Position numbers and translations under genes: made by a program. From assembly GCF_900143005.1 (NCBI RefSeq), contig NZ_FRCS01000002.1, positions 124,001 to 188,000 on the forward strand: a stretch of DNA of 64,000 nucleotides, read 5' to 3'. Positions 1 through 64,000 of the stretch are shown here, in pieces. Every line of letters starts with the position of its first letter. Position 1 is the stretch's first letter. The DNA comes from Cryptosporangium aurantiacum. GTDB taxonomy: Bacteria; Actinomycetota; Actinomycetes; Mycobacteriales; Cryptosporangiaceae. The notes under the pieces were generated by a model. That model was not told where the DNA came from. It made no database searches and worked only from the letters and a program-made list of their open reading frames with translations.

Positions 1-41
1 CCTGCCTGACCAGGCCACTTCAGAAAAGCTCAATTTTATGG

Positions 42-52
42 ACGATAATCGT
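42..52. promoter_or_regulatory. Palindrome before LysR gene
   Basis: ACGATAATCGT is an 11-bp palindrome with a single central base, ending 11 nt before the start codon of the LysR-type gene. LysR regulators often bind T-N11-A dyads near their own start and a divergent target. The divergent target, if any, lies left of the window. Operator role is inference. Confidence 0.35.
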
Positions 53-63
53 AAGCTGAACTG

Positions 64-1017
64 ATGCTTGACCTCCACCGTCTCCGGCTCCTCCGCGAGG
101 TCCACCTCCGGGGCAGCCTCGCCGCAGCCGCCACCGCACTCCGCTACAGCCCGTCGGCGGTTTCCCAGCAACTGGCCGTGCTCGAGCGTGAGGTCGGCGT
201 GCCGCTGCTGGAGAAGGTCGGGCGGGGCGTCCGGCTCACCGCGCAGGCGCAGATCCTGGTCGGCCATACCGAGGTGGTGCTGGAGCGGCTGGAGCTGGCC
301 GAGGCGGAGGTCGCGGCCTCGCTGCGCGACGTCACCGGGACGGTCCGGGTCGCCTGCTTCCAGACCGTCGCGCTCAGCCTGATGCCCTCGATGCTCGACC
401 ACGTCCGCACCGCGTACCCGCGCCTGCGGGTGGAGTTGAGCCAGGTCGACCCGGACGTGTCGATGCCCGCGCTCCAGGCCCGCGACTACGACCTGGCCGT
501 GGCCGAGGAGTTCCCCGGCCGGCCGCAACCGCTGCTCACCGGACTGGACCGCGAGGAGGTGGGCCCCGACCCGCTGCGGCTGGCGCTGCCGCCGAGCCTG
601 GCCGACCGCGAGATCACCGACCTGGCGCAGCTGGCCGACCAGCCGTGGATCGTCGAACCGCCGACCAAACCCGCGCGGCACTGGGTGACGACGATCTGCC
701 GGGCCGCCGGATTCGAGCCGGACGTCCTGCACGAATCCGCGGACATGCTGCTCAACGCGCGGCTCGTCGAGACCGGGCACGGCGTGGCGCTGCTGCCCGA
801 CCTGGTGTGGCAGGGCGCACCACCGCCGGTCGCGGTCCGTGACCTGCCCGGCGGCCGGGCGTACCGGCAGATCTACACCGCCGCCCGGGTCGGCAGCGGG
901 CACCACCCGGCGATCACCGCGGTACGGGCCGCATTGCGGGCAGCACACTCCGCAGCGAGCATTTCCGGCCCGTCCGAGAGCGCTGATGAATTATTCGGGA
1001 ATCCCGTTCCGGAGTGA
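64..1017 (+). CDS. LysR family transcriptional regulator
   Basis: The protein has 317 aa, the normal LysR length. Residues 1-60 form the N-terminal winged helix-turn-helix, with the typical segment SPSAVSQQLAVLEREVG, and about 90-290 form the periplasmic-binding-like effector domain. It should bind DNA as a tetramer and respond to a small molecule. The ATG at 64 places the HTH at the expected distance from the N-terminus. No target gene is visible; the usual divergent partner would lie outside the window to the left. The effector cannot be read from sequence. Confidence 0.9.
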   Translation: MLDLHRLRLLREVHLRGSLAAAATALRYSPSAVSQQLAVLEREVGVPLLEKVGRGVRLTAQAQILVGHTEVVLERLELAEAEVAASLRDVTGTVRVACFQTVALSLMPSMLDHVRTAYPRLRVELSQVDPDVSMPALQARDYDLAVAEEFPGRPQPLLTGLDREEVGPDPLRLALPPSLADREITDLAQLADQPWIVEPPTKPARHWVTTICRAAGFEPDVLHESADMLLNARLVETGHGVALLPDLVWQGAPPPVAVRDLPGGRAYRQIYTAARVGSGHHPAITAVRAALRAAHSAASISGPSESADELFGNPVPE

Positions 1018-1027
1018 ACCTGCTCAC

Positions 1028-1096
1028 TGTCCGGCCCGTAATTCCAAACGCGTGAGCTCATCAGCCCGGGCTCACCATCTCTGAACTGGCCGGACA
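1028..1096 (+). terminator. Nested inverted repeats after LysR gene
   Basis: TGTCCGGCC at 1028-1036 pairs perfectly with GGCCGGACA at 1088-1096. A smaller pair, GTGAGC (1052-1057) and GCTCAC (1070-1075), sits inside. The structure begins 11 nt after the LysR stop codon and is followed by an A-rich stretch rather than a T-tract. Its position fits transcription termination; an operator role for the next gene is also possible. Confidence 0.4.
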
Positions 1097-1176
1097 CAAC
1101 AAAAATAGCCCATTGAACAATGGCAAGAATTCATTCCGACTTGCCAGCGCGCGTATCGGCAAGAAAGGAGCGTGTG

Positions 1177-1917
1177 GTGTCCGGATCGGTCTTTTCCGGG
1201 GAACAACCCTCGCGGCCTGACCTGTACGCGGGATCGCGGCGCCGCTTCAGCGGGATGGGGACGATCGCGTCCGGTTTCGTCGCGCTGGTGCTGGTGCTCG
1301 GCGCGCTGCTCACCAGCGAGCTCGACCGCTACAGCAGCCAGGACGAGGAACCGCCGCTGCACTCCCAGGCCACCGGCTCGGCACGGCTGCCGAGCGCCGC
1401 GGCGCCCGCCGCGCCCGCAGTACCCCTGCCGACGACTGCGGCGCCGCCAGCGGCAGGGTCGGCTTCGCCGACCCCGACCCCGACTCGGACAGCCGTGGCC
1501 GATGCGGTCAACACCTCCGTGCTCACGACCGTCAATCGCGCTCTGGACGATCTGGGCTGCGCGCCGGTGGTGATCGAACCGAAGCTGGTGTCGGCCGCGC
1601 GGGCACACATGGACACGATGATCGCCACCGGCTACCTGACCCTGACCGCGCCGAACGGCACCGGCCCGGACGCCAGGGCGAAAGCGGCGGGGTTCCGCGG
1701 CACCGCCGTCGAGGCGATCGTGCTCGGCGCGGACGCGCCCGCCCAGGCCGCGAAGATCGGGGTGCCGCTACCCGCCGCCGCGGACGACCCGCTGCCGGTC
1801 ACCGTCCGCGTCGTCGCCAAGGAACCGCTGAAGTGCGGCTACACGTCGCTCGGCGCGGACTTCCGCCGCGACACCCGCAACGTCCCGATCACCGCGATCG
1901 TGCTCGGCAAGAAATAG
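1177..1917 (+). CDS. Membrane-anchored CAP/SCP-like domain protein
   Basis: I chose the GTG at 1177 because AAAGGAG ends 6 nt upstream; an in-frame ATG at 1120 lacks a ribosome-binding site. The 246-aa product has a short basic N-terminus, one membrane segment at about residues 28-47, a Ala/Pro/Thr-rich linker, and a C-terminal domain of about 130 aa. That domain resembles bacterial CAP (SCP/PR-1) domains: a VNxxxxxxGC start, then A.AHMDTMIATGYL like the family's AxxHSxDMAxxxYF. The later conserved HTG and W residues are not obvious, so it is a divergent member. It is probably anchored at the outer face of the membrane. No operon partner; the next gene converges. Confidence 0.6.
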   Translation: MSGSVFSGEQPSRPDLYAGSRRRFSGMGTIASGFVALVLVLGALLTSELDRYSSQDEEPPLHSQATGSARLPSAAAPAAPAVPLPTTAAPPAAGSASPTPTPTRTAVADAVNTSVLTTVNRALDDLGCAPVVIEPKLVSAARAHMDTMIATGYLTLTAPNGTGPDARAKAAGFRGTAVEAIVLGADAPAQAAKIGVPLPAAADDPLPVTVRVVAKEPLKCGYTSLGADFRRDTRNVPITAIVLGKK

Positions 1918-1920
1918 CGC

Positions 1921-2766
1921 TCAGCGCTTCGCGAGAGCCGCTTCTTCCTCGGCTTCGACTGTGGCGTTCCACTCGCCCTTGGAGGACTGCCAGCCGTCCT
2001 CGTCGCGGCCGAGGCGCCAGTAGCCGGAGATCGAGAGCTGCTCGCGCGATACGCCACGCTCGACCCGGAGCAGCGTGCGCAGCTCCTTCACGAACGCCGC
2101 CTCGCCGTGCACGAACGCGTGCACGGCGCCCGCCGGGAACTCCAGGCTCCGGACGGCCTCGACCAGGGCCTCCCCGACGACTCGGTCGCCGCGGTGCACC
2201 CAGGTGATCCGCGCGTCGGCCTCGGTCGTGAGCTTGAGCTCCTCGTCCGGCCCGGCGACCTCGACGAACACGTGCGCGAGCTTCCCCGCGGGCACCCGCT
2301 CCAGCGACGCGGCGATCGCCGGCAGCGCGGCCTCGTCGCCGACCAGGAGGTGCCAGTCGGCGTCCTCACTCGGCGCGTACGCACCACCGGGGCCCTGGAA
2401 CCGCAGGATGTCACCGGGCTTCGCCGCTGCCGCCCACGGCCCCGCGATGCCCTCGTCGCCGTGGTAGACGAAGTCGATCGCCAGCTCGCCGGTCTCGGCG
2501 TCCCAGCTGCGCACGGTGTAGGTGCGCACCCGCGGCCAGCTCTCCCGCGGCAGCTGCTCGCGGACCGCGTCCATGTCGAACGGCTCCGGGTACTCCACGC
2601 CGTCCTGCAGGAACAGCAGCTTCACGTAGTGGTCGGTGAACGCGCCCGCCGGGAAGTCGGCCAGGCCCTCACCACCGAGAACGACGCGGATCAAATGCGG
2701 GGTCAGTTGCTCGGTGCGCAGCACCGTCGCCGATCGGGCCACTCGCTTCCGGCGGGGCTGGGTCAT
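1921..2766 (-). CDS. Siderophore-interacting protein (FAD ferric-siderophore reductase)
   Basis: The protein (281 aa from the ATG at 2766; an upstream in-frame start at 2778 is possible) matches the SIP/ViuB family. An N-terminal FAD-binding barrel contains the stretch RTYTVRSWD, corresponding to the family's R-x-Y-T-[VLI]-R flavin-binding motif. It is followed by a C-terminal NAD(P)H domain beginning LLVGDEAALPAI. These cytoplasmic enzymes release iron from ferri-siderophores by reduction. No siderophore biosynthesis or transport genes are nearby. An iron-box-like sequence lies just upstream, which fits iron-responsive control. Confidence 0.9.
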   Translation of the reverse strand: MTQPRRKRVARSATVLRTEQLTPHLIRVVLGGEGLADFPAGAFTDHYVKLLFLQDGVEYPEPFDMDAVREQLPRESWPRVRTYTVRSWDAETGELAIDFVYHGDEGIAGPWAAAAKPGDILRFQGPGGAYAPSEDADWHLLVGDEAALPAIAASLERVPAGKLAHVFVEVAGPDEELKLTTEADARITWVHRGDRVVGEALVEAVRSLEFPAGAVHAFVHGEAAFVKELRTLLRVERGVSREQLSISGYWRLGRDEDGWQSSKGEWNATVEAEEEAALAKR

Positions 2767-2791
2767 CCGAGACTCCACTTCTGCTGGCTAC

Positions 2792-2810
2792 TAAGGGCAG
2801 CCTAACCCCC
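2792..2810 (-). promoter_or_regulatory. Candidate iron box (IdeR/DmdR type)
   Basis: Read on the minus strand this is GGGGGTTAGGCTGCCCTTA. By eye it matches the actinobacterial IdeR/DtxR consensus TTAGGTTAGGCTAACCTAA at 13 of 19 positions, including the core TTAGGCT. It lies about 26 nt upstream of the siderophore-interacting protein start, where a repressor would block transcription. Site identity is inferred. Confidence 0.5.
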
Positions 2811-2918
2811 AGATGGTTGCTGTTGGCACCAACTCATTGCTCACACTTAGCTTGACTGCCATGATTCGTCCCATAACTACCTTTTCGACAGGTTAGTGGC
2901 GACAAGCGAGGAGTGAGC

Positions 2919-4319
2919 ATGGCCCTCAGCACCGTGAGCCCCCCAGCTATCCCGGCACCGGAGGAGCTCTGGGCGCGCGCCGCGGAGGAACTCGCGAACG
3001 CCGGCGTCATCGGCGTCACCACCGTCTGGGCCGACAACAACGGCATCCCGCGCTCGCAGACCGTGCCGATCGACCAGCTGGCGAGCGCGGCCGCGTACGG
3101 CGTCGGCATCACGTCGCTCTTCCCGGTGCTCGACTCCCACGACGGCACCACGTTCGCCCACCAGGACCTGTCCACGCCGTCCGGCGAGGTCCGGCTGGTC
3201 CCGGTGGTCGACCGGCTGGTCCGGCTGAAGGGCCAGCCCGCGTTCGCCTGGGCACCCGGCCGTCAGCTCGGCGCCGACGGCTGCCCCACCCCCTACGACC
3301 AGCGGTCGATCCTGGAGCGGCAGGTGAGCCGCGCCCAGGAGGCCGGGCTGAGCCTGCGCGCGGGCTACGAGCTGGAGTTCTACCTCAGCTGCGCCGCCGA
3401 CGACACGGACGCCGAGCTCACGCCCGCCCACCGCGGCCCCGCCTACAGCCCCACCGCGCTGCTCCGCGTCGACGAGTTCGCGGCGCAGTTGCTCTCCGAT
3501 CTCGCCGCCGACGGGGTCCCGGTGGGGCAGCTGCACGCCGCGCACGGGGCGTCCCGGCTGAAGGTGACGATCGTCGCGACCGACCCGATCAGCGCCGCCG
3601 ACCGGCAGATGCTGGCTCGCCAGACCATCCACGCCGCCGCCAGGGCACAGGGTCTGCGCGCCAGCTTCGCGCCGGTCGTCGACGTCGCGGGCATCGGCAA
3701 CGTCTGGCGGCTGCACAGCTCGATCTGGCGGCGCAACCAGAACCTGATGGACGGCGACGGCCCGCACGGCCTCTCCCCCGAGGGCGCCAGCTACCTGGCC
3801 GGCCTGCTCCGCGACCTGCCTGCGATCGCGGCGGTCACCGCACCGAGCGTCCCGTCACTGACCCGGCTGCGGCCGAGCGCGTTCGCCGGCGCCTACGCGT
3901 TCTGGGGCGTCGGTAACCGGGAGGCGCCGCTGCGGTACCTGCCGTCCACGACGATGCTCGGCCAGACACACGCGAACGTCGAGCTGACCCCGTCGGACGC
4001 GTCGGCGAACCCGTACCTGGCGCTGGCCGTGGTGATCGGCGCCGGCCTGTCCGGGATCGAGGAGAAGCTCGAGCTCCCCGACCCGATCCAGCAGGACGTC
4101 GGGAGTTGGACCGAGGAGCAGCGCGCCGCACAGGACGTCCGGCGGCTCCCGATCACGACCGACGAGCAGCTGGGCGCGCTCCAGGACAGCCCCCGGATCT
4201 CCGCCGTGCTCGGGCCGGAGCTGACCGGTGCGTTCCGGGCGGTCCGCAAGTCCGACTGGCTGTGGGCGCAGGATCGGTCGATCGAGGACGTGATCGAGGG
4301 GCACCGCTGGCTCTACTGA
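2919..4319 (+). CDS. Glutamine synthetase family protein
   Basis: A GS-like ATP-dependent ligase of 466 aa. The ATG at 2919 has GCGAGGAG a few nt upstream, better than the in-frame GTG at 2913. Family marks include ELEFYL (metal-binding strand), a catalytic-core stretch ending GNREAPLRYLP, and a C-terminal segment rich in family residues. The usual GxGQxEI-type motif is replaced by HGASRLKVTI, so it is not a standard GlnA. It belongs with the actinobacterial GS-like proteins that glutamylate amines or other substrates. The substrate is unknown. It stands alone, divergent from the siderophore-interacting gene and convergent with the HD gene. Confidence 0.8.
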   Translation: MALSTVSPPAIPAPEELWARAAEELANAGVIGVTTVWADNNGIPRSQTVPIDQLASAAAYGVGITSLFPVLDSHDGTTFAHQDLSTPSGEVRLVPVVDRLVRLKGQPAFAWAPGRQLGADGCPTPYDQRSILERQVSRAQEAGLSLRAGYELEFYLSCAADDTDAELTPAHRGPAYSPTALLRVDEFAAQLLSDLAADGVPVGQLHAAHGASRLKVTIVATDPISAADRQMLARQTIHAAARAQGLRASFAPVVDVAGIGNVWRLHSSIWRRNQNLMDGDGPHGLSPEGASYLAGLLRDLPAIAAVTAPSVPSLTRLRPSAFAGAYAFWGVGNREAPLRYLPSTTMLGQTHANVELTPSDASANPYLALAVVIGAGLSGIEEKLELPDPIQQDVGSWTEEQRAAQDVRRLPITTDEQLGALQDSPRISAVLGPELTGAFRAVRKSDWLWAQDRSIEDVIEGHRWLY

Positions 4320-4323
4320 GCCC

Positions 4324-4920
4324 CTACTGAGCCCCCTGGGCCCGGCGCTGCCGCGGCACGAACGTCGTGACGTGCCGGGCCCGGACCCGGCCGGCGACGC
4401 CGAGCAGATAGGGGGCGCGGGCCCGGTGCGCGCGGGCCTGCGGCGAGGACGGGCCGTGCCGGCCGAGCATCTCGGCCATCCGCTGCTCGACGGTGAACGA
4501 CCGTCCGTGCGGTCCCACCGTCTGGTCGGCGTAGGTCAGCGCGTCCGACACCGGGGAGATCTCCACCGGGTACCGGGCCATCTCCGCCGCCAGGCCGCGG
4601 GTCTCCGCGACGAACCGGGCGCCGGAGTGGTGGGCGACGAGGCTGGTCAGCCGGAGCGGCCAGCCCATCCGGTCGAGGTAGCGCGCACCGTCGAGCGGGT
4701 GGAACCCGGTGTCGTGCAGCTCCCCGGCGTATCCGACGTCGTGTAACCAGGCGGCGGCGACGAGCAGCTCCCGGTCCTCGGGCGGCACGGTGGAGGCCAG
4801 CTGAAGTGCGCTTTCGGCGACGCCTGCGGTGTGGAACCAGCGCTCCGCGGGGGGCGGGAGCAGCGTCCGCGCGAGCTCTTCGGCGTGTTCGAGCCCGAAG
4901 TCGCAGGCCGGTAACCTCAT
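4324..4920 (-). CDS. HD domain protein (predicted phosphohydrolase)
   Basis: A 198-aa protein with an HD-type metal site: a first His in RWFHTAGVAESA, the HD doublet in AAAWLHDVGYAGEL, and a further His pair in SLVAHHSGARFVAE. HD proteins bind a divalent metal and hydrolyse phosphate esters, often of nucleotides. The C-terminal 50 residues are basic and Ala/Arg-rich. A monocistronic gene, converging on the GS-like gene with only 4 nt between stops. The substrate is unknown. Confidence 0.8.
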   Translation of the reverse strand: MRLPACDFGLEHAEELARTLLPPPAERWFHTAGVAESALQLASTVPPEDRELLVAAAWLHDVGYAGELHDTGFHPLDGARYLDRMGWPLRLTSLVAHHSGARFVAETRGLAAEMARYPVEISPVSDALTYADQTVGPHGRSFTVEQRMAEMLGRHGPSSPQARAHRARAPYLLGVAGRVRARHVTTFVPRQRRAQGAQ

Positions 4921-5073
4921 GAACCAATTGTCACTCGGTGTTGCTAGTGATGCCCAGGTGCGCAGATGTTGCTCACCTCTCGTTCACCTTCTGTTCGCTC
5001 AACGTGCCCACTCAGAGTGAACAGGACTAACGACTCTGTGTGATAACAGCCCGGCCCGGACACACTCCACCGT

Positions 5074-5490
5074 ATGGATTCCCTCCGATCCGCACCGCAC
5101 CGGACGCTCGCCGCACTCGACCGCGACGAGTGCCTGGAGTTGCTGGCGAGCGTGCCGGTCGGTCAGGTGGTCTTCAGCTTCCGGGCGCTGCCGGAGATCC
5201 TGCCGGTGAACTTCCGGGTGGACGGCGAGAGCGTCGTGATGCGGGTGGCGAGCGGATCGGCGCTGGCCCGGGTCGCCGACGGCACCGTGCTCGCGTTCCA
5301 CGCCGACCGGGTCGACGAGTCCGAGCGCAGCGGGTGGAGCGTCACGGTCGTGGGCCGGGTCTCCGAGGTCACCGACGAGGCCGAGCAGGACCGGATCCGG
5401 GCGCTGCCGCTGGAGTCGTGGATGAGCGACGCCCGCGACCACTTCCTGCGCATCGACGCCGAGCGGGTCACCGGGCGGCGTCTGGAGTGA
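5074..5490 (+). CDS. Pyridoxamine 5'-phosphate oxidase-like flavin protein
   Basis: The 138-aa sequence matches the small split-barrel PPOX family: SVPVGQVVFSFRALPEILPV near residues 25-45, then a barrel strand SVTVVGRVSEVTD near 90-102. Such proteins bind FMN or F420 and act as reductases or oxidases on diverse substrates. It is too short and divergent for a true PdxH. Single gene; its stop is 7 nt from the convergent M56 peptidase stop. The upstream region 4921-5073 holds no other gene. Confidence 0.75.
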   Translation: MDSLRSAPHRTLAALDRDECLELLASVPVGQVVFSFRALPEILPVNFRVDGESVVMRVASGSALARVADGTVLAFHADRVDESERSGWSVTVVGRVSEVTDEAEQDRIRALPLESWMSDARDHFLRIDAERVTGRRLE

Positions 5491-5497
5491 GGGCCGG

Positions 5498-6478
5498 TCA
5501 GCGCTCCGGGGCGTCGTCGTGGGCGACGCCGCCGTTGACGGTCTGCGAGATTCGTTCGCACGCCTTCTGGTAGAGGTCCTCGACCGCGTGCGCGCCCCAG
5601 CCCGAATGGATCGGCAGCGCGAGCGCGAGCACGGCCACCACGACCAGGAGCGGACGTCCGGCGGGCAGCGGTGGTGACATCAGTGCGGTGGCGCGCGCCG
5701 TGGCGTCCCCCGCTGTTGCACGGAGCACGGGTTCGGGCGCGCGCCGGGCCACCGGACGACGTCCGGACCGGACCGCGGAGCGGGCCAACGCGGCCTTCGC
5801 GATCGCGCGGGCCGCAACCGTCCGGTCGCCGACCACCTGGGCGGCGTCCTCGTCGGCCCAGCGTTCCACCTGCTCGGCGATCGACGCGGTGAGCGGACGC
5901 AGCAACGGGTTCAACCAGCTCGCCACCCGGACGAGCAACACGTGTACGTAGTGCCGCCGCTCCAGGTGGGACCGCTCGTGCGCGAGCACGACCTCCTGCT
6001 CCACCGGTGCCAGCACCGCGAGCAGCCCGGTGTGCATCACGACCAGCCCACGGCGGCCCGGCACGGCGTAGGCCTCCGGGTCCGGGTCGTCGACGATCAG
6101 GACGCCGTCGACCGGGCGGGCCCGCCGCCAGCTCGCCTTGGCGGCCAGCAGGTCGTTCACCGCCGACCAGCCGACCGGGATCACCGCCGCCAGCGCGGCC
6201 AGCAGCGGGAGCGCGAAGAGCAGGACGGTGGCCACCCGCCCCGGCGTGTGGAGCCCGAACTCGGCCGGGAGCGGCGCGTCCCACAGCGCCGGCCGGACCA
6301 GGGCCACCGCGGCGGCTGCGGCCCCGATCGCGGTCGCGGCCGCCACCCCGAGCGCGGCGAGCGTCAGGCACCAGGTGGCCGACGCCGGGTGGACGCGCCG
6401 TGCGAGGCGAGGCCCGGCCAGGCCGACCACCGCCCCGACTCCCCAGGGCAGGACGGCCGCCAGCAGCCAGCAGTTCAC
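5498..6478 (-). CDS. M56 family membrane metallopeptidase (BlaR1-like)
   Basis: The 326-aa protein has membrane segments at about residues 4-22, 38-62 and 84-106, and one near 273-290. Between them sits a zinc protease motif HERSH (167-171, HExxH) followed by LERRH. This is the peptidase part of BlaR1/MecR1 without the extracellular penicillin-binding domain. In the family, the protease inactivates its partner BlaI repressor. It overlaps the upstream blaI-like gene by 4 nt, so the two are translationally coupled. The signal sensed is unknown; no beta-lactamase gene is present here. Confidence 0.88.
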   Translation of the reverse strand: MNCWLLAAVLPWGVGAVVGLAGPRLARRVHPASATWCLTLAALGVAAATAIGAAAAAVALVRPALWDAPLPAEFGLHTPGRVATVLLFALPLLAALAAVIPVGWSAVNDLLAAKASWRRARPVDGVLIVDDPDPEAYAVPGRRGLVVMHTGLLAVLAPVEQEVVLAHERSHLERRHYVHVLLVRVASWLNPLLRPLTASIAEQVERWADEDAAQVVGDRTVAARAIAKAALARSAVRSGRRPVARRAPEPVLRATAGDATARATALMSPPLPAGRPLLVVVAVLALALPIHSGWGAHAVEDLYQKACERISQTVNGGVAHDDAPER

Positions 6479-6894
6479 CGTTCGCCACCTCCGTCGGGCC
6501 CCGTGTTGTCGGGCTCGGTCGCGGCCAGCAGGTCCGCGAGAAGGGCTTCGTCCTGCGGGCTCAGGTCGGCGACAAAACGCGCGAGCACGCCCCGCCGGTC
6601 GCCACCGGAGTCGAGGATCTTCCGCATCCGGCGAGCCGCGGTGCCCACCTGGATCGCCTCGGGGGTCTCCACCGGCCGGTACGCGAACGACCGGCCGTGC
6701 CGCTCCCGCGCTAACACGCCCTTGGCGTGCAGCCGGACCAGCGTGGTCTGGACCGTGGTGTAGGCCAGGTCCACGGAGAGCGCGTCCCGGACCTCCGGGA
6801 CGGTGAGCGGCGCCGACGCGTTGGCCAGCACGTCGAGCACGGCCCGCTCCAGCGATCCGCTCGACCGACGGCCGTGGCCGCGCTGCTCCTCCAC
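6475..6894 (-). CDS. BlaI/MecI/CopY family repressor
   Basis: A 139-aa winged-helix protein. Residues 15-80 carry the family DNA-binding domain, including the segment TTVQTTLVRLHAKGVL; the rest is a dimerisation helix region. BlaI-type repressors bind TACA/TGTA dyads and are removed when the M56 protease cuts them. The gene sits second in the DUF2231-blaI-M56 operon, 31 nt after the first gene. A matching operator lies upstream at 7446-7465, so autoregulation is likely. Confidence 0.9.
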   Translation of the reverse strand: MEEQRGHGRRSSGSLERAVLDVLANASAPLTVPEVRDALSVDLAYTTVQTTLVRLHAKGVLARERHGRSFAYRPVETPEAIQVGTAARRMRKILDSGGDRRGVLARFVADLSPQDEALLADLLAATEPDNTGPDGGGER

Positions 6895-6925
6895 CGTGTT
6901 ACCTCCCGCTGCCCGCTGTGCGCCC

Positions 6926-7408
6926 CTATTGTGCGCTGATCACACCGTCCCAGGCGGCCTTCGCGCCGGAGTCGCCGACCCGGTAGACGGCGACCACCGA
7001 CCCGACCGCGACGACCAGCGAAAGCACGGCGAGCCCGATCGTCAGCGCGGTCTTGCTGGTGCCGGACCGAGCGGCGGGCAGGAACCGGTGCACGGCCCAG
7101 ACCGCGGCCGAGACCGCGAACAGGCCCATCGTCCACGGCAGCAGCTGGTCGGCGAGGTGCGCGTGCCTCGCGACCAGCGGACCGCCGCCGTTCAACTGTC
7201 CGGCGAGCCACTGCCCGGCCTCAGCCGTGATCGGGACGCTGATCAGCGAGATCAGCGCGACGATCGGGAGCACGACGCCGATGCGGTGGCGCGCGGCGGG
7301 CCAGATCGCGCTCGCGAGCAGCAGCAGTGCGGTGATCGGGATCAGCACGACGACGACGTGGACGAGCAGAACGTGGGCCGGCAGCCCGTTGATCTCGGTC
7401 GGTCCCAT
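6926..7408 (-). CDS. DUF2231-like integral membrane protein
   Basis: A 160-aa protein with four predicted membrane segments, around residues 10-32, 40-62, 86-108 and 122-146. The N-terminal pattern GLPAHVLLVHVVVVLIPITA is typical of DUF2231 proteins, which have conserved His residues near the membrane. Function is unknown in the family; some members sit with respiratory or stress genes. The ATG is preceded by AAAGGAG. It is the first gene of the BlaI-controlled operon and so is probably one of the outputs of that switch. Confidence 0.75.
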   Translation of the reverse strand: MGPTEINGLPAHVLLVHVVVVLIPITALLLLASAIWPAARHRIGVVLPIVALISLISVPITAEAGQWLAGQLNGGGPLVARHAHLADQLLPWTMGLFAVSAAVWAVHRFLPAARSGTSKTALTIGLAVLSLVVAVGSVVAVYRVGDSGAKAAWDGVISAQ

Positions 7409-7445
7409 GGCGCATCTCCTTTAGCGTTCAACTATCAACCATTAT

Positions 7446-7465
7446 TACTACAAACATGTGTAGTA
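7446..7465 (-). promoter_or_regulatory. BlaI-type operator
   Basis: TACTACA-N6-TGTAGTA is a perfect 7-bp inverted repeat. It matches the TACTACA/TGTAGTA half-sites bound by BlaI/MecI-family repressors. It lies 38-57 nt upstream of the first gene of the operon that encodes such a repressor, and also within the space shared with the divergent kinase gene at 7525. Confidence 0.75.
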
Positions 7466-7521
7466 GCTAGGTGGTTACGTGGCGTGGGCGCGCCGTTGAC
7501 CGGGACGCACTAATGTCCTGA

Positions 7522-9249
<1,728 letters not shown>

Positions 9250-9350
9250 ACAGTGACCTCTGGCCCTGTTTATTGGCGTACTCCTGCGCAAATCTGGGGT
9301 AGAGGGCCGGTCCGGACGGGGTCGGCCGTGCGCAGAGAGGGAGCCAGCCG

Positions 9351-11777
9351 GTGAGTCTCGGCACCGATACGCCCACCGACCCGCAGCTCAGTTCCGCCGA
9401 CCTCGCAGAGCGCGTACGACAGCTGGACGACGCCGACCTCGCGCGCGTCGACGCCTGGTGGCGGGCGAACAACTACCTGACCGTCGGGCAGATCTACCTT
9501 CAGGCCAACCCGCTCCTCCGGGAGCCGCTGCGCGCCGACCACATCAAGCCGCGCCTGCTCGGCCACTGGGGCACCAGCCCGGGCCTGTCGTTCCTCTACG
9601 CGCACCTGTCCCGCCTGATCCGGATCACCGGTCAGGAGGCGATCTACCTCGCCGGTCCGGGGCACGGCGGCCCGGCGCTGGTGGCGGCCGGCTGGCTGGA
9701 GGGGACCTACAGCGAGATCTACCCGCGCGTCGGCCAGGACGAGACCGGCCTGCACCGGCTGTTCCGTCAGTTCTCGGCGCCGGGTGGGATCCCCAGCCAC
9801 GTCTCGGTCACGACTCCTGGATCGATCCACGAGGGCGGCGAGCTGGGTTACGTCCTGGTGCACGCGTTCGGGGCCGTGATGGACAACCCCGACCTGCTCG
9901 CGCTCGCGGTGGTCGGCGACGGCGAGGCCGAGACCGGGCCGCTGGAGGGCGCCTGGAAGGGCATCTCGTTCCTCAACCCCGCGCGGGACGGCGCGGTGCT
10001 GCCGGTGCTGCACCTCAACGGCGCGAAGATCTCCGGCCCGACGGTGCTGGCCCGCAAGGACCCGGCCGAGGTGCGCGACCTCTTCTCCGGCCACGGTTAT
10101 GACGTGATCGAGGTCGAGGGCTCCGACCTGCCCGGCATGCACTACGGCTTCGCCGAGGCGCTGGCGACCGCGTGGGCGTCGATCCGGCGGATCCAGGAGT
10201 CGGCCCGCAACGGCAGCTGGGACGGCTCGCGTCCGCGGTGGCCGATGATCGTCTTGCGGACGCCGAAGGGCTGGACGGGTCCGGAGGTGGTGGACGGCAC
10301 CCAGGTGGCAGGCACCTACCGGGCGCACCAGGTGCCGCTGAGCGGCGTCAAGGACAACCCGGACCACCTGGCCCAGCTCGAACGCTGGATGCGCTCCTAC
10401 CGGCCGGACGAGCTGTTCGACGCCGACGGTGTGCCGAACGCGGACGTCCAGGCCGCGAACCCGCGCGGTGACCTGCGGATGTCGGCGAGCCCGCACGCGA
10501 ACGGCGGCCGGCTCACCCGCGATCTCGACCTGCCCGACTTCCGCCAATACGCGATCGACGTCACGTCGCCCGCAGGCAGCCGCGCCGAGTCGACCCGGAA
10601 GCTCGGCGAGCTGATGCGGGACATCTACTCGCGGAACCCCGACCGGTTCCGGCTGTTCTCGCCGGACGAGACGAACAGCAACCGCCTGGGTGCGGTGTTC
10701 GAGGTGTCCGACCGGGCCTGGGGCGAAGGCGTGCTGCCGAGCGACGTGAGCCTGAGCCGCGACGGCCGGGTGATGGAGGTGCTGTCCGAGCACAACTGCC
10801 ACGGCTGGCTCGAGGGCTACACGCTCACCGGCCGGCACGGGTTGTTCGCGACCTACGAGGCGTTCGCGATGGTCAGCGCCTCGCAGACGATCCAGCACAG
10901 CAAGTGGCTGGAGGAGGCCAACCACCTGTCGTGGCGGGCGGAGGTGCCGAGCCTGAACGTCCTGCTGACGTCGACGGCCTGGCGGAACGACCACAACGGG
11001 TTCTCCCACCAGGGGCCCGGGCTGATCCAGACCGTGCTCACACAGCGCGGCGACGTCTCCCGGATCTACCTGCCGCCGGACGCGAACTGCCTGCTGTCGG
11101 TCGCCGACCACTGCTTCCGCTCGCGGTCGTACGTCAACCTGATCGTCATCGACAAGCAGCCGCAGCTGCAGTACCTGACGATCGACGAGGCGATCGAGCA
11201 CTGCACGCGGGGGGCGAGCATCTGGCAGTGGGCAGGCAACGACGACGGCACCAGCGACCCGGACATCGTGCTGGCGTGCGCCGGTGACGTGGTCACGATG
11301 GAGACCGTCGCCGCGGCGCAGATCCTCACCGAGCGGCTGCCGCACTTCCGCACCCGCGTGGTGAACGTGGTCGACCTGATGACGCTGCCCCGCCACAAGG
11401 ACCACCCGCACGGCATGGAAGCGACGCTGTTCCGCGAGCTGTTCACCGACCACGTCGACGTCGTCTTCACGTTCCACGGGTTCCCGGGGGCGATCCACCA
11501 GGTCGTCCACGGCCGCCCGGACGCCGACCGGTTCCACGTCCGCGGGTTCATCGAGGAGGGGACCACGACGACGCCGTTCGACATGACCGTGAAGAACAAG
11601 GCGTCGCGCTACCACCTGGTGATCGACGCGCTGAACAACGCGCGTCGGACGCCGCCGGGCGCGTCCGAGCTCAGGGCGTGGTGCGAGGCGCAGCTGGACA
11701 AGCACACCGAGTACGTGGTGGAGCACCTGGAGGACATGCCGGAGGTGCGGGACTGGGTGCTGCCCGCTAGGGCATGA
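9351..11777 (+). CDS. xfp: Phosphoketolase (xylulose-5-P/fructose-6-P)
   Basis: The 808-aa product has full family length. It carries the signature segment GHWGTSPGLSFLYAHL near residue 66 and the thiamine-diphosphate motif GDGEAETGPLEGAWKG near 185. Many further family blocks follow, including RNDHNGFSHQGPG. The enzyme phosphorolyses xylulose-5-P (or fructose-6-P) to acetyl phosphate plus glyceraldehyde-3-P (or erythrose-4-P). The GTG start follows an AGAGAGGGAG site. No acetate kinase or phosphotransacetylase gene is adjacent. Its 3' end overlaps the convergent LuxR-type gene by 11 nt. Confidence 0.95.
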   Translation: MSLGTDTPTDPQLSSADLAERVRQLDDADLARVDAWWRANNYLTVGQIYLQANPLLREPLRADHIKPRLLGHWGTSPGLSFLYAHLSRLIRITGQEAIYLAGPGHGGPALVAAGWLEGTYSEIYPRVGQDETGLHRLFRQFSAPGGIPSHVSVTTPGSIHEGGELGYVLVHAFGAVMDNPDLLALAVVGDGEAETGPLEGAWKGISFLNPARDGAVLPVLHLNGAKISGPTVLARKDPAEVRDLFSGHGYDVIEVEGSDLPGMHYGFAEALATAWASIRRIQESARNGSWDGSRPRWPMIVLRTPKGWTGPEVVDGTQVAGTYRAHQVPLSGVKDNPDHLAQLERWMRSYRPDELFDADGVPNADVQAANPRGDLRMSASPHANGGRLTRDLDLPDFRQYAIDVTSPAGSRAESTRKLGELMRDIYSRNPDRFRLFSPDETNSNRLGAVFEVSDRAWGEGVLPSDVSLSRDGRVMEVLSEHNCHGWLEGYTLTGRHGLFATYEAFAMVSASQTIQHSKWLEEANHLSWRAEVPSLNVLLTSTAWRNDHNGFSHQGPGLIQTVLTQRGDVSRIYLPPDANCLLSVADHCFRSRSYVNLIVIDKQPQLQYLTIDEAIEHCTRGASIWQWAGNDDGTSDPDIVLACAGDVVTMETVAAAQILTERLPHFRTRVVNVVDLMTLPRHKDHPHGMEATLFRELFTDHVDVVFTFHGFPGAIHQVVHGRPDADRFHVRGFIEEGTTTTPFDMTVKNKASRYHLVIDALNNARRTPPGASELRAWCEAQLDKHTEYVVEHLEDMPEVRDWVLPARA

Positions 11778-14601
11778 GCTTGACGAGTTCGACTCGGGAC
11801 CGCACGCCGAGGCGCACGAAGATGTTGCGCATGTGGTGGTCGACGGTGCGGACGCTCAGGTAGAGCTGCGCGGCGATCTCGCGGTTCGTCGCGCCCTGCG
11901 CGGCGAGCTGCGCGATCTGCAGCTGCTGCGGGGTGAGGTTGGCCGGGCCGGGGCTCGGGTCGCTCGACGGGGGTCGGACGACCTCCCCGGCCGCCCGCAG
12001 CTCGCCCTGGCAGGCGTCGGCCCAGGGCGCGGCCTCGAGCCGTTCGAACGTCTCCAGCGCGCTGTGCAGCACGCCGCGCGCCGCGAGCGCTCCGCGGCGA
12101 CGACGCAGCTCGTGGCCGTAGAGCAGCTCGGTGCGCGCCCGCTCGAACTCGTGGTCACCGTGCTCGTGCAGCCGCATCGCCTCGCGGTAGTTGTCCTCGG
12201 CGTCGGAGGGATCGGTCGCCAGCAACGCCCGGCACCGGGCCGCCAGCGCCATCGGGGCGGGGCTGCCGGTCGCGCTGGCCCAGATGTCGAAGTAGCGGCC
12301 GATGCCGACCGCGGCCGACCGGTCGCCGCAGCGCAGCGCCGCCTCCACGAAGTGCGGTGCGGCCATCATCTTGACCAGCGGGTGGCTGCGGCCCGCCCCG
12401 GCGTCCGAGACCAGCACGAGCAGCCGGGACATCGCCTCGGCCGTCCGGCCGACCGTGAGGTCGAGCGCGGCCAGCGCCCAGTTGGCCATCGCGACCGACA
12501 TGCTCAGCCCGCGGTTGTCGGCCTCGCTGATCGCCGCTCGCGCGCGCAGCAGGCACGTCTGCTCGTCGCCGCGCGGCACGGCCAGCAGCGCCAGCGACGC
12601 GAGGTGGAAGCTCGCCGAACCCGCCTGACCGAGGTTGCGCGCCAGCGCCAGACCCTCGTCGGCGCTGTGGATCGCCGCCGGGTGGCGTCCGAGCCAGAGC
12701 TGGGCGTAGGTGCTCAGCTCCAGCGTCCGCGGCAGCGCGGTGACCTCTCCTCGGACCTGCGCGGACGCCCGTGCGCGCACCGAGAGCCCCAGCGCGGTCG
12801 ACTCCTGCCCGAGGACGCAGGCTGCGAGGCTGGCCCAGACCAGCAGCGTCGGGTCGTCGTGCAGCGGCGCCAGCTCCAGCACCCGTCGCAGCGGGCCGAC
12901 CGCCGCGGTGTGCCGACGCTCGAACGCGGCCGCCATCCCGGCGCAGAACTCGAACATCAGCTGGGCTTCCGGCGTCTCCTCGCTGCCCCGCAGCGCCAGC
13001 ACCCGGTGCAGAACGTCCAGGTATCGACGCTGATCGCCGGCGAGGAAATCGACCTCGCTGGCGTGGATCAACGCCACCATCGCGGCGGTGCGGTCCGGCT
13101 CACCGAGCCGCCCGGCGGCGCCGAGCAGGAGTTCCTGAGCCGCGGCGGGAAGGCCGGTGCGGAGCTCGATCTCGCCTCGCAGGAGATCGCGGAACCCGTG
13201 CAGCGCGGTCTCCGGTCGCGGCGGGCGCAACCGCGCGAGCAGGACGCCTGCCCGGTGCGGTTGCCCGGCGAGCCAGGCGTCCTTGGCGGCGGCCAGCAGG
13301 TGCCCGGCCTTCTCGTCCGGTTCCGGCGTCAGCTCGGCGATCCGCTCGGCCGCGAACGACGCGGCGGCGTGGTCGCCGCTATCGCGGACCGCGGCGGCGG
13401 CGCGCTCCAGTTCGTCGGCCACGCCGTCGTCGGCCCCACCGGGCTCGGGCGCGAGCGCCGCCAGGTGCCAGGCCCGTCGCAGCCGCCACTCGGCCTCGGC
13501 GCGGGTACCGGCGTCGGTCTCCTCGTGCGCCAGCACCTCCGCGAGCAGCTGGTGGGCCGCGCGGCGATCGGCTGCCGACGCCGCCTGGTAAACCGCGCCG
13601 CGCAGCAGCGGGAACCGGAACCGCACCGCGCCGTCGACCTCGTGCACGAGGCCTGCCGCCTCGGCCGGCTCCAACGCCGACAGGTGGCCACCGCCCGCTT
13701 CGGCGGCGCGGGCCAGGGTCCCCGCGTCGAGCTGTTCGTCGGTCGCGACCAGCAGCAGGAGCCGGCGCGCGGCGAGCGGCAGCCGGGCGATCCGCTCGTC
13801 GTACTCGCGGCGCACCCGGCTGTAGAGCGGCAGCGTCTCCGGTAGCGGCGCGCGTCCGGCGCGCTGGTCGGCGGAGAGCGTCCGGGTCAGTTCCTCGATC
13901 GCACGCGGGTTGCCCGCGCAGGACCGGGCGATCGCGGCCGCGACGTCGGCGGCGACGTCACCGGCGAGCAGCCGGCCGATCAGCGCGGCCGAGGCCGGCG
14001 GCGCCAGGCCCGGCAGCGTGAGCGACGGCAGGCCGGGCAGCGGCGGCCGGTCGTCGGGCATCGTGAACACGATCGCGACCTTCTCGGCGGCCAACCGCCT
14101 GGCCACGAACGCCAGCGCGTCCCGGGAGGCCTCGTCGACCAGGTGGACGTCGTCGACGCAGCACAGCACCGGCCGGCGGCTCGCCGTCCGCACCAGCAGT
14201 TCGAGCACCGCGACGCAGAGCGGCAGCTCGCCGGGGACGTCCGTCGGGTCACCGGCCATCGCCCTGGTCAGCGTCGCGGCCTGGAGCTTCGGGAGCGTGG
14301 AGACCCGGGCCGCGAGCGGCATCAGGAGCCGGTGCAGGGCGGCAAACGGGAGGTCCGACTCGGCCTCCACGCCTTCGGCGGTCAGGACGACAAAACCCTG
14401 GGCGGCGTCCGCGGCGTACCGGAGCAGCGACGTCCGGCCGATTCCGGGCGGGCCCTGCACGACGAGGCCACCGCCCTGATGTGCACGAACCTGCTCGAGC
14501 AGCGCGCGGACCTCCGGCCGGCCGGGGCCGGTGCCGGCGTCGGCTAGTTGCGGAATTCGCGCGGTGAGCACGCGCCGATTGTTACCGACGACCGATGGCA
14601 A
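11767..14601 (-). CDS. Large LuxR-family regulator with AAA-type ATPase domain
   Basis: Up to 944 aa (TTG at 14601; the GTG at 14571 is an equally plausible start). An N-terminal ATPase-like domain has a P-loop GPPGIGRTS, where the usual Lys is Arg, and a Walker B region VLCCVDDVHLVDE. A long helical repeat middle (about 350-850, TPR-like) follows, then a C-terminal LuxR HTH in the last 60 residues with ATNREIAAQLYLSVRTVDHH. This is the LAL/MalT-like architecture. The P-loop Arg questions ATP hydrolysis. No clear target is known; phosphoketolase converges with an 11-nt overlap. Confidence 0.88.
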   Translation of the reverse strand: MPSVVGNNRRVLTARIPQLADAGTGPGRPEVRALLEQVRAHQGGGLVVQGPPGIGRTSLLRYAADAAQGFVVLTAEGVEAESDLPFAALHRLLMPLAARVSTLPKLQAATLTRAMAGDPTDVPGELPLCVAVLELLVRTASRRPVLCCVDDVHLVDEASRDALAFVARRLAAEKVAIVFTMPDDRPPLPGLPSLTLPGLAPPASAALIGRLLAGDVAADVAAAIARSCAGNPRAIEELTRTLSADQRAGRAPLPETLPLYSRVRREYDERIARLPLAARRLLLLVATDEQLDAGTLARAAEAGGGHLSALEPAEAAGLVHEVDGAVRFRFPLLRGAVYQAASAADRRAAHQLLAEVLAHEETDAGTRAEAEWRLRRAWHLAALAPEPGGADDGVADELERAAAAVRDSGDHAAASFAAERIAELTPEPDEKAGHLLAAAKDAWLAGQPHRAGVLLARLRPPRPETALHGFRDLLRGEIELRTGLPAAAQELLLGAAGRLGEPDRTAAMVALIHASEVDFLAGDQRRYLDVLHRVLALRGSEETPEAQLMFEFCAGMAAAFERRHTAAVGPLRRVLELAPLHDDPTLLVWASLAACVLGQESTALGLSVRARASAQVRGEVTALPRTLELSTYAQLWLGRHPAAIHSADEGLALARNLGQAGSASFHLASLALLAVPRGDEQTCLLRARAAISEADNRGLSMSVAMANWALAALDLTVGRTAEAMSRLLVLVSDAGAGRSHPLVKMMAAPHFVEAALRCGDRSAAVGIGRYFDIWASATGSPAPMALAARCRALLATDPSDAEDNYREAMRLHEHGDHEFERARTELLYGHELRRRRGALAARGVLHSALETFERLEAAPWADACQGELRAAGEVVRPPSSDPSPGPANLTPQQLQIAQLAAQGATNREIAAQLYLSVRTVDHHMRNIFVRLGVRSRVELVKLMP

Positions 14602-14720
14602 ACACTGTTAGTTTTGAGAAATCCCTGGGTCCGCATCGATTCGGCCGCGCCGTGCCGCGTACGACGACCGCGACGAGCAGCCCGAGCGCACGCACCACGC
14701 GCACACAAGCCTCCCCCGGT

Positions 14721-14754
14721 AGCCCAAGGGCCCTAACCAACGGCCCTGTGGGCT
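14721..14754 (-). terminator. Hairpin downstream of rpmE2
   Basis: AGCCCAAGGGCC (14721-14732) pairs with GGCCCTGTGGGCT (14742-14754) with one bulged G and a 9-nt loop. It starts 15 nt beyond the L31 stop on the minus strand. No long T-tract follows, as is common in GC-rich actinobacteria. The rest of 14602-14768 shows no gene. Confidence 0.55.
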
Positions 14755-14768
14755 CCCGGGAGCGGGGC

Positions 14769-15017
14769 TTACTTCTTCTTCGCGTAGCGAGCGCGGAACT
14801 TCTCGACGCGACCGGCGCTGTCGAGGATGCGCTGCTTACCGGTGTAGAACGGGTGGCTGGCCGACGAGATGTCGACCTCGACCAGCGGGTATGTGGTGCC
14901 GTCCGACCACTCGATCGTGCGGCTCGTGGTCACCGTCGAGCGGGTCAGGAACGCCACGTCCGCCGACCGGTCACGGAACACCACCGGGCGGTACTCGGGG
15001 TGGATACCAGGCTTCAT
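14769..15017 (-). CDS. rpmE2: Ribosomal protein L31 type B (Zn-free)
   Basis: An 82-aa protein beginning [16 protein letters not shown] and containing [12 protein letters not shown], both diagnostic of L31. It has no cysteine, so it is the type-B paralogue that replaces zinc-binding L31 in the 50S subunit during zinc starvation. A ribosome-binding site GAGAGGAA precedes the ATG. It is divergent from a cysteine-free L33 gene, with a Zur-box-like site between. That pairing is a hallmark of zinc-responsive ribosome remodelling. Confidence 0.95.
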
Positions 15018-15110
15018 GCCGACGTTCCTCTCTGTTCGCGGCCACTTTCTGGCCGCTCGGTTGGATAACCCAACCCACTGGTCACATGTTCCCGCGCACG
15101 GCGGAATACT

Positions 15111-15125
15111 TGAACATGGTTTTCG
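15111..15125. promoter_or_regulatory. Candidate Zur box
   Basis: TGAACATGGTTTTCG matches the actinobacterial Zur-box pattern TGAAAATGATTTTCA at 12 of 15 positions. It sits between the divergent genes for cysteine-free L31 and L33, 39 nt before the L33 ATG. Zinc-loaded Zur repressing both genes is established in related actinobacteria; its action here is inferred. Confidence 0.6.
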
Positions 15126-15163
15126 TTACACTAACCGCAAGCTCCGGCGAGTGGGAGAGAGAA

Positions 15164-15331
15164 ATGGCCAAGGGCAACGAGCTCCGCCCGGTAGTCAAGC
15201 TGCGGTCGACCGCGGGCACCGGCTTCACGTACGTCACCCGGAAGAACCGGCGGAACGACCCCGACCGGCTCACGCTGACGAAGTACGACCCCCGCGTAGG
15301 TCGCCACGTGGAGTTCCGCGAGGAACGCTGA
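15164..15331 (+). CDS. rpmG: Ribosomal protein L33 (Zn-free paralogue)
   Basis: A 55-aa protein starting [20 protein letters not shown] and ending [12 protein letters not shown], clearly bacterial L33. It has no cysteine, so it lacks the zinc ribbon and is the zinc-independent form. A purine-rich GGGAGAGAGAA precedes the ATG. Oddly, the last 30-40 nt of the gene, including the stop codon, are the founder copy of a 66-bp tandem repeat that continues to 15530. Confidence 0.95.
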
Positions 15332-15530
15332 CACCCCCGAAGTACGACACCGTGCCGAGACGCAGGTCGCCACGTGGAGTTCCGCGAGGAACGCTGACAC
15401 CCCCGAGGTACGACACCGTGCCGAGACGCAGGTCGCCACGTGGAGTTCCGCGAGGAACGCTGACACCCCCGAAGTACGACACCGTGCCGAGACGCAGGTC
15501 GCCACGCGGAGCTCCACGAGGAACGCTGAC
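15298..15530 (+). repeat. 66-bp tandem repeat derived from the rpmG 3' end
   Basis: The segment starting AGGTCGCCACGTGGAG recurs at 15298, 15364, 15430 and 15496, an exact 66-bp period. There are three full units and a diverged fourth of about 35 nt. The first unit starts inside rpmG and includes its final codons and TGA. Each unit carries GTTCCGCGAGGAAC, a 5-bp hairpin closed by a GCGA (GNRA) loop; the last copy has decayed. Within later units the L33 tail frame is kept (66 = 22 codons), but each ends in TGA. No start codon supports translation of the copies. Confidence 0.9.
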
Positions 15531-15540
15531 CCCAGCGCGA

Positions 15541-15567
15541 CGCCCGGCCGAGAAGGCCGGGCGTTTT
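15541..15567 (+). terminator. Rho-independent terminator of rpmG
   Basis: CGCCCGGCC, loop GAGAA, GGCCGGGCG, then TTTT: a perfect 9-bp GC stem with a short T-tract. It ends the rpmG transcript after the tandem repeat, so the repeat is transcribed as a long 3' untranslated region. Confidence 0.9.
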
Positions 15568-15598
15568 CGTGTGCGCGTCCGCCGGGTAGCGACACGAC

Positions 15599-15925
15599 AT
15601 GACTGTGAACCCCTCGGACGCGGATCGTTCCACCGACCTCGACTCGGATCCGCACCACGACGCGCTCGCCACGACCTACGACGAGGTCGACACCCGCTCC
15701 CCCGCGGAGATCGCGGAAGACCGGGAGGAGGCCGACGCCACCCCCGACCCGCACACCGACCACCGCCCGACGATCCCGGCCGTTCCGAAGCCGGTGGTTC
15801 CCGCCGTCGCCGGAGTGCTGACGTTCGTGCTGCTGGCGTTCCCGTTCGGCTGGACGATCCTCGGCGCGGTGATCGGGGCGCTCGTCGCTGCCGCGATCTC
15901 CTACGCGTTCGTGTTCCGCCTCTGA
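15599..15925 (+). CDS. Small acidic protein with C-terminal membrane hairpin
   Basis: A 108-aa protein. Residues 1-62 are strongly acidic and hydrophilic, with a DPHHDALATTYDEVDTRSP-type stretch. Residues 66-106 are hydrophobic and could form one or two membrane helices, with FPFGWTILGAVIGAL in the middle. I do not recognise a family. It starts 31 nt after the rpmG terminator. It is probably a membrane protein with a cytoplasmic N-terminus; the role is unknown. Confidence 0.6.
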   Translation: MTVNPSDADRSTDLDSDPHHDALATTYDEVDTRSPAEIAEDREEADATPDPHTDHRPTIPAVPKPVVPAVAGVLTFVLLAFPFGWTILGAVIGALVAAAISYAFVFRL

Positions 15926-15929
15926 GCGC

Positions 15930-16268
15930 TCAGAACGCGCCCCCCGCCATCTGGATGGCGATCGCGAGCCCGAGCGGCGGCACAAGGTAGGCCGCGCCGA
16001 TGACACCGGCGCGCCCCCACCCGCGGTAGCGGAAGCCGAACAGCGCGACGATCAACGCGATCAACGTCGACACCGCAGGCAGGCTGATCATCAGCCAGCC
16101 TCCGGCTACGGTGCAGGCCAGTCCGCGATCCGCATCGCAGTCCGGACCGACGAGCGCGAGGAACGGCCCGTAGAGGCACATCGCCACGAACCACGCGCCG
16201 AGCACGATCAGCGCGAACGTCGTCAGGACAATCTCCAGTGCCGAGCTGCGGCGGCGCTCCGTAACCAT
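15930..16268 (-). CDS. Small integral membrane protein
   Basis: A 112-aa protein from the ATG at 16268; an upstream in-frame extension to 16406 is Arg/Pro-rich and unlikely to be coding. Three to four hydrophobic segments lie at about 12-36, 50-72, 83-102 and at the C-terminus. Two Cys (in DCDADRGLACT) sit between the first and second segments and could form an extracytoplasmic disulfide. No family recognised. It converges with the preceding membrane protein gene, 4 nt apart. Confidence 0.55.
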   Translation of the reverse strand: MVTERRRSSALEIVLTTFALIVLGAWFVAMCLYGPFLALVGPDCDADRGLACTVAGGWLMISLPAVSTLIALIVALFGFRYRGWGRAGVIGAAYLVPPLGLAIAIQMAGGAF

Positions 16269-16341
16269 GGTCCGAGCGTGCCGAGCCGCGCGCCCCGAGC
16301 GATGAGTACTTCTACCCTGCGCGCGAGTCGGGTAACCGACG

Positions 16342-17349
16342 TCAGGCGGTGGCCGGCGTGGGCGCGGTGGCAGGCGAGTCAGCGTCCGACGAAGCAGGAG
16401 CAGCACCCCAACGGCGGGCCAGCACCGCGCAGACGATCAGCTGCAGTTGGTGGAAGAGCATCAGCGGCAGGATCACCAGGCCGGCACCGGTACCGGCGAA
16501 CAGGACCGTCGCCATCGGCACGCCGGTGGCGAGGCTCTTCTTCGAGCCCGCGAAGACGATCGTGATCCGGTCCTCGCGGTTGAAGCCGAGCTTCCGCGAG
16601 ACGAAGCCGGTGATCAGCAGCACCGCAGCGAGCAGCACGACACACACGGCCACCAGCGCGACCAGGTCCCACCCGGAGAGGCTGCTCCAGACGCCCGCCA
16701 CGACCGCTCCGCTGAACGCGGTGTAGACGACCAGCAGGATCGAGCCGCGATCGAGCAGTCCGAGCACCTTCTTGTGCCGTCCGACGAACCCGCCGATCCA
16801 CGGCCGCAGCGCCTGCCCGAGCGCGAACGGCACCAGCAGCTGGACGACGATCTTCAGCACCGTGCCACCGGAGAAGCTCATCCCGGTGTCGCTGAGCAGC
16901 ACCGCGACCAGCACGGGCGTCAGCACCACGCCGAGCACGTTCGACAGGGACGCCGTGCAGATCGCCGCCGCCACGTTGCCCTTCGCGATCGACACGAACG
17001 CGATCGACGACTGCACGGTCGACGGCAACAGGCACAGGAACACAACACCGGCGGCCAGCTCGGACGAGAGCACCGCGTCCGGCAGCAACCGGATCACCAG
17101 CCCGAGCACCGGGAACAGCACGAACGTGAACGCCAGCACCAGCAGGTGCAACCGCCAGTGCTTGATGCCTGCGATCACGGTTTCCGTCGACAGCCGCGCG
17201 CCGTACAGGAAGAACAAAAAGCCGATGGCGACGACGATCAGCTGGTCGAGAACGTCCTCGACGACGCCCCGGGCCGGCAGCGCGGACGCGAGCGCCACCA
17301 TCGTGAGCAGCGCGACGATGTACGGGTCGGGGCGGAAACGACGGAGCAT
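16342..17349 (-). CDS. Bile acid:sodium symporter (BASS)-like transporter
   Basis: A 335-aa protein from the ATG at 17349 (MLRRFRPDPY), with about ten hydrophobic segments. Family marks of the SBF-like group include FLFFLYGARLS near residue 48, the CLLPSTVQSSIAFVSIAKGN segment (105-125), and the later FAGSKKSLATGVPMA motif. These are secondary transporters of organic anions; the substrate is unknown. It is divergent from a LysR gene with a 76-nt gap containing a dyad, so LysR control of uptake or export is likely. Confidence 0.88.
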   Translation of the reverse strand: MLRRFRPDPYIVALLTMVALASALPARGVVEDVLDQLIVVAIGFLFFLYGARLSTETVIAGIKHWRLHLLVLAFTFVLFPVLGLVIRLLPDAVLSSELAAGVVFLCLLPSTVQSSIAFVSIAKGNVAAAICTASLSNVLGVVLTPVLVAVLLSDTGMSFSGGTVLKIVVQLLVPFALGQALRPWIGGFVGRHKKVLGLLDRGSILLVVYTAFSGAVVAGVWSSLSGWDLVALVAVCVVLLAAVLLITGFVSRKLGFNREDRITIVFAGSKKSLATGVPMATVLFAGTGAGLVILPLMLFHQLQLIVCAVLARRWGAAPASSDADSPATAPTPATA

Positions 17350-17390
17350 GGTGATCAACTCTGCGGCACGCCGCGGAGATCGTGAAGTGC

Positions 17391-17412
17391 GATCACCGCT
17401 CTGACTGTGATC
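17391..17412. promoter_or_regulatory. Dyad between transporter and LysR genes
   Basis: GATCAC at 17391-17396 and GTGATC at 17407-17412 form an inverted repeat with a 10-nt spacer. It is centred in the 76-nt gap between the divergent BASS transporter and LysR genes. A further GTGATCA occurs at 17351. It is a likely LysR binding region controlling both genes. Confidence 0.5.
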
Positions 17413-17425
17413 ATAAAATGTGATG

Positions 17426-18283
17426 ATGTTCGACCCGGTGCAGCTGCGTTCGTTCCTCGCCGTGGCTCGCGTGCGAAGCTTCACCAGGGCCGCGGCCGAG
17501 CTGGGCGTCCAGCAGTCGACGGTCAGCCAGCACGTCCGCAAGCTCGAGCAGGCGACCGGCCGGCCGCTGTTCCTGCGCGACACCCACACGGTCCTGCTGA
17601 CCGCCGATGGTGAGGCGATGCTCGGGTTCGCGCGGGCGCTGGCGGAAATCCACGAGCAGGCAGCCGGGTACTTCGCCGGGTCGGAGCTGCGCGGGCGGCT
17701 GCGGTTCGGCGTCTCGCAGGACCTCGCGCTGACCCAGTTGCCGCGGATCCTCCGTGACTTCCGGCGCACGCACCCGCTCGTCGACCTGGAGCTGACCGTC
17801 GAGCTGAGCGGGGTGCTGCACGACCGCCTGCGCGCCGGGGAGCTCGACCTGGTCTTCGCCAAGCGGCTGGACGGCCAGTCCGACGGTCAGCTCGTGTACC
17901 GGGAGAAGCTGGCCTGGCTCGGCGTCCCGGACCTGCGGCTCGACCCGGCGGGGCCGGTTCCGCTGATCATCTACCCGCCGCCGAGCCTGACCCGGGAACG
18001 CGCGCTCGCGGTGCTGGCCGAGCAGCGGCGTCCGTGGCGGACGGTGTGCACGAGCGCGAGCCTCAACGGGTTGGCCGCCGCCGCGCTGGGTGGCCTCGGC
18101 GTGGTGCCGTTCGTGCAGCGCCTGGGGCCTGCCGGGCTGTCCGAGGTGCCACCGCAGTACCGCCTACCACCGCTCGGCGACGTCGAGTTCGTCCTGCTGC
18201 GCACCGACCGCTCGGTGCCGGAGTCGGCCGAGACCCTCGCGGCCGCGATCCGCACCGCCGGGGCGCACCCCGACAACCTGTGA
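17426..18283 (+). CDS. LysR family transcriptional regulator
   Basis: A 285-aa protein from the ATG at 17426 (two earlier in-frame starts at 17420 and 17423 add one or two residues). The HTH lies at residues 1-60, with LGVQQSTVSQHVRKLEQATG, followed by an effector-binding domain from about 90. Its product most likely controls the divergent BASS transporter. The effector is presumably the transported organic anion (inference). Confidence 0.9.
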   Translation: MFDPVQLRSFLAVARVRSFTRAAAELGVQQSTVSQHVRKLEQATGRPLFLRDTHTVLLTADGEAMLGFARALAEIHEQAAGYFAGSELRGRLRFGVSQDLALTQLPRILRDFRRTHPLVDLELTVELSGVLHDRLRAGELDLVFAKRLDGQSDGQLVYREKLAWLGVPDLRLDPAGPVPLIIYPPPSLTRERALAVLAEQRRPWRTVCTSASLNGLAAAALGGLGVVPFVQRLGPAGLSEVPPQYRLPPLGDVEFVLLRTDRSVPESAETLAAAIRTAGAHPDNL

Positions 18284-18348
18284 GTCCCGACAGCTGATCG
18301 CCGGCCGGCTGACGGTTTGCTGACCGTTCGCAAGGATCCCTGTTCGGG

Positions 18349-19083
18349 GTGACCGCTCCGCGGGACGCTGAGCCGGTGACCGATCTCGCTGACCTCGACG
18401 CCGGAGCGGCCCGGGTACTGGTCGTCGACGACGATCCCCGAATCGCCGAGCTCCTGGTGACCACCCTGCGATTCGCCGGGTTCACCCCGACCGCGGCAGA
18501 CACCGGCACCCAGGCCTTACGGCTGCTCGGTGAGCACGGCGCGGAGCTGGTGATCCTGGACGTGATGCTGCCCGACATCGACGGCTTCGACGTGGCCCGG
18601 CGGCTACGGCGGGACGGCCACCGCTGCCCCGTCCTGTTCCTCACCGCCCGGGACGCGACGAACGACAAGGTCACCGGTCTGGTGCTCGGCGGCGACGACT
18701 ACGTCACGAAGCCGTTCAGCGTCGCCGAGGTCATCGCTAGGGCACACGCGCTGCTCCGCCGGGTGCGGGGCGACGCGCCCCCGGCGCTGGCCTACGCCGA
18801 CCTGCGGATGGACGACGACACGCACGAGGTCCGCCGCGGCGACCGGCTGATCGAGCTGTCACCGACCGAGTACCGCCTGCTGCGCTACCTGCTGCAGAAC
18901 GCCGGACGGGTGGTCTCGAAGGCCCAGATCCTCGAGCGGGTCTGGCAGTACGACTTCGGCGGCGACGCGGGCGTCGTCGAGAAGTTCATGTCGCACCTGC
19001 GGAAGCGGGTCGACGTGGTGGATCCACCGCTGCTGCACACCGTGCGCGGCTTCGGTTACGTGCTGCGGACGCCGGCCCGATGA
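18349..19083 (+). CDS. OmpR/PhoB family response regulator
   Basis: A 244-aa protein. The receiver domain (about 22-135) has an acidic pocket DDD at 27-29, phospho-acceptor Asp71 in VILDVMLPD, and Lys121 in VTKPF. The winged-helix output domain (about 145-240) has LSPTEYRLLRYLLQNAG and the end VRGFGYVLRT. The GTG at 18349 is used; a GTG at 18376 is an alternative. It overlaps the kinase gene by 4 nt (ATGA), so the two form a standard two-component pair. The signal and targets are unknown. Confidence 0.95.
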   Translation: MTAPRDAEPVTDLADLDAGAARVLVVDDDPRIAELLVTTLRFAGFTPTAADTGTQALRLLGEHGAELVILDVMLPDIDGFDVARRLRRDGHRCPVLFLTARDATNDKVTGLVLGGDDYVTKPFSVAEVIARAHALLRRVRGDAPPALAYADLRMDDDTHEVRRGDRLIELSPTEYRLLRYLLQNAGRVVSKAQILERVWQYDFGGDAGVVEKFMSHLRKRVDVVDPPLLHTVRGFGYVLRTPAR

Positions 19084-20489
19084 AGCCCATCACGCTCCGC
19101 GCCCGCCTGCTCGCCGGCATCGTGCTCCTGGTGACGCTCGGCCTCGTCGGCACCGACGTCGCGCTCTACGTCACGCTCGACTCCTACCTCAAGGCCCGCC
19201 TCGACGACGACCTCGCCGCGACCGCCGAGGAGCTCCGCCAGAACATCGACCCCACCTTCCAGGGCGACAACGGGTTCGAGATCGCGTTCACGTTCCCCGC
19301 CCGGCTGGCGCGCCCCGCGTCGGGAGCACTCATGGTCACCCCGGGCCGCGGGGACGACATCGCGCTCGCGACCGGCGGAGGGATCCGGACGTACGAGGAG
19401 TCCGGCGACGGCGGTCTCGGTGCCCGCTTCACCCGCGGCGAGGTGCCGGTCGGCTACTCGTACCTCGACATCGAGGGGGTGCCGAGCCGCGTGCTGTACC
19501 GGCAGTTCGACGACCCCGACGACGCGACCATCAACCGGGCGTTCAGCGGCGTCGTGGTCGTCGCCCCGCGCGACACCAACCAGGGCACGTTGAACCAGCT
19601 GCTCGTCACCGAGGTGATCGCGAGCGGGGTGGCGCTGGTAGCGGTCGCCGCGCTCTCGCTCGCGGTGATCCGGATCGGTCTGCGGCCGGTCGGCGCGATC
19701 GCCACGGCCGCCGCCGCTGTCGCCGCGGGCGACCGCGACCAGCGCATTCCGGCGCCCCGGCGCCAGGACGAGATCGGTCGCCTCGCGGGAGTCCTGAACC
19801 AGGCGTTCGACCAGCGGCGCACCGCCGAGGACCAGCTACGTCGGTTCGTCGCGGACGCCTCGCACGAGCTGCGCACCCCGATGACGACGATCCAGGGCTG
19901 GGCGGACCTCTACTTCCAGGGCGCGCTGCCGCAGCCGGACGGCGTCGAGGTCGCGATGACCCGGATCGCCGAGAAGTCGGCCGAGGTCGGCGTGCTGGTG
20001 GAGGACCTGCTGCTGCTCGCCCGGCTCGACGAGCGGCGTCCGCTGGAGCAGGAGACGGTCGACGTCGCCGCGCTGGCCGCCGAGGTCTGCGCGGATGCCC
20101 GGGTCCTCGACGCCGACCGCCCGCTGACGCTGGACGACCCGGGTCCGGCCACCATCCTCGGCGACCCCGAGCGGATCCGGCAGGTCGTCCGCAACCTGGT
20201 CGGCAATGCGTTCCGGCACACCCCGGAGGGCACCGCGGTGCGGGTGGCCGTCACCACGGTGTCCGACCGGGTCGTGCTGACCGTCTCCGACGACGGCCCC
20301 GGGATCCCGGACGCCGACCGCGAGCACCTGTTCGACCGGTTCTACCGGGGCAGCACGACCACGCCGTCCCGGGCAGGCGCCGGGCTGGGCCTCGCGATCG
20401 TCAAGGCGATCGTGCAGGCCCACGACGGCACGGTGCTGCTCGAACCGGGCCGGGGCACGACGTTCACGGTGTCGCTGCCGGGAGCGTGA
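19080..20489 (+). CDS. Two-component sensor histidine kinase
   Basis: A 469-aa membrane kinase. TM1 lies at about 9-31, an extracytoplasmic domain of about 140 aa follows, and TM2 lies at about 176-198. HAMP spans about 198-250, then HisKA with phospho-acceptor His262 in ADASHELRTPMTT, and a HATPase domain with NLVGNAFRH and DDGPGIP. The partner of the upstream response regulator. The extracytoplasmic sensor has no recognisable fold. Its last 26 nt overlap the end of the convergent kinase gene. Confidence 0.94.
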   Translation: MKPITLRARLLAGIVLLVTLGLVGTDVALYVTLDSYLKARLDDDLAATAEELRQNIDPTFQGDNGFEIAFTFPARLARPASGALMVTPGRGDDIALATGGGIRTYEESGDGGLGARFTRGEVPVGYSYLDIEGVPSRVLYRQFDDPDDATINRAFSGVVVVAPRDTNQGTLNQLLVTEVIASGVALVAVAALSLAVIRIGLRPVGAIATAAAAVAAGDRDQRIPAPRRQDEIGRLAGVLNQAFDQRRTAEDQLRRFVADASHELRTPMTTIQGWADLYFQGALPQPDGVEVAMTRIAEKSAEVGVLVEDLLLLARLDERRPLEQETVDVAALAAEVCADARVLDADRPLTLDDPGPATILGDPERIRQVVRNLVGNAFRHTPEGTAVRVAVTTVSDRVVLTVSDDGPGIPDADREHLFDRFYRGSTTTPSRAGAGLGLAIVKAIVQAHDGTVLLEPGRGTTFTVSLPGA

Positions 20490-23292
20490 TCGTGAAGACC
20501 GTGCCGGTCGGCGTCCCCGGCCGCGCGGTGATCGTGCCGCCGTGCCGCTCGACGATGGCCCTGGTGATCGCCAGCCCGAGCCCGGTGCCCTTGATCCCCT
20601 GCTGCACCGCGTTGCTCGTCCGGAAGAACCGTTCGAACAACCGCGCGTACTGGTCGGCCGGGATACCGATGCCGGTGTCAGCGACGCTGACCGTCACGAT
20701 GTCGTCCGCGCGCACCGCCCGGACCGTGACCCGGCCGCCCTCCGGCGTGTACTTGACCGCGTTCGAGAGCACGTTCGTGAGCACCTGCCGGAACCGGGTC
20801 GGGTCGACCGGGACCACGACCGGGCCGTCGGTCGCGACGTCGACGGTCAGGTGTTTCGCCTCCGCGGCGGGCCGGTGGTCGGTGGCGACCTCGTTGAGCA
20901 ACCGCGTCAGCGAGACCGGGCGCGGGTCCACCGAGATCTCGCCGGCGTCCAGGCGCGCGAGGTCCAGCAGGTCGTCGGTGAGCTGCTGGAGGTCGGCGGC
21001 CTTGCGCTCGATGATGCGGAGGAAGTCGCCCGCCTGCGGTGTGCACGCTTCGGCCTCGTCCAGGACCAGCTCCAGGTAGCCGCGGATCGAGGTGATCGGC
21101 GAGCGGAGTTCGTGGGTCACCAGCGCCACCAACTCGTCCTTCATCCGGTCGAGTTCCCGCAGCTCACGGACCTGTTGCTGCTCGCGTTCCAGCAGCGCTT
21201 CGCGTTCCGCGGAGATCCGGTGGCGCTCGGTGACGTCGGTGCAGATCCCGTCGATGAACAGCCGCCCGTCCTCCTGGCGGGGCACCGACCGAGTCCAGAT
21301 CCACCGCACCACACCGTCCGCGCCGACAAAACGCGCCTCCAACTCGCTCGCGCGGCCCTCCCGCACCCCCGCCTGGAACGCCTCCAGCGCGGCGGCGTCC
21401 TCCCGGTGGACGAGATCGGTCAGCTGGACGGTCTCGCCGTCCGGCGTCCGCAGGTCGGCACCGAAGACCGCGGCGCCGTTCGGGCTGGCGTAGATCAGCC
21501 GGGCACCCCCGTCCCGGGTGACCTCGACGGTCCAGACGTAGTCGTCGATGGCGGAGACCACCCGCTCGAACGCCTGCCGCGCCGCCTCGGCACGGCGGCG
21601 TTCGACGAACCGGCCGACGTGCGCGCTGATCCCGTCCAACCGGCTGAGCAGGTCGGCGTCGACGTCCATCGGACCGTCGTGCAGGAACACCAGCACGCCG
21701 AGGACCCGGTCCCCGCTGCGGACCGGGAGCCCGAGCGTCGGGACCGGATCCGCCGCCTGGAGTGGCTTGGCCGTGGCCCGAACCTGATCCGCGAAGCCGC
21801 AGGTTTCCGGTTCTGCCAACTTTTTGCCCTGCGCCGTCCAGGAGCCGATGCGGGTGAGCGTCTGCTCGTCGTCGCTGAGTTGCCAGTACTCGCCACGCAC
21901 CCAGCCCAGGCCACCCGCCACCGCGCCCACGGTCCGGGTGGCCGCGTCCGCGATCGTCCGGGCATCCACGAGGCTGGTCGCCACCGCGTGCTGGACGTCG
22001 CGCAGCAACCCGGTGCGCACGGCAGCCGTGACGTCGTGCAGGGCCACCACCGCACCCAGCCGGCGGCCGTCGGCGGCGCGGATCGGCTGGGCGTTGGCCC
22101 GGTACTGCCGGGGCGGCCTCCCCGGGCGGCGGACGACGAGGTCGGCCCGGTGCACGGTCTCGCCGTGAAACGCGCGGGCGAGCGGGACGTCGCTCGCGGC
22201 CAGCGGCGTCACGCCGTCCGCCCCGTAGAGGCCGTACTGCTCGGCCCAGGTGTCGCTGCGCAGACCGTCCGCCAGCACGTCCTGTTCCCGGAGGGCCCGG
22301 TTGACCAGCACCAGCCGTCCCTCGGCGTCGCAGGCCGCCACGCCGCTCTCCAGGCTGTCGAGCAGTGACGCGAGGAACGTCCGTTCGCGGTCCAGCTCCG
22401 CCCGGACGCGATGCCGCTCGCTGATGTCGTGCAGGAACGCGTGGAAGGCCATCCCGTCGTCGATCGTCTGGGCCTGCAGCACCATCTCGACCGGGAACTC
22501 CCTGCCCTCCCGGTCCAGCGCCGCCAGTTCGAGTCGCTGCCCGGCCAGCGTCGACCGGCCGCTCTCCCGGACCCGCTGCATCCCGGCGTCGTGCGCGGCG
22601 CGGAACCGCTCCGGGATGATCAGGTCGGTCAGCGGCCTGCCCATCGCCTCGGACGCCGTCCAGCCGAACAGCCGCTCGGCGGCCGCGTTCCAGATCCGTA
22701 CCGTGCCGTCGACGTTCGCCGAGACGAACGCGTCGGTTGCCGCCGCCAGGATCGCCGCGGTCTGCTGGGTCTCCCGCACCACCCGGGCGTGGCTGAGCCG
22801 CACGGCCAGCTCGGACTCGGCCGCCGCCGCCAGGTCCTCGACGATCGCCAGCTCGGCAGGCGTCCACACGCGGGGCCGGGTGTCGATGACGCAGAACGAG
22901 CCGAGCGCGTATCCGTCCGGCGAGTGCAGCGGGAACCCGGCGTACGCGATCACGCCGATGTCGGGGATGGCCAGGTTCGTACAGAGCAACTCGTCGGCGC
23001 GGGCGTCGCTGACCACCAGCGGGGCGCCGGTTCGCACCACGTGCTGGCAGAACGAGTGGCTCAGCGGCGTCTGCCTGCGCCCGGCCCAGGGCTCGGGCAG
23101 GCCCACCGCGCTGACGAAGAACTGCCGACCGGCGTCCACCAGCGAGACGAGCGCCACCGGCGCGCCGATCACCCGGGTCGCGAGGCCGGTCAGCCGGTCC
23201 AACACTTCGACCGACGGCCCGTCCAGCAGACCGGTCGCGGCGAGGACACGCAGCCGCTCCGGATCGGTTACCCGTGACTCGCTGACGGTCAT
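20464..23292 (-). CDS. Multi-domain GAF/PAS sensor histidine kinase
   Basis: A 942-aa soluble kinase. In order: GAF (about 20-165), PAS (170-295), PAS (300-415), GAF (425-560), PAS (570-690), HisKA with phospho-acceptor His727 in VTHELRSPITS, and a HATPase with DTGIGIP and GTGLGLAITRAI. The first GAF shares the pattern GAPVALVSLVD with the kinase encoded just upstream. No receiver domain is attached and no response regulator is adjacent on this strand. It starts within the end of the upstream kinase gene (ATGA), so the two are probably co-translated. Confidence 0.9.
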   Translation of the reverse strand: MTVSESRVTDPERLRVLAATGLLDGPSVEVLDRLTGLATRVIGAPVALVSLVDAGRQFFVSAVGLPEPWAGRRQTPLSHSFCQHVVRTGAPLVVSDARADELLCTNLAIPDIGVIAYAGFPLHSPDGYALGSFCVIDTRPRVWTPAELAIVEDLAAAAESELAVRLSHARVVRETQQTAAILAAATDAFVSANVDGTVRIWNAAAERLFGWTASEAMGRPLTDLIIPERFRAAHDAGMQRVRESGRSTLAGQRLELAALDREGREFPVEMVLQAQTIDDGMAFHAFLHDISERHRVRAELDRERTFLASLLDSLESGVAACDAEGRLVLVNRALREQDVLADGLRSDTWAEQYGLYGADGVTPLAASDVPLARAFHGETVHRADLVVRRPGRPPRQYRANAQPIRAADGRRLGAVVALHDVTAAVRTGLLRDVQHAVATSLVDARTIADAATRTVGAVAGGLGWVRGEYWQLSDDEQTLTRIGSWTAQGKKLAEPETCGFADQVRATAKPLQAADPVPTLGLPVRSGDRVLGVLVFLHDGPMDVDADLLSRLDGISAHVGRFVERRRAEAARQAFERVVSAIDDYVWTVEVTRDGGARLIYASPNGAAVFGADLRTPDGETVQLTDLVHREDAAALEAFQAGVREGRASELEARFVGADGVVRWIWTRSVPRQEDGRLFIDGICTDVTERHRISAEREALLEREQQQVRELRELDRMKDELVALVTHELRSPITSIRGYLELVLDEAEACTPQAGDFLRIIERKAADLQQLTDDLLDLARLDAGEISVDPRPVSLTRLLNEVATDHRPAAEAKHLTVDVATDGPVVVPVDPTRFRQVLTNVLSNAVKYTPEGGRVTVRAVRADDIVTVSVADTGIGIPADQYARLFERFFRTSNAVQQGIKGTGLGLAITRAIVERHGGTITARPGTPTGTVFTITLPAATP

Positions 23293-24512
23293 ACCAGCAC
23301 TTCGGCCGAGGGCGGGAACTGCAGAACGACCGTGGTGCCCGCGCCGAGCCTGCTCCGCAGGTCGACCTGGCCGCCGTGCGCGTTGACGATCGCCCGCACC
23401 AGCGTGAGCCCGAGGCCCGGGCCCTGGATCGCCGCCGCCTCAGCGGTCTCGGACCGGTAGAACGGGTCGAACAGCCGCGGGATCTCCCCCTCGTCGATGC
23501 CGGTACCGGTGTCGGTGACGATGACCGTGGGCCTCGGCTCGCCGGTGACCTGCACGGTGATCGCGCCGTCGGTCGTGAACTTGATCGCGTTGAGCACGAC
23601 GTGCTGCAGCGCCTGGGTCAGCTCGCGGTGCGACCCGGCGACGATGACCGGCCCGGGTTTCTCGAACGACACCTCCAGGCCCTTGTGCTCGGCCAGCGGA
23701 CGGCTCCCCGCGACCACCGCGGCTACCAGGTCGGCCAGGTCGATCGGCACCCGGACCACTTCGATGCCCTCGGAGCCGACCTTGGTCGCCAACAGCATGT
23801 CGTCGACCAGGCTGGTCAGGCGGTGGGCGTTGCGCTGGATCACCGCGAGGAAGTCCCGGCCGGTCTCCTGGTCGAGCGGGTCGGCGTCGTCGAGCAGCAG
23901 TTCGAGGTAACCGCGGATCGACGACAGCGGCGTCCGCAGCTCGTGGCTGACCGTGGTGAGGATCCGATTCTTGAGGTCTTCCAGTTCGACGACGCGCCGG
24001 TTGACGTCCGCGGTCCGGCGCGCGTACGAGCGCAGCTCGATCTCGGCGGCCGCGTGCCTGGCCAGCGCCCGTAGCGCGCGACGCTGGGACGGGGTGAGCG
24101 TGCGCGGCTGATGGTCGACCACGCACACCGTGCCCAGGCTGACGCCGCCCTCCACCCGCAGCGGCGCACCGGCGTAGAACCGGATGAACGGCTCGCCCAG
24201 CACCAGCGGATTCGTCGCGAACCGCGGATCGCTCACGGCGTCCGGCACCTCGAGCACGTCCTGCTGCTCCAGCGCGTGCGCGCAGAACGCGGAGTCCCGG
24301 CACCCCTCGTCGTACGGCACACCGACCCGCGCCTTGAACCACTGACGCTCGTCGTCGACCAGGCTGACCATCGCGATCGGGGTGCCGCAGATCTCGGCGG
24401 CGAGCAGGGCGATGTCGTCGAACTCCGGCTCGGCCTCGGTATCCATGATCCGATGGCCGCGCAGGACCGCCAGCCGGGCCTCCTCCGCCTGCACCCCGTT
24501 GGTTACGGTCAC
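23289..24512 (-). CDS. GAF sensor histidine kinase
   Basis: A 407-aa kinase from the GTG at 24512, where a GGGGGG-rich stretch precedes the start; the longer open frame to 24932 runs antisense inside the ribokinase gene. An N-terminal GAF (about 15-160, CGTPIAMVSLVDDERQWF) is followed by HisKA with phospho-acceptor His190 in VSHELRTPLSS and HATPase with DTGTGID and GLGLTLVRAI. It is soluble, with no HAMP. Its GAF resembles the first GAF of the 942-aa kinase it overlaps, suggesting divergence after duplication. The output partner is unknown. Confidence 0.88.
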   Translation of the reverse strand: MTVTNGVQAEEARLAVLRGHRIMDTEAEPEFDDIALLAAEICGTPIAMVSLVDDERQWFKARVGVPYDEGCRDSAFCAHALEQQDVLEVPDAVSDPRFATNPLVLGEPFIRFYAGAPLRVEGGVSLGTVCVVDHQPRTLTPSQRRALRALARHAAAEIELRSYARRTADVNRRVVELEDLKNRILTTVSHELRTPLSSIRGYLELLLDDADPLDQETGRDFLAVIQRNAHRLTSLVDDMLLATKVGSEGIEVVRVPIDLADLVAAVVAGSRPLAEHKGLEVSFEKPGPVIVAGSHRELTQALQHVVLNAIKFTTDGAITVQVTGEPRPTVIVTDTGTGIDEGEIPRLFDPFYRSETAEAAAIQGPGLGLTLVRAIVNAHGGQVDLRSRLGAGTTVVLQFPPSAEVLV

Positions 24513-24600
24513 CGCTCGACCCCCCGACGTCGGATGTCTCACCGACCGATACGGCAGATCGACGGGGTTCCTGAGCAGGCCGTAGCCACCAATCAGGGGG

Positions 24601-25464
24601 TCAGGCGAGTTCGTCCTTGGTCGGTAGCGACGCCATCGCGCCCTGGCGGGTGACGGTGACCGCGGCGACCCTGGTCGCCCAGCGCGCGGCCTCGACGATG
24701 TCCGCGCCGTCGAGCAGCGCGTCGGCGATCGCGGCGCAGAAGCTGTCGCCCGCCGCGGTCGCGTCCACGGCCTTGACCTGCTCGGCGGGCACCCGCGTCG
24801 ACCGCTCTGCCTCGACGACCAGGCACCCCTGGGCGCCGAGCGTGACGACGACCGGGCCACGGGTGCCCAGGTTCTGGGCGAGCTGCACCAGGTCACCCCG
24901 GTCGACGCCGCCGGCCAGGCCCAGCAGCTCACCGCGGTTGGGCACCAGCACGTCGACGTTGGCCAGCAGCGACGGGGCGACCGGCCGAGCGGGCGCCGGG
25001 TTCAGCACGACGATCCCGTTGGCCACCGACGCGGCTTCCTCGACCACCGCCGCGGGCACCTCCTGCTGGAGCAGGACGCAGCGGGCGGCGGCCACCAGCT
25101 CGCGGTCGACCTCCACGTGGTCGTTCGCGCCGGGGCTCACCACGATCGTGCTGTCGCCCTCGGTGTCGACGAAGACGAACGCCTGCCCGGTCGGGGCTTC
25201 GACCTGCCGGACGCCGCTGATGTCGATGTTCTCGCCGCGCAGGAGGCTCAGCAGGAACTCGCCGTCGGAGGCGCCGACCGCACCGACCATCGCGGTGCTG
25301 CGTCCCAGCCGCGCCGCGGCCACGGCCTGGTTACCGCCCTTGCCACCGCCGCTACGGCGGGCGTCGCCACCCAGCAGGGTCTGACCAGCTTCGGGCGCCT
25401 GCGGGACGTCGACCGTGACGTCAACGTTGAGGCTGCCCACCACGACGATTTCGAACGAGCTCAT
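24601..25464 (-). CDS. rbsK: Ribokinase (PfkB family)
   Basis: A 287-aa PfkB-type sugar kinase. N-terminal GSLNVDVTVDVP and GGKGGNQAVAAARLG (residues 40-54) match ribokinase, and the catalytic anion-hole motif is DATAAGDSFCAAIAD near 250. Ribokinase makes ribose-5-phosphate from ribose. It is the last gene of a seven-gene operon of ring-degradation-type enzymes, overlapping the cupin gene by 4 nt. That placement is unusual and suggests a sugar or nucleoside part in the substrate, or a repurposed kinase acting on another hydroxyl compound. Confidence 0.88.
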   Translation of the reverse strand: MSSFEIVVVGSLNVDVTVDVPQAPEAGQTLLGGDARRSGGGKGGNQAVAAARLGRSTAMVGAVGASDGEFLLSLLRGENIDISGVRQVEAPTGQAFVFVDTEGDSTIVVSPGANDHVEVDRELVAAARCVLLQQEVPAAVVEEAASVANGIVVLNPAPARPVAPSLLANVDVLVPNRGELLGLAGGVDRGDLVQLAQNLGTRGPVVVTLGAQGCLVVEAERSTRVPAEQVKAVDATAAGDSFCAAIADALLDGADIVEAARWATRVAAVTVTRQGAMASLPTKDELA

Positions 25465-25853
25465 GGACCCACATTCAACACAGCAGGGAGTTTGCCCGCG
25501 ATGGCGGCGTAGTCCTCACGCGGCGGCGCGAACACGTCGAGGTTGATGCAGGGCTCGGTGAGCGGCTGGATGTAGTGCTCGGCACCGGCCGGAACCAGCA
25601 GCATCGACCCCGCGGTCATCCGGTGCGGGGTGCCCTCGATGTAGTAGTCGGCCTCGCCCGCCAGGATCATCGCGAGCTGGTCGAAGTCGGCGTGTGAGTG
25701 CGGCCGCAGGTCCATGCCGACCGAGAGCGAGTGCCAGCAGAGCATGACCTCGTCGGTGCTGTAGACCCGGCGCCGCACGCCGGGCCGAATCACGTCCTCG
25801 GGGACGTCGTCCCAGTTCACGACCGTCCGGTAGAGCGCTTCGCTGAGCTTCAT
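25461..25853 (-). CDS. Small cupin-domain protein
   Basis: A 130-aa single-domain cupin. Motif 1 is seen in LRPHSHADFDQLAMILAGE (residues 50-69) with two His and a downstream Glu, and motif 2 around GSMLLVPAGAEHYIQPL (81-97). Such proteins bind a metal and act as isomerases, dioxygenases or sugar epimerases, or bind ligands. It overlaps its neighbours by 4 nt on both sides inside the catabolic operon. A role on a pathway intermediate is likely; the reaction is unknown. Confidence 0.8.
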   Translation of the reverse strand: MKLSEALYRTVVNWDDVPEDVIRPGVRRRVYSTDEVMLCWHSLSVGMDLRPHSHADFDQLAMILAGEADYYIEGTPHRMTAGSMLLVPAGAEHYIQPLTEPCINLDVFAPPREDYAAIAGKLPAVLNVGP

Positions 25854-26581
25854 CGGGTTTCTCCCAGGGTCTTCCGCAGCGCGGCGGCCAGGAACTGCAG
25901 GTCGGAGCCGATGACCACGTACCGGTCGCCGGCGGCCTCAGCGGTCGTGGCCGCCTCGGGGGTGGCACACCAGGAGCCGGTGAGCGGGCCCGCCGCCCGG
26001 ACCTCGCGGACGCGTTCTTCGAACGCTGCCGTGTCGCCGAGGCCGATGCTCACGGCGAGGTCGGTCACGCCCAGAAAAACCACGTCCAGGCCGCGGACGA
26101 CGTCCGGCAGCGGGTCGTCGGTGGTCGCCGTCTCGATCTGGCCGACGAGCAGCGGCGGTTCTTCGCGCTCGGTGGCCAGATAGTCGGCGAGCGGGACGCC
26201 GCTGTAGCCGGCCCCCGGGTGGGCGAGGGAGATGCTGCGGGTGCCGTCCGGGGCGTAGCGGGTGGCGGTTGTCAGGGCTCGCGTTTGTGCGGCGGAGCGG
26301 AGCGTCGAGAGCTGGATGCCCGCCGCCCCCGCTTCCAGGAGCCGGTTGATCAGCCCGGAATCCACGGTGGGTATCCGCACCAGCGCGGGCAGGCCGATCG
26401 CGGTCGCCCGGCTCACCGCACGGCGGGCCTGCTCCTCGGAGAGCTGCGAGTGCTCCAGGTCGACCACCACGAAGTCGGCGCCCGCCGCCTTCGCGAGGTC
26501 GATCGGCTCGTCGCCCGCGAGCTTCACGAACGTCCCCCGGACGCCCGTGGCCAGCGCGGCCCGCAGCTCCGCTCGGGTCAC
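25850..26581 (-). CDS. HpcH/HpaI family aldolase
   Basis: A 243-aa class II aldolase of the HpcH/HpaI group. The family pattern is present: FVVVDLEHSQLS near residue 37, GQIETATTDD near 150 with the metal-binding Glu, and VFLGVTDLAVSIGL near 170 with the metal-binding Asp. Members cleave 4-hydroxy-2-oxo acids to pyruvate plus an aldehyde, the final step of meta-cleavage pathways. It is shorter than typical HpaI (about 250-265 aa). It sits between the FAD reductase and cupin genes with 4-nt overlaps. Confidence 0.88.
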   Translation of the reverse strand: MTRAELRAALATGVRGTFVKLAGDEPIDLAKAAGADFVVVDLEHSQLSEEQARRAVSRATAIGLPALVRIPTVDSGLINRLLEAGAAGIQLSTLRSAAQTRALTTATRYAPDGTRSISLAHPGAGYSGVPLADYLATEREEPPLLVGQIETATTDDPLPDVVRGLDVVFLGVTDLAVSIGLGDTAAFEERVREVRAAGPLTGSWCATPEAATTAEAAGDRYVVIGSDLQFLAAALRKTLGETR

Positions 26582-27573
26582 AGCGCGTCCGAGCTGTGGC
26601 CGGGGGTGGTCTTCCAGCGTGAGTTGACCAGCGGCGCGATGTGGTTGATCGCGGTCGCGGCCTCGCCGAAGCCCACCGAGATCAGCGCGACCTTGCCCTC
26701 GTACATCGCGATGTCACCGGCCGCGAACACCCGCGGCAGGTTCGTCCGCTGCGTGCGGTCGACCAGGATCCGGCGGCGCTTGAGGTCCATGCCCCAGTCT
26801 GCCATCGGCCCCAGGTCGGTGAGGAAGCCGATCGCGGCGACGATTGTCTTCACGTCCCGGGAGATGGTCTCCTTGGACTCCACGTGCTCCAGCGTGACGG
26901 TTTCCACCGCGTCCGCGCCGTCCACCGCCACCACCTCGTACGGGGTGATCAGCTCGACCGAGGACTCCTGGAGCTTCGAGACGCTCTTCTCGTGCGCCCG
27001 GAACGCGTCCCGGCGGTGCACCAGCGCGACGCTGTTCGCCACCGGTTCCAGTGCCAGCGCCCAGTCGACCGCCGAGTCACCACCGCCCACCACGATCACG
27101 TCGTGTCCGGCCAGGTCCGCCAGCCGCGGCACGAAGTACCGCAGGCCACGACCCGCGAAGTCACCACCAGCGGGCAACTCCTTGGGCTCGAACGTGCCCA
27201 TGCCACCGGCGATCAGGATCGCTCTCGCGTGCACGGTGACGCCCGGGTCGCCGGGTGTACTCGCCACGGCGGTCACCGTGACCCCGTCGTCGTGCACCTC
27301 GATCGTCGTCGCCCGCTGCTCCATCAGGAACGTCGGCTTCGACTGCTGGGCCTGCTCGAACAGCGCGTCGACGAGGTCCTGGCCGCGCACGGCCGGGAAC
27401 CCGGCGACGTCGTAGATGTTCTTCTCCGGGTACAGCGCCGCGAGCTGGCCGCCGACCTCGGGCAGCGAGTCCAGCACCGCGACCGACATCCCGCGGAACC
27501 CGGCGTAGTACGCGCCGTAGAGCCCGACCGGACCGGCGCCGATGATCAGGACGTCGACGTCTACTTGGTCCAC
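26578..27573 (-). CDS. FAD-dependent ferredoxin-NAD(P) reductase (TrxR-like)
   Basis: A 331-aa protein from the GTG at 27573, which has GAGGTGG upstream; the longer open frame runs over the ferredoxin gene. It shows FAD fold GAGPVGLYGAYYAG near residue 13, NAD(P) fold GGGDSAVDWAL near 160, and a second FAD motif FAAGDIAMYEGK near 283. There is no CxxC redox pair, so it is the ferredoxin reductase type rather than a thioredoxin reductase. Its gene overlaps the 7Fe ferredoxin gene by 13 nt, indicating an electron-transfer pair for an oxygenase, plausibly the Rieske enzyme encoded nearby. Confidence 0.88.
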   Translation of the reverse strand: MDQVDVDVLIIGAGPVGLYGAYYAGFRGMSVAVLDSLPEVGGQLAALYPEKNIYDVAGFPAVRGQDLVDALFEQAQQSKPTFLMEQRATTIEVHDDGVTVTAVASTPGDPGVTVHARAILIAGGMGTFEPKELPAGGDFAGRGLRYFVPRLADLAGHDVIVVGGGDSAVDWALALEPVANSVALVHRRDAFRAHEKSVSKLQESSVELITPYEVVAVDGADAVETVTLEHVESKETISRDVKTIVAAIGFLTDLGPMADWGMDLKRRRILVDRTQRTNLPRVFAAGDIAMYEGKVALISVGFGEAATAINHIAPLVNSRWKTTPGHSSDAL

Positions 27574-27878
27574 GACGCCACCTCTTCGTGGTCGGCCGGG
27601 AGTGGCGGCACCTTGCGGGCGCCCCCCGGCGAACCGACCCCGAGCGTGAGGAACACGGTCTCGTTGATCGAGGCGAACTGCTCCTTGTCCCCGGGCAGGT
27701 CCTCTTCGTGGTAGATCGAGACGACCGGGCACGCGGGCTCGCAGCGTCCGCAGTCGACGCACTCCTCCGGGTTGATGTACATCATCCGCGGACCGGGGTA
27801 GATGCAGTCGACCGGGCACTCCTCGATGCAGGAGCGGTCCTGGACGTCGATGCAGGCATCGGTGACGACGTAGGCCAT
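27561..27878 (-). CDS. fdxA: 7Fe ferredoxin (FdxA type)
   Basis: A 105-aa ferredoxin. Cys9, Cys17 and Cys50 fit a [3Fe-4S] cluster; Cys21, Cys40, Cys43 and Cys46 fit a [4Fe-4S] cluster, with an extra Cys25, as in actinobacterial FdxA. The segment CIEECPVDCIYPG is diagnostic. It is a soluble one-electron carrier. It lies third in the catabolic operon, just before its reductase. A 7Fe ferredoxin feeding a Rieske oxygenase or a P450 would be less common than a 2Fe-2S carrier. Confidence 0.93.
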   Translation of the reverse strand: MAYVVTDACIDVQDRSCIEECPVDCIYPGPRMMYINPEECVDCGRCEPACPVVSIYHEEDLPGDKEQFASINETVFLTLGVGSPGGARKVPPLPADHEEVASWTK

Positions 27879-27895
27879 GGTGGTGCCTTACTGAC

Positions 27896-29068
27896 TCAGG
27901 CCGAAGGGGCGTTGCCGCGCCACTCGGTCAGTTCCTGGGAGACGCCGTTCACGAACACCGCGGTGGGCTCGAGCCGGGGGGCCTCGATCGTGTTGCCTGC
28001 GGCGTCCGGGAGAACCGCGGAGCCGACCTCCTTCAGCACGGTGACGTGCGCCGGTCCGCCGACCGTCAGCGAGCCGTAACCCTCGGCGTCCAGTCCGAGC
28101 AGCTGAGCCGGCGCGGTCGTGACGCGCGGCAGGATCTCCGACATCGGGACGCCCAGCGCGAGGAACTTCGACATCGACGTCACCAGGTCGAACACCGGGC
28201 CGCGCCAGTTGCGGCCGGACGTGTCGGAGCTGAGCACGTCCGGCAGGAAGCCCTCGGCGATCGCGGGCTTCGCGACCTTGAACGAGAGGTTCGACTTGCC
28301 GTGCGCCGAGTCGTAGAGCACACCCCGCTCGCGCGCCTTGTAGACCTCGCGCAGCACGGCCCCGTTCTCGTCGAGGATGCCGTTCTCCTTGCCGGTGTAG
28401 CAGTGGGCGATGATGTCGCCCGGACGCATCCGGTCGAGGATCTCCGGCAGCGTCAGCGCGGTCTCACCGATGTGGACCATCACCGGGAGACCGGCCTGCT
28501 CGCCGAGGCCGATCGCTTTTTCGAGGAGGGGCACAATTTTGTCGCCCAGCACGTCCTCGGACAGCCGGATCTTGAACCCGCGGACGACGTCCGGGTTCTG
28601 CGCGGCGGTCTCCAGCGCGTCCTCGACGTTGAACGTGTCGGGGTTGAGCAGCTCGCCGTAGCGGAAGTCGATCAGGCCGAGCACCGACACGTTGAGGAAG
28701 TTGACGATCCGCATCACGGTCGGCTCGACGACGAGCGTCCGGAACGCGGGGAACGTGCTCGCACCAGCGGTACCGGCGTCGGCGGCGGCCACGACGCCCC
28801 GGCGGAGGTGGGCCTCGTCCTGGGGCGCGCCGACCTTGGAGACCTTGTGGAAGATGTGTGTGTGGCCCTCGACCAGGCCGGGGAGCACGGACGCGCCGCG
28901 CACGTCGACGATCTCCGCGGTCGCGGCGGCCGCGCTGTCGGCCAGGCCGGCGCCGATCGCGGCGACCTTGCCGTCGGCGATCGCGAGGTCGGCGACCTCG
29001 TTCCGCCCGGACGCCGAGTCGAGCACCGTGCCACCGCGCAAGACGGTGTCGTAACGAGCTTCGGACAT
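27896..29068 (-). CDS. Amidohydrolase family enzyme (deacetylase/dihydroorotase-like)
   Basis: A 390-aa metallo-hydrolase from the ATG at 29068, preceded by GGAGG. Metal ligands visible: His69 and His71 in EGHTHIF, a candidate bridging Lys in VRGFKIRLS, His in VMVHIGE, His in IAHCYTG, and Asp in SSDTSG. It resembles the cytosolic amidohydrolase/deacetylase group (EF_0837/AHA_3915-like) more than true dihydroorotase. It would hydrolyse an amide, lactone or ester-like bond. Second gene of the seven-gene operon, 50 nt after the FAH-family gene. Confidence 0.88.
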   Translation of the reverse strand: MSEARYDTVLRGGTVLDSASGRNEVADLAIADGKVAAIGAGLADSAAAATAEIVDVRGASVLPGLVEGHTHIFHKVSKVGAPQDEAHLRRGVVAAADAGTAGASTFPAFRTLVVEPTVMRIVNFLNVSVLGLIDFRYGELLNPDTFNVEDALETAAQNPDVVRGFKIRLSEDVLGDKIVPLLEKAIGLGEQAGLPVMVHIGETALTLPEILDRMRPGDIIAHCYTGKENGILDENGAVLREVYKARERGVLYDSAHGKSNLSFKVAKPAIAEGFLPDVLSSDTSGRNWRGPVFDLVTSMSKFLALGVPMSEILPRVTTAPAQLLGLDAEGYGSLTVGGPAHVTVLKEVGSAVLPDAAGNTIEAPRLEPTAVFVNGVSQELTEWRGNAPSA

Positions 29069-29118
29069 GGAGACCTCCACGAGAGCGGGTCCCGTGGTGG
29101 GACTCCGATGGGTGACTT

Positions 29119-29937
29119 TCAGGCGACGGTGTTCACGAGCGGCACGAGCGGGCCGACCGCGATCCGGATTTCCTGGCCGGGGCGCAGGTAGTCGTTCCGG
29201 TCCTGCCCGGTGCCGGGTGGCGTACCGGTGAGGACGACGTCCCCGGGCTCCAGCCGCACGTACCGGGACAGCCGGGACAGCAGCTCGGGGACGTCGAAGA
29301 TCAGATCGGCGGTCGAGCTGCGCTGGCGCTCCTCGCCGTCCACCCAGGAAGCGACCGGGATCGCGTCCCGATCGGCGAGGTCGGAGGGCGGCAGCATCGT
29401 GGGGCCCAGCGGCGCGCAGCCGGGAAAGCCCTTGGCCAGCGTCGGTGTGCCGGTGGCCTTCATGACGTCCCGGGCCGTGGAGTCGTTCGCGGCGATGACG
29501 CCGCCGACCGCGTCCCAGACGTCCTCCGGCCGGGCGTCGTGCAGCGCGCGGGCGAGCACGATGCCGACCTCGGCCTCGTAGTCGAACTGCGTGGTGAGGT
29601 CGGCCGGGATCGGTAACGCGGCTCGGTGCGCGGCCAGCGCGCTCGACGGCTTGAGGAACAGGATCGGCTCGGTCGGGACCGGTCGGCCGGTCAGCGCCGC
29701 CTTGCCGTGGTAGTTCAGCCCGACGCCCCAGACCGCGGTGTCCAGACCCAGCGGCGGCACGACGACCTCGTCCAGGTCGGCCTTGGCGAGGCGACGCGTG
29801 ACCGGCGCGGTCTCGACGTCGGCCAGCGTCTGCCCGGCCTTGAACAGCCACCGCAGGTTCGGGAGCGGTAGGTCGACGACGGCCAGCTCGTCGCCCTCGA
29901 CCCGGGCGATGCCGTAGCGGGTGACGAGCGTTTCCAT
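29119..29937 (-). CDS. Fumarylacetoacetate hydrolase (FAH) family protein
   Basis: A 272-aa protein. The catalytic FAH core (about 65-265) includes VGLNYHGKA, the metal-binding pattern FDYEAEVGIVLA with two Glu, a KGFPGCAPLGP loop, and GDVVLTGTPPGTG near the end. FAH-family enzymes cleave acylpyruvates or hydrate/decarboxylate meta-cleavage products. First gene of the operon running to 24601. Start ATG at 29937; the upstream region holds ATCTC/GAGAC sites shared with other promoters of the cluster. Confidence 0.9.
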   Translation of the reverse strand: METLVTRYGIARVEGDELAVVDLPLPNLRWLFKAGQTLADVETAPVTRRLAKADLDEVVVPPLGLDTAVWGVGLNYHGKAALTGRPVPTEPILFLKPSSALAAHRAALPIPADLTTQFDYEAEVGIVLARALHDARPEDVWDAVGGVIAANDSTARDVMKATGTPTLAKGFPGCAPLGPTMLPPSDLADRDAIPVASWVDGEERQRSSTADLIFDVPELLSRLSRYVRLEPGDVVLTGTPPGTGQDRNDYLRPGQEIRIAVGPLVPLVNTVA

Positions 29938-29985
29938 GCGCTGATCTTCAAATGCGTGATCTCATCTTGTCAAGCGAGACGGCGC

Positions 29986-30000
29986 ATCTCATTCTGAGAC
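29986..30000. promoter_or_regulatory. ATCTC-N5-GAGAC site upstream of the seven-gene operon
   Basis: ATCTCATTCTGAGAC lies 49 nt upstream of the FAH-family start. Additional half-sites ATCTC (29960) and GAGAC (29976) are close by. Similar half-sites occur near the promoters at 34.4, 37.7, 39.0 and 60.2 kb. It is a candidate site for the cluster's IclR regulator (inference). Confidence 0.35.
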
Positions 30001-30076
30001 AGACCTCGCTCGTGCGAGCCATCGCCCCACGTCCGAGCGCGCGCCGCGCCGGGCTGCTCCGGCCGCTCCGCGGCGC

Positions 30077-30125
30077 TTGACGCGACAGCGGGCTCTAACG
30101 CCGCCTTACAGACCGGTTACGCGTG
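30077..30125. repeat. 49-nt imperfect hairpin element, copy 1
   Basis: This stretch aligns with 49135-49183 at 36 of 49 positions by eye. Shared blocks are TTGACGCGA, CGGGC, CTAA, CTTA and CCGGTT. It folds on itself with ACGCG/CGCGT ends and several mismatches. It spans the stop codon of the M20-like gene and the first bases beyond. It is perhaps a dispersed terminator-like repeat. Confidence 0.5.
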
Positions 30126-31358
30126 AATCCGCGGGGTGCGGGACAAGAGCCGCTCGTAGACGTGACACCAGCGGGCCAACTCCGGCACGGAGAACGTGTC
30201 GATGCGGGGGTCGCCGGTGTTTGGTAGTGGGCGGGGGCCTAGGCGGGCGGTGGGCACGCCGGCGGCGCGGAAGACCACGCCGTCGGTGGAGCCCGTCCAG
30301 CCACGGATCGGCTCTACCGCCGGGATGCGAGCCCCGGAGCCGGCCTCTGCGTCGGAGCCCGCCCCGGCGCCGGGGCCGAACTCGGCGTCGTAGGCGGCGG
30401 TGGCGGCCTGGATGACCGGGGCGTCGGGGGGCGTGCCGGGGCCGTTGCCCAGCAGCTCCTCGTCGACGCGCACGCCGTCGAACGCGCTCAGGTGCGCGGC
30501 CAGCGACGCCGCGGCGGCTCCTGGTTCGACCGGACCGGGCAGCACGAGGTAGCAGTAGAGCTCCAGCGCGGCCGGGGCGAGATCGGGCTTCTCCGGCGAC
30601 CCGGCACGCAGCGCACCGAGCCCGAACGACGCCCCGTCCTGCCTCGACGGGTCGACGCGAAGCGCCTGCTGTGTAACGTCCGCCGCGTAGTTCGAACCCC
30701 AGGATTCGACGGCGGCGAGCAGCGCACCAGCCTGCGACAGCAGGCCGCCCGGAGGGCGCAGCAGGCCCGGCAGCATCAGCGGACCCCAGCCCGCTTCGAG
30801 CCGGATCCGCAGGTAGAGCGCGGCCGGTTCCTGCCGCAGCACGCCCGGCGGCCCGCCCTTGGCGACGACGGCCGCGCCCGGGCGCGGGAACGCCGCGAGG
30901 TACTCGGTGACGCCGGTGGCCGGGTGCGCCCCCCAGGACGTTCGGTGCGTTCCGCGGGCGGCGAGCAGGAGGTGGGTGTTCGGCACGGCGGCTCGCACGA
31001 ACCCGACGATCGCCGCCGCCGCGGGCGCCTTCGCGACGCCGAGCCCGAAGCCGCTCACGGTGTCGCCGTCGTGCCGGTACGCCGGCACCGGATCGGCCCG
31101 GCCCGTAACCGCGGAATCCACGACCGGATCCCCGGTCAGCGATGTGTCCAAATGGGAGTACAGCACTATGTCGGCTGGGGCACGCTCGGCCGCCGAGCCG
31201 CCGTGAACGGACGCCAGCACGCTCGCGGAGTTTTCGCCGAGCGGCCGCACCTGCCAGTCGATGAACGGCCACCGCTCGGCGGCCCACGCGGCGAACTTCT
31301 CCGCGCGCGGACGCTCACCGCCGTGCGGGCTCGCGGTGCCGGCCAGTTCGGCGAGCAC
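30117..31358 (-). CDS. M20-like peptidase homologue with altered metal site
   Basis: A 413-aa protein. M20 features are present: YSHLDTSLTGDP near residue 66 (H-x-D metal pair) and GSTDGVVFRAAGVPTARLGP near 355. Where the family has the catalytic DEE or EE pair, this protein has ARGTHRTSW. The C-terminal His-containing segment is replaced by PRIDTFSVPEL. Enzymatic activity is therefore doubtful, or uses a different site. It is the last gene of the Rieske operon, starting at a GTG 15 nt after the upstream stop. Confidence 0.75.
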   Translation of the reverse strand: MLAELAGTASPHGGERPRAEKFAAWAAERWPFIDWQVRPLGENSASVLASVHGGSAAERAPADIVLYSHLDTSLTGDPVVDSAVTGRADPVPAYRHDGDTVSGFGLGVAKAPAAAAIVGFVRAAVPNTHLLLAARGTHRTSWGAHPATGVTEYLAAFPRPGAAVVAKGGPPGVLRQEPAALYLRIRLEAGWGPLMLPGLLRPPGGLLSQAGALLAAVESWGSNYAADVTQQALRVDPSRQDGASFGLGALRAGSPEKPDLAPAALELYCYLVLPGPVEPGAAAASLAAHLSAFDGVRVDEELLGNGPGTPPDAPVIQAATAAYDAEFGPGAGAGSDAEAGSGARIPAVEPIRGWTGSTDGVVFRAAGVPTARLGPRPLPNTGDPRIDTFSVPELARWCHVYERLLSRTPRIHA

Positions 31359-31372
31359 CGCGAGGACGTCCG

Positions 31373-32575
31373 TCAGAACCGCTCCCAGTCGTCCGCCGCC
31401 GCGCGCCAGACGTCGATGTTCCGCGGGTCGCCGCCCATCCGGCGGGCCTTGTGCGTCTCGTTCTGCTCGGGCGTGAAGACCCGGTGGCCGTCACACAGCT
31501 CGATGCGCGGCCCGAACCGGGCGTCGTACAGGTAGAACGCGATCGAGTGCGACGCGGAGTGGTTCACGATGTCGGACGCGATCTCGGTGCCCTTGTAGAG
31601 CGCCCTGGCCCGGCCGCGCATGACGTGGTCGAGGCTCTTCATCTTGAAGCAGAGGTGCGCCAGGTAGAACTTGTCGTCGCGGCGCAGCGCGAGCGAGTGG
31701 TGGTACCGGTTCTCCGACCGCAGGAACGACGACGAGCCGCGGCCCGGCGTCATCACGTAGTCCGACGCCTGGAAGCCGAGCACGTTCAGGTAGAAGTGCT
31801 GGCTCTCCTCGTAGTGGTCGGTGGAGAGGAACGGGTGCACGAGCTCGACCGGCCGGTACTCGAGCAGCGGCGGCTCGGCGTACTCGTAGAACTCCCAGCC
31901 GAACTCGAGCGTCAGCCCGTTCGGGTCCTTCGTCGCGAAGCCGCGGGTGCAGACCGACGCGGTGCGCTCGTGCAGCGGGAAGATCTCCGCGCCCTCGGCG
32001 CGCAGCCGCTTCTCCAGGTCGTCGAGGACCTCCTCGGACTCGACGCTCAGGCCGATCGCCAGCGTGTCGAATTCGGTGAGGCTCGGGTCGCTGACCAGCT
32101 CGATCGAGTACTGCTCGATGCCGGCGCGCAGCTGCGCGTACTCGGGAGTGCGCGCCTCCACCTGGAGGCCTACGTGGTACGTGTAGAACTCGATCGCCTC
32201 GTCGAGAGCCGGGGTGGCCAGCCGGGCGAACTGGATGCCGTACGGGCCGCGCGGGCGGTTGGTCACTGGCTTCTCCGATCGGAACGGCGACGGCGCGGAG
32301 AGCGTGACGATCGTCTGCTGGGCGATGACCGGCCGCCACTTCTCCCGCACGAACGCCTCGTGCTCAGCACTGTTGAGATAGGACTTCAGATCGTTCTCGT
32401 CGTCGAACTCGATCGTGAAAACGTGCGACATCCGGGTATCGCGTTCGGAGATGTTCGGCCCCAGCACGAAGCTGCGCATCTGCGGATACTTGCTCGGAAA
32501 GGTCTCCAACTCGGCGAGGATCGCGTCGACCGGCGCGCCTGCCTTGAAGGCGAATGCAACCACGTGCCTGATCAC
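31373..32575 (-). CDS. Dabb domain fused to extradiol (VOC) ring-cleavage dioxygenase
   Basis: A 400-aa protein in two parts. Residues 1-93 form a Dabb (stress-responsive A/B barrel) domain, starting MIRHVVAFAFK. Residues 112-365 form a two-module type I extradiol dioxygenase. The first module (112-230) lacks metal ligands. The second has the His-His-Glu triad: His247 in LVHPFL, His292/293 in YHHSLAL, and Glu359 in RIEL. It should cleave a catechol-like ring next to a hydroxyl using Fe(II) and O2. It lies 9 nt downstream of the Rieske beta gene, consistent with ring hydroxylation then meta cleavage. Confidence 0.85.
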   Translation of the reverse strand: MIRHVVAFAFKAGAPVDAILAELETFPSKYPQMRSFVLGPNISERDTRMSHVFTIEFDDENDLKSYLNSAEHEAFVREKWRPVIAQQTIVTLSAPSPFRSEKPVTNRPRGPYGIQFARLATPALDEAIEFYTYHVGLQVEARTPEYAQLRAGIEQYSIELVSDPSLTEFDTLAIGLSVESEEVLDDLEKRLRAEGAEIFPLHERTASVCTRGFATKDPNGLTLEFGWEFYEYAEPPLLEYRPVELVHPFLSTDHYEESQHFYLNVLGFQASDYVMTPGRGSSSFLRSENRYHHSLALRRDDKFYLAHLCFKMKSLDHVMRGRARALYKGTEIASDIVNHSASHSIAFYLYDARFGPRIELCDGHRVFTPEQNETHKARRMGGDPRNIDVWRAAADDWERF

Positions 32576-32584
32576 GGCGCCTCC

Positions 32585-33079
32585 CTACAGGATGAAGCTG
32601 AGTCGGGCGCCCGGCTCGAGCAGCTCGTGCACGAGGTACGCCCGGCGGTGGAGGAACTTCAGTTCGCCCTCGTCGTTCAGCACGACGTCGTGGTGGTAGC
32701 GCCCCACGTACGTGTGGTGGGTCTGGTCGCGGAACCGGTTGATGAGGAAGTTCGCCTTCAGCTCGATGCCCTCGGCGCCGCGGATCACCCGGACGTTGGT
32801 CACCATCCGGTGGGTGCGCGAGTGCGGGTTCTCCGCGTGCGCCTTCCGGCTCTTCAGCCGCTTGACGCGCGCCTGGAGCAGGTCCCAGTCGTCGAGGACG
32901 AAGAAGCCACCGCCGGTGCGGTCCCAGCCCTGGTAGTCGGTGGTCGGCACCTCGAACGTGCCGCCCTCCTCGAACAGCGCGAGCCAGGCGTCGAGGTGCC
33001 ACTCGTCGAGGAGCATCGCCTCCTGGTAGAGGAAGTCCTCGGCGTCCTCGCGGGTGACGGTGACGGTCGGGGCGCTCAT
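32585..33079 (-). CDS. Aromatic-ring-hydroxylating dioxygenase beta subunit
   Basis: A 164-aa SnoaL/NTF2-fold small subunit. Family patterns: EDFLYQEAMLLDEWHLDAWLAL-type N-terminus near 12-35, and an internal SRTHRMVTNVRVI near 108-120. The beta subunit stabilises the alpha3beta3 hexamer and has no cofactor. Its start overlaps the alpha-subunit stop by 4 nt. The pair is encoded directly upstream of the extradiol dioxygenase. Confidence 0.92.
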   Translation of the reverse strand: MSAPTVTVTREDAEDFLYQEAMLLDEWHLDAWLALFEEGGTFEVPTTDYQGWDRTGGGFFVLDDWDLLQARVKRLKSRKAHAENPHSRTHRMVTNVRVIRGAEGIELKANFLINRFRDQTHHTYVGRYHHDVVLNDEGELKFLHRRAYLVHELLEPGARLSFIL

Positions 33080-34425
33080 GCGGTTGGCCCTTCATAGCTC
33101 GTCGCGGCGACGCCGGGCACCGCGCCCAGCGACTGGTCCCAGTGACGCCAGAAGCTGCGCATGGCGCCTTCGTCGATCGAGCGGCCCTTCTCGCCCTTTG
33201 CTTCCCGCTCCATTCCGCGGGACATGTCGCTCCAGTCGTTGAAGCCGCGGGTGTCGCCCTTGCTGGCCTCGATGCCGCGCTGCACGGCCTCGTACGCCTC
33301 GATGTCGTCCGGCGTGGCCAGGCCACCCGGGCCGACGAAGCTCGTCATCGTCTTGAGCCGCATCGCGCGGGCCTCGTCGTCCTCGTCGGTCGGCACGTAC
33401 TGCCAGGCCCGGACGTCGGTGCGGCCGGGCGCGACCGGCTCGAGCTGGCGGATCGTCAGCGCTTCGAGGTCGAAGAACAGCAGGTTCGGCCAGACGAACA
33501 GGATCCGGCTGGCGTCGCCGATCGTGTCGGCGCGCTCCTGGCCGAGCCGCTGCGCCATGGCTTCGCGGTTGGCCTTCGTCCGCTCCTTCTCCTCCTCGCC
33601 GAAGCGCGGCTCCCAGAGCATGCCCAGCCGGCCGTTGTGCCCGGTGAGCACCAGCATCGAGTGCCCGTTGCCGAGGTCGTAGGCGTACTGGTCGTCGTCG
33701 GTGACCGCGAAGCCGGTCTCCCGCAGGTACCCGACGAACGTGTTGTGGGTCGGCGAGAAGTGGTAGCCGTCCATCGCGTTCTCGACCGCGAGCTTCCAGT
33801 TGCCCTTGACGCCGTAGCGCTGGATGCCGGGCAGCGTGGACATGCCGGCCGCTGACTGCTCGGCGGCCATCGAGAGGATGTCGGCCGCGTCGCCCAGGTG
33901 CTCCAGGAGCGGCGGCACGTCCGGGTCGTACGAGATGAAGACAAAACCCTCGTGGATGTCGAGCTTCGCGACCGGGCGCAGGTCCATCGAACCCTTGAAG
34001 CGCTCGAGTTCGGCGTACGCGTCGTCGCCGGGGAGCGCGGAGAGCTTGCCGGACGAGTTGAACGTCCAGGCGTGGTAGAAGCACTGGAAGTTGCGGGCGT
34101 TGCCCTGCTCGTCCCGGCAGACCACGGTGCCGCGGTGCGGGCAGGAGTTGAGGAACGCCCGCACCACGCCGTCGCCGCCGCGGACGAAGATCAGCGGCTT
34201 CCCGCCGATCGTCCGCACCTTGTAGTCGTTCTTCTTCGGGATCTCGGTCTCGTGTCCGAGGTAGAGCCAGGAGTGGCCCCAGATCCGCTCGCGCTCGGCC
34301 TGGAAGACCTCCGCCGAGCGGTACGCCTCGCGGTTGACCCGGAAGGTCAGGGCGTTCCAGTCCTGCGCGATCAGGCCACCGTGGCCGGTATCGACCAGAC
34401 CTTCAGCCATTGTCTGTGTCATCAT
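33076..34425 (-). CDS. Rieske aromatic-ring-hydroxylating dioxygenase alpha subunit
   Basis: A 449-aa protein. The Rieske [2Fe-2S] ligands are Cys95/His97 (CPHRG) and Cys115/His118 (CFYHAW). The catalytic mononuclear iron site is at Asp219/His222/His227 in NAMDGYHFSPTHNTF, with the distal ligand in the C-terminal domain. It hydroxylates an aromatic or carboxylated ring using electrons from a ferredoxin and reductase. Neither is encoded in this operon; the 7Fe ferredoxin and FAD reductase at 26.6-27.9 kb are candidates. It is first in its operon, and a 19-bp dyad lies 13 nt upstream. Confidence 0.95.
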   Translation of the reverse strand: MMTQTMAEGLVDTGHGGLIAQDWNALTFRVNREAYRSAEVFQAERERIWGHSWLYLGHETEIPKKNDYKVRTIGGKPLIFVRGGDGVVRAFLNSCPHRGTVVCRDEQGNARNFQCFYHAWTFNSSGKLSALPGDDAYAELERFKGSMDLRPVAKLDIHEGFVFISYDPDVPPLLEHLGDAADILSMAAEQSAAGMSTLPGIQRYGVKGNWKLAVENAMDGYHFSPTHNTFVGYLRETGFAVTDDDQYAYDLGNGHSMLVLTGHNGRLGMLWEPRFGEEEKERTKANREAMAQRLGQERADTIGDASRILFVWPNLLFFDLEALTIRQLEPVAPGRTDVRAWQYVPTDEDDEARAMRLKTMTSFVGPGGLATPDDIEAYEAVQRGIEASKGDTRGFNDWSDMSRGMEREAKGEKGRSIDEGAMRSFWRHWDQSLGAVPGVAATSYEGPTA

Positions 34426-34437
34426 CGGTCCTCGTTG

Positions 34438-34456
34438 TGAGAGATGCCATCTCGCA
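34438..34456. promoter_or_regulatory. Dyad operator between Rieske operon and IclR gene
   Basis: TGAGAGAT-GCC-ATCTCGCA is an inverted repeat with 7 of 8 arm positions matching. It sits 13 nt upstream of the Rieske alpha start and 125 nt upstream of the divergent IclR start. It is the best candidate site for the IclR-family regulator. A related sequence is at 60204-60222. Confidence 0.5.
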
Positions 34457-34580
34457 TTCCGACATGGTGTATTGCAGAGTGCTTACTGTCAACGGACCCA
34501 GCGGCGGCGATCCGGTTGATAGCATCACGCCTGCTGAGATAAGCCCCCGTGGTCGCATGCGGCCACAAAAAGGACGATTC

Positions 34581-35387
34581 ATGCTTGAGCCTGTGCCCGA
34601 AATCGCCCCGGTTTCTCCCGCCCCCGACGATGACGACCTCCCGCGCGCCGAGCGCGGTACGCCGGCGATCCAGGCGGTCGAGCGGGCCGCGACGATCCTC
34701 GGCGCGTTCAGCGTCGGACGTCCCCGGCTGAGCCTCAACGAGCTCACCGCTCGGCTGGGCACCAGCAAGGCCACCGCGCACCGGTACACCAAGGCCCTGC
34801 GCTCGGTGAACCTGCTCCGCTACGACGAGCGGGAGGCCCTGTACTCGCTCGGCCCCCAGGTGCTGACGCTGTCCGCCGCCGCGCGCGCCGGGCTGCCGAT
34901 CATCACGATCGCCGGCCCGTACATGGAAGAGCTGGTCCGCGAGGCGGGTGAAACCGTCGTGCTCTCGGTCTGGGACGGCGACACCGCGGTCGTCGTCCGG
35001 GTCGACGACAACACCGACCGCACGGTGCGGATCAGCGTCCGTACCGGCGCACGGCTGTCGATGTCCCGCTCGGCGCAGGGCCGCGTGTTCTGCGCGTTCC
35101 TGGCCGAGGACGAGGTCCCCGGGCTGGGGGCCCTGCTGCGCCGTAACCCGGAGCTCCGGCTGGAGCTGGAGACGATCCGGGAGAGCGGCATCTCGGTGAA
35201 CACTCCCACCGACAACGGCGTCCGCACGATCGCCGCGCCGGTGTTCCAGGACGCGCAGATCGTCGCCACGATGGCGATCGTCGGCACCACCGCCGCGGTG
35301 GCCGGTGACACCGACTCGCCGGCCGCGCAGTCCCTGCTCCGGGTGACGCGCTCGCTCACCCAGGAGCTGGGCGCCGGCTCGCTGTAG
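34581..35387 (+). CDS. IclR family transcriptional regulator
   Basis: A 268-aa protein from the ATG at 34581, which has AAAAAGGA upstream; a longer in-frame extension to 34410 would overlap the operator and Rieske start. The winged HTH lies at about 35-95 (LSLNELTARLGTSKATAHRYTKAL), and the effector-binding IclR domain at about 110-260. IclR proteins govern aromatic catabolic operons as repressors or activators. It is divergent from the Rieske operon and probably controls it and its own gene. The effector is unknown. Confidence 0.92.
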   Translation: MLEPVPEIAPVSPAPDDDDLPRAERGTPAIQAVERAATILGAFSVGRPRLSLNELTARLGTSKATAHRYTKALRSVNLLRYDEREALYSLGPQVLTLSAAARAGLPIITIAGPYMEELVREAGETVVLSVWDGDTAVVVRVDDNTDRTVRISVRTGARLSMSRSAQGRVFCAFLAEDEVPGLGALLRRNPELRLELETIRESGISVNTPTDNGVRTIAAPVFQDAQIVATMAIVGTTAAVAGDTDSPAAQSLLRVTRSLTQELGAGSL

Positions 35388-35392
35388 GGCCC

Positions 35393-35442
35393 GAGCGGTG
35401 TCAAATCCTGGTCGTGGGAGCGACCGGGATTTGCCACCGCTC
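35393..35442. terminator. Long bidirectional hairpin between IclR and P450 genes
   Basis: Three perfectly pairing blocks, GAGCGGTG/CACCGCTC, CAAATCC/GGATTTG and GGTCG/CGACC, are separated by single-base irregularities around a TGGGAG loop. Total stem is about 20 bp. It starts 6 nt after the IclR stop and ends 14 nt before the P450 stop on the other strand. Position and symmetry indicate a shared terminator for the convergent genes, without a T-tract. Confidence 0.8.
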
Positions 35443-35455
35443 CAACGGTCGGCGC

Positions 35456-37639
35456 TCACAGGTCCAGGCTCAGCCGGTCGGTCGCACACCGGCTGACGCA
35501 GATCATCATCGTGCTGCCGCCGGCGCGCTCGGCCTCGGACAGGATGCTGTCCCGGTGCTCGGCCGCGCCGGCCAGCACCCGGGTCTCGCACGAGCCGCAG
35601 TACCCCTCTTCGCAGTCGTACGGCACCCCGGGGACGACGTCCCGGATCGCTTCGAGCAGCGTGCGGTTCGCCGGGACGCGGAGCGTGTGTCCGGCGCGAA
35701 CCAGCGTCACCTCGAAAGCGCGCGCGTCGGCCGGGATCGGGGCCACCCGGTCGGCGCCACCGCCGGTGAACCGCTCGACGTGCAGCTCCAGGTCGCCGAC
35801 CGTGTTCTCCACCGCGGTCAGCAGCCCTTCGGGGCCGCAGCAGTAGACCTTGGTGCCTTCCGGTGCCGCAGCGAACGTCCCGGCCAGGTCCGGGTGGCCG
35901 AACTCGTCCTGCGGCACCAGCCGGACGCGGTCGCCGTACTGCTCGTGCAGCGCCGACGCGAACGCCATCGACGCCCGGGTACGGCCGCCGTAGAGCAGCG
36001 TCCAGTCCGCGCCACGGGCGTCCGCGGCCCGCACCATCGCGCTGATCGGCGTGATGCCGATGCCGCCGGCGACGAACAGATACCGCTCGGCGTCGACCAG
36101 CGGGAAGTGGTTCTTCGGCCCCCGGACGCGCAGCGTGGCGCCGGGCGTCAGCACCTCGTGCACCTCCGCCGAGCCACCGCGCCCGGCCGGTTCGCGGAGC
36201 ACCGCTACCTGGTAGGACTCCCGGTCGGCCGGGTCGCCGGTCAGCGAGTACTGCCGGACCTTGCCGGACGGAAGGATCAGGTCCAGGTGCGCGCCGGGCT
36301 CCCACGACGGGAGTTCACCGTCGCCGACCAGGCGCAGCGAGACCACGCCGTCCGCGATCGGTGTCACCGCGTCGAGCGTCAGGACCTGCACGTCCAGGCC
36401 GGTCGTGGTCTTCGGGGCCGGGGTGCCGCGCTTGCGCCCCGGCGTGAACGTCACCGGGATCGCGTCCCAGCCGGACTGGTTGCCCCAGGACTCGGTGGGC
36501 GTGGCGGGCTCGGTGAGCCGGTAGTCCGGGAACCGTTCGAGGACCTGGGTGATCATCTCGCGGAACATCGCCCTGGCCAGGTGCGCGCCCGCGCAGCGGT
36601 GGGACCCGATGCCGAAGCTCAGGTGACCGCGCGGGTCACGGTCGAGGATGACGCGGTCCGGGTCCGGAAACACCTCGGGGTCGTGGTTCGCCGCGATCCA
36701 CGGGATCAGCACCCGCTCGCCGTGCGCGACCGGGCAGCCGCCGATCGTCGTGTCGGTCATGACCGTGCGCGCCATCGACTGGGACGGGGCGAACTTGCGG
36801 AGGAACTCCTCGGTCGCGACGTCGAGCAGCGCCGGCTCGCGGATCAAGCGCGCCCGGTCCTCGGGGTGGTTCGCGAGGTGCACGAGCGTCGAGCCGGTGA
36901 GCGACGTCGTGGTGTCGACGCCGCCGGCCACCAGCAAGAAGATCACCGACGCCAGCTCGTCGTCGGAGAACGCCTTACCGTGCGCGACCAGCCAGGAGAT
37001 CGCGTCGTCCTTCGGGTCTTCCCGGCGGTCGTGCATGAGCTGGAAGATCCGGTCGCCCATGAAGCCGAGCGCCGCGCCGCCGCGCTGTTCCCGCTCGCTG
37101 CCCGGGATCGCCGCGAACAGGTCGTGGATCGGACCGGCCAGCCGCTTCCAGTCCTCACGCGGGAACCCGAGCCAGTCGAGCGTCACCGCGGTCGGGACCG
37201 GGTTCGTCAGCTGGTGGACCAGGTCCGCGCTGCCGTCCTCGATGAACGCGTCGATGACCTCGGTGACGTGTTTCGCGATCATCGGGACCAGCGCCTCGAC
37301 CGCCGACCGGCTGAGCAGCGGGTTGATCAGCTCGCGGTACGGCGTCGACTGCGGCGGGTCGAGCTCGATCGGGTACTGCGGGAGGGCCTTGCTCTCCGGG
37401 ATGACGAACGCGATGCCGTCGATGTCGTTACGAGCCGACGAGAACGTCGCGTCGTCGCGGGCGATCCGGGTGATGTCGTCGTACCGGGTGGTCACCCAGT
37501 GGCCGCCGTAGGACTCGGTCCAGGCGACCGGAGACTTGTCCCGGAGTTCTGCGTACTGACGCACCGGGTCGATCGTGAACTCCGGGGCGTGGTGGTCGAA
37601 TTCGACCACAGGACGTGCTGCTTCCACTGCCATCTCCAC
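35456..37639 (-). CDS. Self-sufficient cytochrome P450-reductase-ferredoxin fusion
   Basis: A 727-aa fusion. P450 domain (1-400): I-helix AGGVDTT (238-244), ExxR in TEEFLRKF, and heme-Cys349 in FGIGSHRCAG. Reductase domain (about 412-630): RQYSLTG (462-468, flavin) and GGIGITP (525-531, NAD(P)H). C-terminal plant-type [2Fe-2S] domain (about 640-727) with Cys676, Cys681, Cys684 and Cys714. This is the phthalate-dioxygenase-reductase-like fusion known from P450RhF/CYP116B. It needs no separate redox partner. The substrate is unknown; it is a single gene inside the catabolic cluster. Confidence 0.94.
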   Translation of the reverse strand: MEMAVEAARPVVEFDHHAPEFTIDPVRQYAELRDKSPVAWTESYGGHWVTTRYDDITRIARDDATFSSARNDIDGIAFVIPESKALPQYPIELDPPQSTPYRELINPLLSRSAVEALVPMIAKHVTEVIDAFIEDGSADLVHQLTNPVPTAVTLDWLGFPREDWKRLAGPIHDLFAAIPGSEREQRGGAALGFMGDRIFQLMHDRREDPKDDAISWLVAHGKAFSDDELASVIFLLVAGGVDTTTSLTGSTLVHLANHPEDRARLIREPALLDVATEEFLRKFAPSQSMARTVMTDTTIGGCPVAHGERVLIPWIAANHDPEVFPDPDRVILDRDPRGHLSFGIGSHRCAGAHLARAMFREMITQVLERFPDYRLTEPATPTESWGNQSGWDAIPVTFTPGRKRGTPAPKTTTGLDVQVLTLDAVTPIADGVVSLRLVGDGELPSWEPGAHLDLILPSGKVRQYSLTGDPADRESYQVAVLREPAGRGGSAEVHEVLTPGATLRVRGPKNHFPLVDAERYLFVAGGIGITPISAMVRAADARGADWTLLYGGRTRASMAFASALHEQYGDRVRLVPQDEFGHPDLAGTFAAAPEGTKVYCCGPEGLLTAVENTVGDLELHVERFTGGGADRVAPIPADARAFEVTLVRAGHTLRVPANRTLLEAIRDVVPGVPYDCEEGYCGSCETRVLAGAAEHRDSILSEAERAGGSTMMICVSRCATDRLSLDL

Positions 37640-37922
37640 GGCATCTGAAGCTTGGTGCGCGGTGTTTGCCCCGGCCGCGCCACCGGAGTGCCTTCACGTT
37701 AAGGGGAGCCCGTTCAGGCGTCAATCTCTCCGAGACAACGTCCCGCAATGTGTTTCCGTTCTGCGTCCCCGCAGGTCAGAGCCTTCATTCGGACGCCACG
37801 AAGCGCGCCTCCGCAGGTAGCGCGCGCAATAAACGTTTCACATACATGCGTGTGCCAGCACAAGCGCGAAGCACTTTTGTTGTTCTGAGCTGGAGCCCGC
37901 CCAGGGCGGCGCTGGCCGCCCA
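37640..37922. other. Intergenic region upstream of P450 fusion
   Basis: No open frame here looks coding. The part near the P450 start contains ATCTCTCCGAGAC at 37724-37736, an ATCTC-N3-GAGAC dyad like those at other cluster promoters. It should carry the P450 promoter, though I cannot assign -35 and -10 boxes with confidence. Confidence 0.5.
37905..37920 (-). terminator. Short GC hairpin after alcohol dehydrogenase gene
   Basis: GGCGGC, loop GCTG, GCCGCC forms a 6-bp stem immediately beyond the stop codon of the minus-strand alcohol dehydrogenase gene. No T-tract follows, so termination is a guess from position. Confidence 0.35.
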
Positions 37923-39002
37923 CTAGAACGTGAGCACAGCTTTGATGATGTCGCCGCGCTTGGTGGCGGCGGCGGCTTCGTTGATGTCGGCGAACGCGTA
38001 GTGCGCGATCAGCTTCTCCACCGGGAAACGACCGGCCGCCTGCCAGGCCAGCAACTGCGGCACGAGCACCTGCGGCACCGCGCTCCCGGAGATCACGCCG
38101 GTGACCGTCCGCCCGTTGAGCAGCGTCCGCCACTCGATCTCGACGTTCTCGCTCGGGCCCACGCCGACGACCGCGCAGGTCCCCCGCGTGTGCAGCGCGG
38201 CGACCGCGTCCTTGACGACGTCCGCGCGGCCGGTGGTGTCGACCGACCCGTCGAGGCCGTCCGGCACGATCGCCCGGATCCGCTCGGCGACGTCACCCTC
38301 GCGGGAGTCGAGGACGTGGGTGGCGCCGACCTCCTGCGCGGTCTGGAGGCGCCCGGGGCTCACGTCGACCGCGATCACGGTCTGCGCACCCGACGCGGCC
38401 GCCGCCATCACCGATGCCAGCCCGACCGCGCCCGCGCCGAACACCGCGATCGCGCTCTCCGGTCCGGGCTTCAGGATGTTGACGATCGTCCCCGCGCCGG
38501 TCATGAACCCGCACCCGAACGGACCGGCGTTCCGCAGGTCGGCGGACTCCGGCAGCTTGACGACGCTGCGGACGTTGACCACCGCGTGAGTGGCGAACGA
38601 CGACTGGCCGAGGAAGTGCCCGTACACCGGCTGACCGTCGATCCGCAGCGCCGAGGAGCCGTCCGGCCGCGCGCCGGCGAAGTTCAGCGCGTCGAACTGC
38701 GCGCAGTACGACGGCGACGCGGTCCGGCACTGCTTGCAGACGCCGCAGGAGGTGAACGCGAGCGCCACCGGGTCGCCCGGCTTCAGGTCGGTCACGCCGG
38801 CGCCGACCGCCTCGACCACCCCGGCGCCCTCGTGGCCGAGGACGGCGTCGGTCGGCAGGAAGGTGGCGAAGTGCAGGTCGGTGGCGCAGATCCCGACGCT
38901 GCTCAGCCGCACCAGCACCTCGTCGGCTCGGGGTTCGTCGAGCTGCGCGGGGCGCAGTTCGAAGCTTGCTGACGCGGTCACGGCGGCGACGGTGATGTCC
39001 AC
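37923..39002 (-). CDS. Zinc-dependent alcohol dehydrogenase (aryl-alcohol type)
   Basis: I chose the GTG at 39002: GGAG lies 6 nt upstream and the N-terminus VDITVAAVT aligns with family starts such as MKITAAVV. An ATG at 39038 is possible but lies in the operator-like region. The 359-aa protein has catalytic zinc ligands Cys39 and His57 (GHEGAG), structural zinc Cys86/89/92/100, and an NAD fold GAGAVGLASVMAA. It oxidises an alcohol to an aldehyde, or glutathione/mycothiol-type adducts. It is divergent from an aldehyde dehydrogenase gene, so the two probably act in sequence. Confidence 0.92.
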   Translation of the reverse strand: MDITVAAVTASASFELRPAQLDEPRADEVLVRLSSVGICATDLHFATFLPTDAVLGHEGAGVVEAVGAGVTDLKPGDPVALAFTSCGVCKQCRTASPSYCAQFDALNFAGARPDGSSALRIDGQPVYGHFLGQSSFATHAVVNVRSVVKLPESADLRNAGPFGCGFMTGAGTIVNILKPGPESAIAVFGAGAVGLASVMAAAASGAQTVIAVDVSPGRLQTAQEVGATHVLDSREGDVAERIRAIVPDGLDGSVDTTGRADVVKDAVAALHTRGTCAVVGVGPSENVEIEWRTLLNGRTVTGVISGSAVPQVLVPQLLAWQAAGRFPVEKLIAHYAFADINEAAAATKRGDIIKAVLTF

Positions 39003-39015
39003 GGGGATCTCCGAT

Positions 39016-39044
39016 ATCTCACTATGGCGAGACGGCATCTTGAC
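39016..39044. promoter_or_regulatory. Operator-like region between ADH and ALDH genes
   Basis: This region contains ATCTC-N8-GAGAC (39016-39033) and an overlapping arm pair GGCGAGAC-GGC-ATCTTGAC (39026-39044) that resembles the Rieske-promoter dyad. It lies between divergent alcohol and aldehyde dehydrogenase starts and could control both. The assignment rests on similarity by eye only. Confidence 0.35.
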
Positions 39045-39075
39045 TTCCGAGATAGTAGACGTCAAGACTCGCTGC

Positions 39076-40527
39076 ATGAGCGTGCTCGACGTCCCGGACA
39101 ACCGACTTCTCATCGGCGGAACCTGGCGGTCGCCCGCCTCCGGTGACGCCCTGCCGGTGCTCGACCCGGCAACGCAGAAGCCGTTCCACTCCTCCGCGCG
39201 AGCCACCGCGGCCGATGTGGACGCCGCCGTGGCCGCCGCCCGCGAGGCCTACGACGGCTGGTCACGGATGAACCCGTCGGACCGCGGCGCGATCCTCGGA
39301 CGGTGGTCCCAGCTCGTCTTCGAGCACGTCGAGGAACTCGCCCGGTACGAGGCACAGGACGTCGGCAAACCGCTGTCCGATGCCCGGACCAACATCTTCA
39401 TCGCCGGCAGCATCCTCGGCTACTTCGCCGGTGCTGCCGACAAACTGCACGGTGCGACGCTACCGTCCCGTTCGCCGGACAACACGGGCTTCACGCTGCG
39501 TGAGCCCCTCGGCGTCTGCGCGCTGGTGATCGCGTGGAACGTCCCGGCGATCCTGATGATGGCGGACGCCGCTCCGGCGCTCGCCGCGGGCAACACGGTT
39601 GTGCTCAAGCCCTCCGAGTACGCGCCGATGAGCCCGCTCGCGCTGGCCGCGCTGGCCACCGAAGCAGGGCTCCCACCGGGCGTTCTGAACGTCGTCACGG
39701 GGTTGGGTCCGGAGGCGGGCCAGCCGCTGACCTCACACCCGGGTATCAACCACATCAGCTTCGTCGGCTCGTCCGCGACCGGCCGCGCGATCATGGCCTC
39801 GGCGGCGAAGAACCTGGTCCCGGTCAAGCTCGAGCTCGGCGGAAAGTCACCGAACGTAGTTTTCGCCGACGCCGACCTGGACGCGGCGGTGCCCGCGATC
39901 CTCGAGTCGATCGTCGAGAACGCCGGGCAGAACTGCTACGCGGGCTCGCGCCTGCTGATCGAAGAGCCCGTCTATGACGAGGTCGTGGCGCGGCTCGCGG
40001 CGGCGATGGAGGCGGTGAAGTCCGGTCCGTGGCACGAGGACCTGGACATGGGGCCGCTCGTGAACGGGATCCAGCACGAGCGGGTGGCGGGCTTCCTGCA
40101 GGGCGGCGTGGCCTCCGGCGCGCGGGTGGTCACCGGCGGGCCCGGCTCGGCCGACGGCTGGTACGTGCGGCCGACGCTGTTCGACCAGGTGACGCCGGAC
40201 ATGCCGATCGTCCGCGAGGAGATCTTCGGGCCGGTGCTCGCCGCCGAGTCGTTCCGCACCGCCAGGGAGGCCGTCGAGCGGGTGAACGCCACCCCGTACG
40301 GCCTGCTGGTGAGCGTCTGGACGAACGACCTGTCGCGGGCGCTGCGGGTGACCCGCGAGGTGCGCTCGGGCCAGGTCTCGGTCAACGAGTTCGCGAACTC
40401 GGCGATCATCGGCTTCCCGTTCAACCTGGCCAAGGAGAGCGGCTTCAGCCAGGGCGGCGGCTACGAGGCGATGAAGGAGTACACGTCGGAGAAGGCCGTG
40501 ACAATCAAGATGCGGCCGCTCGACTGA
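39076..40527 (+). CDS. NAD(P)-dependent aldehyde dehydrogenase
   Basis: A 483-aa ALDH superfamily enzyme. Catalytic Cys287 (NAGQNCYAGSR) and general-base Glu253 (LELGGKSPN) are in place. The coenzyme region includes GVCALVIAWNVPAILM and KPSEYAPMSPLAL. It oxidises an aldehyde to the acid. The ATG at 39076 has no clear ribosome-binding site. It is divergent from the alcohol dehydrogenase, giving an alcohol-to-acid pair that could process side chains or the aldehyde released by the HpaI-type aldolase. Confidence 0.94.
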   Translation: MSVLDVPDNRLLIGGTWRSPASGDALPVLDPATQKPFHSSARATAADVDAAVAAAREAYDGWSRMNPSDRGAILGRWSQLVFEHVEELARYEAQDVGKPLSDARTNIFIAGSILGYFAGAADKLHGATLPSRSPDNTGFTLREPLGVCALVIAWNVPAILMMADAAPALAAGNTVVLKPSEYAPMSPLALAALATEAGLPPGVLNVVTGLGPEAGQPLTSHPGINHISFVGSSATGRAIMASAAKNLVPVKLELGGKSPNVVFADADLDAAVPAILESIVENAGQNCYAGSRLLIEEPVYDEVVARLAAAMEAVKSGPWHEDLDMGPLVNGIQHERVAGFLQGGVASGARVVTGGPGSADGWYVRPTLFDQVTPDMPIVREEIFGPVLAAESFRTAREAVERVNATPYGLLVSVWTNDLSRALRVTREVRSGQVSVNEFANSAIIGFPFNLAKESGFSQGGGYEAMKEYTSEKAVTIKMRPLD

Positions 40528-40662
40528 GCTGCTCCCGCGCCGGCTGACCACTGGTGCGCGGAGCCGGGGGCCGGACCTTGACTCCGGCCTCCTGCGCCGG
40601 GGCGCAACGGCGCGACCCGGCGCCACTTCGAGCCTGCGAGGAGGGACTGTCCGGGTCCGGCG

Positions 40663-41955
40663 TCAGAAATCAGCTGGTGCCGACGGACGGACGAGCGCGA
40701 GCAGTTCGGCGGCGGCGCGATCGGCGGCGTTGCGGCCGTCCGACTCGTCGCGCAGCCGGCGGGACGCCGCGGCGAATCCCGGCTCGGCCAGCACCCGGCG
40801 GACGCCGTTCCGGATCGCCTCCCCGGTCGGCGTCTGCGTCCGCAGGTTCACCCCGACGCCCGACCACGCCACCCGCGCCGAGATCTCCACCTTGTCCTCG
40901 GTCTTACCGGCGACCACCAGCGGCAGCCCGTGCGCGATCGCGAGCTGGACCGTCCCGAAGCCGCCGTTGGTGACGACCGCCGACGCGTGCCGGAACAGCT
41001 CACCGAACGGGACGTACCGCTCGACCCGCGCGTTCGGCGGGATCGGCTCGAGGATCGACGGCTCGGCACCGCCGGTCACCGCGACGACCAGCACGTCCTC
41101 ACTGCTCAGAGCGTCCAGGGCCGGGCGCAGCAGCTGCTGCGGGTCGGTGGCGACGGTTCCCTGGGTGACGACGACGACCGGGCGGTGTGAGGTCACGACC
41201 TCGTCCCACCACGCGGGCGGCGTCGAGTTCGTCGGCGGCACCGGATCCGGGTGCCCCACGAAGCGCACCCAGGACGGCAGGTCCCGCCGCGGGTACTCGA
41301 AGCCGGCGGGCGACAGCTGCAGGTACCGGCCGGGCGGCGTCCCGACCTCCAGCGCGGTCCGGCCGCGAGGAGCCAGCCCCAGCGCCCGTCGCTGGATGTC
41401 CAGGTAGCCCGCGGTCGGCGCGAACAGCGTCTTGCGGGTCACGAAGTTCAGGAACCGGTTGCGGAACCGTCCCAGCGGGCCCTTCGCCGGTGGCAGGCCG
41501 AGACCGAACGGCCCGGCGTCGACGCTGGGGAACGTCAGCGCGGTGATCCCGTAGGTCGCGAACGGCGGTCCGCCCAGCTCGTGCACCAGCGGGGCCGCCA
41601 GCAGCCCGGTGTCCGCGACCAGGACATCGGCGGGCTCGGCGGCGAGCACCGCCTGCAGGTGCCTGGCCTGCTCGGCCACCGGCGCGATGAACAGGTGCTC
41701 GAGGTCGAACAGGAACTTCTTGACGCCGTTGTGCCGCAGGCGTTCGGGAAACATCTCGTCGGTCGGCCGCAGGCTGTGGTCGTGCTCGGCCGGCCACGGC
41801 ACGTACTCCGCACCGAGCCGGGTGATCGTGTCCTCGAATCCTCGCCCGGTCGTGAACCGGACCCGGTGCCCGGCGTCGACAAGCGCGCGGACCAGCGGAT
41901 AAGCCGGATGGACGTGCCCGGCGGCCGGGGTGGCGGCGAACAGGAAACGTGCCAC
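40663..41955 (-). CDS. MGT/UGT-type glycosyltransferase
   Basis: A 430-aa GT-B glycosyltransferase from the GTG at 41955 (AAGGA 9 nt upstream). N-terminal acceptor domain starts ARFLFAATPAAGHVHPAYPLV; the C-terminal donor domain has VVVTQGTVATDP near 278 and the donor-binding segment HASAVVTNGGFGTVQLA near 338. It resembles macrolide-inactivating and secondary-metabolite glycosyltransferases using UDP-sugars. A TetR gene is divergent with a 137-nt gap, so induction by a small-molecule acceptor is likely. The acceptor is unknown. Confidence 0.9.
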   Translation of the reverse strand: MARFLFAATPAAGHVHPAYPLVRALVDAGHRVRFTTGRGFEDTITRLGAEYVPWPAEHDHSLRPTDEMFPERLRHNGVKKFLFDLEHLFIAPVAEQARHLQAVLAAEPADVLVADTGLLAAPLVHELGGPPFATYGITALTFPSVDAGPFGLGLPPAKGPLGRFRNRFLNFVTRKTLFAPTAGYLDIQRRALGLAPRGRTALEVGTPPGRYLQLSPAGFEYPRRDLPSWVRFVGHPDPVPPTNSTPPAWWDEVVTSHRPVVVVTQGTVATDPQQLLRPALDALSSEDVLVVAVTGGAEPSILEPIPPNARVERYVPFGELFRHASAVVTNGGFGTVQLAIAHGLPLVVAGKTEDKVEISARVAWSGVGVNLRTQTPTGEAIRNGVRRVLAEPGFAAASRRLRDESDGRNAADRAAAELLALVRPSAPADF

Positions 41956-42092
41956 TTCTGGTGATCCTTTCGGGAGGGTGCGGCCCGTGTCACATCGCCG
42001 ACTGTCCGTGGAGCGGCCGGGGCCTACCTTCGACGATGGGTGACCGCCGGGACGGTGACCAGCTCTGCCGGGGATCGCTGGAGGAACTCGCC

Positions 42093-42704
42093 ATGTCGTT
42101 CGGAAAACCGGGACGTCCGCCCGAGGACCGGACGCTGCGCCGCCGCCAGATCTACCTCGCGATCGCACCGCTCATCGAGCAGGTCGGCTACCGCGGGCTG
42201 AGCATGAAGGCCGCCGCCCGCGCCGCGCATCTCTCGATCGGCGGGCTCTACCACTACTTCCCCACCAAGCGGGACCTCGTCCTGCACCCGCTGACCACCG
42301 ACTTCGGCAGCCGCTACTGCACGGATCTGAACGCCCGGTACGCCGCGCTCCTGCACACCGACCCGGAGCGCTACGCCCGCCTCAAGATCCGCGGCACCGC
42401 ACGGGTGATGATGGCCGCCCGCCCGGCGGTGCTCGCGGCCGTGGAGATGGGCCTGGAGGCCTACCGGTCGACGGTCGAGACCGGCCTGTCCCACGGGTTG
42501 CTGGCGTTCGAGAGCGCGGTCGGGCATCTCGAACCGACCTTCGACGCCGACACGATCCACACGATGAGCCGGTCGATGCGCCGGATCCTGATGGCCGCGG
42601 TGCTGGATCGGACGACGACCGAGGCGGAGGTCGCCGCCGACCTCGAGCTCGTGTTCGACGCACATCTGGACCGCTCCCGCCGGGCGGCAACCGCGGTCGC
42701 TTGA
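42093..42704 (+). CDS. TetR family transcriptional regulator
   Basis: A 203-aa protein from the ATG at 42093, where GGAGGAA lies 7 nt upstream; upstream in-frame starts lack one. Residues about 15-62 form the TetR HTH (LSMKAAARAAHLSIGGLYHYF), with the ligand-binding helices after. It probably represses the divergent glycosyltransferase gene and itself. The effector is unknown. Confidence 0.9.
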   Translation: MSFGKPGRPPEDRTLRRRQIYLAIAPLIEQVGYRGLSMKAAARAAHLSIGGLYHYFPTKRDLVLHPLTTDFGSRYCTDLNARYAALLHTDPERYARLKIRGTARVMMAARPAVLAAVEMGLEAYRSTVETGLSHGLLAFESAVGHLEPTFDADTIHTMSRSMRRILMAAVLDRTTTEAEVAADLELVFDAHLDRSRRAATAVA

Positions 42705-42745
42705 CCGCCCGAATGCCGAATCTGCGGCGAAGGGCCATTATCGGA

Positions 42746-42759
42746 ACCGCATGTGCGGT
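42746..42759. promoter_or_regulatory. Dyad before molybdate operon
   Basis: ACCGCA-TG-TGCGGT is a perfect 6-bp inverted repeat 14 nt upstream of the HTH-Mop gene start. It could be that regulator's operator, blocking the molybdate uptake operon when molybdenum is sufficient. It does not match the E. coli ModE box. Confidence 0.35.
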
Positions 42760-42773
42760 GTTAACGTGGCGCG

Positions 42774-43193
42774 GTGCCGACGTACCGCATCAGCGAAGCC
42801 GCCGCCCTGCTGGGCGTCAGCGACGACACCGTCCGACGGTGGGCCGACGCGGGCAAGCTGCCGACCGTGAAGGGCCCCGGGTCACGGCTCGCGATCGACG
42901 GGGGTGACCTGGCGGCGTTCGCCACCGAGATCGCCGCTTCTCCCGATCGGCCGGCCGGGCTCGGCGCGCCGATCGTCGCCGAGTCCGCCCGCAACCGCTT
43001 CACCGGCATCGTCACCCGGGTCCTCCGCGACGGTGTGATGGCCCAGGTCGAGATCCAGGCCGGCCCGCATCGGGTGGTGTCGCTGATGAGCCGCGAGTCC
43101 GCCGACGAGCTCGGCCTGGAGCCCGGCGTCCTCGCCGTGGCCGCGGTGAAGTCCACGAACGTCGTCGTCGAGGTCCCCCGCCATCCCGCCTGA
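42774..43193 (+). CDS. HTH plus Mop/TOBE molybdate-responsive regulator
   Basis: A 139-aa protein with two domains. Residues 1-50 form an excisionase/MerR-type HTH (RISEAAALLGVSDDTVRRWADAG). Residues 68-135 form a single Mop/TOBE molybdate-binding domain (RNRFTGIVTRVLRDGVMAQVEI). It is the small actinobacterial counterpart of ModE. It starts with GTG. It lies 18 nt upstream of modA and should sense molybdate and regulate the operon. Confidence 0.88.
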   Translation: MPTYRISEAAALLGVSDDTVRRWADAGKLPTVKGPGSRLAIDGGDLAAFATEIAASPDRPAGLGAPIVAESARNRFTGIVTRVLRDGVMAQVEIQAGPHRVVSLMSRESADELGLEPGVLAVAAVKSTNVVVEVPRHPA

Positions 43194-43211
43194 CTTCCCC
43201 TGGAGGACGTT

Positions 43212-44012
43212 GTGCGCCGACCCGTTCTGCTCGCTGCCGGGTTCGCAGCGGCCGCCGCGCTGCTGCTGACCGGTTGCGGCTCGCCGTCCGAGGACAGCTC
43301 GACCGGTACCAGCAGCGCGTCGGGGAGCGTCAGCGAGGTGAGCGGCACCGTGACCGTGTTCGCGGCCGCCTCGCTCACCGAGTCGTTCACGACGCTCGGC
43401 AAGCAGTTCGAGGCCGCGAACCCGAGCGTCACCGTGAAGTTCAACTTCGGTGCCAGCTCGGCGCTGGCCGAGAGCATCGCGCAGGGCGCGCCCGCCGACG
43501 TGTTCGCGTCGGCCAGCACGAAGAACATGGACGCCGCGGTCGCGGACGGCGCTGCCCGCGACCCGAAAACGTTCGCGGAGAACTCGATGGAGATCGCGGT
43601 GCCAGCGGACAACCCTGGCAACGTCACCAGGTTGGCCGACCTGACGAAGCCGGGCCTGAAGATCGCGCTCTGCCAAGAGCAGGTGCCGTGCGGCGCGACC
43701 GCGCAGAAGGTGTTCGACAAGGCGAAGATCACGGTCAAGGCGACGACGCTCGGCGCGGACGTGAAGTCGGTGCTGACCACCGTGTCGCTGGGCGAGGTCG
43801 ACGCGGGCGTCGTCTACAAGACCGACGTGAAGGCCGCGGGCAGCAAGGTCAAGGGCATCGAGATCCCGGCCGCCCAGAACGCGTCCACCGCGTATCCGAT
43901 CGCGACGCTGGCCGAGGCGCCGAACGAGGAGGCCGCGAAGGCGTTCCTGGAGTACGTGCTGTCCCCCGACGGCGCGAAGGTCCTCACCACGGCGGGCTTC
44001 ACCGCTCCGTGA
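43212..44012 (+). CDS. modA: Molybdate ABC transporter substrate-binding lipoprotein
   Basis: A 266-aa lipoprotein. The signal peptide ends in LLLTGC, so it is lipidated at Cys22 or so. The mature part follows ModA: VTVFAAASLTESFTTLGKQF, FNFGASSALAESIAQGAPAD and FASAS blocks. It captures molybdate (or tungstate) outside the membrane and delivers it to ModB. GTG start. Its stop overlaps the modB start in GTGA. Confidence 0.95.
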   Translation: MRRPVLLAAGFAAAAALLLTGCGSPSEDSSTGTSSASGSVSEVSGTVTVFAAASLTESFTTLGKQFEAANPSVTVKFNFGASSALAESIAQGAPADVFASASTKNMDAAVADGAARDPKTFAENSMEIAVPADNPGNVTRLADLTKPGLKIALCQEQVPCGATAQKVFDKAKITVKATTLGADVKSVLTTVSLGEVDAGVVYKTDVKAAGSKVKGIEIPAAQNASTAYPIATLAEAPNEEAAKAFLEYVLSPDGAKVLTTAGFTAP

Positions 44013-44788
44013 GACGCGCGCCCGCACCGCTCTTCGTCCCGGCTCTCGTGGCGGTGGTGTTCCTGACGCTGCCGCTGCTCGGCCTGCTGGTGCGGGCCCC
44101 CTGGACCGGGCTGCCGGAGCTGCTCACCGATCCGCTGGTCCGTGAGGCGCTGCGGCTGTCGGTGGTCAGCGCGGTGCTCGCGACAGCGCTGTCGCTGGTG
44201 TTCGGTGTGCCGCTGGCCTGGGTGCTGGCGCGCACCGAGTTCCCCGGCAAGGCCCTGGTTCGTGCGCTGGTGACCGTTCCGCTGGTGCTGCCGCCGGTTG
44301 TCGGTGGTGTGGCGCTGCTGCTCGCCTTCGGCAGGCGGGGCATCATCGGGCGCTACCTGGACAGCTGGTTCGACTACACGATCCCGTTCACCACCACCGC
44401 GGTGGTGCTGGCGGAGACGTTCGTCGCGATGCCGTTCCTGGTGCTGACCGTCGAGGGCGCGCTGCGCGCCGCCGACCGCCGGTTCGAGGAAGCGTCGGCC
44501 ACGCTCGGCGCCGACCGCTGGACGACGTTCCGCCGAGTCACGCTGCCGCTGGTCGCCCCGTCGGTGCTGGCGGGTGCGGTGCTCTGCTGGGCTCGGGCAC
44601 TCGGCGAGTTCGGCGCCACGATCACGTTCGCCGGCAACTATCCCGGCACCACGCAGACGATGCCGCTGGCGGTGTACCTGGCGCTGGAGAGCGATCCCGA
44701 GGCCGCGATCGCGCTCTCGCTGGTGCTGCTCGCGGTCTCGGTCGTGATCCTCGCGGCGCTGCGCGACCGCGTGGTGCGGTCGCCATGA
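44009..44788 (+). CDS. modB: Molybdate ABC transporter permease
   Basis: A 259-aa membrane permease from the GTG at 44009. It has five to six membrane helices and the cytoplasmic EAA loop in FEEASATLGADRWTTFRRVTLP near 158-180, which contacts ModC. FGATITFAGN near 206 is typical of ModB. It overlaps modA and modC by 4 nt each. Confidence 0.95.
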   Translation: MRRAPAPLFVPALVAVVFLTLPLLGLLVRAPWTGLPELLTDPLVREALRLSVVSAVLATALSLVFGVPLAWVLARTEFPGKALVRALVTVPLVLPPVVGGVALLLAFGRRGIIGRYLDSWFDYTIPFTTTAVVLAETFVAMPFLVLTVEGALRAADRRFEEASATLGADRWTTFRRVTLPLVAPSVLAGAVLCWARALGEFGATITFAGNYPGTTQTMPLAVYLALESDPEAAIALSLVLLAVSVVILAALRDRVVRSP

Positions 44789-45825
44789 GCCTCGACGCCC
44801 ACATCCGGGTCGACCGCGGCACGTTCACCCTGGACGCCACCGTGCAGGCGGCACCGGGGCAGGTGCTCGGTGTGATCGGCCCCAACGGCGCCGGCAAGAC
44901 GACGCTGCTGCGCGCACTCGCCGGGCTGACGCCGCTCTCCGGAGGGCGGATCGAGCTCGACGGGCGACGGCTGGACGACGTACCGGTAGAGAAGCGTCGC
45001 GTCGGCGTCGTCTTCCAGGACTACCTGCTGTTCCCGCACCTGTCCGCGCTGGACAACGTCGCCTACGGCCTTCGGGCTCGTGGGCGCCGCAAGGCGGCCG
45101 CCCGGGACGCCGCCCGCGAATGGCTCGACCGGGTCGGGCTCTCCGAGCACGCGGGCAAACGGCCGGGGCAGCTCTCCGGCGGGCAGGCGCAGCGGGTCGC
45201 GCTGGCGCGGGCGCTGGTGATCGAGCCGGATCTGCTGCTGCTGGACGAGCCGCTCTCCGCGCTGGACGCCGGTACCCGGCTGCGGCTGCGAACCGATCTG
45301 CGGACGCACCTGACGTCCTACGGGGGCCCTTCGCTGGTGATCACGCACGATCCGGTGGAGGCGATGATCCTCGCCGATCGGCTCGTGGTGCTGGAGGGCG
45401 GGCGGATCGTCCAGAAGGGCACCGCCGCAGAGGTCACGCGCCGGCCCGCGACCGACTACGTCGCCCGGCTCGTCGGCCTCAACCTGTACCGGGGCGACGC
45501 CGCGGACGGACGGGTGACGCTGGAGGGCGGCGGCACGTTCGTGATCAGCGATCGGGCGCTCGACGGGGCGGTGCACGTGGCGGTCCGGCCGTCGGAGATC
45601 GCGCTGTACCGGGACGAGCCGACCGGCGGCAGCCCGCGGAACACCTGGCGCGGTCAGATCGTCGGTATCGAGGCGCTGGGCGACCGGATCCGGGTGGCGG
45701 TGGACGGCGAGCCGCCGGCTCTCGTCGACCTGACCCCGGACGCGGTCGCGGACCTGGACCTGACCGCGGGGGCGGACGTCTGGCTCAGCGCCAAGGCGTC
45801 CGCCCTCACGGCTTACGGTTCCTAG
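44785..45825 (+). CDS. modC: Molybdate ABC transporter ATP-binding protein
   Basis: A 346-aa ATPase. Walker A is GPNGAGKTT at 32-40, the Q-loop is VFQDYLLFP, the signature is LSGGQAQRVALARAL, Walker B is LLLLDEPLSALDAG, and the H-loop is VITHD. The last 110 residues form a TOBE/Mop-like regulatory domain. It powers ModAB uptake. Molybdate supplies molybdenum-cofactor enzymes, none of which is encoded in this window. Confidence 0.95.
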   Translation: MSLDAHIRVDRGTFTLDATVQAAPGQVLGVIGPNGAGKTTLLRALAGLTPLSGGRIELDGRRLDDVPVEKRRVGVVFQDYLLFPHLSALDNVAYGLRARGRRKAAARDAAREWLDRVGLSEHAGKRPGQLSGGQAQRVALARALVIEPDLLLLDEPLSALDAGTRLRLRTDLRTHLTSYGGPSLVITHDPVEAMILADRLVVLEGGRIVQKGTAAEVTRRPATDYVARLVGLNLYRGDAADGRVTLEGGGTFVISDRALDGAVHVAVRPSEIALYRDEPTGGSPRNTWRGQIVGIEALGDRIRVAVDGEPPALVDLTPDAVADLDLTAGADVWLSAKASALTAYGS

Positions 45826-45838
45826 AGACCTACCGAGG

Positions 45839-46924
45839 TCAGAGACCCCAGTCCATCCGGGGCACGACCGCGGTCTTGACCGAGAACTGGCCGACGTCCT
45901 CGACGCCCGAGGTGTCCTCCCGGTCCTCCTCACGGCTCTTCACGACGTGCTTGCCGAACTTGTCGACGAGCGGACGGTCGCTGTCCCGCTTCAGCCAGAG
46001 GCGCAGCAGGTGCCGCTTACGGCCGTACTGCGGCCAGTCGATGAACGCGGTCCGCGAGTGCAGAGCGGCGTAGTTCGAGACCCACTGGATGTCACCGGGC
46101 TGGAAGTCCATGTCCAGCGCCATGCCCGGCTCGTAGGTGATCTCGTCGAACAGCTTGACGACCTCGATCTGCTGCGGCGTCAGCCGCGGCGTCTCCGGGT
46201 AGTCCTGCGCGGTGAAGATGTACGTCGAGCCGGCGTACATGCTGAACACGCCGTCCTTGAGGCTCACGATCGGCGACGTGTAGGTCTTCGCCGGGGCGTC
46301 GTGGTCCTGCTTGTACCAGTCGAAGTAGAACGGCTCGTGCAGCAGCGGAGCCAGGTCCGGACGACGCTGGAGGATCTCGTTGTAGATCTGGGCACCCGAG
46401 ACGAGGCTGGACGCGCCACCCTCCTTGGCCGGGCGGAGGCAGAACAGCGCCACCGCGTCCGAGCTGTCCGAGTGGAAGACCAGCTTGTCGGCGACCCGGG
46501 ACGACAGTGCGCTCGGGTCGTCCATCGTCTTCGTCGAGGTGGCGATGACGTGGTCGATCAGGTCGGCCATCTCGTTCTGCTTCATCGGGACGCCGAGGTG
46601 GAGGCCGGTGAGGTAGAAGATCGCACCGGACAGCGCGTCCGAGTAGAGCTCGGTCTTGAGCCCACGGATCAGCACGAAGCCGCGACCGCGGTCCATGTCG
46701 TTGGCCCACTGCTCGATGGCCTGCGCGCAGACCGGGAGCGGGTAGTCGTCGCGGGTCACCCGGCGCAGATCGGGGTCGTCCTCGACGAACTTGCGGCCGA
46801 CCGCCTCGAGCTCGGCGATCTCCGCCTCGTTCAGCTGGTAGATCCAGGACTTCTCGTTCTGGAGCTGGTCGCCCCGCCAGGCCGCCGGCCCGGTGACCGG
46901 GGACAGGTCAGTGGTGACGGTCAT
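45839..46924 (-). CDS. TauD/TfdA-type Fe(II)/2-oxoglutarate dioxygenase
   Basis: A 361-aa protein. Iron ligands: His and Asp of FHSDSSD near residue 150, and a distal His in YAALHSRTAF near 290. An Arg further on in RHLLRLWLKR would bind 2-oxoglutarate. Family members hydroxylate or cleave C-H bonds next to sulfonate, ether or amine groups. Last of three minus-strand genes following VOC and SnoaL-like genes, with a 66-nt gap before it. The substrate is unknown. Confidence 0.88.
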   Translation of the reverse strand: MTVTTDLSPVTGPAAWRGDQLQNEKSWIYQLNEAEIAELEAVGRKFVEDDPDLRRVTRDDYPLPVCAQAIEQWANDMDRGRGFVLIRGLKTELYSDALSGAIFYLTGLHLGVPMKQNEMADLIDHVIATSTKTMDDPSALSSRVADKLVFHSDSSDAVALFCLRPAKEGGASSLVSGAQIYNEILQRRPDLAPLLHEPFYFDWYKQDHDAPAKTYTSPIVSLKDGVFSMYAGSTYIFTAQDYPETPRLTPQQIEVVKLFDEITYEPGMALDMDFQPGDIQWVSNYAALHSRTAFIDWPQYGRKRHLLRLWLKRDSDRPLVDKFGKHVVKSREEDREDTSGVEDVGQFSVKTAVVPRMDWGL

Positions 46925-46990
46925 CGTGGTTTTCTCCTATGGGATGAACTGCGGCCCAGCCGGATGGCACCGGCGACACGGGCGAGAGGC

Positions 46991-47392
46991 TCACTTCGCG
47001 AGCTGTTGTTGGACGGTCGTCCCGTCCCAGTAGTCGCGGCGGTGCGCGATCAGGCCTTCGGAGACACGGAACCAGAACATTCCCCGCACCGCGACCGGCT
47101 TGAGCACACCGGCCGGGTCGGCCAACCGGAACGACATCCGGTAGCCGACCGCGGCACGGTCGCCGTCGACCAGGAGGTCGTCGACGTCGTAGCGCAGGCC
47201 CTGGAACTCGGCCAGGAAGCCGCCGAGCCGGTCCCGATAAGCGGCACGCCCGCGCAGGCTGCGGCCCGCGGCGGACGTGTGCTCGTTGTGGAAGTCGTCG
47301 GTGACGCAGGCCGCGATCGCGTCCGCGTCACCGGCGTTCAGCGCCGCGAGGTATCGCTCGACGACCGCCCGCGTGGTGGTCAGCTGCCCCAC
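46991..47392 (-). CDS. SnoaL/NTF2-like protein
   Basis: A 133-aa protein from the GTG at 47392, which overlaps the end of the VOC gene by 13 nt. Pattern: VERYLAALNAGDADAIAACVTDDF near residue 10-33, typical of SnoaL-like ester cyclases and ketosteroid-isomerase-fold proteins. The fold has a deep pocket and is used by isomerases, cyclases and dehydratases. It is probably an enzyme in the same pathway as the VOC protein and the TauD-type oxygenase. The reaction is unknown. Confidence 0.75.
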   Translation of the reverse strand: MGQLTTTRAVVERYLAALNAGDADAIAACVTDDFHNEHTSAAGRSLRGRAAYRDRLGGFLAEFQGLRYDVDDLLVDGDRAAVGYRMSFRLADPAGVLKPVAVRGMFWFRVSEGLIAHRRDYWDGTTVQQQLAK

Positions 47393-47832
47393 TTGGTGCG
47401 GACGGACTCGAAGACCTTCTGGTCGTGCGAGATCTCGATGACGTTGCCGTCCGGGTCCTTCAGCGCGCAGATGTAGCCGACCGGGTCGGGCATCTGGCGG
47501 GGCTCCCAGTGCAGGACGCCGAGCTCGCGCGCCTTCGCGGCGATCGCGTCGACGTCCTCGCGGTTCGGCACCTCGATACCGATGTGCGCGAACGGCGTCA
47601 GCAGCCCGTGCTGGCCGCCGTGGTCCTTGTTGAAGTCGACCAGCACGAGGACGAACGGCGTCTCGACCTGCTTGTCGTTGGACAGCCAGGCGCTCTGACC
47701 GTCGGCGTCCTTGAACCGCTCGAGCACCACCAGCGGGGTCAACGAGGTGTAGAACTCGATCGACTTGTCGAGGTCGCCGGACGGCAGCGCGACATGCGTC
47801 CATCGCGCCTGCGTCAGCTTCGTGTCCGTCAC
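47380..47832 (-). CDS. VOC (glyoxalase/dioxygenase) superfamily protein
   Basis: A 150-aa single-module-pair VOC protein. Candidate metal ligands: His13 in WTHVALPSGDL, His in FAHIGIEVP near 83, and Glu in GNVIEISHD near 134. That would suit a metal-dependent lyase, isomerase or dioxygenase. The first gene of the VOC-SnoaL-TauD group. An inverted repeat with 10-bp arms lies in its upstream region. Confidence 0.82.
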   Translation of the reverse strand: MTDTKLTQARWTHVALPSGDLDKSIEFYTSLTPLVVLERFKDADGQSAWLSNDKQVETPFVLVLVDFNKDHGGQHGLLTPFAHIGIEVPNREDVDAIAAKARELGVLHWEPRQMPDPVGYICALKDPDGNVIEISHDQKVFESVRTKWGS

Positions 47833-47848
47833 GGGGTTCTCCTCTTCG

Positions 47849-47914
47849 ATTCAGCCCTGGCCCTGCGCTCTGGCCTTGGTGACCACCGTACTGAGGCCCC
47901 CGGAAGGGCTGAAT
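47849..47914. promoter_or_regulatory. Widely spaced 10-bp inverted repeat upstream of VOC gene
   Basis: ATTCAGCCCT at 47849-47858 pairs perfectly with AGGGCTGAAT at 47905-47914. The repeat starts 16 nt before the VOC start codon, in the 218-nt gap to the divergent aldo/keto reductase. It could be a 5'-leader structure or paired regulator sites. Confidence 0.4.
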
Positions 47915-48050
47915 GTGCCGGGGGGACAAAGATGTCGGTCACACTCTGCTCCCGCACCACATCAGGCTTCCGCGGACGCTGTGCGAGGGTTCGGTCAGTA
48001 CGGTTCGCGCGTGGTTCCCAGCGCCCAATGGGGCCGGGAAAGGACATTCG

Positions 48051-49079
48051 ATGCGTACCCAACTGCTCGGCCGTACCGGCTTACACGTCACGCCGCTGGC
48101 TCTCGGCACGATGATGTTCGGCGCCTGGGGCAACCGCGATCACGACGAGTGCGTCCGGATCATCCACGCGGCGCTGGACGCCGGGATCAACGTCCTGGAC
48201 GCCGCCGACGTCTACGCGTTCGGCGAGACCGAGGAGATCGTCGGGCGGGCGATCAAGGGCCGCCGGGACGACATCGTGCTGGCCACGAAGTTCTGCGAGC
48301 CGGTCGGGCCGGGTCCGGTGAACCGCTCCGGTGGTAGCCGCCGCTGGATCGTGCGCGCGGTGGAGGACTCGCTGCGGCGCCTGGACACCGACTACATCGA
48401 CGTCTACCAGATGCACCGCCCGGACCCGGACACCGACCTCGACGAGACGCTCGGCGCGCTCTCCGACCTGGTGCGGCAGGGCAAGGTGCGGACGATCGGC
48501 ACGTCGAACTTCCCCGCCGGTGACCTGGTCGAGGCGCAGTGGGTCGCCGAGCGGCGCGGCCGCGAGCGCTTCCGCACCGAGCAGCTGAGCTACTCGATCT
48601 TCGATCGGCACGCCGAGGCGGACGCGCTGCCGGTGGCCGAGCGGTACGGCCTGGGCGTGCTGGTGTGGAGCCCGCTCAACGGCGGCTGGCTCACCGGGAA
48701 GTACCGGCCGGGCGTCGAGCCGCCCGCCGACTCGCGGGCGAAGACCAACGGCGACCACTTCGACTTCCGTGCCGAGGAGGCGCGGGCGGCGAAGCTCGCG
48801 CGCATCGACGCGCTGGAGGCGATCGCGCGGGACGCCGGCGTGACGCTGATCGAGCTGGCGCTCGGGTTCGTGCTCGCACACCGGGCGGTCAGCGCCGCGA
48901 TCATCGGTCCGCGCACGATGGAGCAGCTGAACTCGCAGCTCGGCGCCGCGGACGTGGTGCTGTCCGACGAGATCCTGGACCGGATCGACGCGGTGGTGGA
49001 GCCGGGCGTCAACCTGCATCAGACCGGCGCCGGTGACCGCGGCCGGGTCCTGAGCGACGCGCGCCTCCGCCGCCGCTGA
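48051..49079 (+). CDS. Aldo/keto reductase
   Basis: A 342-aa NADPH-dependent reductase from the ATG at 48051 (GGGAAAGGA upstream). Catalytic residues: Asp and Tyr in DAADVYAFGE (near 46-55), Lys in LATKF (near 80) and His in YQMHRPD (near 116). NADPH-binding segment GPRTMEQL near 285. It reduces aldehydes or ketones. Monocistronic; it ends before a strong hairpin shared with the convergent FGGY kinase gene. Its 3' end and the sequence after it contain short GC-rich tandem repeats. Confidence 0.92.
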   Translation: MRTQLLGRTGLHVTPLALGTMMFGAWGNRDHDECVRIIHAALDAGINVLDAADVYAFGETEEIVGRAIKGRRDDIVLATKFCEPVGPGPVNRSGGSRRWIVRAVEDSLRRLDTDYIDVYQMHRPDPDTDLDETLGALSDLVRQGKVRTIGTSNFPAGDLVEAQWVAERRGRERFRTEQLSYSIFDRHAEADALPVAERYGLGVLVWSPLNGGWLTGKYRPGVEPPADSRAKTNGDHFDFRAEEARAAKLARIDALEAIARDAGVTLIELALGFVLAHRAVSAAIIGPRTMEQLNSQLGAADVVLSDEILDRIDAVVEPGVNLHQTGAGDRGRVLSDARLRRR

Positions 49080-49099
49080 CACGCGGCCGCCGTTTGACG

Positions 49100-49129
49100 C
49101 CTCCGCCGCTGACCCCTCCGCCGCTGACC
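49100..49129 (+). repeat. Two 15-bp tandem repeats after the reductase gene
   Basis: CCTCCGCCGCTGACC occurs twice in direct succession (49100-49114 and 49115-49129). A near copy, with one extra CCG, forms the last codons and stop of the aldo/keto reductase gene just upstream. As at rpmG, the tail of a gene including its stop seems to have been copied downstream. Confidence 0.7.
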
Positions 49130-49134
49130 GCGGT

Positions 49135-49183
49135 TTGACGCGAAACCGGGCGCTAAGCGTTTCTTAGAGCCCGGTTTCGCGTC
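49135..49183. terminator. Strong bidirectional hairpin; 49-nt element copy 2
   Basis: GACGCGAAACCGGGC (49137-49151) pairs perfectly with GCCCGGTTTCGCGTC (49169-49183), and CTAAG/CTTAG extends the stem inside around a CGTTT loop. It separates the convergent reductase and FGGY kinase genes and overlaps the kinase stop codon. The same element in degenerate form is at 30077-30125. Confidence 0.85.
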
Positions 49184-50477
49184 ACTTCCGGGATTCCGAC
49201 GTCGCCCCGAGTTCTAGGAAGCGCTGGTAACCCTCTTGGTACGCGGGTTGGGGTTCGGGGTCGACGATGGTGACCGTGGGGCGGGGCCAGGTGTGGGTGG
49301 CGCTCGCACCGGGCCCCGGCCACCAGCCGGCGCCGGCGCCCGCGCTCAGCGCCGCGCCGTACGCGGCCAGGTCGGTCTCGTCCGGCACCTCGACCGGCAC
49401 CTCCAGCACCGAGGCCTTGATCAGGTTCCAGAGTGGGCTGCGCGCCGGTGACCCGGCCGCGACGAGCGTCGTCAGCGTCACCCCACCGGCGGCCAGCCCC
49501 TCGGCGACGTGCGCGAGCCCGTACGCGGTCGCCTCCAGCACCGCGCGGGCCAGCTGCGGACGCCCCGCGTCCGAGCCCAGCCCGACGATCTCGGCGCGCA
49601 GCTGCCGGTTCCACCGTGGCGCCCGCGCGCCCTCCAGGTACGGCAGCACGAGGACGCCGTCCGCACCCGCGGGCACGGTCGACGCCAGCTCGATCAGCTC
49701 GGGGATACCGCACCCGGTGATCGTCCGGAGCCATTCCAGCATCAGCCCGTGGCCGCTGACCGGTCCGCCGAGGATGTCCAAACCGGTCACCGCGCTGGTC
49801 AGCGTGTACATCCCGGGTAGCCGCTGTCCGTCCGCGACCACGACCGCGAGCCCACCGGTGCGTCCGCCCGGGTCCATCCCGCGCCCCGGACGGTCCATCG
49901 CGCCAGCCCAGAACGCCAGGTACGCGTCCTGGGCGCCGGCCACCAGCGGAATGCCCGCAGGCAGGCCGTGCGAGCCGCTGGTGCGCCCGATCGGCGTCCC
50001 GGTCGGAACGACCGGGCCGTACCCGGGAAGCTCCGGATCACCCGGCCAGCGCGACTGAACCGGGTCGGCGCCCAGCCGCACGCTCAGCCAGTCGTAGACC
50101 TGGAGCGGATCGACGTCTCCCCCGGACTCCTCGCTCAGCACCGACAGCTGCGCCGCGTGCTGCTCGGCCGGGGTGCCGGTGGCGCCCGCCGGGTGCCGGT
50201 AGGTCACCGCGAGCCCGCCGTTCGCGGGCACGGTCGTCGGGCTCTGGCCGCCGAGGCTGATCGCCGCGCACGGACGGTCGGACGGCAGGTCGGCCAGGAT
50301 CGCCTCGAGCGCGGCGGTGACGCCGGACAGCCATCCGGCCGGATCCGCGTACCCGGCGGGCCAGCCGACGGCGCCGGGGTAGGGCGCGTACGCGTGAGCG
50401 ACGATCTCCCCGTCGGGGCCGAGCGCGAGCGCCCGCGCCGAGTCGCTGCCGAGGTGCAGGCCCACTACAACGCTCAT
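49182..50477 (-). CDS. FGGY-family carbohydrate kinase
   Basis: A 431-aa protein from the ATG at 50477, whose A overlaps the amidase stop (TGATG); this is shorter than typical xylulokinases (480-520 aa). N-terminal VVVGLHLGSDSARALAL gives the phosphate-binding loop. A catalytic Asp is in VAGAQDAYLAFWAGAM near 190, and the ATP-binding part near 360-400 includes VAAGSPARSPLWNLIKA and AAYGAALSAGAGAG. It should phosphorylate a sugar or polyol. It is the last gene of the transporter-amidase array; the sugar is unknown. Confidence 0.85.
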   Translation of the reverse strand: MSVVVGLHLGSDSARALALGPDGEIVAHAYAPYPGAVGWPAGYADPAGWLSGVTAALEAILADLPSDRPCAAISLGGQSPTTVPANGGLAVTYRHPAGATGTPAEQHAAQLSVLSEESGGDVDPLQVYDWLSVRLGADPVQSRWPGDPELPGYGPVVPTGTPIGRTSGSHGLPAGIPLVAGAQDAYLAFWAGAMDRPGRGMDPGGRTGGLAVVVADGQRLPGMYTLTSAVTGLDILGGPVSGHGLMLEWLRTITGCGIPELIELASTVPAGADGVLVLPYLEGARAPRWNRQLRAEIVGLGSDAGRPQLARAVLEATAYGLAHVAEGLAAGGVTLTTLVAAGSPARSPLWNLIKASVLEVPVEVPDETDLAAYGAALSAGAGAGWWPGPGASATHTWPRPTVTIVDPEPQPAYQEGYQRFLELGATSESRK

Positions 50478-52099
50478 CAGGCCCCCCAGGTGGGTCGGGT
50501 TCCGTGCCACCCGGTGCGGCGCTGAAACGCGTCCCCCGCGCGCAGCACCAGGCTCTCGTCGAACGCCGCACCGATGACCTGCAGGCCGAGCGGCAGGCGG
50601 TCCGCGGTGAAGCCCATCGGCACCGAGAGCGCCGGGTTGCCGACCACGTTCCAGTACGGCGCGTAGACGGCGAAGAACTCGCCGCTCTCGAAGAACGAAT
50701 CCAGCCGGTCGTACGACGTGGCGGCGATCGCCGCGGTCGGCGTCACGACCAGATCGACGTCCTCGAACAGGGCCGCCACCGCGTCCTGACCGGCCCGCCG
50801 GACGCGCTGGGCCTGCACGTAGTCGGCCGCGCTGAACGCCTCCGCGATGCCGATCGTGGCCAGCGTGTTCGCGAAGAAGTCGGCGGCGCGGGTGGCGAAG
50901 TCGGCCCGGTGGTACGCGAGCGCCTCGCTCAGCGTGATCACGATCGAGGCCGCGGCCATCTCCGGGTAGAGCGGCAGCTCGACCTCGACCAGGTCGGCTC
51001 CGGCCGCGACGAGCACGTCGAGCGCGGCCGCGAACACCGGACCGAGCGCCGGGTCGGCGACCCCGGCCGCGACCCGGTCCAGCCGGTCGACGCCGATGCG
51101 GACGCGCGTGAGGTCACCGGTCAGCGCGTCGGTGTACCGCGGTACCGGCACGTCAGCGGTGCTCGGGTCGGCCGGATCGAGGCCGGCGATGACCTCCAGC
51201 AGCAGCGCGCAATCGCGGGCGGTGGTGGCCATCGGTCCGACGTGGTCGGTGGACCAGCCCATCGGCAGCCCACCCACCCGGGACACGCGTCCGTACGTCG
51301 GTTTGAGGCCGGTGACGCCGCAGAACGCCGACGGCATCCGGATGCTGCCGCCCGAGTCGGTGCCCAGCGCACCGAGGAACGCGTCGGCGATCAGACCGGC
51401 GGCGTTGCCCGCGCTGGAGCCGCCGGTCCAGCGGGCGGGGTCCCACGGGTTGCGCGGGACGGGAAGCGGCTTACGCACGTCCGGAGAGCCGACACCGTAC
51501 TCCGAAGTGAGGGTCTTCCCGACCACGATCCCCCCGGCGGCCCGCAGCCGAGCCACCGCGGTCGCGTCCCGCCGATCGTCGGCCGGAGCCACCAGGCTCC
51601 CCGCGCTCGTGGGGCCGTCCAGCGTCGTCAGGAGGTCTTTGACGCCGAGCGGGAGGCCGGCGAGCGGTCCGACGTCGTTTCCGGCTTCCAGCTGCCGATC
51701 GACCCGCTGCGCGGCGGCGCGGGCGGCGTCGGCGAACCGGGACAGGAAGATCCCGAGTTCGGCGTCGGCCTTGTCGCCGGCCGCCAGCGCCGCATCCACC
51801 AGCTCGGCGCTGCGCACCTCGCCCCGCCGCAACGCTTCCGCCGCGCCCGCGAGCGTCTGCACGTTCTCTTCGCGGACGCTAGGCAGCGCGGTCACCTCCA
51901 CCGTGCCGCCCGCCCGCTCCCGCACCGCCGCACGGGGACCAGCGGGGTCGATCCGATCGGCGAGGTCACGGACCGCCGCCGGCCGACCCGAGACCGCCGG
52001 AACGGCGGTGAACACCGCTGCGGGCTCGGTGCCGCGCGGGATCGGAGCGGCGTGCAGCCGCTCCGCGAACTCCCGCGCTGCCGCGTCCGGCGCCGCCAT
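50477..52099 (-). CDS. Amidase-signature family amidase
   Basis: A 540-aa protein. The Ser-cisSer-Lys triad is visible: Lys154 in PLGVKDLL, cis-Ser at 228/229 in TGGSSAGN, and nucleophile Ser252 in GTDSGGSIRMPSAF. The N-terminal 90 residues are a variable cap. Family members hydrolyse amides, including allophanate, aryl amides and Glu-tRNA-Gln amides. It follows the permease genes by 66 nt, suggesting that the imported compound contains an amide. Confidence 0.9.
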   Translation of the reverse strand: MAAPDAAAREFAERLHAAPIPRGTEPAAVFTAVPAVSGRPAAVRDLADRIDPAGPRAAVRERAGGTVEVTALPSVREENVQTLAGAAEALRRGEVRSAELVDAALAAGDKADAELGIFLSRFADAARAAAQRVDRQLEAGNDVGPLAGLPLGVKDLLTTLDGPTSAGSLVAPADDRRDATAVARLRAAGGIVVGKTLTSEYGVGSPDVRKPLPVPRNPWDPARWTGGSSAGNAAGLIADAFLGALGTDSGGSIRMPSAFCGVTGLKPTYGRVSRVGGLPMGWSTDHVGPMATTARDCALLLEVIAGLDPADPSTADVPVPRYTDALTGDLTRVRIGVDRLDRVAAGVADPALGPVFAAALDVLVAAGADLVEVELPLYPEMAAASIVITLSEALAYHRADFATRAADFFANTLATIGIAEAFSAADYVQAQRVRRAGQDAVAALFEDVDLVVTPTAAIAATSYDRLDSFFESGEFFAVYAPYWNVVGNPALSVPMGFTADRLPLGLQVIGAAFDESLVLRAGDAFQRRTGWHGTRPTWGA

Positions 52100-52165
52100 T
52101 AGAACAGCGCCAATCCGAGCCGCGGCGCGTTACCGCAGCGATGTGTTTCCCCCGTGGTTCTCATC

Positions 52166-53077
52166 TCAGGTGATCCCGCGGACGAACGGCTTGCCGAGCG
52201 CACGCGGCTCCCGGCTCTTGCTCGCGAACATCATCATCGCCAGCAGCGCCATCAGGTACGGCGCGGCGACCAGCAACTGCGAGTTCAGCTCGAACCCGAG
52301 CGCGGGCAGCGCCAGCCGCAGCGCGTCGGCGAACCCGAACACCAGGCAGCCGATCAGCGTCCCCTTGAGACGCCAGGCGCCGAAGATGACCGCCGCGATG
52401 ACGATGAAGCCGCGGCCCGCGGTCATGTTCATGTTGAACGAGCCGACCTCGGCGGTGGCCAGGTAGGCGCCACCGAGCCCGGACAGCAGACCGCAGTAGA
52501 GCAGCGCCTGCCGCCGCAGCTTGTTGACCTTCAGACCGGTGACGTCGGCGGCCTGGGGGTTGTCGGCGATCGCGCGGAGGTTGAGCCCCCACCGGCTGCG
52601 CTCGACCAGCCACCAGGTCAGCGGTATCAGCAACAGCAGCAGGTACATCGGCCAGCGCTGCTCGAACAGCGGTCCGACGATGGGGATGTCCCGCAGCCCG
52701 GGGATGCTCAGCTGCGCGACCTGGTTGCTGTCGAACTCGGAGATCGCGATCAGGAAGCTCGTCAGCCCGAGGACCAGCGCGTTCAGCACCAGACCGACGA
52801 CGAACGTGTTGATCTGGACGCGGTGGGACAGGTTGCCGTGGATGAAACCGACCACCAGCCCGACGATCGCGCCGGCCAGCAGCCCGGTGGTCGCGCTGCC
52901 GGTCGCGCTGGCCACGGCCACCGACCCGAACGCGCCACCGAGCATCATGCCCTCGACCGAGATGTTCTGCGTCCCGGCCCGCTCGGCCAGGTATTCACCG
53001 CAGGCGGCGAACGCCAGCGGGGCGGTCAGCCGGAGCGAGCTGGCGACGATCGTGGTGATCTCTTCGGTCCCGATCAC
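52166..53077 (-). CDS. ABC transporter permease (BMP/nucleoside type, second subunit)
   Basis: A 303-aa permease with about eight membrane segments. It resembles NupQ/YufQ-type BPD_transp_2 permeases: an N-terminal helix, then FAACGEYLAERAGTQNISVEGMML-like pattern near 20-45 that is typical of this subfamily. It overlaps the other permease gene by 4 nt. It forms the channel with the 387-aa permease; known systems import nucleosides or purines. Confidence 0.9.
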   Translation of the reverse strand: MIGTEEITTIVASSLRLTAPLAFAACGEYLAERAGTQNISVEGMMLGGAFGSVAVASATGSATTGLLAGAIVGLVVGFIHGNLSHRVQINTFVVGLVLNALVLGLTSFLIAISEFDSNQVAQLSIPGLRDIPIVGPLFEQRWPMYLLLLLIPLTWWLVERSRWGLNLRAIADNPQAADVTGLKVNKLRRQALLYCGLLSGLGGAYLATAEVGSFNMNMTAGRGFIVIAAVIFGAWRLKGTLIGCLVFGFADALRLALPALGFELNSQLLVAAPYLMALLAMMMFASKSREPRALGKPFVRGIT

Positions 53078-54237
53078 GCGGTCACCTTCTCCGGCTCGGT
53101 GTTGGCGGCGGGCACCGGCTCGGTCGGCGGCTTCGTGGCCTCAGCCCGGCCACGGGACCGCACCCGCGCCACCACTGGCGGGACCACGAACGCGAGCACC
53201 AGCAGTGCCTGGACGATGTCCACCAGGTAGTTCGGCACGCCGGTCGAGGCGAGGAAGCTCGACCCGGAGCGCAGCGCCCCGAACAGCAGCGCGACGGGGA
53301 TCGCCGCGAGCGGCCGGCTGCGGGCGATCAGTGCGACCAGCAGACCGTCCCAGCCGAAGTTGTTCGACAGCGCGGGCTGCAGGCGGAAGACCTGTCCGGA
53401 GAGGATCACCGCACCGGCCAGGCCGGCGAACGCGCCGGAGAGCGCCAGCGCGAAGCCACCCAGCCACGGCGCCCGGACCCCGGCGTGCCGCGCGGCCAGC
53501 GGGTTGAGGCCGAGCATGTTGAGCCGGAAACCCCAGCGGCTGCGGGCGAGCAGCACGGCGAGCACGATCGTGCAGACGATCGACACGATCAGGCCGCCGC
53601 CGATCTCGAGCGCCGGGTACTCCCCGAAGCCCGGGATCCGCACCTCTGGCGGCAGCTGCGCCGACTCCGAGGACGCGATGCTGTCCGCGCTGGCACGCGG
53701 CGCCTGCAGGAGCCACGGGACGGTCACCGCGAAGCTGACGACCTGGATCGCGAGGAACGACATCAGCAGCGTGCTGACGACGATGTTGACGTTCCGCGTG
53801 TAATGCATGACCGCGCTCGCGCCGGACCAGAGGCCACCGGCTGCGGCGCCCGCCAGCAGGCTGATCACCATCACCAGGAAGCCGGGCAGCGCCAGGTGCA
53901 GCGCCACGTACGCGGCCACACCGGCGCCGAGCAGCAGCTGGCCTTCCTGACCGATGTTGAAGACGCCTGCCCGGTTGCTGATGCACGCGCCGAGCGCCAC
54001 CAGCAGCAGCGGGGTCGCGGCCTTCAGCGTCTCGCTCCAGGCCGCGGTGTCCGCGATGCTGCCGGTGTAGAGGGCCTCTGCGGCGTCGCCCGGCGACCCG
54101 CCGGTGGCCGCGACCAGGAACATCGACGCGATCACCGCGACCGAGACGGCGACGATCGTGATCAGCGTGACCTGGATCGACCGCTCGCTCGGCCGCATCA
54201 GCTCCGCGATGTTCGGGAGGGACCTCTTCGTGCTCAT
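53074..54237 (-). CDS. ABC transporter permease (BMP/nucleoside type, first subunit)
   Basis: A 387-aa permease with an N-terminal helix at about 22-43 and eight or more further segments. GACISNRAGVFNIGQEGQLL near 103-122 is the hallmark of NupP/YufP-type permeases and aligns with GTQNISVEGMML in its partner. A Pro/Ala/Glu-rich cytoplasmic tail of about 30 residues ends the protein. It overlaps the ATPase gene and the second permease gene by 4 nt each. Confidence 0.92.
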   Translation of the reverse strand: MSTKRSLPNIAELMRPSERSIQVTLITIVAVSVAVIASMFLVAATGGSPGDAAEALYTGSIADTAAWSETLKAATPLLLVALGACISNRAGVFNIGQEGQLLLGAGVAAYVALHLALPGFLVMVISLLAGAAAGGLWSGASAVMHYTRNVNIVVSTLLMSFLAIQVVSFAVTVPWLLQAPRASADSIASSESAQLPPEVRIPGFGEYPALEIGGGLIVSIVCTIVLAVLLARSRWGFRLNMLGLNPLAARHAGVRAPWLGGFALALSGAFAGLAGAVILSGQVFRLQPALSNNFGWDGLLVALIARSRPLAAIPVALLFGALRSGSSFLASTGVPNYLVDIVQALLVLAFVVPPVVARVRSRGRAEATKPPTEPVPAANTEPEKVTA

Positions 54238-55874
54238 GCCGCCTCGCCTCCGACCAGCATGCCGAGCCGCTCAGCGGTCGCCTCGTGGATGTCGAGCACG
54301 CCGACCATCCGGCCGGAGGAGATCACCGCGACCCGGGACGCGAGCGCCATCACCTCTTCCAGCTCGGTGGTGATCAGCAGCACGGCGACCCCGCGGGAGG
54401 CGGCGGCGCGCAGCCGGTCGTACATGTCCTCGATCGCGCCGACGTCGAGCCCGTGGGTGGGCTGTGCCGCGACCAGCACGCTCGGATCCGTGGAGAGTTC
54501 CCGGGCCAGGACGACCCGTTGCTGGTTGCCGCCGGACAGGTTGCGCAGCGGCGTGTCCATCGACGGCGTCGAGATGTTGAACTGCTCGATCAGCTGGGCC
54601 GCGAGCTTCCGCGCTTCCCGTCGCTTGAGCAGGAACCGGCCGCTGACGCGGCCCAGGTCGGTCATCACCAGGTTGTCGAGCACCGACATGTCCAGGACGA
54701 CGCCTGAGCGGTGCCGGTCCTCGGGAACCACGCCGACGCCCGCCTTGTGCAGCGAACCGACCTTGTTCAGCGGAACCGGGTCGCCGTTGACGCTCACCGT
54801 GCCGGACGCCGGTTCGAGCAGGCCGGACAGCAGGTCGCCGAGCGTCGCCTGGCCGTTGCCCTCGACCCCGTAGAGGGCAAGGATCTCGCCGGGCGCCACC
54901 GTGAGCGCGAACTTGTCGAGCAGCGTCCGTCCGTCCGGGCCCTTGACGACGACGTCGTCCAGCGCCAGCGCTGCCGTCTTCGCGGCGGGCGTCTCGGCCT
55001 CGTCCGCGCTGTCGGCAGCCTTCGTGATGTCGCCGGAGGCCTCGACCGCATCGGCCTGGGTGTCGGCCGGGGTCGTGTCCTCGGTGATGAGGCCGAGGGC
55101 CGCGCCCTCGGAGTGCAGCGAGACCTCGCGGCCGACCATCTGCTTGGCCAGCTCGCGCGGGGTCGTCGTGGAGGTCTGGCAGCGGAACGCGACCGAGCCC
55201 TTGCGCAGGACCGTCACGTGGTCGGTGGCCGCCATGATCTCGGCGAGCTTGTGGCTGATCAGGATGACCGCGCGGTTCTCCTTCGCGACCACGTCGCGGA
55301 GAACCTCGAACAGCTCCTGCGACTCGGCCATCGTCAGCACCGAGGTGGGCTCGTCGAGGATCAGGACCTCCGGATCACGCCGGAGGCACTTGATGATCTC
55401 GACCCGCTGCCGTTCGCCCGCGGACAGGTCCTCGACCCGTGCGGTCGGCGAGATCGGCAGCCCGTACCGGGCGCCCACGTCCTTGATCTGGTCGCAGGCC
55501 TCGTCCCGCTTGATCCGCCCCGGCTCGCCGAGGATCACGTTCTCCCAGACCGTGAGCGGTTCGATCAGGCTGAAGTGCTGGTGCACCATGCCCAGGCCGA
55601 GCGACACCGCGGCCTGCGGCGTCGGGATCTCCACCCGCTTGCCGTGCCGCAGGACCACACCCTCGTCCCGCTGCACGAGCCCGAGCAGCACCTTCATGAG
55701 GGTCGACTTGCCGGCACCGTTCTCTCCCAGGAGGCCGTGGATCTCGCCGTCACGAACGACGAGATCCACGGCATCGCAGGCGACGACCGGACCGAAGCAC
55801 TTCGTCACGCCACGGAGCTCGAGCGCCGGCGCCTCGAGGGTGCGCGGGACGCTGTCCGTCTGGTCGTCGGTCAT
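54234..55874 (-). CDS. Double ABC ATPase of BMP/nucleoside transporter
   Basis: A 546-aa protein from the ATG at 55874 with two ATPase halves. Half 1: Walker A GENGAGKST near 50 and signature LSAGERQRVEI. Half 2: GVEGNGQATL in place of Walker A (the Lys is lost, as usual in NupO/YufO proteins) and signature LSGGNQQRVVL. An unusual acidic/Ala-rich linker of about 55 residues joins the halves. It powers uptake through the two permeases. Its start lies 1 nt after the BMP lipoprotein stop. Confidence 0.93.
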   Translation of the reverse strand: MTDDQTDSVPRTLEAPALELRGVTKCFGPVVACDAVDLVVRDGEIHGLLGENGAGKSTLMKVLLGLVQRDEGVVLRHGKRVEIPTPQAAVSLGLGMVHQHFSLIEPLTVWENVILGEPGRIKRDEACDQIKDVGARYGLPISPTARVEDLSAGERQRVEIIKCLRRDPEVLILDEPTSVLTMAESQELFEVLRDVVAKENRAVILISHKLAEIMAATDHVTVLRKGSVAFRCQTSTTTPRELAKQMVGREVSLHSEGAALGLITEDTTPADTQADAVEASGDITKAADSADEAETPAAKTAALALDDVVVKGPDGRTLLDKFALTVAPGEILALYGVEGNGQATLGDLLSGLLEPASGTVSVNGDPVPLNKVGSLHKAGVGVVPEDRHRSGVVLDMSVLDNLVMTDLGRVSGRFLLKRREARKLAAQLIEQFNISTPSMDTPLRNLSGGNQQRVVLARELSTDPSVLVAAQPTHGLDVGAIEDMYDRLRAAASRGVAVLLITTELEEVMALASRVAVISSGRMVGVLDIHEATAERLGMLVGGEAA

Positions 55875-55875
55875 G

Positions 55876-56949
55876 TCAGGCTCCGAGCTTCGCGACCTGG
55901 GCGTCGACGTTGATCTTGCCGCTGCCGACGTCCTTGATGAACGTCTCCAGCGCCTTGTTCGCCGCGTCGCTGGCACCGCAGAGCTTCACGGTCGGAACCG
56001 TGTCCTTGCCGAGGTGCCACTCACGAGCGACGCCCATCTTCAGCTCGCCGTCCGCGAACTTCTGCAGGGCCGCGGCGAAGTACTCACCCGGGTCGAAGAT
56101 CGAGGAGACCTGGAACTTCGGGCTGGTCGAGGCGCACCGGTCGGTGCCCGGCGTCGAGAGGATGAGGTTCTTGGTGTTGCCGAACTTCGCCACCTCGTCG
56201 GTCGCACCACCCAGGTACGGGTAGAGCGCCTTGACGCCCTGGCTGACCTGAGCCTGCGCGGCCTCCTTGGCCTTGCCCGAGTCGTTGAAGTCACCGGTGT
56301 AGGTGGTGACCAACGTCGCGGTGGGCACGACCTCCTTGATGCCGGCCTTGAACGCCTTGGCCGCCTGCACGGAGAAGTCGGCCTCCGGACCGGTCACGTA
56401 ACCGGCCTTGGTGTAGCCCTTCTCCTTCATCAGCAGACCGTTGGCGTACCCGGTCGCGTAGATGACCTCGTTGATGAAGTCCCGCGAGATCGTGATCTTC
56501 GGCGTCTGCTTGATGTCCGCCGACGACGGGACGTACCACGAGGACTTGGCGCAGACCGACTCCTCGGACGCCGGGATGGCGTCCTTGAGCTCGGCCGCAC
56601 CGAGCGCCACCAGGTCGACCTTCTGGCGGCACAGGTTGCGGGCCTGGTTGAGCGCGTCGGCCGGGTTGACCGAGCCGACCTTGATGAGCTGCCAGTCCTC
56701 CGACTTGGCGAACTCCTCGGCCTTGGCCACGAAGCTCTCGTAGTAGCCGTTGTCGTTCAAGTCGCCCGGGCTGAGCACGCCGATGATGACCTTGCCGTCG
56801 CCGTTGACGTCAGGTCCGGCCGCGCTCGAAGTCGACGAGGAGCTGGAGGTCTCGGCCGTGTCGTCGCTCGGGCTGGTACAGGCCGCGAGCGAGACTGCGA
56901 CGCATGCCGCGGCGGCCGCGACACGTACCGCTCGAGTGTTCAGTCTCAT
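55876..56949 (-). CDS. BMP-family substrate-binding lipoprotein
   Basis: A 357-aa lipoprotein from the ATG at 56949, where GGAAGGA precedes the start. The signal peptide ends AVSLAAC with lipidated Cys24. A Ser/Thr/Asp-rich linker follows, then the binding domain from about residue 48 (VIIGVLSPGDLNDNGYYESF), which is the basic membrane protein (BMP/Med-like) pattern. Known members bind purine nucleosides. It is encoded directly before the ATPase and permeases. A paralogue lies at 60496-61593 with near-identical leader sequence. Confidence 0.92.
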   Translation of the reverse strand: MRLNTRAVRVAAAAACVAVSLAACTSPSDDTAETSSSSSTSSAAGPDVNGDGKVIIGVLSPGDLNDNGYYESFVAKAEEFAKSEDWQLIKVGSVNPADALNQARNLCRQKVDLVALGAAELKDAIPASEESVCAKSSWYVPSSADIKQTPKITISRDFINEVIYATGYANGLLMKEKGYTKAGYVTGPEADFSVQAAKAFKAGIKEVVPTATLVTTYTGDFNDSGKAKEAAQAQVSQGVKALYPYLGGATDEVAKFGNTKNLILSTPGTDRCASTSPKFQVSSIFDPGEYFAAALQKFADGELKMGVAREWHLGKDTVPTVKLCGASDAANKALETFIKDVGSGKINVDAQVAKLGA

Positions 56950-57023
56950 TGAAGTCCTTCCGAGGAGCGTGGAGCCTTGCTGGTCGGTTCTCAAGGGGGT
57001 TGGGACCGGCAGCGCTGACGGAT

Positions 57024-57665
57024 TCAGGCGGAATAGGCGATGCGTTCCTGTTCGAAGAGAGCCTCACCGGCGGCTGCGACGAACCAGGGGAAGCCCATCC
57101 GACCGACCGGAGCGACCTTAGTGGGGTCGATCCGATCAGGACCGGCCAGGATGGCCTCGTCCACGACGATGCAGACGACCTCGGCGAGGACGATGTGGAC
57201 GCCGCTGAAGCAGGACGTGGGGTCTCCGCGGTCGATAACGTCGACGACGCGGCATTCCATGTGGGCCGGACTCACAGCGAGCGAGGGTGGCGCGACGACC
57301 TGCGACGGGACGGTCTCCCACCCGATCAGGTCGGCTTCGTTGAAACCGGCCGGGAATTCCTTGGCGGCGGTCTCGATGTGGTCGGCGAGCGCCGTGCTCG
57401 TGAGGTTGATGACGAACTCGCCGGAGTGCTGGAGGTTGACCCAGGTGTCCTTCGGCTCCGGGGTGGCCTCCCGGACCGTCCCGATCGTCACCGCCACGGT
57501 CGGGGGCTCGCCGCAGACCGGCATGAAGTAGCTGAACGGCGCGACGTTGAGGTTGCCGTCCACATCGGTCGTCGTGATCATCGCGATCGGCCGCGGCACG
57601 ACGAGCTGGGACAGCAGGCCCTGCTTCTGCGCGGGCGTGCGGCCGGCCAGGTCGATTACGGGCAT
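57024..57665 (-). CDS. Flavin reductase-like domain protein
   Basis: A 213-aa split-barrel flavoprotein. QLVVPRPIAMITTTDVDGNLNVAPFS-type N-terminus (about 20-45), FVINLTS near 84 and a C-terminal barrel closing around 165-200 fit the FMN-binding flavin reductase/DIM6 family. It may supply reduced flavin to a monooxygenase or be an oxidoreductase itself. Its start overlaps the amidohydrolase stop by 10 nt. Which monooxygenase it would serve is not clear. Confidence 0.85.
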   Translation of the reverse strand: MPVIDLAGRTPAQKQGLLSQLVVPRPIAMITTTDVDGNLNVAPFSYFMPVCGEPPTVAVTIGTVREATPEPKDTWVNLQHSGEFVINLTSTALADHIETAAKEFPAGFNEADLIGWETVPSQVVAPPSLAVSPAHMECRVVDVIDRGDPTSCFSGVHIVLAEVVCIVVDEAILAGPDRIDPTKVAPVGRMGFPWFVAAAGEALFEQERIAYSA

Positions 57666-59137
57666 ACGCGCTCTCCTGTTCTCCCGGCGGCGCGGTGCTC
57701 TGCTTCGGGCGCGGCCGGCCCTCCCGAAGCTGCCTGCATGTTTTCCGCAAGCTCAAGCTCGGCCGCGGCGATCCGCGGCCAGCGGCGGAACGGGGTGATC
57801 CCGGTCCGGCGGAGCAGGTGGTGGGCGTTCTCCGCGGCGCAGGCCCGCAGGTCGTCGTAGTCGACGAGTTGCGTCTGCCCGCCCCGGACGACGACCGTGC
57901 CGTCGACGAGCACGTCGCGCACGGTGTGGCTCGGCATGCCCCAGACGAGCTGCAGCGCTTCGTCGCCGCGCGGCGTCCACACCGGGTCGGTGGTGTCGAA
58001 GACGACCAGGTCGGCGGCCTTACCGATCTCGATCGAGCCGATCTGGTCGTCGAGCCCGATCGCGCGGGCGCCGTCGATCGTCGCGAGCGCCAGCGCCTCG
58101 TGGGCGTGCACCGGCTCGGCGTCGCCGCGGTCGAGCGAGAGGCCGGCGAACAGCATCGCGGCCCGCAGGATGTCGGGGACGTCCCCGGCGTTGTGCGAGT
58201 CGCAGCCGAGCGCGACCCGGCCACCGCGGCGGATCAGCTCGACGTGCCGCGCCGCCCGGGTGAAGCCCTGTCCGAGCCGGAGGTAGGCGCCCGGGCTGGA
58301 GGCGACCGCGGTGTCGGTCTCGAGGATCGCGTCCACCTCGGCGTCGTCCAGCCAGACCGCGTGCCCGAGCAGCAGGCGGGGACCGAGGACGCCGAGTTCG
58401 TGCAGGTGCACGACGGGCCGACGGCCGGACCGCGCGGCGTAACCGGGGATGTCGTTCTGCCCCGGCGAGATGTGCCAGGTCATCCGGGTGTCCAGCCGCT
58501 CGGCCAGCTCGGCGGCGCCCTGGAAGAGCGCGTCCGAGACGAGGTCGTGGCCGAGCAGCGTGATCCAGCCGCTGACCCGCTCGGTGGTGCCGAGCGCCCG
58601 GACCAGCTCTTCCTGGCGGGCCAGCACCTCGTCGGCGGGGGCGGAGAACGGTAGGCCCTCGGCGTCCCAGCCCCAGCCGTTGAGGCGGGCGCGGATGCCG
58701 GTCTTGCGGAGCCCGGCGGCCACCCGCAGCGGGTGCGCCACGGTCCCGGGCTCGATCAGCGTGGTGACGCCCCGGCGCAGCGACTCGACGGCGGTGAGCA
58801 TCGCCGAGACCTCGTCGTCGCCGCCGGTGTGGGCGTTGTGCAGCGGCACAGCCCAGTCGAAGATCGCGCGCTGGCTGTCGATGTCGTCCGGGATGCCGCT
58901 CCGGGTGAGCGGGTCGGCGGTGGTGTGCTGGTGGGCGTTGATCATGCCGGGCGCGACGACGCAGCCGGTGGCGTCCAGCTCGTCCGCGCCCGGGAACCGC
59001 GCACGCAGCTCCTCGGCGGTGCCGAGGGCCGCGATCCGGCCGTCGACGACCGCGATCGTGGTCCCGGTCAGCACCTCGCGTCCGGGCGCCATCGTGACGA
59101 CGTCGCCGCCGACCACCAACCGGGCCGCGGTGCTCAT
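57656..59137 (-). CDS. Metal-dependent amidohydrolase (AtzA/TrzN/guanine-deaminase-like)
   Basis: A 493-aa protein. The metal pair is His69/His71 in INAHQHT, with further candidates His in MTWHISPGQ near 225, and a final Asp in LGCDSHNAGD near 305. The fold and length match the subtype III amidohydrolases that deaminate or dechlorinate N-heterocycles (8-oxoguanine deaminase, hydroxyatrazine and s-triazine hydrolases). Downstream of the ADH (4-nt overlap) and upstream of the transporter genes; this supports a role on an imported nitrogen heterocycle. Confidence 0.9.
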   Translation of the reverse strand: MSTAARLVVGGDVVTMAPGREVLTGTTIAVVDGRIAALGTAEELRARFPGADELDATGCVVAPGMINAHQHTTADPLTRSGIPDDIDSQRAIFDWAVPLHNAHTGGDDEVSAMLTAVESLRRGVTTLIEPGTVAHPLRVAAGLRKTGIRARLNGWGWDAEGLPFSAPADEVLARQEELVRALGTTERVSGWITLLGHDLVSDALFQGAAELAERLDTRMTWHISPGQNDIPGYAARSGRRPVVHLHELGVLGPRLLLGHAVWLDDAEVDAILETDTAVASSPGAYLRLGQGFTRAARHVELIRRGGRVALGCDSHNAGDVPDILRAAMLFAGLSLDRGDAEPVHAHEALALATIDGARAIGLDDQIGSIEIGKAADLVVFDTTDPVWTPRGDEALQLVWGMPSHTVRDVLVDGTVVVRGGQTQLVDYDDLRACAAENAHHLLRRTGITPFRRWPRIAAAELELAENMQAASGGPAAPEAEHRAAGRTGERVCP

Positions 59138-60162
59138 GGCCGCACCAGGACCTTGCCGACCGTCGCCCGGTCGGTGAGTACGTCGAACGCCGCGGGCAAC
59201 GACTCCAGCGGCAGTTCGGCGGCGATCGGAGCGGAGAGCTTGCCCGACCAGAACGCCTGCAGCGCCCGGCTGAAGTCCTCCGGGGTGTAGGCGCCGGAGC
59301 CGAGCAGCGCCAGCTCCCGGTGGTAGGCGCCGGCGAGCCCGAGGTTCACCTGGTCGCCGCTGGTCTGCCCCATGAACACGAGCCGGCCGCGGACGCCGAG
59401 CGCGCCCAGCGAGATCGGCCAGGTGGCCGGGCCGACGTGGTCGAGCGCGATCTCGGCGCCCCGGCCGTCGGTGAGCTCACGGACGTAGGCGATCGGGTCG
59501 GCGTCGAGCGGCACGCAGTGCTGGACGCCGAGCGCGCGGACGGCGTCGAGCTTGGCCTGGCTGCCGGCGACCGCGACGACCCGGGCACCGGCCTCCAGCG
59601 CGAGCTGCGCGGCGGCGAGGCTGACCGCGCTCGCGGCGGCCTGGATCAGGATCGTCTCGCCCGCTGCCAGCCGTCCCACCGGGAACAGCGCGTGGTAGGC
59701 GGTGCTCCAGGACGACGGCAGTGCGGCAGCGGTGGTCAGCGCGATCTCGTCCGGAACCGAGTGAACCTGCACGGCCTTCACCGCGACGTACTCGGCGAAG
59801 CCACCGGGGCGGTTGCCGCCGACCACCGAGACGCCGCCGCAGTAGCCGAAGTCGCCGACCCCGCAGTACGTACAGTCGCCGCAGCCGAGCGTGGGGTCCA
59901 CGACCACCCGCGCCCCCACCGCCACGTCGGTGACATCCGCTCCGACCTCGGCGACCGTACCCGCGACGTCGGTTCCGGCGACGTGCGGCAGCACGAATCC
60001 GGGGAGCAACGCCGGCCCGTTCAGCTGCAGCAGGTCCAGCCGGTTGACCGCGCAGGCGGCGACGTGGATCAGCACCTCGTCGGCCGCGATCGTGGGGACC
60101 GGCACGTCGTGCAGCGCGACGGCCTCGGGGCCGCCGAAGGCGGTCTGCACCATCGCCCGCAT
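59134..60162 (-). CDS. Zinc-binding alcohol dehydrogenase / quinone oxidoreductase-like
   Basis: A 342-aa MDR-family enzyme from the ATG at 60162 (GGGAGGGA upstream; a second ATG at 60153). Marks: GTDVAGTVAEVG near 68, structural-zinc cysteines in LGCGDCTYCGVGDFGYC near 95-111, and an NAD(P) fold near 165-190. It oxidises alcohols or reduces ketones/enals. It is the first gene of the long minus-strand array reaching 49182. A dyad related to the Rieske-promoter operator lies 42 nt upstream. Confidence 0.9.
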   Translation of the reverse strand: MRAMVQTAFGGPEAVALHDVPVPTIAADEVLIHVAACAVNRLDLLQLNGPALLPGFVLPHVAGTDVAGTVAEVGADVTDVAVGARVVVDPTLGCGDCTYCGVGDFGYCGGVSVVGGNRPGGFAEYVAVKAVQVHSVPDEIALTTAAALPSSWSTAYHALFPVGRLAAGETILIQAAASAVSLAAAQLALEAGARVVAVAGSQAKLDAVRALGVQHCVPLDADPIAYVRELTDGRGAEIALDHVGPATWPISLGALGVRGRLVFMGQTSGDQVNLGLAGAYHRELALLGSGAYTPEDFSRALQAFWSGKLSAPIAAELPLESLPAAFDVLTDRATVGKVLVRP

Positions 60163-60203
60163 CGCGTCCCTCCCTGTTGTGTGTTCGGCTCGCCATCTCA
60201 CAT

Positions 60204-60222
60204 TGCGAGTCGGTGATTCACA
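60204..60222. promoter_or_regulatory. Operator-like dyad upstream of ADH operon
   Basis: TGCGAGTC-GGT-GATTCACA is an inverted repeat with 6 of 8 matching arm positions. It has the same 8-3-8 layout as TGAGAGAT-GCC-ATCTCGCA at the Rieske promoter. A direct-repeat pair TCACATTGC at 60198 and 60218 overlaps it. Confidence 0.4.
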
Positions 60223-60323
60223 TTGCATAACAGCAATGTCGAGACGATGCCCTCCGAACCGAAGCCGTGTCAACGAGTCAACGGCATCTCGCGGGCTGGT
60301 AACCCAGACTTTTCGAGGGGCGG

Positions 60324-60365
60324 GCTCTGAGCACGACAAGAGGGCCTCAACGATGTGCTCAGAGC
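60324..60365. repeat. Perfect 11-bp inverted repeat
   Basis: GCTCTGAGCAC (60324-60334) and GTGCTCAGAGC (60355-60365) are exact complements around a 20-nt loop. It lies mid-way in the gap, too far from either gene for an obvious terminator. It could be a regulator site or a structured RNA element. Confidence 0.6.
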
Positions 60366-60443
60366 GTCTTGCGTGAGGCGGCCGTCCGAGTGACCATCCG
60401 CCGGCTCCGCGCCGTTCTGTGCCGGACACGTCGACACGGCGGA

Positions 60444-60485
60444 ACGCGGTGGGTCCAGCCCTCACGTCGGCCGGATCCACCGCGT
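60444..60485 (-). terminator. Terminator-like hairpin after BMP paralogue
   Basis: ACGCGGTGGGTCC (60444-60456) pairs with GGATCCACCGCGT (60473-60485), 12 of 13 positions. It begins 10 nt beyond the stop codon of the minus-strand BMP lipoprotein gene. There is no T-tract. Confidence 0.6.
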
Positions 60486-60495
60486 TCACCGTGGG

Positions 60496-61593
60496 TCAGC
60501 GGTCCAGTTCGAGCGAGCCGAGCCTCGTGACTTCGTCGTTGGGGTTGATCGCACCGCTACCGATGTCCGCGATGAACTGCGCCATCTTGGCGTTCTGGAG
60601 GTCGGTGCCGTTGCACAGCCGGACGGTCGGAACCGTGTCGACACCCAGGTGCCACTCACGCTCCTTGCCCATGACCAGCTCACCCTCGGCGAAGTCCTGG
60701 AGCGCCGCGGCGAAGTACTCACCCGGGTCGAAGATCACCGAGATGTCGAACGTCGGATCGGTCGAGTCACACCGGTTGGTGCCGGGGGTCGAGAGGATCG
60801 CGTCGAACTTGTTGCCGGCCTTGGCCACCGCGTCGGTCGCGCCACCCAGGTACGGGTAGATCACCCGGATGCCTTCGTCGAGCTGTTTCTTCGCGGCCAC
60901 CTCGGCCGACTTCGGGTCGTCGAACGTCGCGAGGAAGGACGTCTCGAGCTGGGCGTTCGGCACGACGAGGCGGATGCCTGCGATGAACGCCTTGGCCGCG
61001 TTGACCGTGAAGCCGTACTCGGCGGGGCCGGTGATGTAACCGGCCTTGTCGAGGTTCTTCGACTCCATCAGCAGACCGTTGGCGTAACCGGCCGCCAGCA
61101 GACCCTCGTTGATGAAGTCCTTGGAGATCGCGAGCTGCGGCTGCAGCGTGATGCCCTCACCAGCCGGCACGTACCAGTAGGCCTTGCCGCAGGCGGGGTC
61201 CTTCGACGCCGGGATCGCGCCGACCAGCTCGGCGGCGCCCAGCGCGACCAGGTCGGGCTTGTCCTTGGTGCAGATCTCCTTGGCCCGGGACAGGGCCTTG
61301 TCCGCGGGGATCTCGCCGTGTCGCTCCAGCTTCCAGCCCTGCCGCTCGCTGAACGCCGCGGCCTTGGCGATGAAGCTCTCGTAGTACCCGTTGTCGTCCA
61401 GGTTTCCGGGGCTCAACACCGAGATGACGACCTTGCCGTCACCGTTGATGTCCGCGTTGCCACTGCTGCCGGTCGCAGCGACCGCGACGTCCGCGTACTC
61501 GACGCTGTCGCCGTCCGAGCTGCACGACGCGACCGTGAGCACCAGGCAGACCGCGGCCACCGCGATACGTGTTGTTCGGGTGGACAGTCTCAT
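60496..61593 (-). CDS. BMP-family substrate-binding lipoprotein (paralogue)
   Basis: A 365-aa lipoprotein. The signal peptide ends LTVASC with lipidated Cys24, and the binding domain starts near residue 50 (VVISVLSPGNLDDNGYYESF), closely matching the other BMP protein. Blocks such as ADINGDGK, YWYVPAGEG and VIYPYLGGATD are shared. The 13 nt before both start codons are identical. No ATPase or permease gene follows; a hairpin ends the transcript. It probably shares the transporter encoded downstream, offering a second substrate specificity. Confidence 0.9.
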   Translation of the reverse strand: MRLSTRTTRIAVAAVCLVLTVASCSSDGDSVEYADVAVAATGSSGNADINGDGKVVISVLSPGNLDDNGYYESFIAKAAAFSERQGWKLERHGEIPADKALSRAKEICTKDKPDLVALGAAELVGAIPASKDPACGKAYWYVPAGEGITLQPQLAISKDFINEGLLAAGYANGLLMESKNLDKAGYITGPAEYGFTVNAAKAFIAGIRLVVPNAQLETSFLATFDDPKSAEVAAKKQLDEGIRVIYPYLGGATDAVAKAGNKFDAILSTPGTNRCDSTDPTFDISVIFDPGEYFAAALQDFAEGELVMGKEREWHLGVDTVPTVRLCNGTDLQNAKMAQFIADIGSGAINPNDEVTRLGSLELDR

Positions 61594-61681
61594 TGAAGTC
61601 CTTCCGGGGGGTTCACCTCAGGGAGCACACTAATCACACGCAGAAACTGGGCATTTGGGTCGAGTGCGACGATCACCTCGG

Positions 61682-62965
61682 TCACGGCGTCTTGCGCCCG
61701 CCGACCACGGGGTCGTGCTCGTCCAGCGCCGCCAACAGTTCCTGGGCGGTCAGCGCCGCCTGGAGCAGCACGATCGCTTCCGGGTCGAGCGGGTCGACGC
61801 CGAGCAGCGTCTTGATCTGACCGACCCGGTAGCCGACCGAGTTCCGGTGCAGGTGCAGTGCGTCCGCGACCGCGGTGCGGCTACCGCTCGACGCGAGCCA
61901 GGCGCGCAGCGTCCGAACCAGGTCCTCCCGGGGCAGCAACGGCCCGAGGTGCCGCTCGACGAACTCGCGCAGGCGCTCCGGCGGCACGGTGACCAAGAGC
62001 TGGGCCAGCCCCAGCGAGGCGTACGGCAGCACGACACCCTCGCCGCGGCGGAGCAACAGCGTCAGGAGCACCTCCGCTTCCCGGAACGAGTGCGCGGTGC
62101 GGTCGGCGCCGGTGACCACCGGGCCGGACGCGGCCCGCACGACGCCCTCGCCGACCACGGCCTGGGCACGCTCCCGGAGCCGGTCGAGCTCGTTACCGTC
62201 CCCACCGGGCACCACCGCCCAGGCGCGGCGGCCCTGGTGCAGCGCGGTCACCCCGGCGCGCGGCAACGCGGTGGCCCAGGCGCGGACGTGCGGACCGTCG
62301 TAGTCGAACACCGCGCCCGCGTGCGGGGCGTCCAGACGCATCCCGAACCGGGCCGCGGCGCGGGTGAGGTCGTCCGGCGCGCGCAGGGTGCCGCAGCGCA
62401 GCTCGTCGACGAGTTCGGACCCGGCAGCGGTACCAGCGTCGGCAGCGGCGTCCCGGCGGACCGCCTCGATCGCGAGCGCGGTGGTGGCCGCGAGGAGATA
62501 AGGCACGACGGCGGGCGGCACCGGCTCGGCGAGCAGCGCGATGCCGAACCGGCGGCGATCGGCGCGGACCGGTGCGGCGCGGGCCGGGCGGCCGTCGGAC
62601 ATCGTCAGCGGGGTCGGGCGTTCGGCCCCGAACACCTGGGCGACGTCCGACGCGCGGACGCTCGGCGCGTCCCCGGCGGGCGCGACCGACGAGGCCAGCA
62701 GCTCGCCGTGGACGTCGAACAGCCAGGCGGCGTGGCCGGTGTGCGCGGCGAGCCTGCGCAGGATCGCGGGCCAGCCCTCGCCGCCGAGCGTGAGCCGGTT
62801 CAGCTCGCGCTCGAACTCCTCGGGCGTAGCGGCCGGCGAGACGGGGCCGGGCGGGGCCATCCGTGGCCCGGCCGGACGAGGCGTCGGGGGAACCGGAATT
62901 CCGTGCGCCCTGGCCTCGCCGTGCGGGTCCCGTCGGACCCGGCCGCCCTCCATGGCGGGAACCAT
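61682..62965 (-). CDS. PucR/CdaR-type transcriptional regulator
   Basis: Up to 427 aa (ATG at 62965; the ATG at 62953 is an alternative). The first 40 residues are Pro/Arg-rich. A GAF-like or PucR-type sensory region spans about 55-200, and a GGDEF-like/CdaR middle part about 220-340. The C-terminal HTH_30 domain has LASSGSRTAVADALHLHRNSVGYRVGQIKTLLG near 360-392. PucR-type proteins control purine and other nitrogen-source catabolism. It sits between the formamidase gene and the BMP gene on the same strand and probably regulates them. Confidence 0.88.
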   Translation of the reverse strand: MVPAMEGGRVRRDPHGEARAHGIPVPPTPRPAGPRMAPPGPVSPAATPEEFERELNRLTLGGEGWPAILRRLAAHTGHAAWLFDVHGELLASSVAPAGDAPSVRASDVAQVFGAERPTPLTMSDGRPARAAPVRADRRRFGIALLAEPVPPAVVPYLLAATTALAIEAVRRDAAADAGTAAGSELVDELRCGTLRAPDDLTRAAARFGMRLDAPHAGAVFDYDGPHVRAWATALPRAGVTALHQGRRAWAVVPGGDGNELDRLRERAQAVVGEGVVRAASGPVVTGADRTAHSFREAEVLLTLLLRRGEGVVLPYASLGLAQLLVTVPPERLREFVERHLGPLLPREDLVRTLRAWLASSGSRTAVADALHLHRNSVGYRVGQIKTLLGVDPLDPEAIVLLQAALTAQELLAALDEHDPVVGGRKTP

Positions 62966-62996
62966 ACCTTCCGGGTCGGAAGCGCCTTCAGAGGCT

Positions 62997-64000
62997 TCAG
63001 GCGCCGAAGTCCGCCTTGCGGATCATGCAGTGCACACCCTTCACCGCGTCGACGACCTGGCTGACCTCGAAGTCGCCCGCCGCGCTCAGGTACGCCAGCG
63101 CTGTCGCCCGCGGCAGGCCCTGGGTCAGCTCGAGGAACGAGACGGCCCGGCGCACCGCCTTCTTCATCGCCTCGTTCAGGTCCGGGTCCATCCCGACCGG
63201 GATCCAGTGGGTGTCGGTCTCGACGAACGGCGCGTTGACCAGGCCGACGGCGGCGCGCGCCTCGGCGTCCTTGAGAACGGTGAGCCGGAGCGTCGCGCGC
63301 AGCGGTGCCTCCAACGCGGTGAGCGCCACCTCACCGTCACCCTGGGCGTAGTGCGGGTCGCCCGCGTAGAACAGTGCGCCGGGCGTCTGGACCGGGAGGT
63401 AGAGCGACGAGCCTGCCTGCAGCTCGTTCACGTCCATATTGCCGCCGTGGTCGCCGGGCGGGACCGAGGGCACCGGCTCGTCGGTGTCGATCGCGACGCC
63501 CATCAGGCCGAGGAACGGGCGCAGCGGGAAACGCACGCCTCGCCCTTCGCCGAAGCGGAGGTTGCCGTAGAGCACGCCGCCGCTCTCGGTGACGTCGGTG
63601 AAGTGGATGTTGCTGCCGTAGCCGGCCGGGTCGAGGACGCCGGCATCCTCGCGGCGCACCGTGCCCTCGGGGAACTCGCCGGGCAGTGCACCGTAGCCGT
63701 GACGGTTGCTGATGAAGCCGTAGGGCGCGCGGATCGCCAGGTCCAGGACGTCGACCCGGAGCAGGTCGCCGGGCTCGGCACCGGCGACCGCGATCGGACC
63801 GGTCACCACGTGCGGGCCGTCGTCGTAGTCGTGGGCGATGTCGGACGCCGCGAACACCCGCGAGTCCTCGAGGACCTCGTCGGCCTTGACGCCGAAGCCG
63901 GCCAGGTAGGCGACCGGGTCGCGGCCCTGGTCCTCGAGGATGCCCTCGTGGCTGAGGGTGTCGACGGTGACGACCGCCCCGCTCTCGACGCTCAGCGCCG
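62997..64000 (-). CDS. Acetamidase/formamidase family protein (5' end outside window)
   Basis: The frame is open to the right edge, so the N-terminus is missing; about 334 residues are present. Family (FmdA/AmdA) features include TVDTLSHEG near the visible N-terminus, VTGPIAVAGAEPGDLLRVDVLDL, GGNMDVNELQAGSSLYLPV, and GDPHYAQGDGEVALTALE with metal-site residues. These enzymes hydrolyse formamide or small amides to ammonia plus acid. Release of formamide from ring opening would fit the neighbouring heterocycle-type genes (inference). Confidence 0.92.
   Translation of the reverse strand, partial: ALSVESGAVVTVDTLSHEGILEDQGRDPVAYLAGFGVKADEVLEDSRVFAASDIAHDYDDGPHVVTGPIAVAGAEPGDLLRVDVLDLAIRAPYGFISNRHGYGALPGEFPEGTVRREDAGVLDPAGYGSNIHFTDVTESGGVLYGNLRFGEGRGVRFPLRPFLGLMGVAIDTDEPVPSVPPGDHGGNMDVNELQAGSSLYLPVQTPGALFYAGDPHYAQGDGEVALTALEAPLRATLRLTVLKDAEARAAVGLVNAPFVETDTHWIPVGMDPDLNEAMKKAVRRAVSFLELTQGLPRATALAYLSAAGDFEVSQVVDAVKGVHCMIRKADFGA

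Follow-up and report, generated by a model that had tools for sequence, protein, structure and literature searches.

A BlaI/M56 switch in Cryptosporangium aurantiacum predicted to control a DUF2231 membrane protein and an unlinked exported propeller protein

What does a BlaI-type repressor with an M56 protease control when the gene in front of the pair encodes a DUF2231 membrane protein? The question is raised by a locus of Cryptosporangium aurantiacum within a window of 64,000 nucleotides, by which we mean the whole stretch of DNA analysed (contig NZ_FRCS01000002.1, positions 124,001 to 188,000). A preliminary description, made from the sequence of the window, had read the locus as an operon in the order DUF2231, BlaI-type repressor, M56 protease, and the open reading frames and Pfam calls bear this out. 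The three genes follow one another on the minus strand in that order, with a gap of 31 bases between DUF2231 and BlaI and a 4-base overlap of the BlaI and M56 frames. The features are as follows.

5074..5490, plus strand: pyridoxamine 5'-phosphate oxidase-like protein (PF12900), a neighbour
5498..6478, minus strand: M56-type membrane zinc protease, BlaR1-like, 326 aa (Pfam, alignment and model)
6475..6894, minus strand: BlaI/MecI-family repressor, 139 aa (PF03965, 72 bits)
6926..7408, minus strand: DUF2231 membrane protein, 160 aa (PF09990, 27.8 bits, above the cut-off of 26.4)
7416..7445, minus strand: conserved operator-to-start block (promoter alignment of four genomes of the genus)
7446..7465, no strand assigned: BlaI-type operator TACTACA-N6-TGTAGTA, 0 mismatches (pattern scan)
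7525..9249, plus strand: DosS-like histidine kinase, GAF-GAF-HisKA_3-HATPase (Pfam), the divergent neighbour
9351..11777, plus strand: phosphoketolase (PF09364/PF03894/PF09363), context

The operator at 7446-7465, TACTACAAACATGTGTAGTA, is a perfect palindrome of the TACTACA-N6-TGTAGTA pattern, for which 0.03 matches per window are expected by chance at up to three mismatches. The genome-wide search proposed in the preliminary description returned this exact copy as the only one in the 9.58 Mb genome, together with one copy at one mismatch and one at two. Our comparison within the family covered five genomes, four from the genus (G000, G012, G026 and G036, the window genome included) and a fifth from another genus. 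Each of the four has one exact operator, always before DUF2231-BlaI-M56, and their promoter alignment displays identical half-sites around six divergent spacer bases; judged from this alignment, the operator is under selection. In the fifth genome, no operator was found at up to one mismatch, and the DUF2231 relative has no BlaI within 3.5 kb. Between the operator and the DUF2231 gene, the block at 7416-7445 begins with ATAAT immediately after the operator and continues with TAGTTGAACGCTAAAGGAG, with a GAAGGAG variant in G026. The four aligned promoters accordingly read ATAAT and then TAGTTGAACGCT(A/G)AAGGAG, reaching the start codon. ATAAT may play the role of a -10 element and the end of the block that of a ribosome-binding site. 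A sigma-70 scan of positions 5000-9400 found no promoter-like site, and one terminator-like site against 0.7 expected, an outcome that is uninformative in high-GC actinobacteria.

The pattern read backwards, used as a control, about equals or exceeds the real pattern, and therefore weak sites on their own are no evidence. At one mismatch, the control gave 2, 1, 1 and 2 sites in the four genomes, as compared to 2, 2, 1 and 2 for the real pattern; at two mismatches it was commoner (13-18 vs 2-6), and it also exceeded the real pattern at three mismatches and for the exact core CTACA-N6-TGTAG. This core is present in 3, 3, 1 and 2 copies in G000, G012, G036 and G026, respectively, and seven of the nine sites are the operon or the propeller-gene target described below. 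The other two were rejected: one (G000, C6:50339), flanked by genes for a kinase and an ABC transporter, has no counterpart at the same stringency in the other three genomes, and the other (G012, C1:6051689) shares bases with the end of a coding frame. The remaining eight 2-mismatch sites of the genus all fall within predicted coding frames, as called by a simple script. A 2-mismatch site of G045, located 125 bases before a frame that by eye is NrdR-like, was seen in that single genome and was likewise set aside.

The DUF2231 protein had been regarded as the only visible structural output of the switch, a view contradicted by a second, unlinked candidate target that has a conserved operator in four of the four genus genomes. 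The 1-mismatch operator copies of G000, G012 and G026 all lie before one and the same gene, encoding an exported propeller protein, and G036 has a 2-mismatch copy in the same place; the distances from site to ATG are 14, 15, 10 and 14 bases in G000, G012, G026 and G036. This gene is unlinked to the DUF2231 operon, and its upstream neighbour, by eye, is response-regulator-like in G000 and oxidoreductase-like in G012 and G026. With the backward control matching about as often at one mismatch and more often at two, the case for the second site is its location ahead of the same gene in all four genomes, and not its score. On this positional conservation, the propeller gene appears to be the second predicted target of the BlaI switch.

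The propeller protein has, by eye, a signal-peptide-like start, and among PDB sequences it matches the propeller domain of DrSOD (9m58) with an E of 9e-29. The DrSOD study reports that the Deinococcus protein binds calcium through Glu200, Asn290, Asn339 and Asp381 and has weak lactonase activity on 2-coumaranone (PMC12362111). Residues E64, N151, N205 and D254 of the propeller protein correspond to these calcium ligands, with a numbering offset of 21 assigned in this analysis, and do not vary among the six sequences aligned, of which four belong to the genus and two to a different one. By these residues and the PDB match, the protein is a relative of the DrSOD lactonase domain with its calcium site, lactonase activity being only putative. 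Pfam assigned no family to the G000 protein at 0.01, while two orthologues gave SGL below its cut-off and DUF6923 around its cut-off. A relative of the propeller gene was found in none of 13 Frankia-like genomes, and the second target is therefore not general.

The repressor itself belongs to the BlaI family, with PF03965 (Penicillinase_R) covering residues 13-124 of its 139. Its only solved relative at E 0.001 is 2g9w, at 50 bits, which we take to be Rv1846c of Mycobacterium tuberculosis. Of the three matches to PF03965 in the genome, one reaches no more than 24.1 bits. The other strong BlaI (L001), which is followed by an M56-like gene, is closer to the M. tuberculosis protein than the window BlaI is (86 vs 50 bits to 2g9w); its promoter palindrome differs, being TTCTAC-N5-GTAGAC, and it could bind the same operator. 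The CopY/CopR copper repressors belong to the same superfamily as BlaI. The window BlaI differs from them in that its match to TIGR02698 (the CopY/TcrY equivalog) is partial and far under the curated cut-off (25.7 against 121.95 bits), its operator is not TACANNTGTA, and its operon contains no copper exporter. M. tuberculosis BlaI (Rv1846c), like the window repressor an actinobacterial member of the BlaI family, is reported to have targets that reach past beta-lactamase to ftsQ and Rv1303/ATP synthase (PMC12565901). The window BlaI is predicted to bind the operator and to repress from it.

The operator had been called near-ideal, which holds for its freedom from mismatches but not for its spacing. 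Read as TACTAC/GTAGTA half-sites, it has a spacing of 8 bases in four of four genus genomes, at both targets, and it lacks the classical BlaI core TACA-N2-TGTA (TAC-N4-GTA). The classical spacing of 4 is found in the B. licheniformis OP1 oligonucleotide, which contains TTACATATGTAA (PMC3305447), and in the CopY consensus TACANNTGTA (PMC7253601). Since N8 is 4 bases wider than these sites, binding of a normal BlaI dimer is not assured; the mechanism is at its weakest in requiring BlaI to bridge 8 bases, and the operator might in principle belong to a different regulator. We took a census of spacings from 0 to 14 in 74 distinct regions upstream of BlaI genes, at up to one mismatch and with overlapping repeats counted; the genus operator falls outside this census because it sits before DUF2231. 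A spacing of 7 occurred in 22 regions and one of 4 in 12, all other spacings in 0-3 regions each, and simple shuffles gave 0.05 or less. The case suggests that, within a single repressor family, one half-site serves at spacings that differ between lineages.

The M56 protein has a BlaR1-like transmembrane and HExxH zinc protease part. In Pfam it matches PF01435 (M48) at 42 bits and PF05569 (M56) at 24.2 bits, the latter under its cut-off of 31, and the HERSH motif at 167-171 and E205/E210 are invariant in seven sequences. Its AlphaFold2 model is of middling quality (pLDDT 75). VIA-align placed five BlaR1 entries on top, the best being S. aureus BlaR1 1-289 (Z 9.7, rmsd 4.8, 222 residues); Foldseek gave no significant hit, with BlaR1 at ranks 1, 2, 3 and 5 (E 0.9 to 2.8). 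The absence of a penicillin-sensing domain, already noted in the preliminary description, was confirmed: Pfam finds the protease only in the 326 residues, with no transpeptidase-type match, and about 30 residues lie beyond the last predicted transmembrane stretch (277-295), while four of the five top BlaR1 chains extend to 531-556 residues. Direct sensing of beta-lactams by the BlaR1 mechanism is unlikely, albeit not impossible, because the sensor domain is missing. The protease may act by cleaving BlaI. The window switch thus shares with the BlaI-BlaR1/MecI-MecR1 systems of S. aureus and B. licheniformis the repressor family, the BlaR1-like membrane zinc protease and the single repressor-protease operon behind a palindromic operator. 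It differs from them in having no penicillin sensor and no beta-lactamase target found, in its N8 rather than N4 spacing, and in its predicted output, the DUF2231 protein and the exported propeller protein.

The AlphaFold2 model of the DUF2231 protein is a helical bundle (pLDDT 89.1), and P10, H12, H17, W67, H82, R143 and W153 are among the residues invariant in 70 sequences. Fold comparison retrieved generic helical bundles only, with a best Foldseek E of 0.24, and the best VIA-align match was a designed bundle at Z 14.0, a range that may mean a mere common arrangement; by sequence, the search of solved chains at E 1 gave only an unrelated Dicer (E 0.92). The idea of a heme- or cytochrome b561-like protein, suggested by the invariant histidines, was dropped, b561 ranking only 18th (E 1.1).

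The link between DUF2231 and BlaI recurs beyond the genus. Among 394 genomes of the class, DUF2231 was matched in 171 and BlaI in 244, and DUF2231 adjoins BlaI-M56 in the four genus genomes and in at least 11 others, a lower bound drawn from the loci of the best matches only. Ten of these 11 are divergent and come from one genus taken as Frankia; the eleventh (G104) is co-directional and has TGCTAC-N8-GTAGTA, with one mismatch, before DUF2231. In named genomes, where the best 80 of 381 DUF2231 relatives yielded 79 distinct loci, five loci have a divergent BlaI-M56 beside DUF2231, all in Frankia (L154, L159, L180, L190 and L197), and three have BlaI elsewhere in the locus (L145, L183 and L184). 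The flanks of the other 71 contain no BlaI match, and DUF2231 is therefore not dependent on the BlaI/M56 switch. A TACTAC/GTAGTA pair, searched as TACTAC-N(3-11)-GTAGTA at up to one mismatch in the 200 bases before DUF2231, is present in 5/5 loci with a divergent neighbouring BlaI vs 0/74 of the others. The Frankia divergons have the three genes and the TACTAC half-site before DUF2231 in common with the window operon; their order is divergent and their spacing mostly N4, whereas the window operon is co-directional with N8.

In the reading that we favour, at a probability of about 0.7, the locus encodes a BlaI/M56 switch that is complete in itself and has two target sites, at the DUF2231 operon and at the unlinked propeller gene. 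BlaI would sit on the operon's own promoter, at TACTACA-N6-TGTAGTA, and on the weaker operator copy immediately upstream of the propeller-gene start codon, keeping both off. On a membrane signal, the sensor-less M56 protease would inactivate BlaI, directly or indirectly, and the DUF2231 protein, the exported propeller protein and extra BlaI and M56 would be made. Because the predicted products are a membrane protein and an exported one, and the surroundings of the operon are like low-oxygen or dormancy islands, our guess is that the signal is a condition of the envelope or of membrane redox and not a beta-lactam.

A switch concerned with DUF2231 and not with a beta-lactamase had been proposed at the outset, and this stands: the operator is kept in 4/4 genus genomes, the DUF2231-BlaI link recurs, and none of the eight PF13354 (beta-lactamase-like) loci of the genome contains any of the three genome sites at up to two mismatches. 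In a scan of these loci for the N8 pattern (12 scored positions, up to three mismatches), which more divergent sites could escape, the class A beta-lactamase locus L199 has no match, L202 and L204 have 3-mismatch matches, and L200 has one 2-mismatch match, on the downstream side of the gene and about 500 bases from the domain match. An indirect response to beta-lactams or cell-wall damage would be another matter: the M56 protein could read peptidoglycan damage, or a muropeptide could act on BlaI, with both targets serving envelope defence. Drp35 of S. aureus is induced by wall-active drugs. The propeller protein is weakly similar to it (E 0.004), and in B. licheniformis a peptidoglycan dipeptide is reported to free BlaI from its operator (PMC3305447). 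As the three sites all lie outside the PF13354 loci and the solved chain nearest to the propeller protein comes from DrSOD rather than from Drp35, we consider such a response unlikely. Much less credible still is a repressor that mainly regulates itself, with DUF2231 as a hitch-hiker of no common function. Many BlaI-M56 pairs do carry TACTAC/GTAGTA upstream at loci without DUF2231, but DUF2231 stays behind the site in both co-directional and divergent arrangements, and one Frankia-like genome (G143, L062/L239) retains an exact pair ahead of DUF2231 in a 15 kb stretch that has no match to BlaI.

Control of the divergent DosS-like kinase by the same operator is equally hard to credit. The preliminary description had pointed to the nearness of the two, and in the window genome the operator is indeed only 59 bases from the kinase start (7525), but a role at the kinase promoter is unsupported. 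The kinase is not at the operator-side place in G012 or G026, and G036 ends at a contig edge; G012 has a same-strand response regulator of the NarL type there, together with cytochrome bd subunit II and a kinase match that is gapped, and G026 has a small protein without a Pfam match. Since the genes beyond the unchanged operator vary, the kinase promoter does not explain its conservation, and the kinase is probably not a target. A more serious rival, to be held tentatively and with the odds against it, is a switch responding to low oxygen, nitric oxide or redox state, with the operon functionally part of a surrounding DosR-like island. The kinase, pyridoxamine oxidase and phosphoketolase adjoin, as do the cytochrome bd subunit and NarL-type regulator in G012. 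Members of the genus have in common glutamine synthetase-like, HD and pyridoxamine oxidase genes (the last not found in G026) and M56-BlaI-DUF2231; the pyridoxamine oxidase adjoins M56 in G012 and G036 too, and phosphoketolase and a LuxR regulator are near the operon in G000, G012 and G026. Furthermore, at least one gene for such a kinase, pyridoxamine oxidase, phosphoketolase or universal stress protein is present in 14/79 DUF2231 loci (universal stress protein in 8, pyridoxamine oxidase in 6, kinase in 5, phosphoketolase in 4) vs 1/60 controls (one-sided Fisher 0.0016; single families 0.03 to 0.10). This enrichment is suggestive only, the 79 loci being mutually related and not all of the control genus, and the 60 control stretches coming from ten genomes of that single genus. 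Against such an island stand the varied operator-adjacent genes and a scan of the window for DosR-type boxes, which gave none above chance: the consensus GGGRCNNNNGYCCC has 0 matches, and loose matches number 10 vs 25.8 expected. In S. coelicolor, the OsdR regulon as predicted takes in a pyridoxamine oxidase as well as universal stress proteins (PMC5069765), which favours the island. A Streptomyces locus (L126) brings together phosphoketolase, flavodoxin, two pyridoxamine oxidases, a kinase and DUF2231, without BlaI.

To extend the two-site switch further, one might picture a BlaR1 split into two proteins, with DUF2231 as its sensor, the bundle (H12, H17 and H82) reading the redox or lipid state of the membrane and gating the protease, the wide N8 reflecting a way of binding peculiar to this BlaI lineage, and the propeller protein acting as effector; we would bet heavily against this elaboration. 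The kind of switch is already known, and what is new here is its output and its operator spacing: among titles and abstracts, with few subscription journals covered, we found no earlier account of a BlaI-DUF2231 or BlaI-propeller regulon.

To conclude, BlaI/M56 pairs are common in actinobacteria (BlaI in 244/394 class genomes) and are named after penicillin switches. The regulon predicted here is compact, with two transcription units that have conserved sites, so that the signal of a protease without a sensor domain could be sought with two reporters. It would also provide a regulatory handle on DUF2231, a family for which the literature searched gave just one paper, a database article, and it opens the DUF2231 and propeller proteins, together with their trigger, to direct testing.

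In 4/4 genus genomes, the DUF2231-BlaI-M56 operon has a gene for an HD-domain protein beside it, and in G012, one of these genomes, a cytochrome bd gene lies near it. The window's own genome, G000, carries a further exact operator core, for which no exact counterpart was found in the other genus genomes, and a second BlaI-M56 pair.

Window 4324-4920: HD-domain protein
L235:8285-9283 (G012): gene encoding subunit II of cytochrome bd
G000 C6:50339-50354 (locus L005): CTACA-N6-TGTAG core without mismatch, flanked by a histidine kinase gene and a divergent ABC-transporter ATPase gene
G000 C1:741708-745040 (locus L001): second BlaI-M56 pair

In Streptomyces sp. LUP30 (L126:169-8528), consecutive genes encode a phosphoketolase, a flavodoxin, two pyridoxamine oxidases, a DosS-like kinase and DUF2231, which is the gene set of the window minus BlaI/M56.

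Upstream sequences were also seen at other DUF2231 genes. By eye, those of L072, L074 and L079 share TGAGAACTTCCTGTG about 60-90 bases upstream of the start, where L067 has the variant TGAGAGATTCCTGTG. The Frankia-like genome G143 (L062 / L239) has strong TACTAC/GTAGTA repeats upstream of DUF2231, and no BlaI match was found in the 15 kb stretch searched there; action in trans is therefore possible.

The BlaI of L001 is closer to the solved BlaI-family chain 2g9w than the window BlaI is. TTCTACGTTCCGTAGAC stands upstream of the L001 pair, and several related BlaI genes also have TTCTAC-N5-GTAGAA upstream. A second BlaI lineage, from Frankia-like and related genomes (L095, L097-L100, L102, L103), is preceded at two places by TACTAC-N7-ATAGTA-like pairs, and these N7 pairs suggest that half-site spacing separates BlaI paralogues.

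Follow-up and report, generated by a model that had tools for sequence, protein, structure and literature searches.

The window, i.e. the whole stretch of 64,000 nucleotides of Cryptosporangium aurantiacum DNA that was analysed, includes at 31373–32575 on the minus strand a single open frame of 400 codons with GTG as the first codon, as seen from the ORF list and the translation. The encoded protein combines an N-terminal Dabb domain with an extradiol dioxygenase (EDO), and its gene lies in a catabolic cluster with genes for a ring-hydroxylating dioxygenase (RHO). The features of the locus, with the basis of each assignment in brackets, are given below.

25461–25853, minus strand: cupin (PF07883).
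25850–26581, minus strand: HpcH/HpaI aldolase (PF03328).
26578–27690, minus strand: ferredoxin reductase-like flavoprotein, start not fixed (PF07992).
27561–27878, minus strand: 4Fe-4S ferredoxin (PF00037).
27896–29050, minus strand: amidohydrolase (conserved neighbour).
29119–29937, minus strand: FAH-family protein, HpaG-like (PF01557, E 3e-56).
30117–31358, minus strand: M20-like metallohydrolase, directly downstream of the fusion gene (weak NCBIfam matches; neighbourhood).
31373–32575, minus strand: Dabb–EDO fusion gene, 400 aa, GTG start (ORF and translation; Pfam and NCBIfam).
31376–32266, minus strand: extradiol dioxygenase, residues 104–400 (alignment to 1mpy; fold matches).
32249–32296, minus strand: linker, about residues 94–109 (pLDDT under 50 at residues 100–103; varies among relatives).
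32264–32266, minus strand: internal in-frame GTG, codon 104, predicted start of a 297-aa EDO (Shine-Dalgarno tests; EDO starts of separate genes match).
32273–32276, minus strand: internal Shine-Dalgarno (SD)-like GGAG, 6 nt before the internal start (sequence; anti-SD energy -8.0 kcal/mol).
32297–32575, minus strand: Dabb domain, residues 1–93 (PF07876, E 1e-16; model; alignments).
32580–32585, minus strand: GGGAGG ribosome-binding site of the first start (sequence of the upstream region; anti-SD energy -10.1 kcal/mol).
32585–33079, minus strand: RHO beta subunit (PF00866, E 4e-25).
33076–34425, minus strand: RHO alpha subunit (Rieske and Ring_hydroxyl_A).
34410–35387, plus strand: IclR-family regulator, divergent from the RHO genes (PF01614, PF09339).
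35456–37639, minus strand: P450 fused to a reductase/[2Fe-2S] module, a variable cluster member (domain matches; neighbourhood).

The fusion gene starts 9 bp from the end of the RHO beta gene. The same fused frame is present in three other genomes of the genus, where the full-length proteins are 84–95% identical to that of the window, and at about 35 other loci. An assembly or frameshift artefact was ruled out, as many independent genomes carry the identical frame, and chance is rejected on the same ground. Hence, the Dabb–EDO fusion is a genuine architecture.

PF07876 matched residues 1–88 (61.6 bits, E 1e-16, gathering cut-off 25), and in the AlphaFold2 model this region adopts, with confidence, the β-α-β-β-α-β ferredoxin-like fold of the family. 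The assignment of residues 1–93 to Dabb in the sequence-only reading is thus supported both by Pfam and by the structure prediction that it had named as a check, in which a Dabb-like domain is followed by a two-module EDO. The domain was also modelled by itself from one sequence (pLDDT 81). Structural comparison of this model gave Z values of about 9.5–11 to olivetolic acid cyclase (OAC), SP1, hydroxynitrile lyase and Dabb proteins of plants. OAC, SP1, PeHNL and HS1 share the Dabb fold with the window protein, but they are stand-alone plant enzymes or structural proteins, whereas the window Dabb is fused to an EDO (in some relatives, clustered with one), and OAC is only 10–14% identical to it. 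Profile alignment places His4, His51, Tyr66 and His72 at the positions of OAC His5, His57, Tyr72 and His78, respectively. Tyr66 and His72 would therefore form an OAC-type Tyr/His dyad, which in OAC is the acid/base pair Tyr72 and His78 (PMC7962319, PMC8156804).

His51, Tyr66 and His72 are invariant in an alignment of 20 Dabb domains from fused and separate genes. In SP1, which is a stable structural protein, the tyrosine is retained while Leu occupies the His72 position. The conservation of Tyr66, His72 and His51 would be better explained by a barrel with a catalytic role than by one that serves dimerisation alone, although the Tyr/His motif is common across the Dabb family and does not fix a reaction. 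The dN/dS ratio of the domain is 0.14–0.30 in 11 of 12 close pairs and 0.61 in the remaining one, which indicates that the domain is maintained by purifying selection. No second Dabb was found in the genome of the window, where the Dabb–EDO copy is the sole match. A search for the PF01361 tautomerase family gave no match in this genome and was positive in other genomes; a search with PF02962 (CHMI) also gave no match, but its positive control was silent as well. A tautomerase of another family could be present. To our knowledge, few bacterial Dabb proteins have assigned functions.

The EDO part extends over about residues 107–392, and the structural alignment spans residues 108–392. Pfam Glyoxalase matched residues 114–224, and the two-module EDO profile TIGR03211 of NCBIfam aligned over residues 116–373; the profile and the structural alignment agree on two tandem VOC modules, as had been claimed from the sequence. 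The score of 67 bits is below the TIGR03211 equivalog cut-off of 320, and the scores for the HpaD, BphC and HsaC equivalogs were likewise below the NCBIfam cut-offs. The full-length AlphaFold2 model, built with an alignment of 33 relatives, had a mean pLDDT of 90.6 and a pTM of 0.71. The best match in both structure and sequence was 3b59, a Mn(II)-bound glyoxalase/dioxygenase of Novosphingobium aromaticivorans (VIA Z 32.4, 24% identity), which has no Dabb domain and for which a function is not established in its record. It was followed by HsaC (31.6), BphC (30.5) and C23O (30.2).

Alignment to catechol 2,3-dioxygenase (1mpy) identified His247, His307 and Glu359 as the predicted iron ligands, corresponding to His153, His214 and Glu265, respectively, and His292, His339 and Tyr348 as second-sphere residues, corresponding to His199, His246 and Tyr255. 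The roles of these residues in 1mpy are well established for the EDO family. All six positions of 1mpy are present and are invariant in 29 aligned relatives. 1mpy, BphC (1han) and HsaC (2zyq) have the same two-module VOC fold but are only about 20–24% identical to the window protein, which differs from them in carrying an N-terminal Dabb domain. The predicted active site of the EDO is therefore intact, with a 2-His-1-Glu triad and the second-sphere His, His and Tyr. Of the original description of the fusion, both domains, an intact triad, and His247 and Glu359 as ligands stand; the second ligand had been placed at His292/293 and is His307 instead.

About 40 actinobacterial loci carry the Dabb–EDO fusion in a conserved catabolic cluster made up of the RHO, Dabb–EDO, the M20-like hydrolase, FAH and the HpcH aldolase. 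Full-length relatives occur in several other families of the order and elsewhere in the class, and fused loci, which make up most of the 34 named loci, include those of Streptomyces, Nocardioides, Pimelobacter, Blastococcus, Actinomadura, Pseudonocardia, Rhizohabitans and Nanopelagicales MAGs. The architecture is thus widespread in Actinomycetota and not unique to the window, and no prior description of a Dabb–EDO enzyme was found in the literature searched or in the PDB. One Streptomyces copy (L049, 12001–13209) lies, with its cluster, on a 1.5-Mb linear plasmid typed as mobilizable; hence the cluster may be able to travel. In Dactylosporangium roseum (L102, 8001–9300) the fused gene has an internal ATG and a frameshift inside the EDO, which is either a sequencing error or the mark of a pseudogene. 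A Dabb match was found in 110 of 396 sampled Actinomycetota genomes, mostly in short frames; five genomes (G038, G361, G325, G214 and G151) have matches in frames of about 330–470 aa, some of which could be other Dabb fusions.

The two parts are also found as separate genes. At three loci (L048, L060 and L061) the stop of the Dabb gene overlaps the start of the EDO gene, at two others (L053 and L054) an in-frame stop lies between them, and in Streptosporangium amethystogenes they are adjacent. A TnpB/OrfB-like transposase gene separates them in Micromonospora echinofusca (L099, 6580–7830). In Desertimonas flava the Dabb gene belongs to the same cluster but lies on the opposite strand, beside HpcH and some 4 kb from the EDO gene. 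Three stand-alone copies were checked, and each scored as Dabb. Retention of the separate gene in the cluster marks Dabb as a pathway partner and not a chance appendage, probably a regular partner in aromatic ring opening. Gene order thus gives independent backing to the earlier suggestion that barrel and dioxygenase are functionally coupled.

In a tree of Dabb, EDO, RHO alpha and RHO beta, two fused groups were recovered with separate-gene relatives between them, and parsimony required two changes between the fused and separate states. A single fused clade is not rejected for this four-part tree (p-AU 0.164), so the two changes may both be fusions, or one of them may be a fission. A genome of the same genus further includes a paralogous cluster (L062, G418:C13, 9574–16321) with RHO alpha and beta, TauD and a P450-reductase fusion, the EDO of which is 40% identical and has no Dabb. 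Hence, Dabb is not needed for ring cleavage in that paralogue or by such EDOs generally, and this cluster is a natural comparison for the contribution of Dabb.

The linker between the domains varies in length from 14 to 27 residues among relatives, with at least 10 changes, every one of them in frame, and its protein sequence is loosely constrained. An SD motif (GGAG, GAGG or AGGA) before an in-frame ATG or GTG was found in 29 of 35 fused linkers, compared with 4.9 expected from synonymous shuffling with the codon usage of each gene; three more are added when TTG is counted (32 of 35). The start stays 7–11 codons ahead of the PYG motif of the EDO. Where it is a valine codon it is GTG in 22 of 22 cases, whereas elsewhere GTC is commoner (548 GTC, 320 GTG). 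Rare codons (GGA, AGG, GCA, ACA, CGA and CCA) make up 49% of the six codons before the start; their share is 2.4% elsewhere and 6.9% over the remaining linker.

With a general actinobacterial anti-SD sequence, internal starts have a median anti-SD energy of -9.5 kcal/mol, first starts one of -6.9 and the 644 remaining in-frame NTG codons one of -1.1; in 30 of 32 genes no in-frame NTG codon scores better than the internal one. In the window gene the internal start ranks first of 15 in-frame NTG codons, and the energies of -10.1 and -8.0 make the first start the stronger of the two in this gene. Separate-gene relatives have an equally strong ribosome-binding site before the EDO (-8.1 to -11.6), which begins at the matching place. 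As the loci are related, these counts overstate independence; the distinct linker sequences represent about six lineages. Two Actinomadura loci and Rhizohabitans have no internal NTG, so that a second product is not universal. A second SD and NTG peak at residue 124, seen at 13 loci, lies in the conserved VPDM region and is read as a coding coincidence.

The putative internal start with its SD is therefore under selection at the nucleotide level, and the gene probably makes both Dabb–EDO (400 aa) and the EDO alone (297 aa). A large share of the dioxygenase may then carry no barrel. There are strong indications that the fused gene corresponds to two neighbouring genes joined in frame with no stop between them. 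In SctQ/SpaO/HrcQ an in-frame internal start likewise gives a second, shorter product (PMC8553256). The likeness lies in one frame, an internal ribosome-binding site and two expected products. However, the second product has been demonstrated by experiment in type III secretion and is predicted for Dabb–EDO, a catabolic enzyme whose internal start, unlike that of the SctQ type, would mark where two genes once met.

RHO alpha and beta genes were found at 33 of the 34 named loci, M20-like at 32, IclR at 29, FAH, HpcH aldolase and cupin at 24 each and the amidohydrolase at 23; several loci end early at contig or flank ends. The order RHO alpha, RHO beta, Dabb, EDO, M20-like is nearly fixed, and the M20-like homologue at one locus (L100) matches Pfam Peptidase_M20. 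The RHO alpha subunit is nearest to benzoate 1,2-dioxygenase, at 276 bits far under the TIGR03229 cut-off of 781; by sequence the RHO resembles benzoate/anthranilate dioxygenases, a likeness that does not fix the substrate. FAH and HpcH families belong to lower meta-cleavage pathways. Thus, ring cleavage followed by decarboxylation or hydration and aldol cleavage would be the natural reading of the cluster. No polyketide synthase was found among the annotated cluster genes.

The window also includes, at 45839–63857, genes for a TauD dioxygenase, an amidase, a PnrA-like ABC transporter, an amidohydrolase, a flavin reductase, a PucR regulator and FmdA/AmdA. Homologues of these genes adjoin Dabb–EDO clusters elsewhere; the substrate may be a nitrogen-containing aromatic. 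By eye, a hydantoinase-like and an isochorismatase-like gene were read after the cluster in Pimelobacter (L071, 10681–12808) and Nocardioides soli (L073, 10512–12636), a further hint that the substrate may be a cyclic amide or a ureide.

The interpretation put forward here, which we give an even chance of being correct, is that of an aromatic-catabolic fusion with two products (400 and 297 aa), in which Dabb performs acid/base chemistry beside ring cleavage. The RHO would act before Dabb–EDO, and the FAH and HpcH aldolase steps after it. Within the linker the EDO probably retains a start and a ribosome-binding site of its own, and the two forms could combine into EDO oligomers of mixed composition, with a barrel on some of the subunits. 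Ring opening of a catechol by the EDO would use Fe(II) and O2. Tyr66 and His72, with His51, may provide the acid/base chemistry by which an intermediate adjacent to the cleavage step, most likely the ring-opened product, tautomerises or undergoes a different enolate reaction. The OAC-like dyad, the single Dabb and the lack of a PF01361 match in the genome make such an enolate/tautomerase-type role attractive, and the ring-opened product is preferred over the RHO product as its substrate. FAH/HpaG-like enzymes could perform the isomerisation themselves. At somewhat less than an even chance, the gene may further be a fusion intermediate held by selection across the lineage, with fewer barrels than active sites in mixed oligomers and with Dabb catalysing a step so far unassigned.

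Other roles of the barrel can be weighed against this. Dabb could act before ring cleavage, helping to turn the RHO product into the catechol of the EDO, e.g. by elimination and rearomatisation. A separate Dabb gene often sits between the RHO beta and EDO genes, no short-chain cis-diol dehydrogenase was recognised among the annotated cluster genes (not every ORF is annotated in all loci), and OAC, a Dabb relative, catalyses a cyclisation leading to aromatisation (PMC8156804). However, gene order alone does not set the order of reactions, the zinc ADH or the aldo/keto reductase could oxidise a diol, and the Desertimonas Dabb gene stands apart, adjoining HpcH; an early role is considered distinctly unlikely. 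It is rather unlikely that the barrel is non-catalytic, pairing or positioning EDO subunits as a dimer or tethering the EDO to the M20-like enzyme or to the RHO. In favour of this, Dabb proteins usually dimerise, the fold is close to that of SP1 and other relatives known to be non-enzymatic, and tethering fits a flexible linker. Yet the putative Dabb active-site residues are invariant, stand-alone copies included, and the separate gene is kept in the cluster, though tethering would then need binding.

Two further alternatives concern the start in the linker. The SD and start could be unused relics of an old intergenic region, with all protein made as 400 aa. Separate-gene relatives exist as a possible source of a relic start, and Actinomadura and Rhizohabitans have none; a relic should decay, whereas several distinct linkers preserve the SD by means of rare codons and the start tops the ranking in nearly all genes despite the loosely constrained linker protein. 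A plain fusion is thus rather doubtful. Conversely, the fusion might be non-functional, the EDO being made mainly from the internal start and read-through from Dabb being a tolerated accident. The internal ribosome-binding site is on median stronger than the first, and separate-gene states work in relatives. This appears quite improbable, as the frame is kept at all fused loci through the changes in linker length, and the fused gene cannot yield a stand-alone Dabb product.

Type I EDO, Dabb and dual-start genes were already known; here the joining of Dabb to an EDO comes with a conserved internal start. The architecture ties Dabb physically and genomically to one EDO subfamily and gives a direct, assayable lead on the function of Dabb in bacteria. 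Across relatives, this locus ranges from separate overlapping genes through genes with an in-frame stop between them and a stop-less fusion with an apparently working internal start to a clean fusion, so that one can test whether fusions in general go through a stage with two products and are held there. Labelling such genes simple fusions can misstate the protein that is made.
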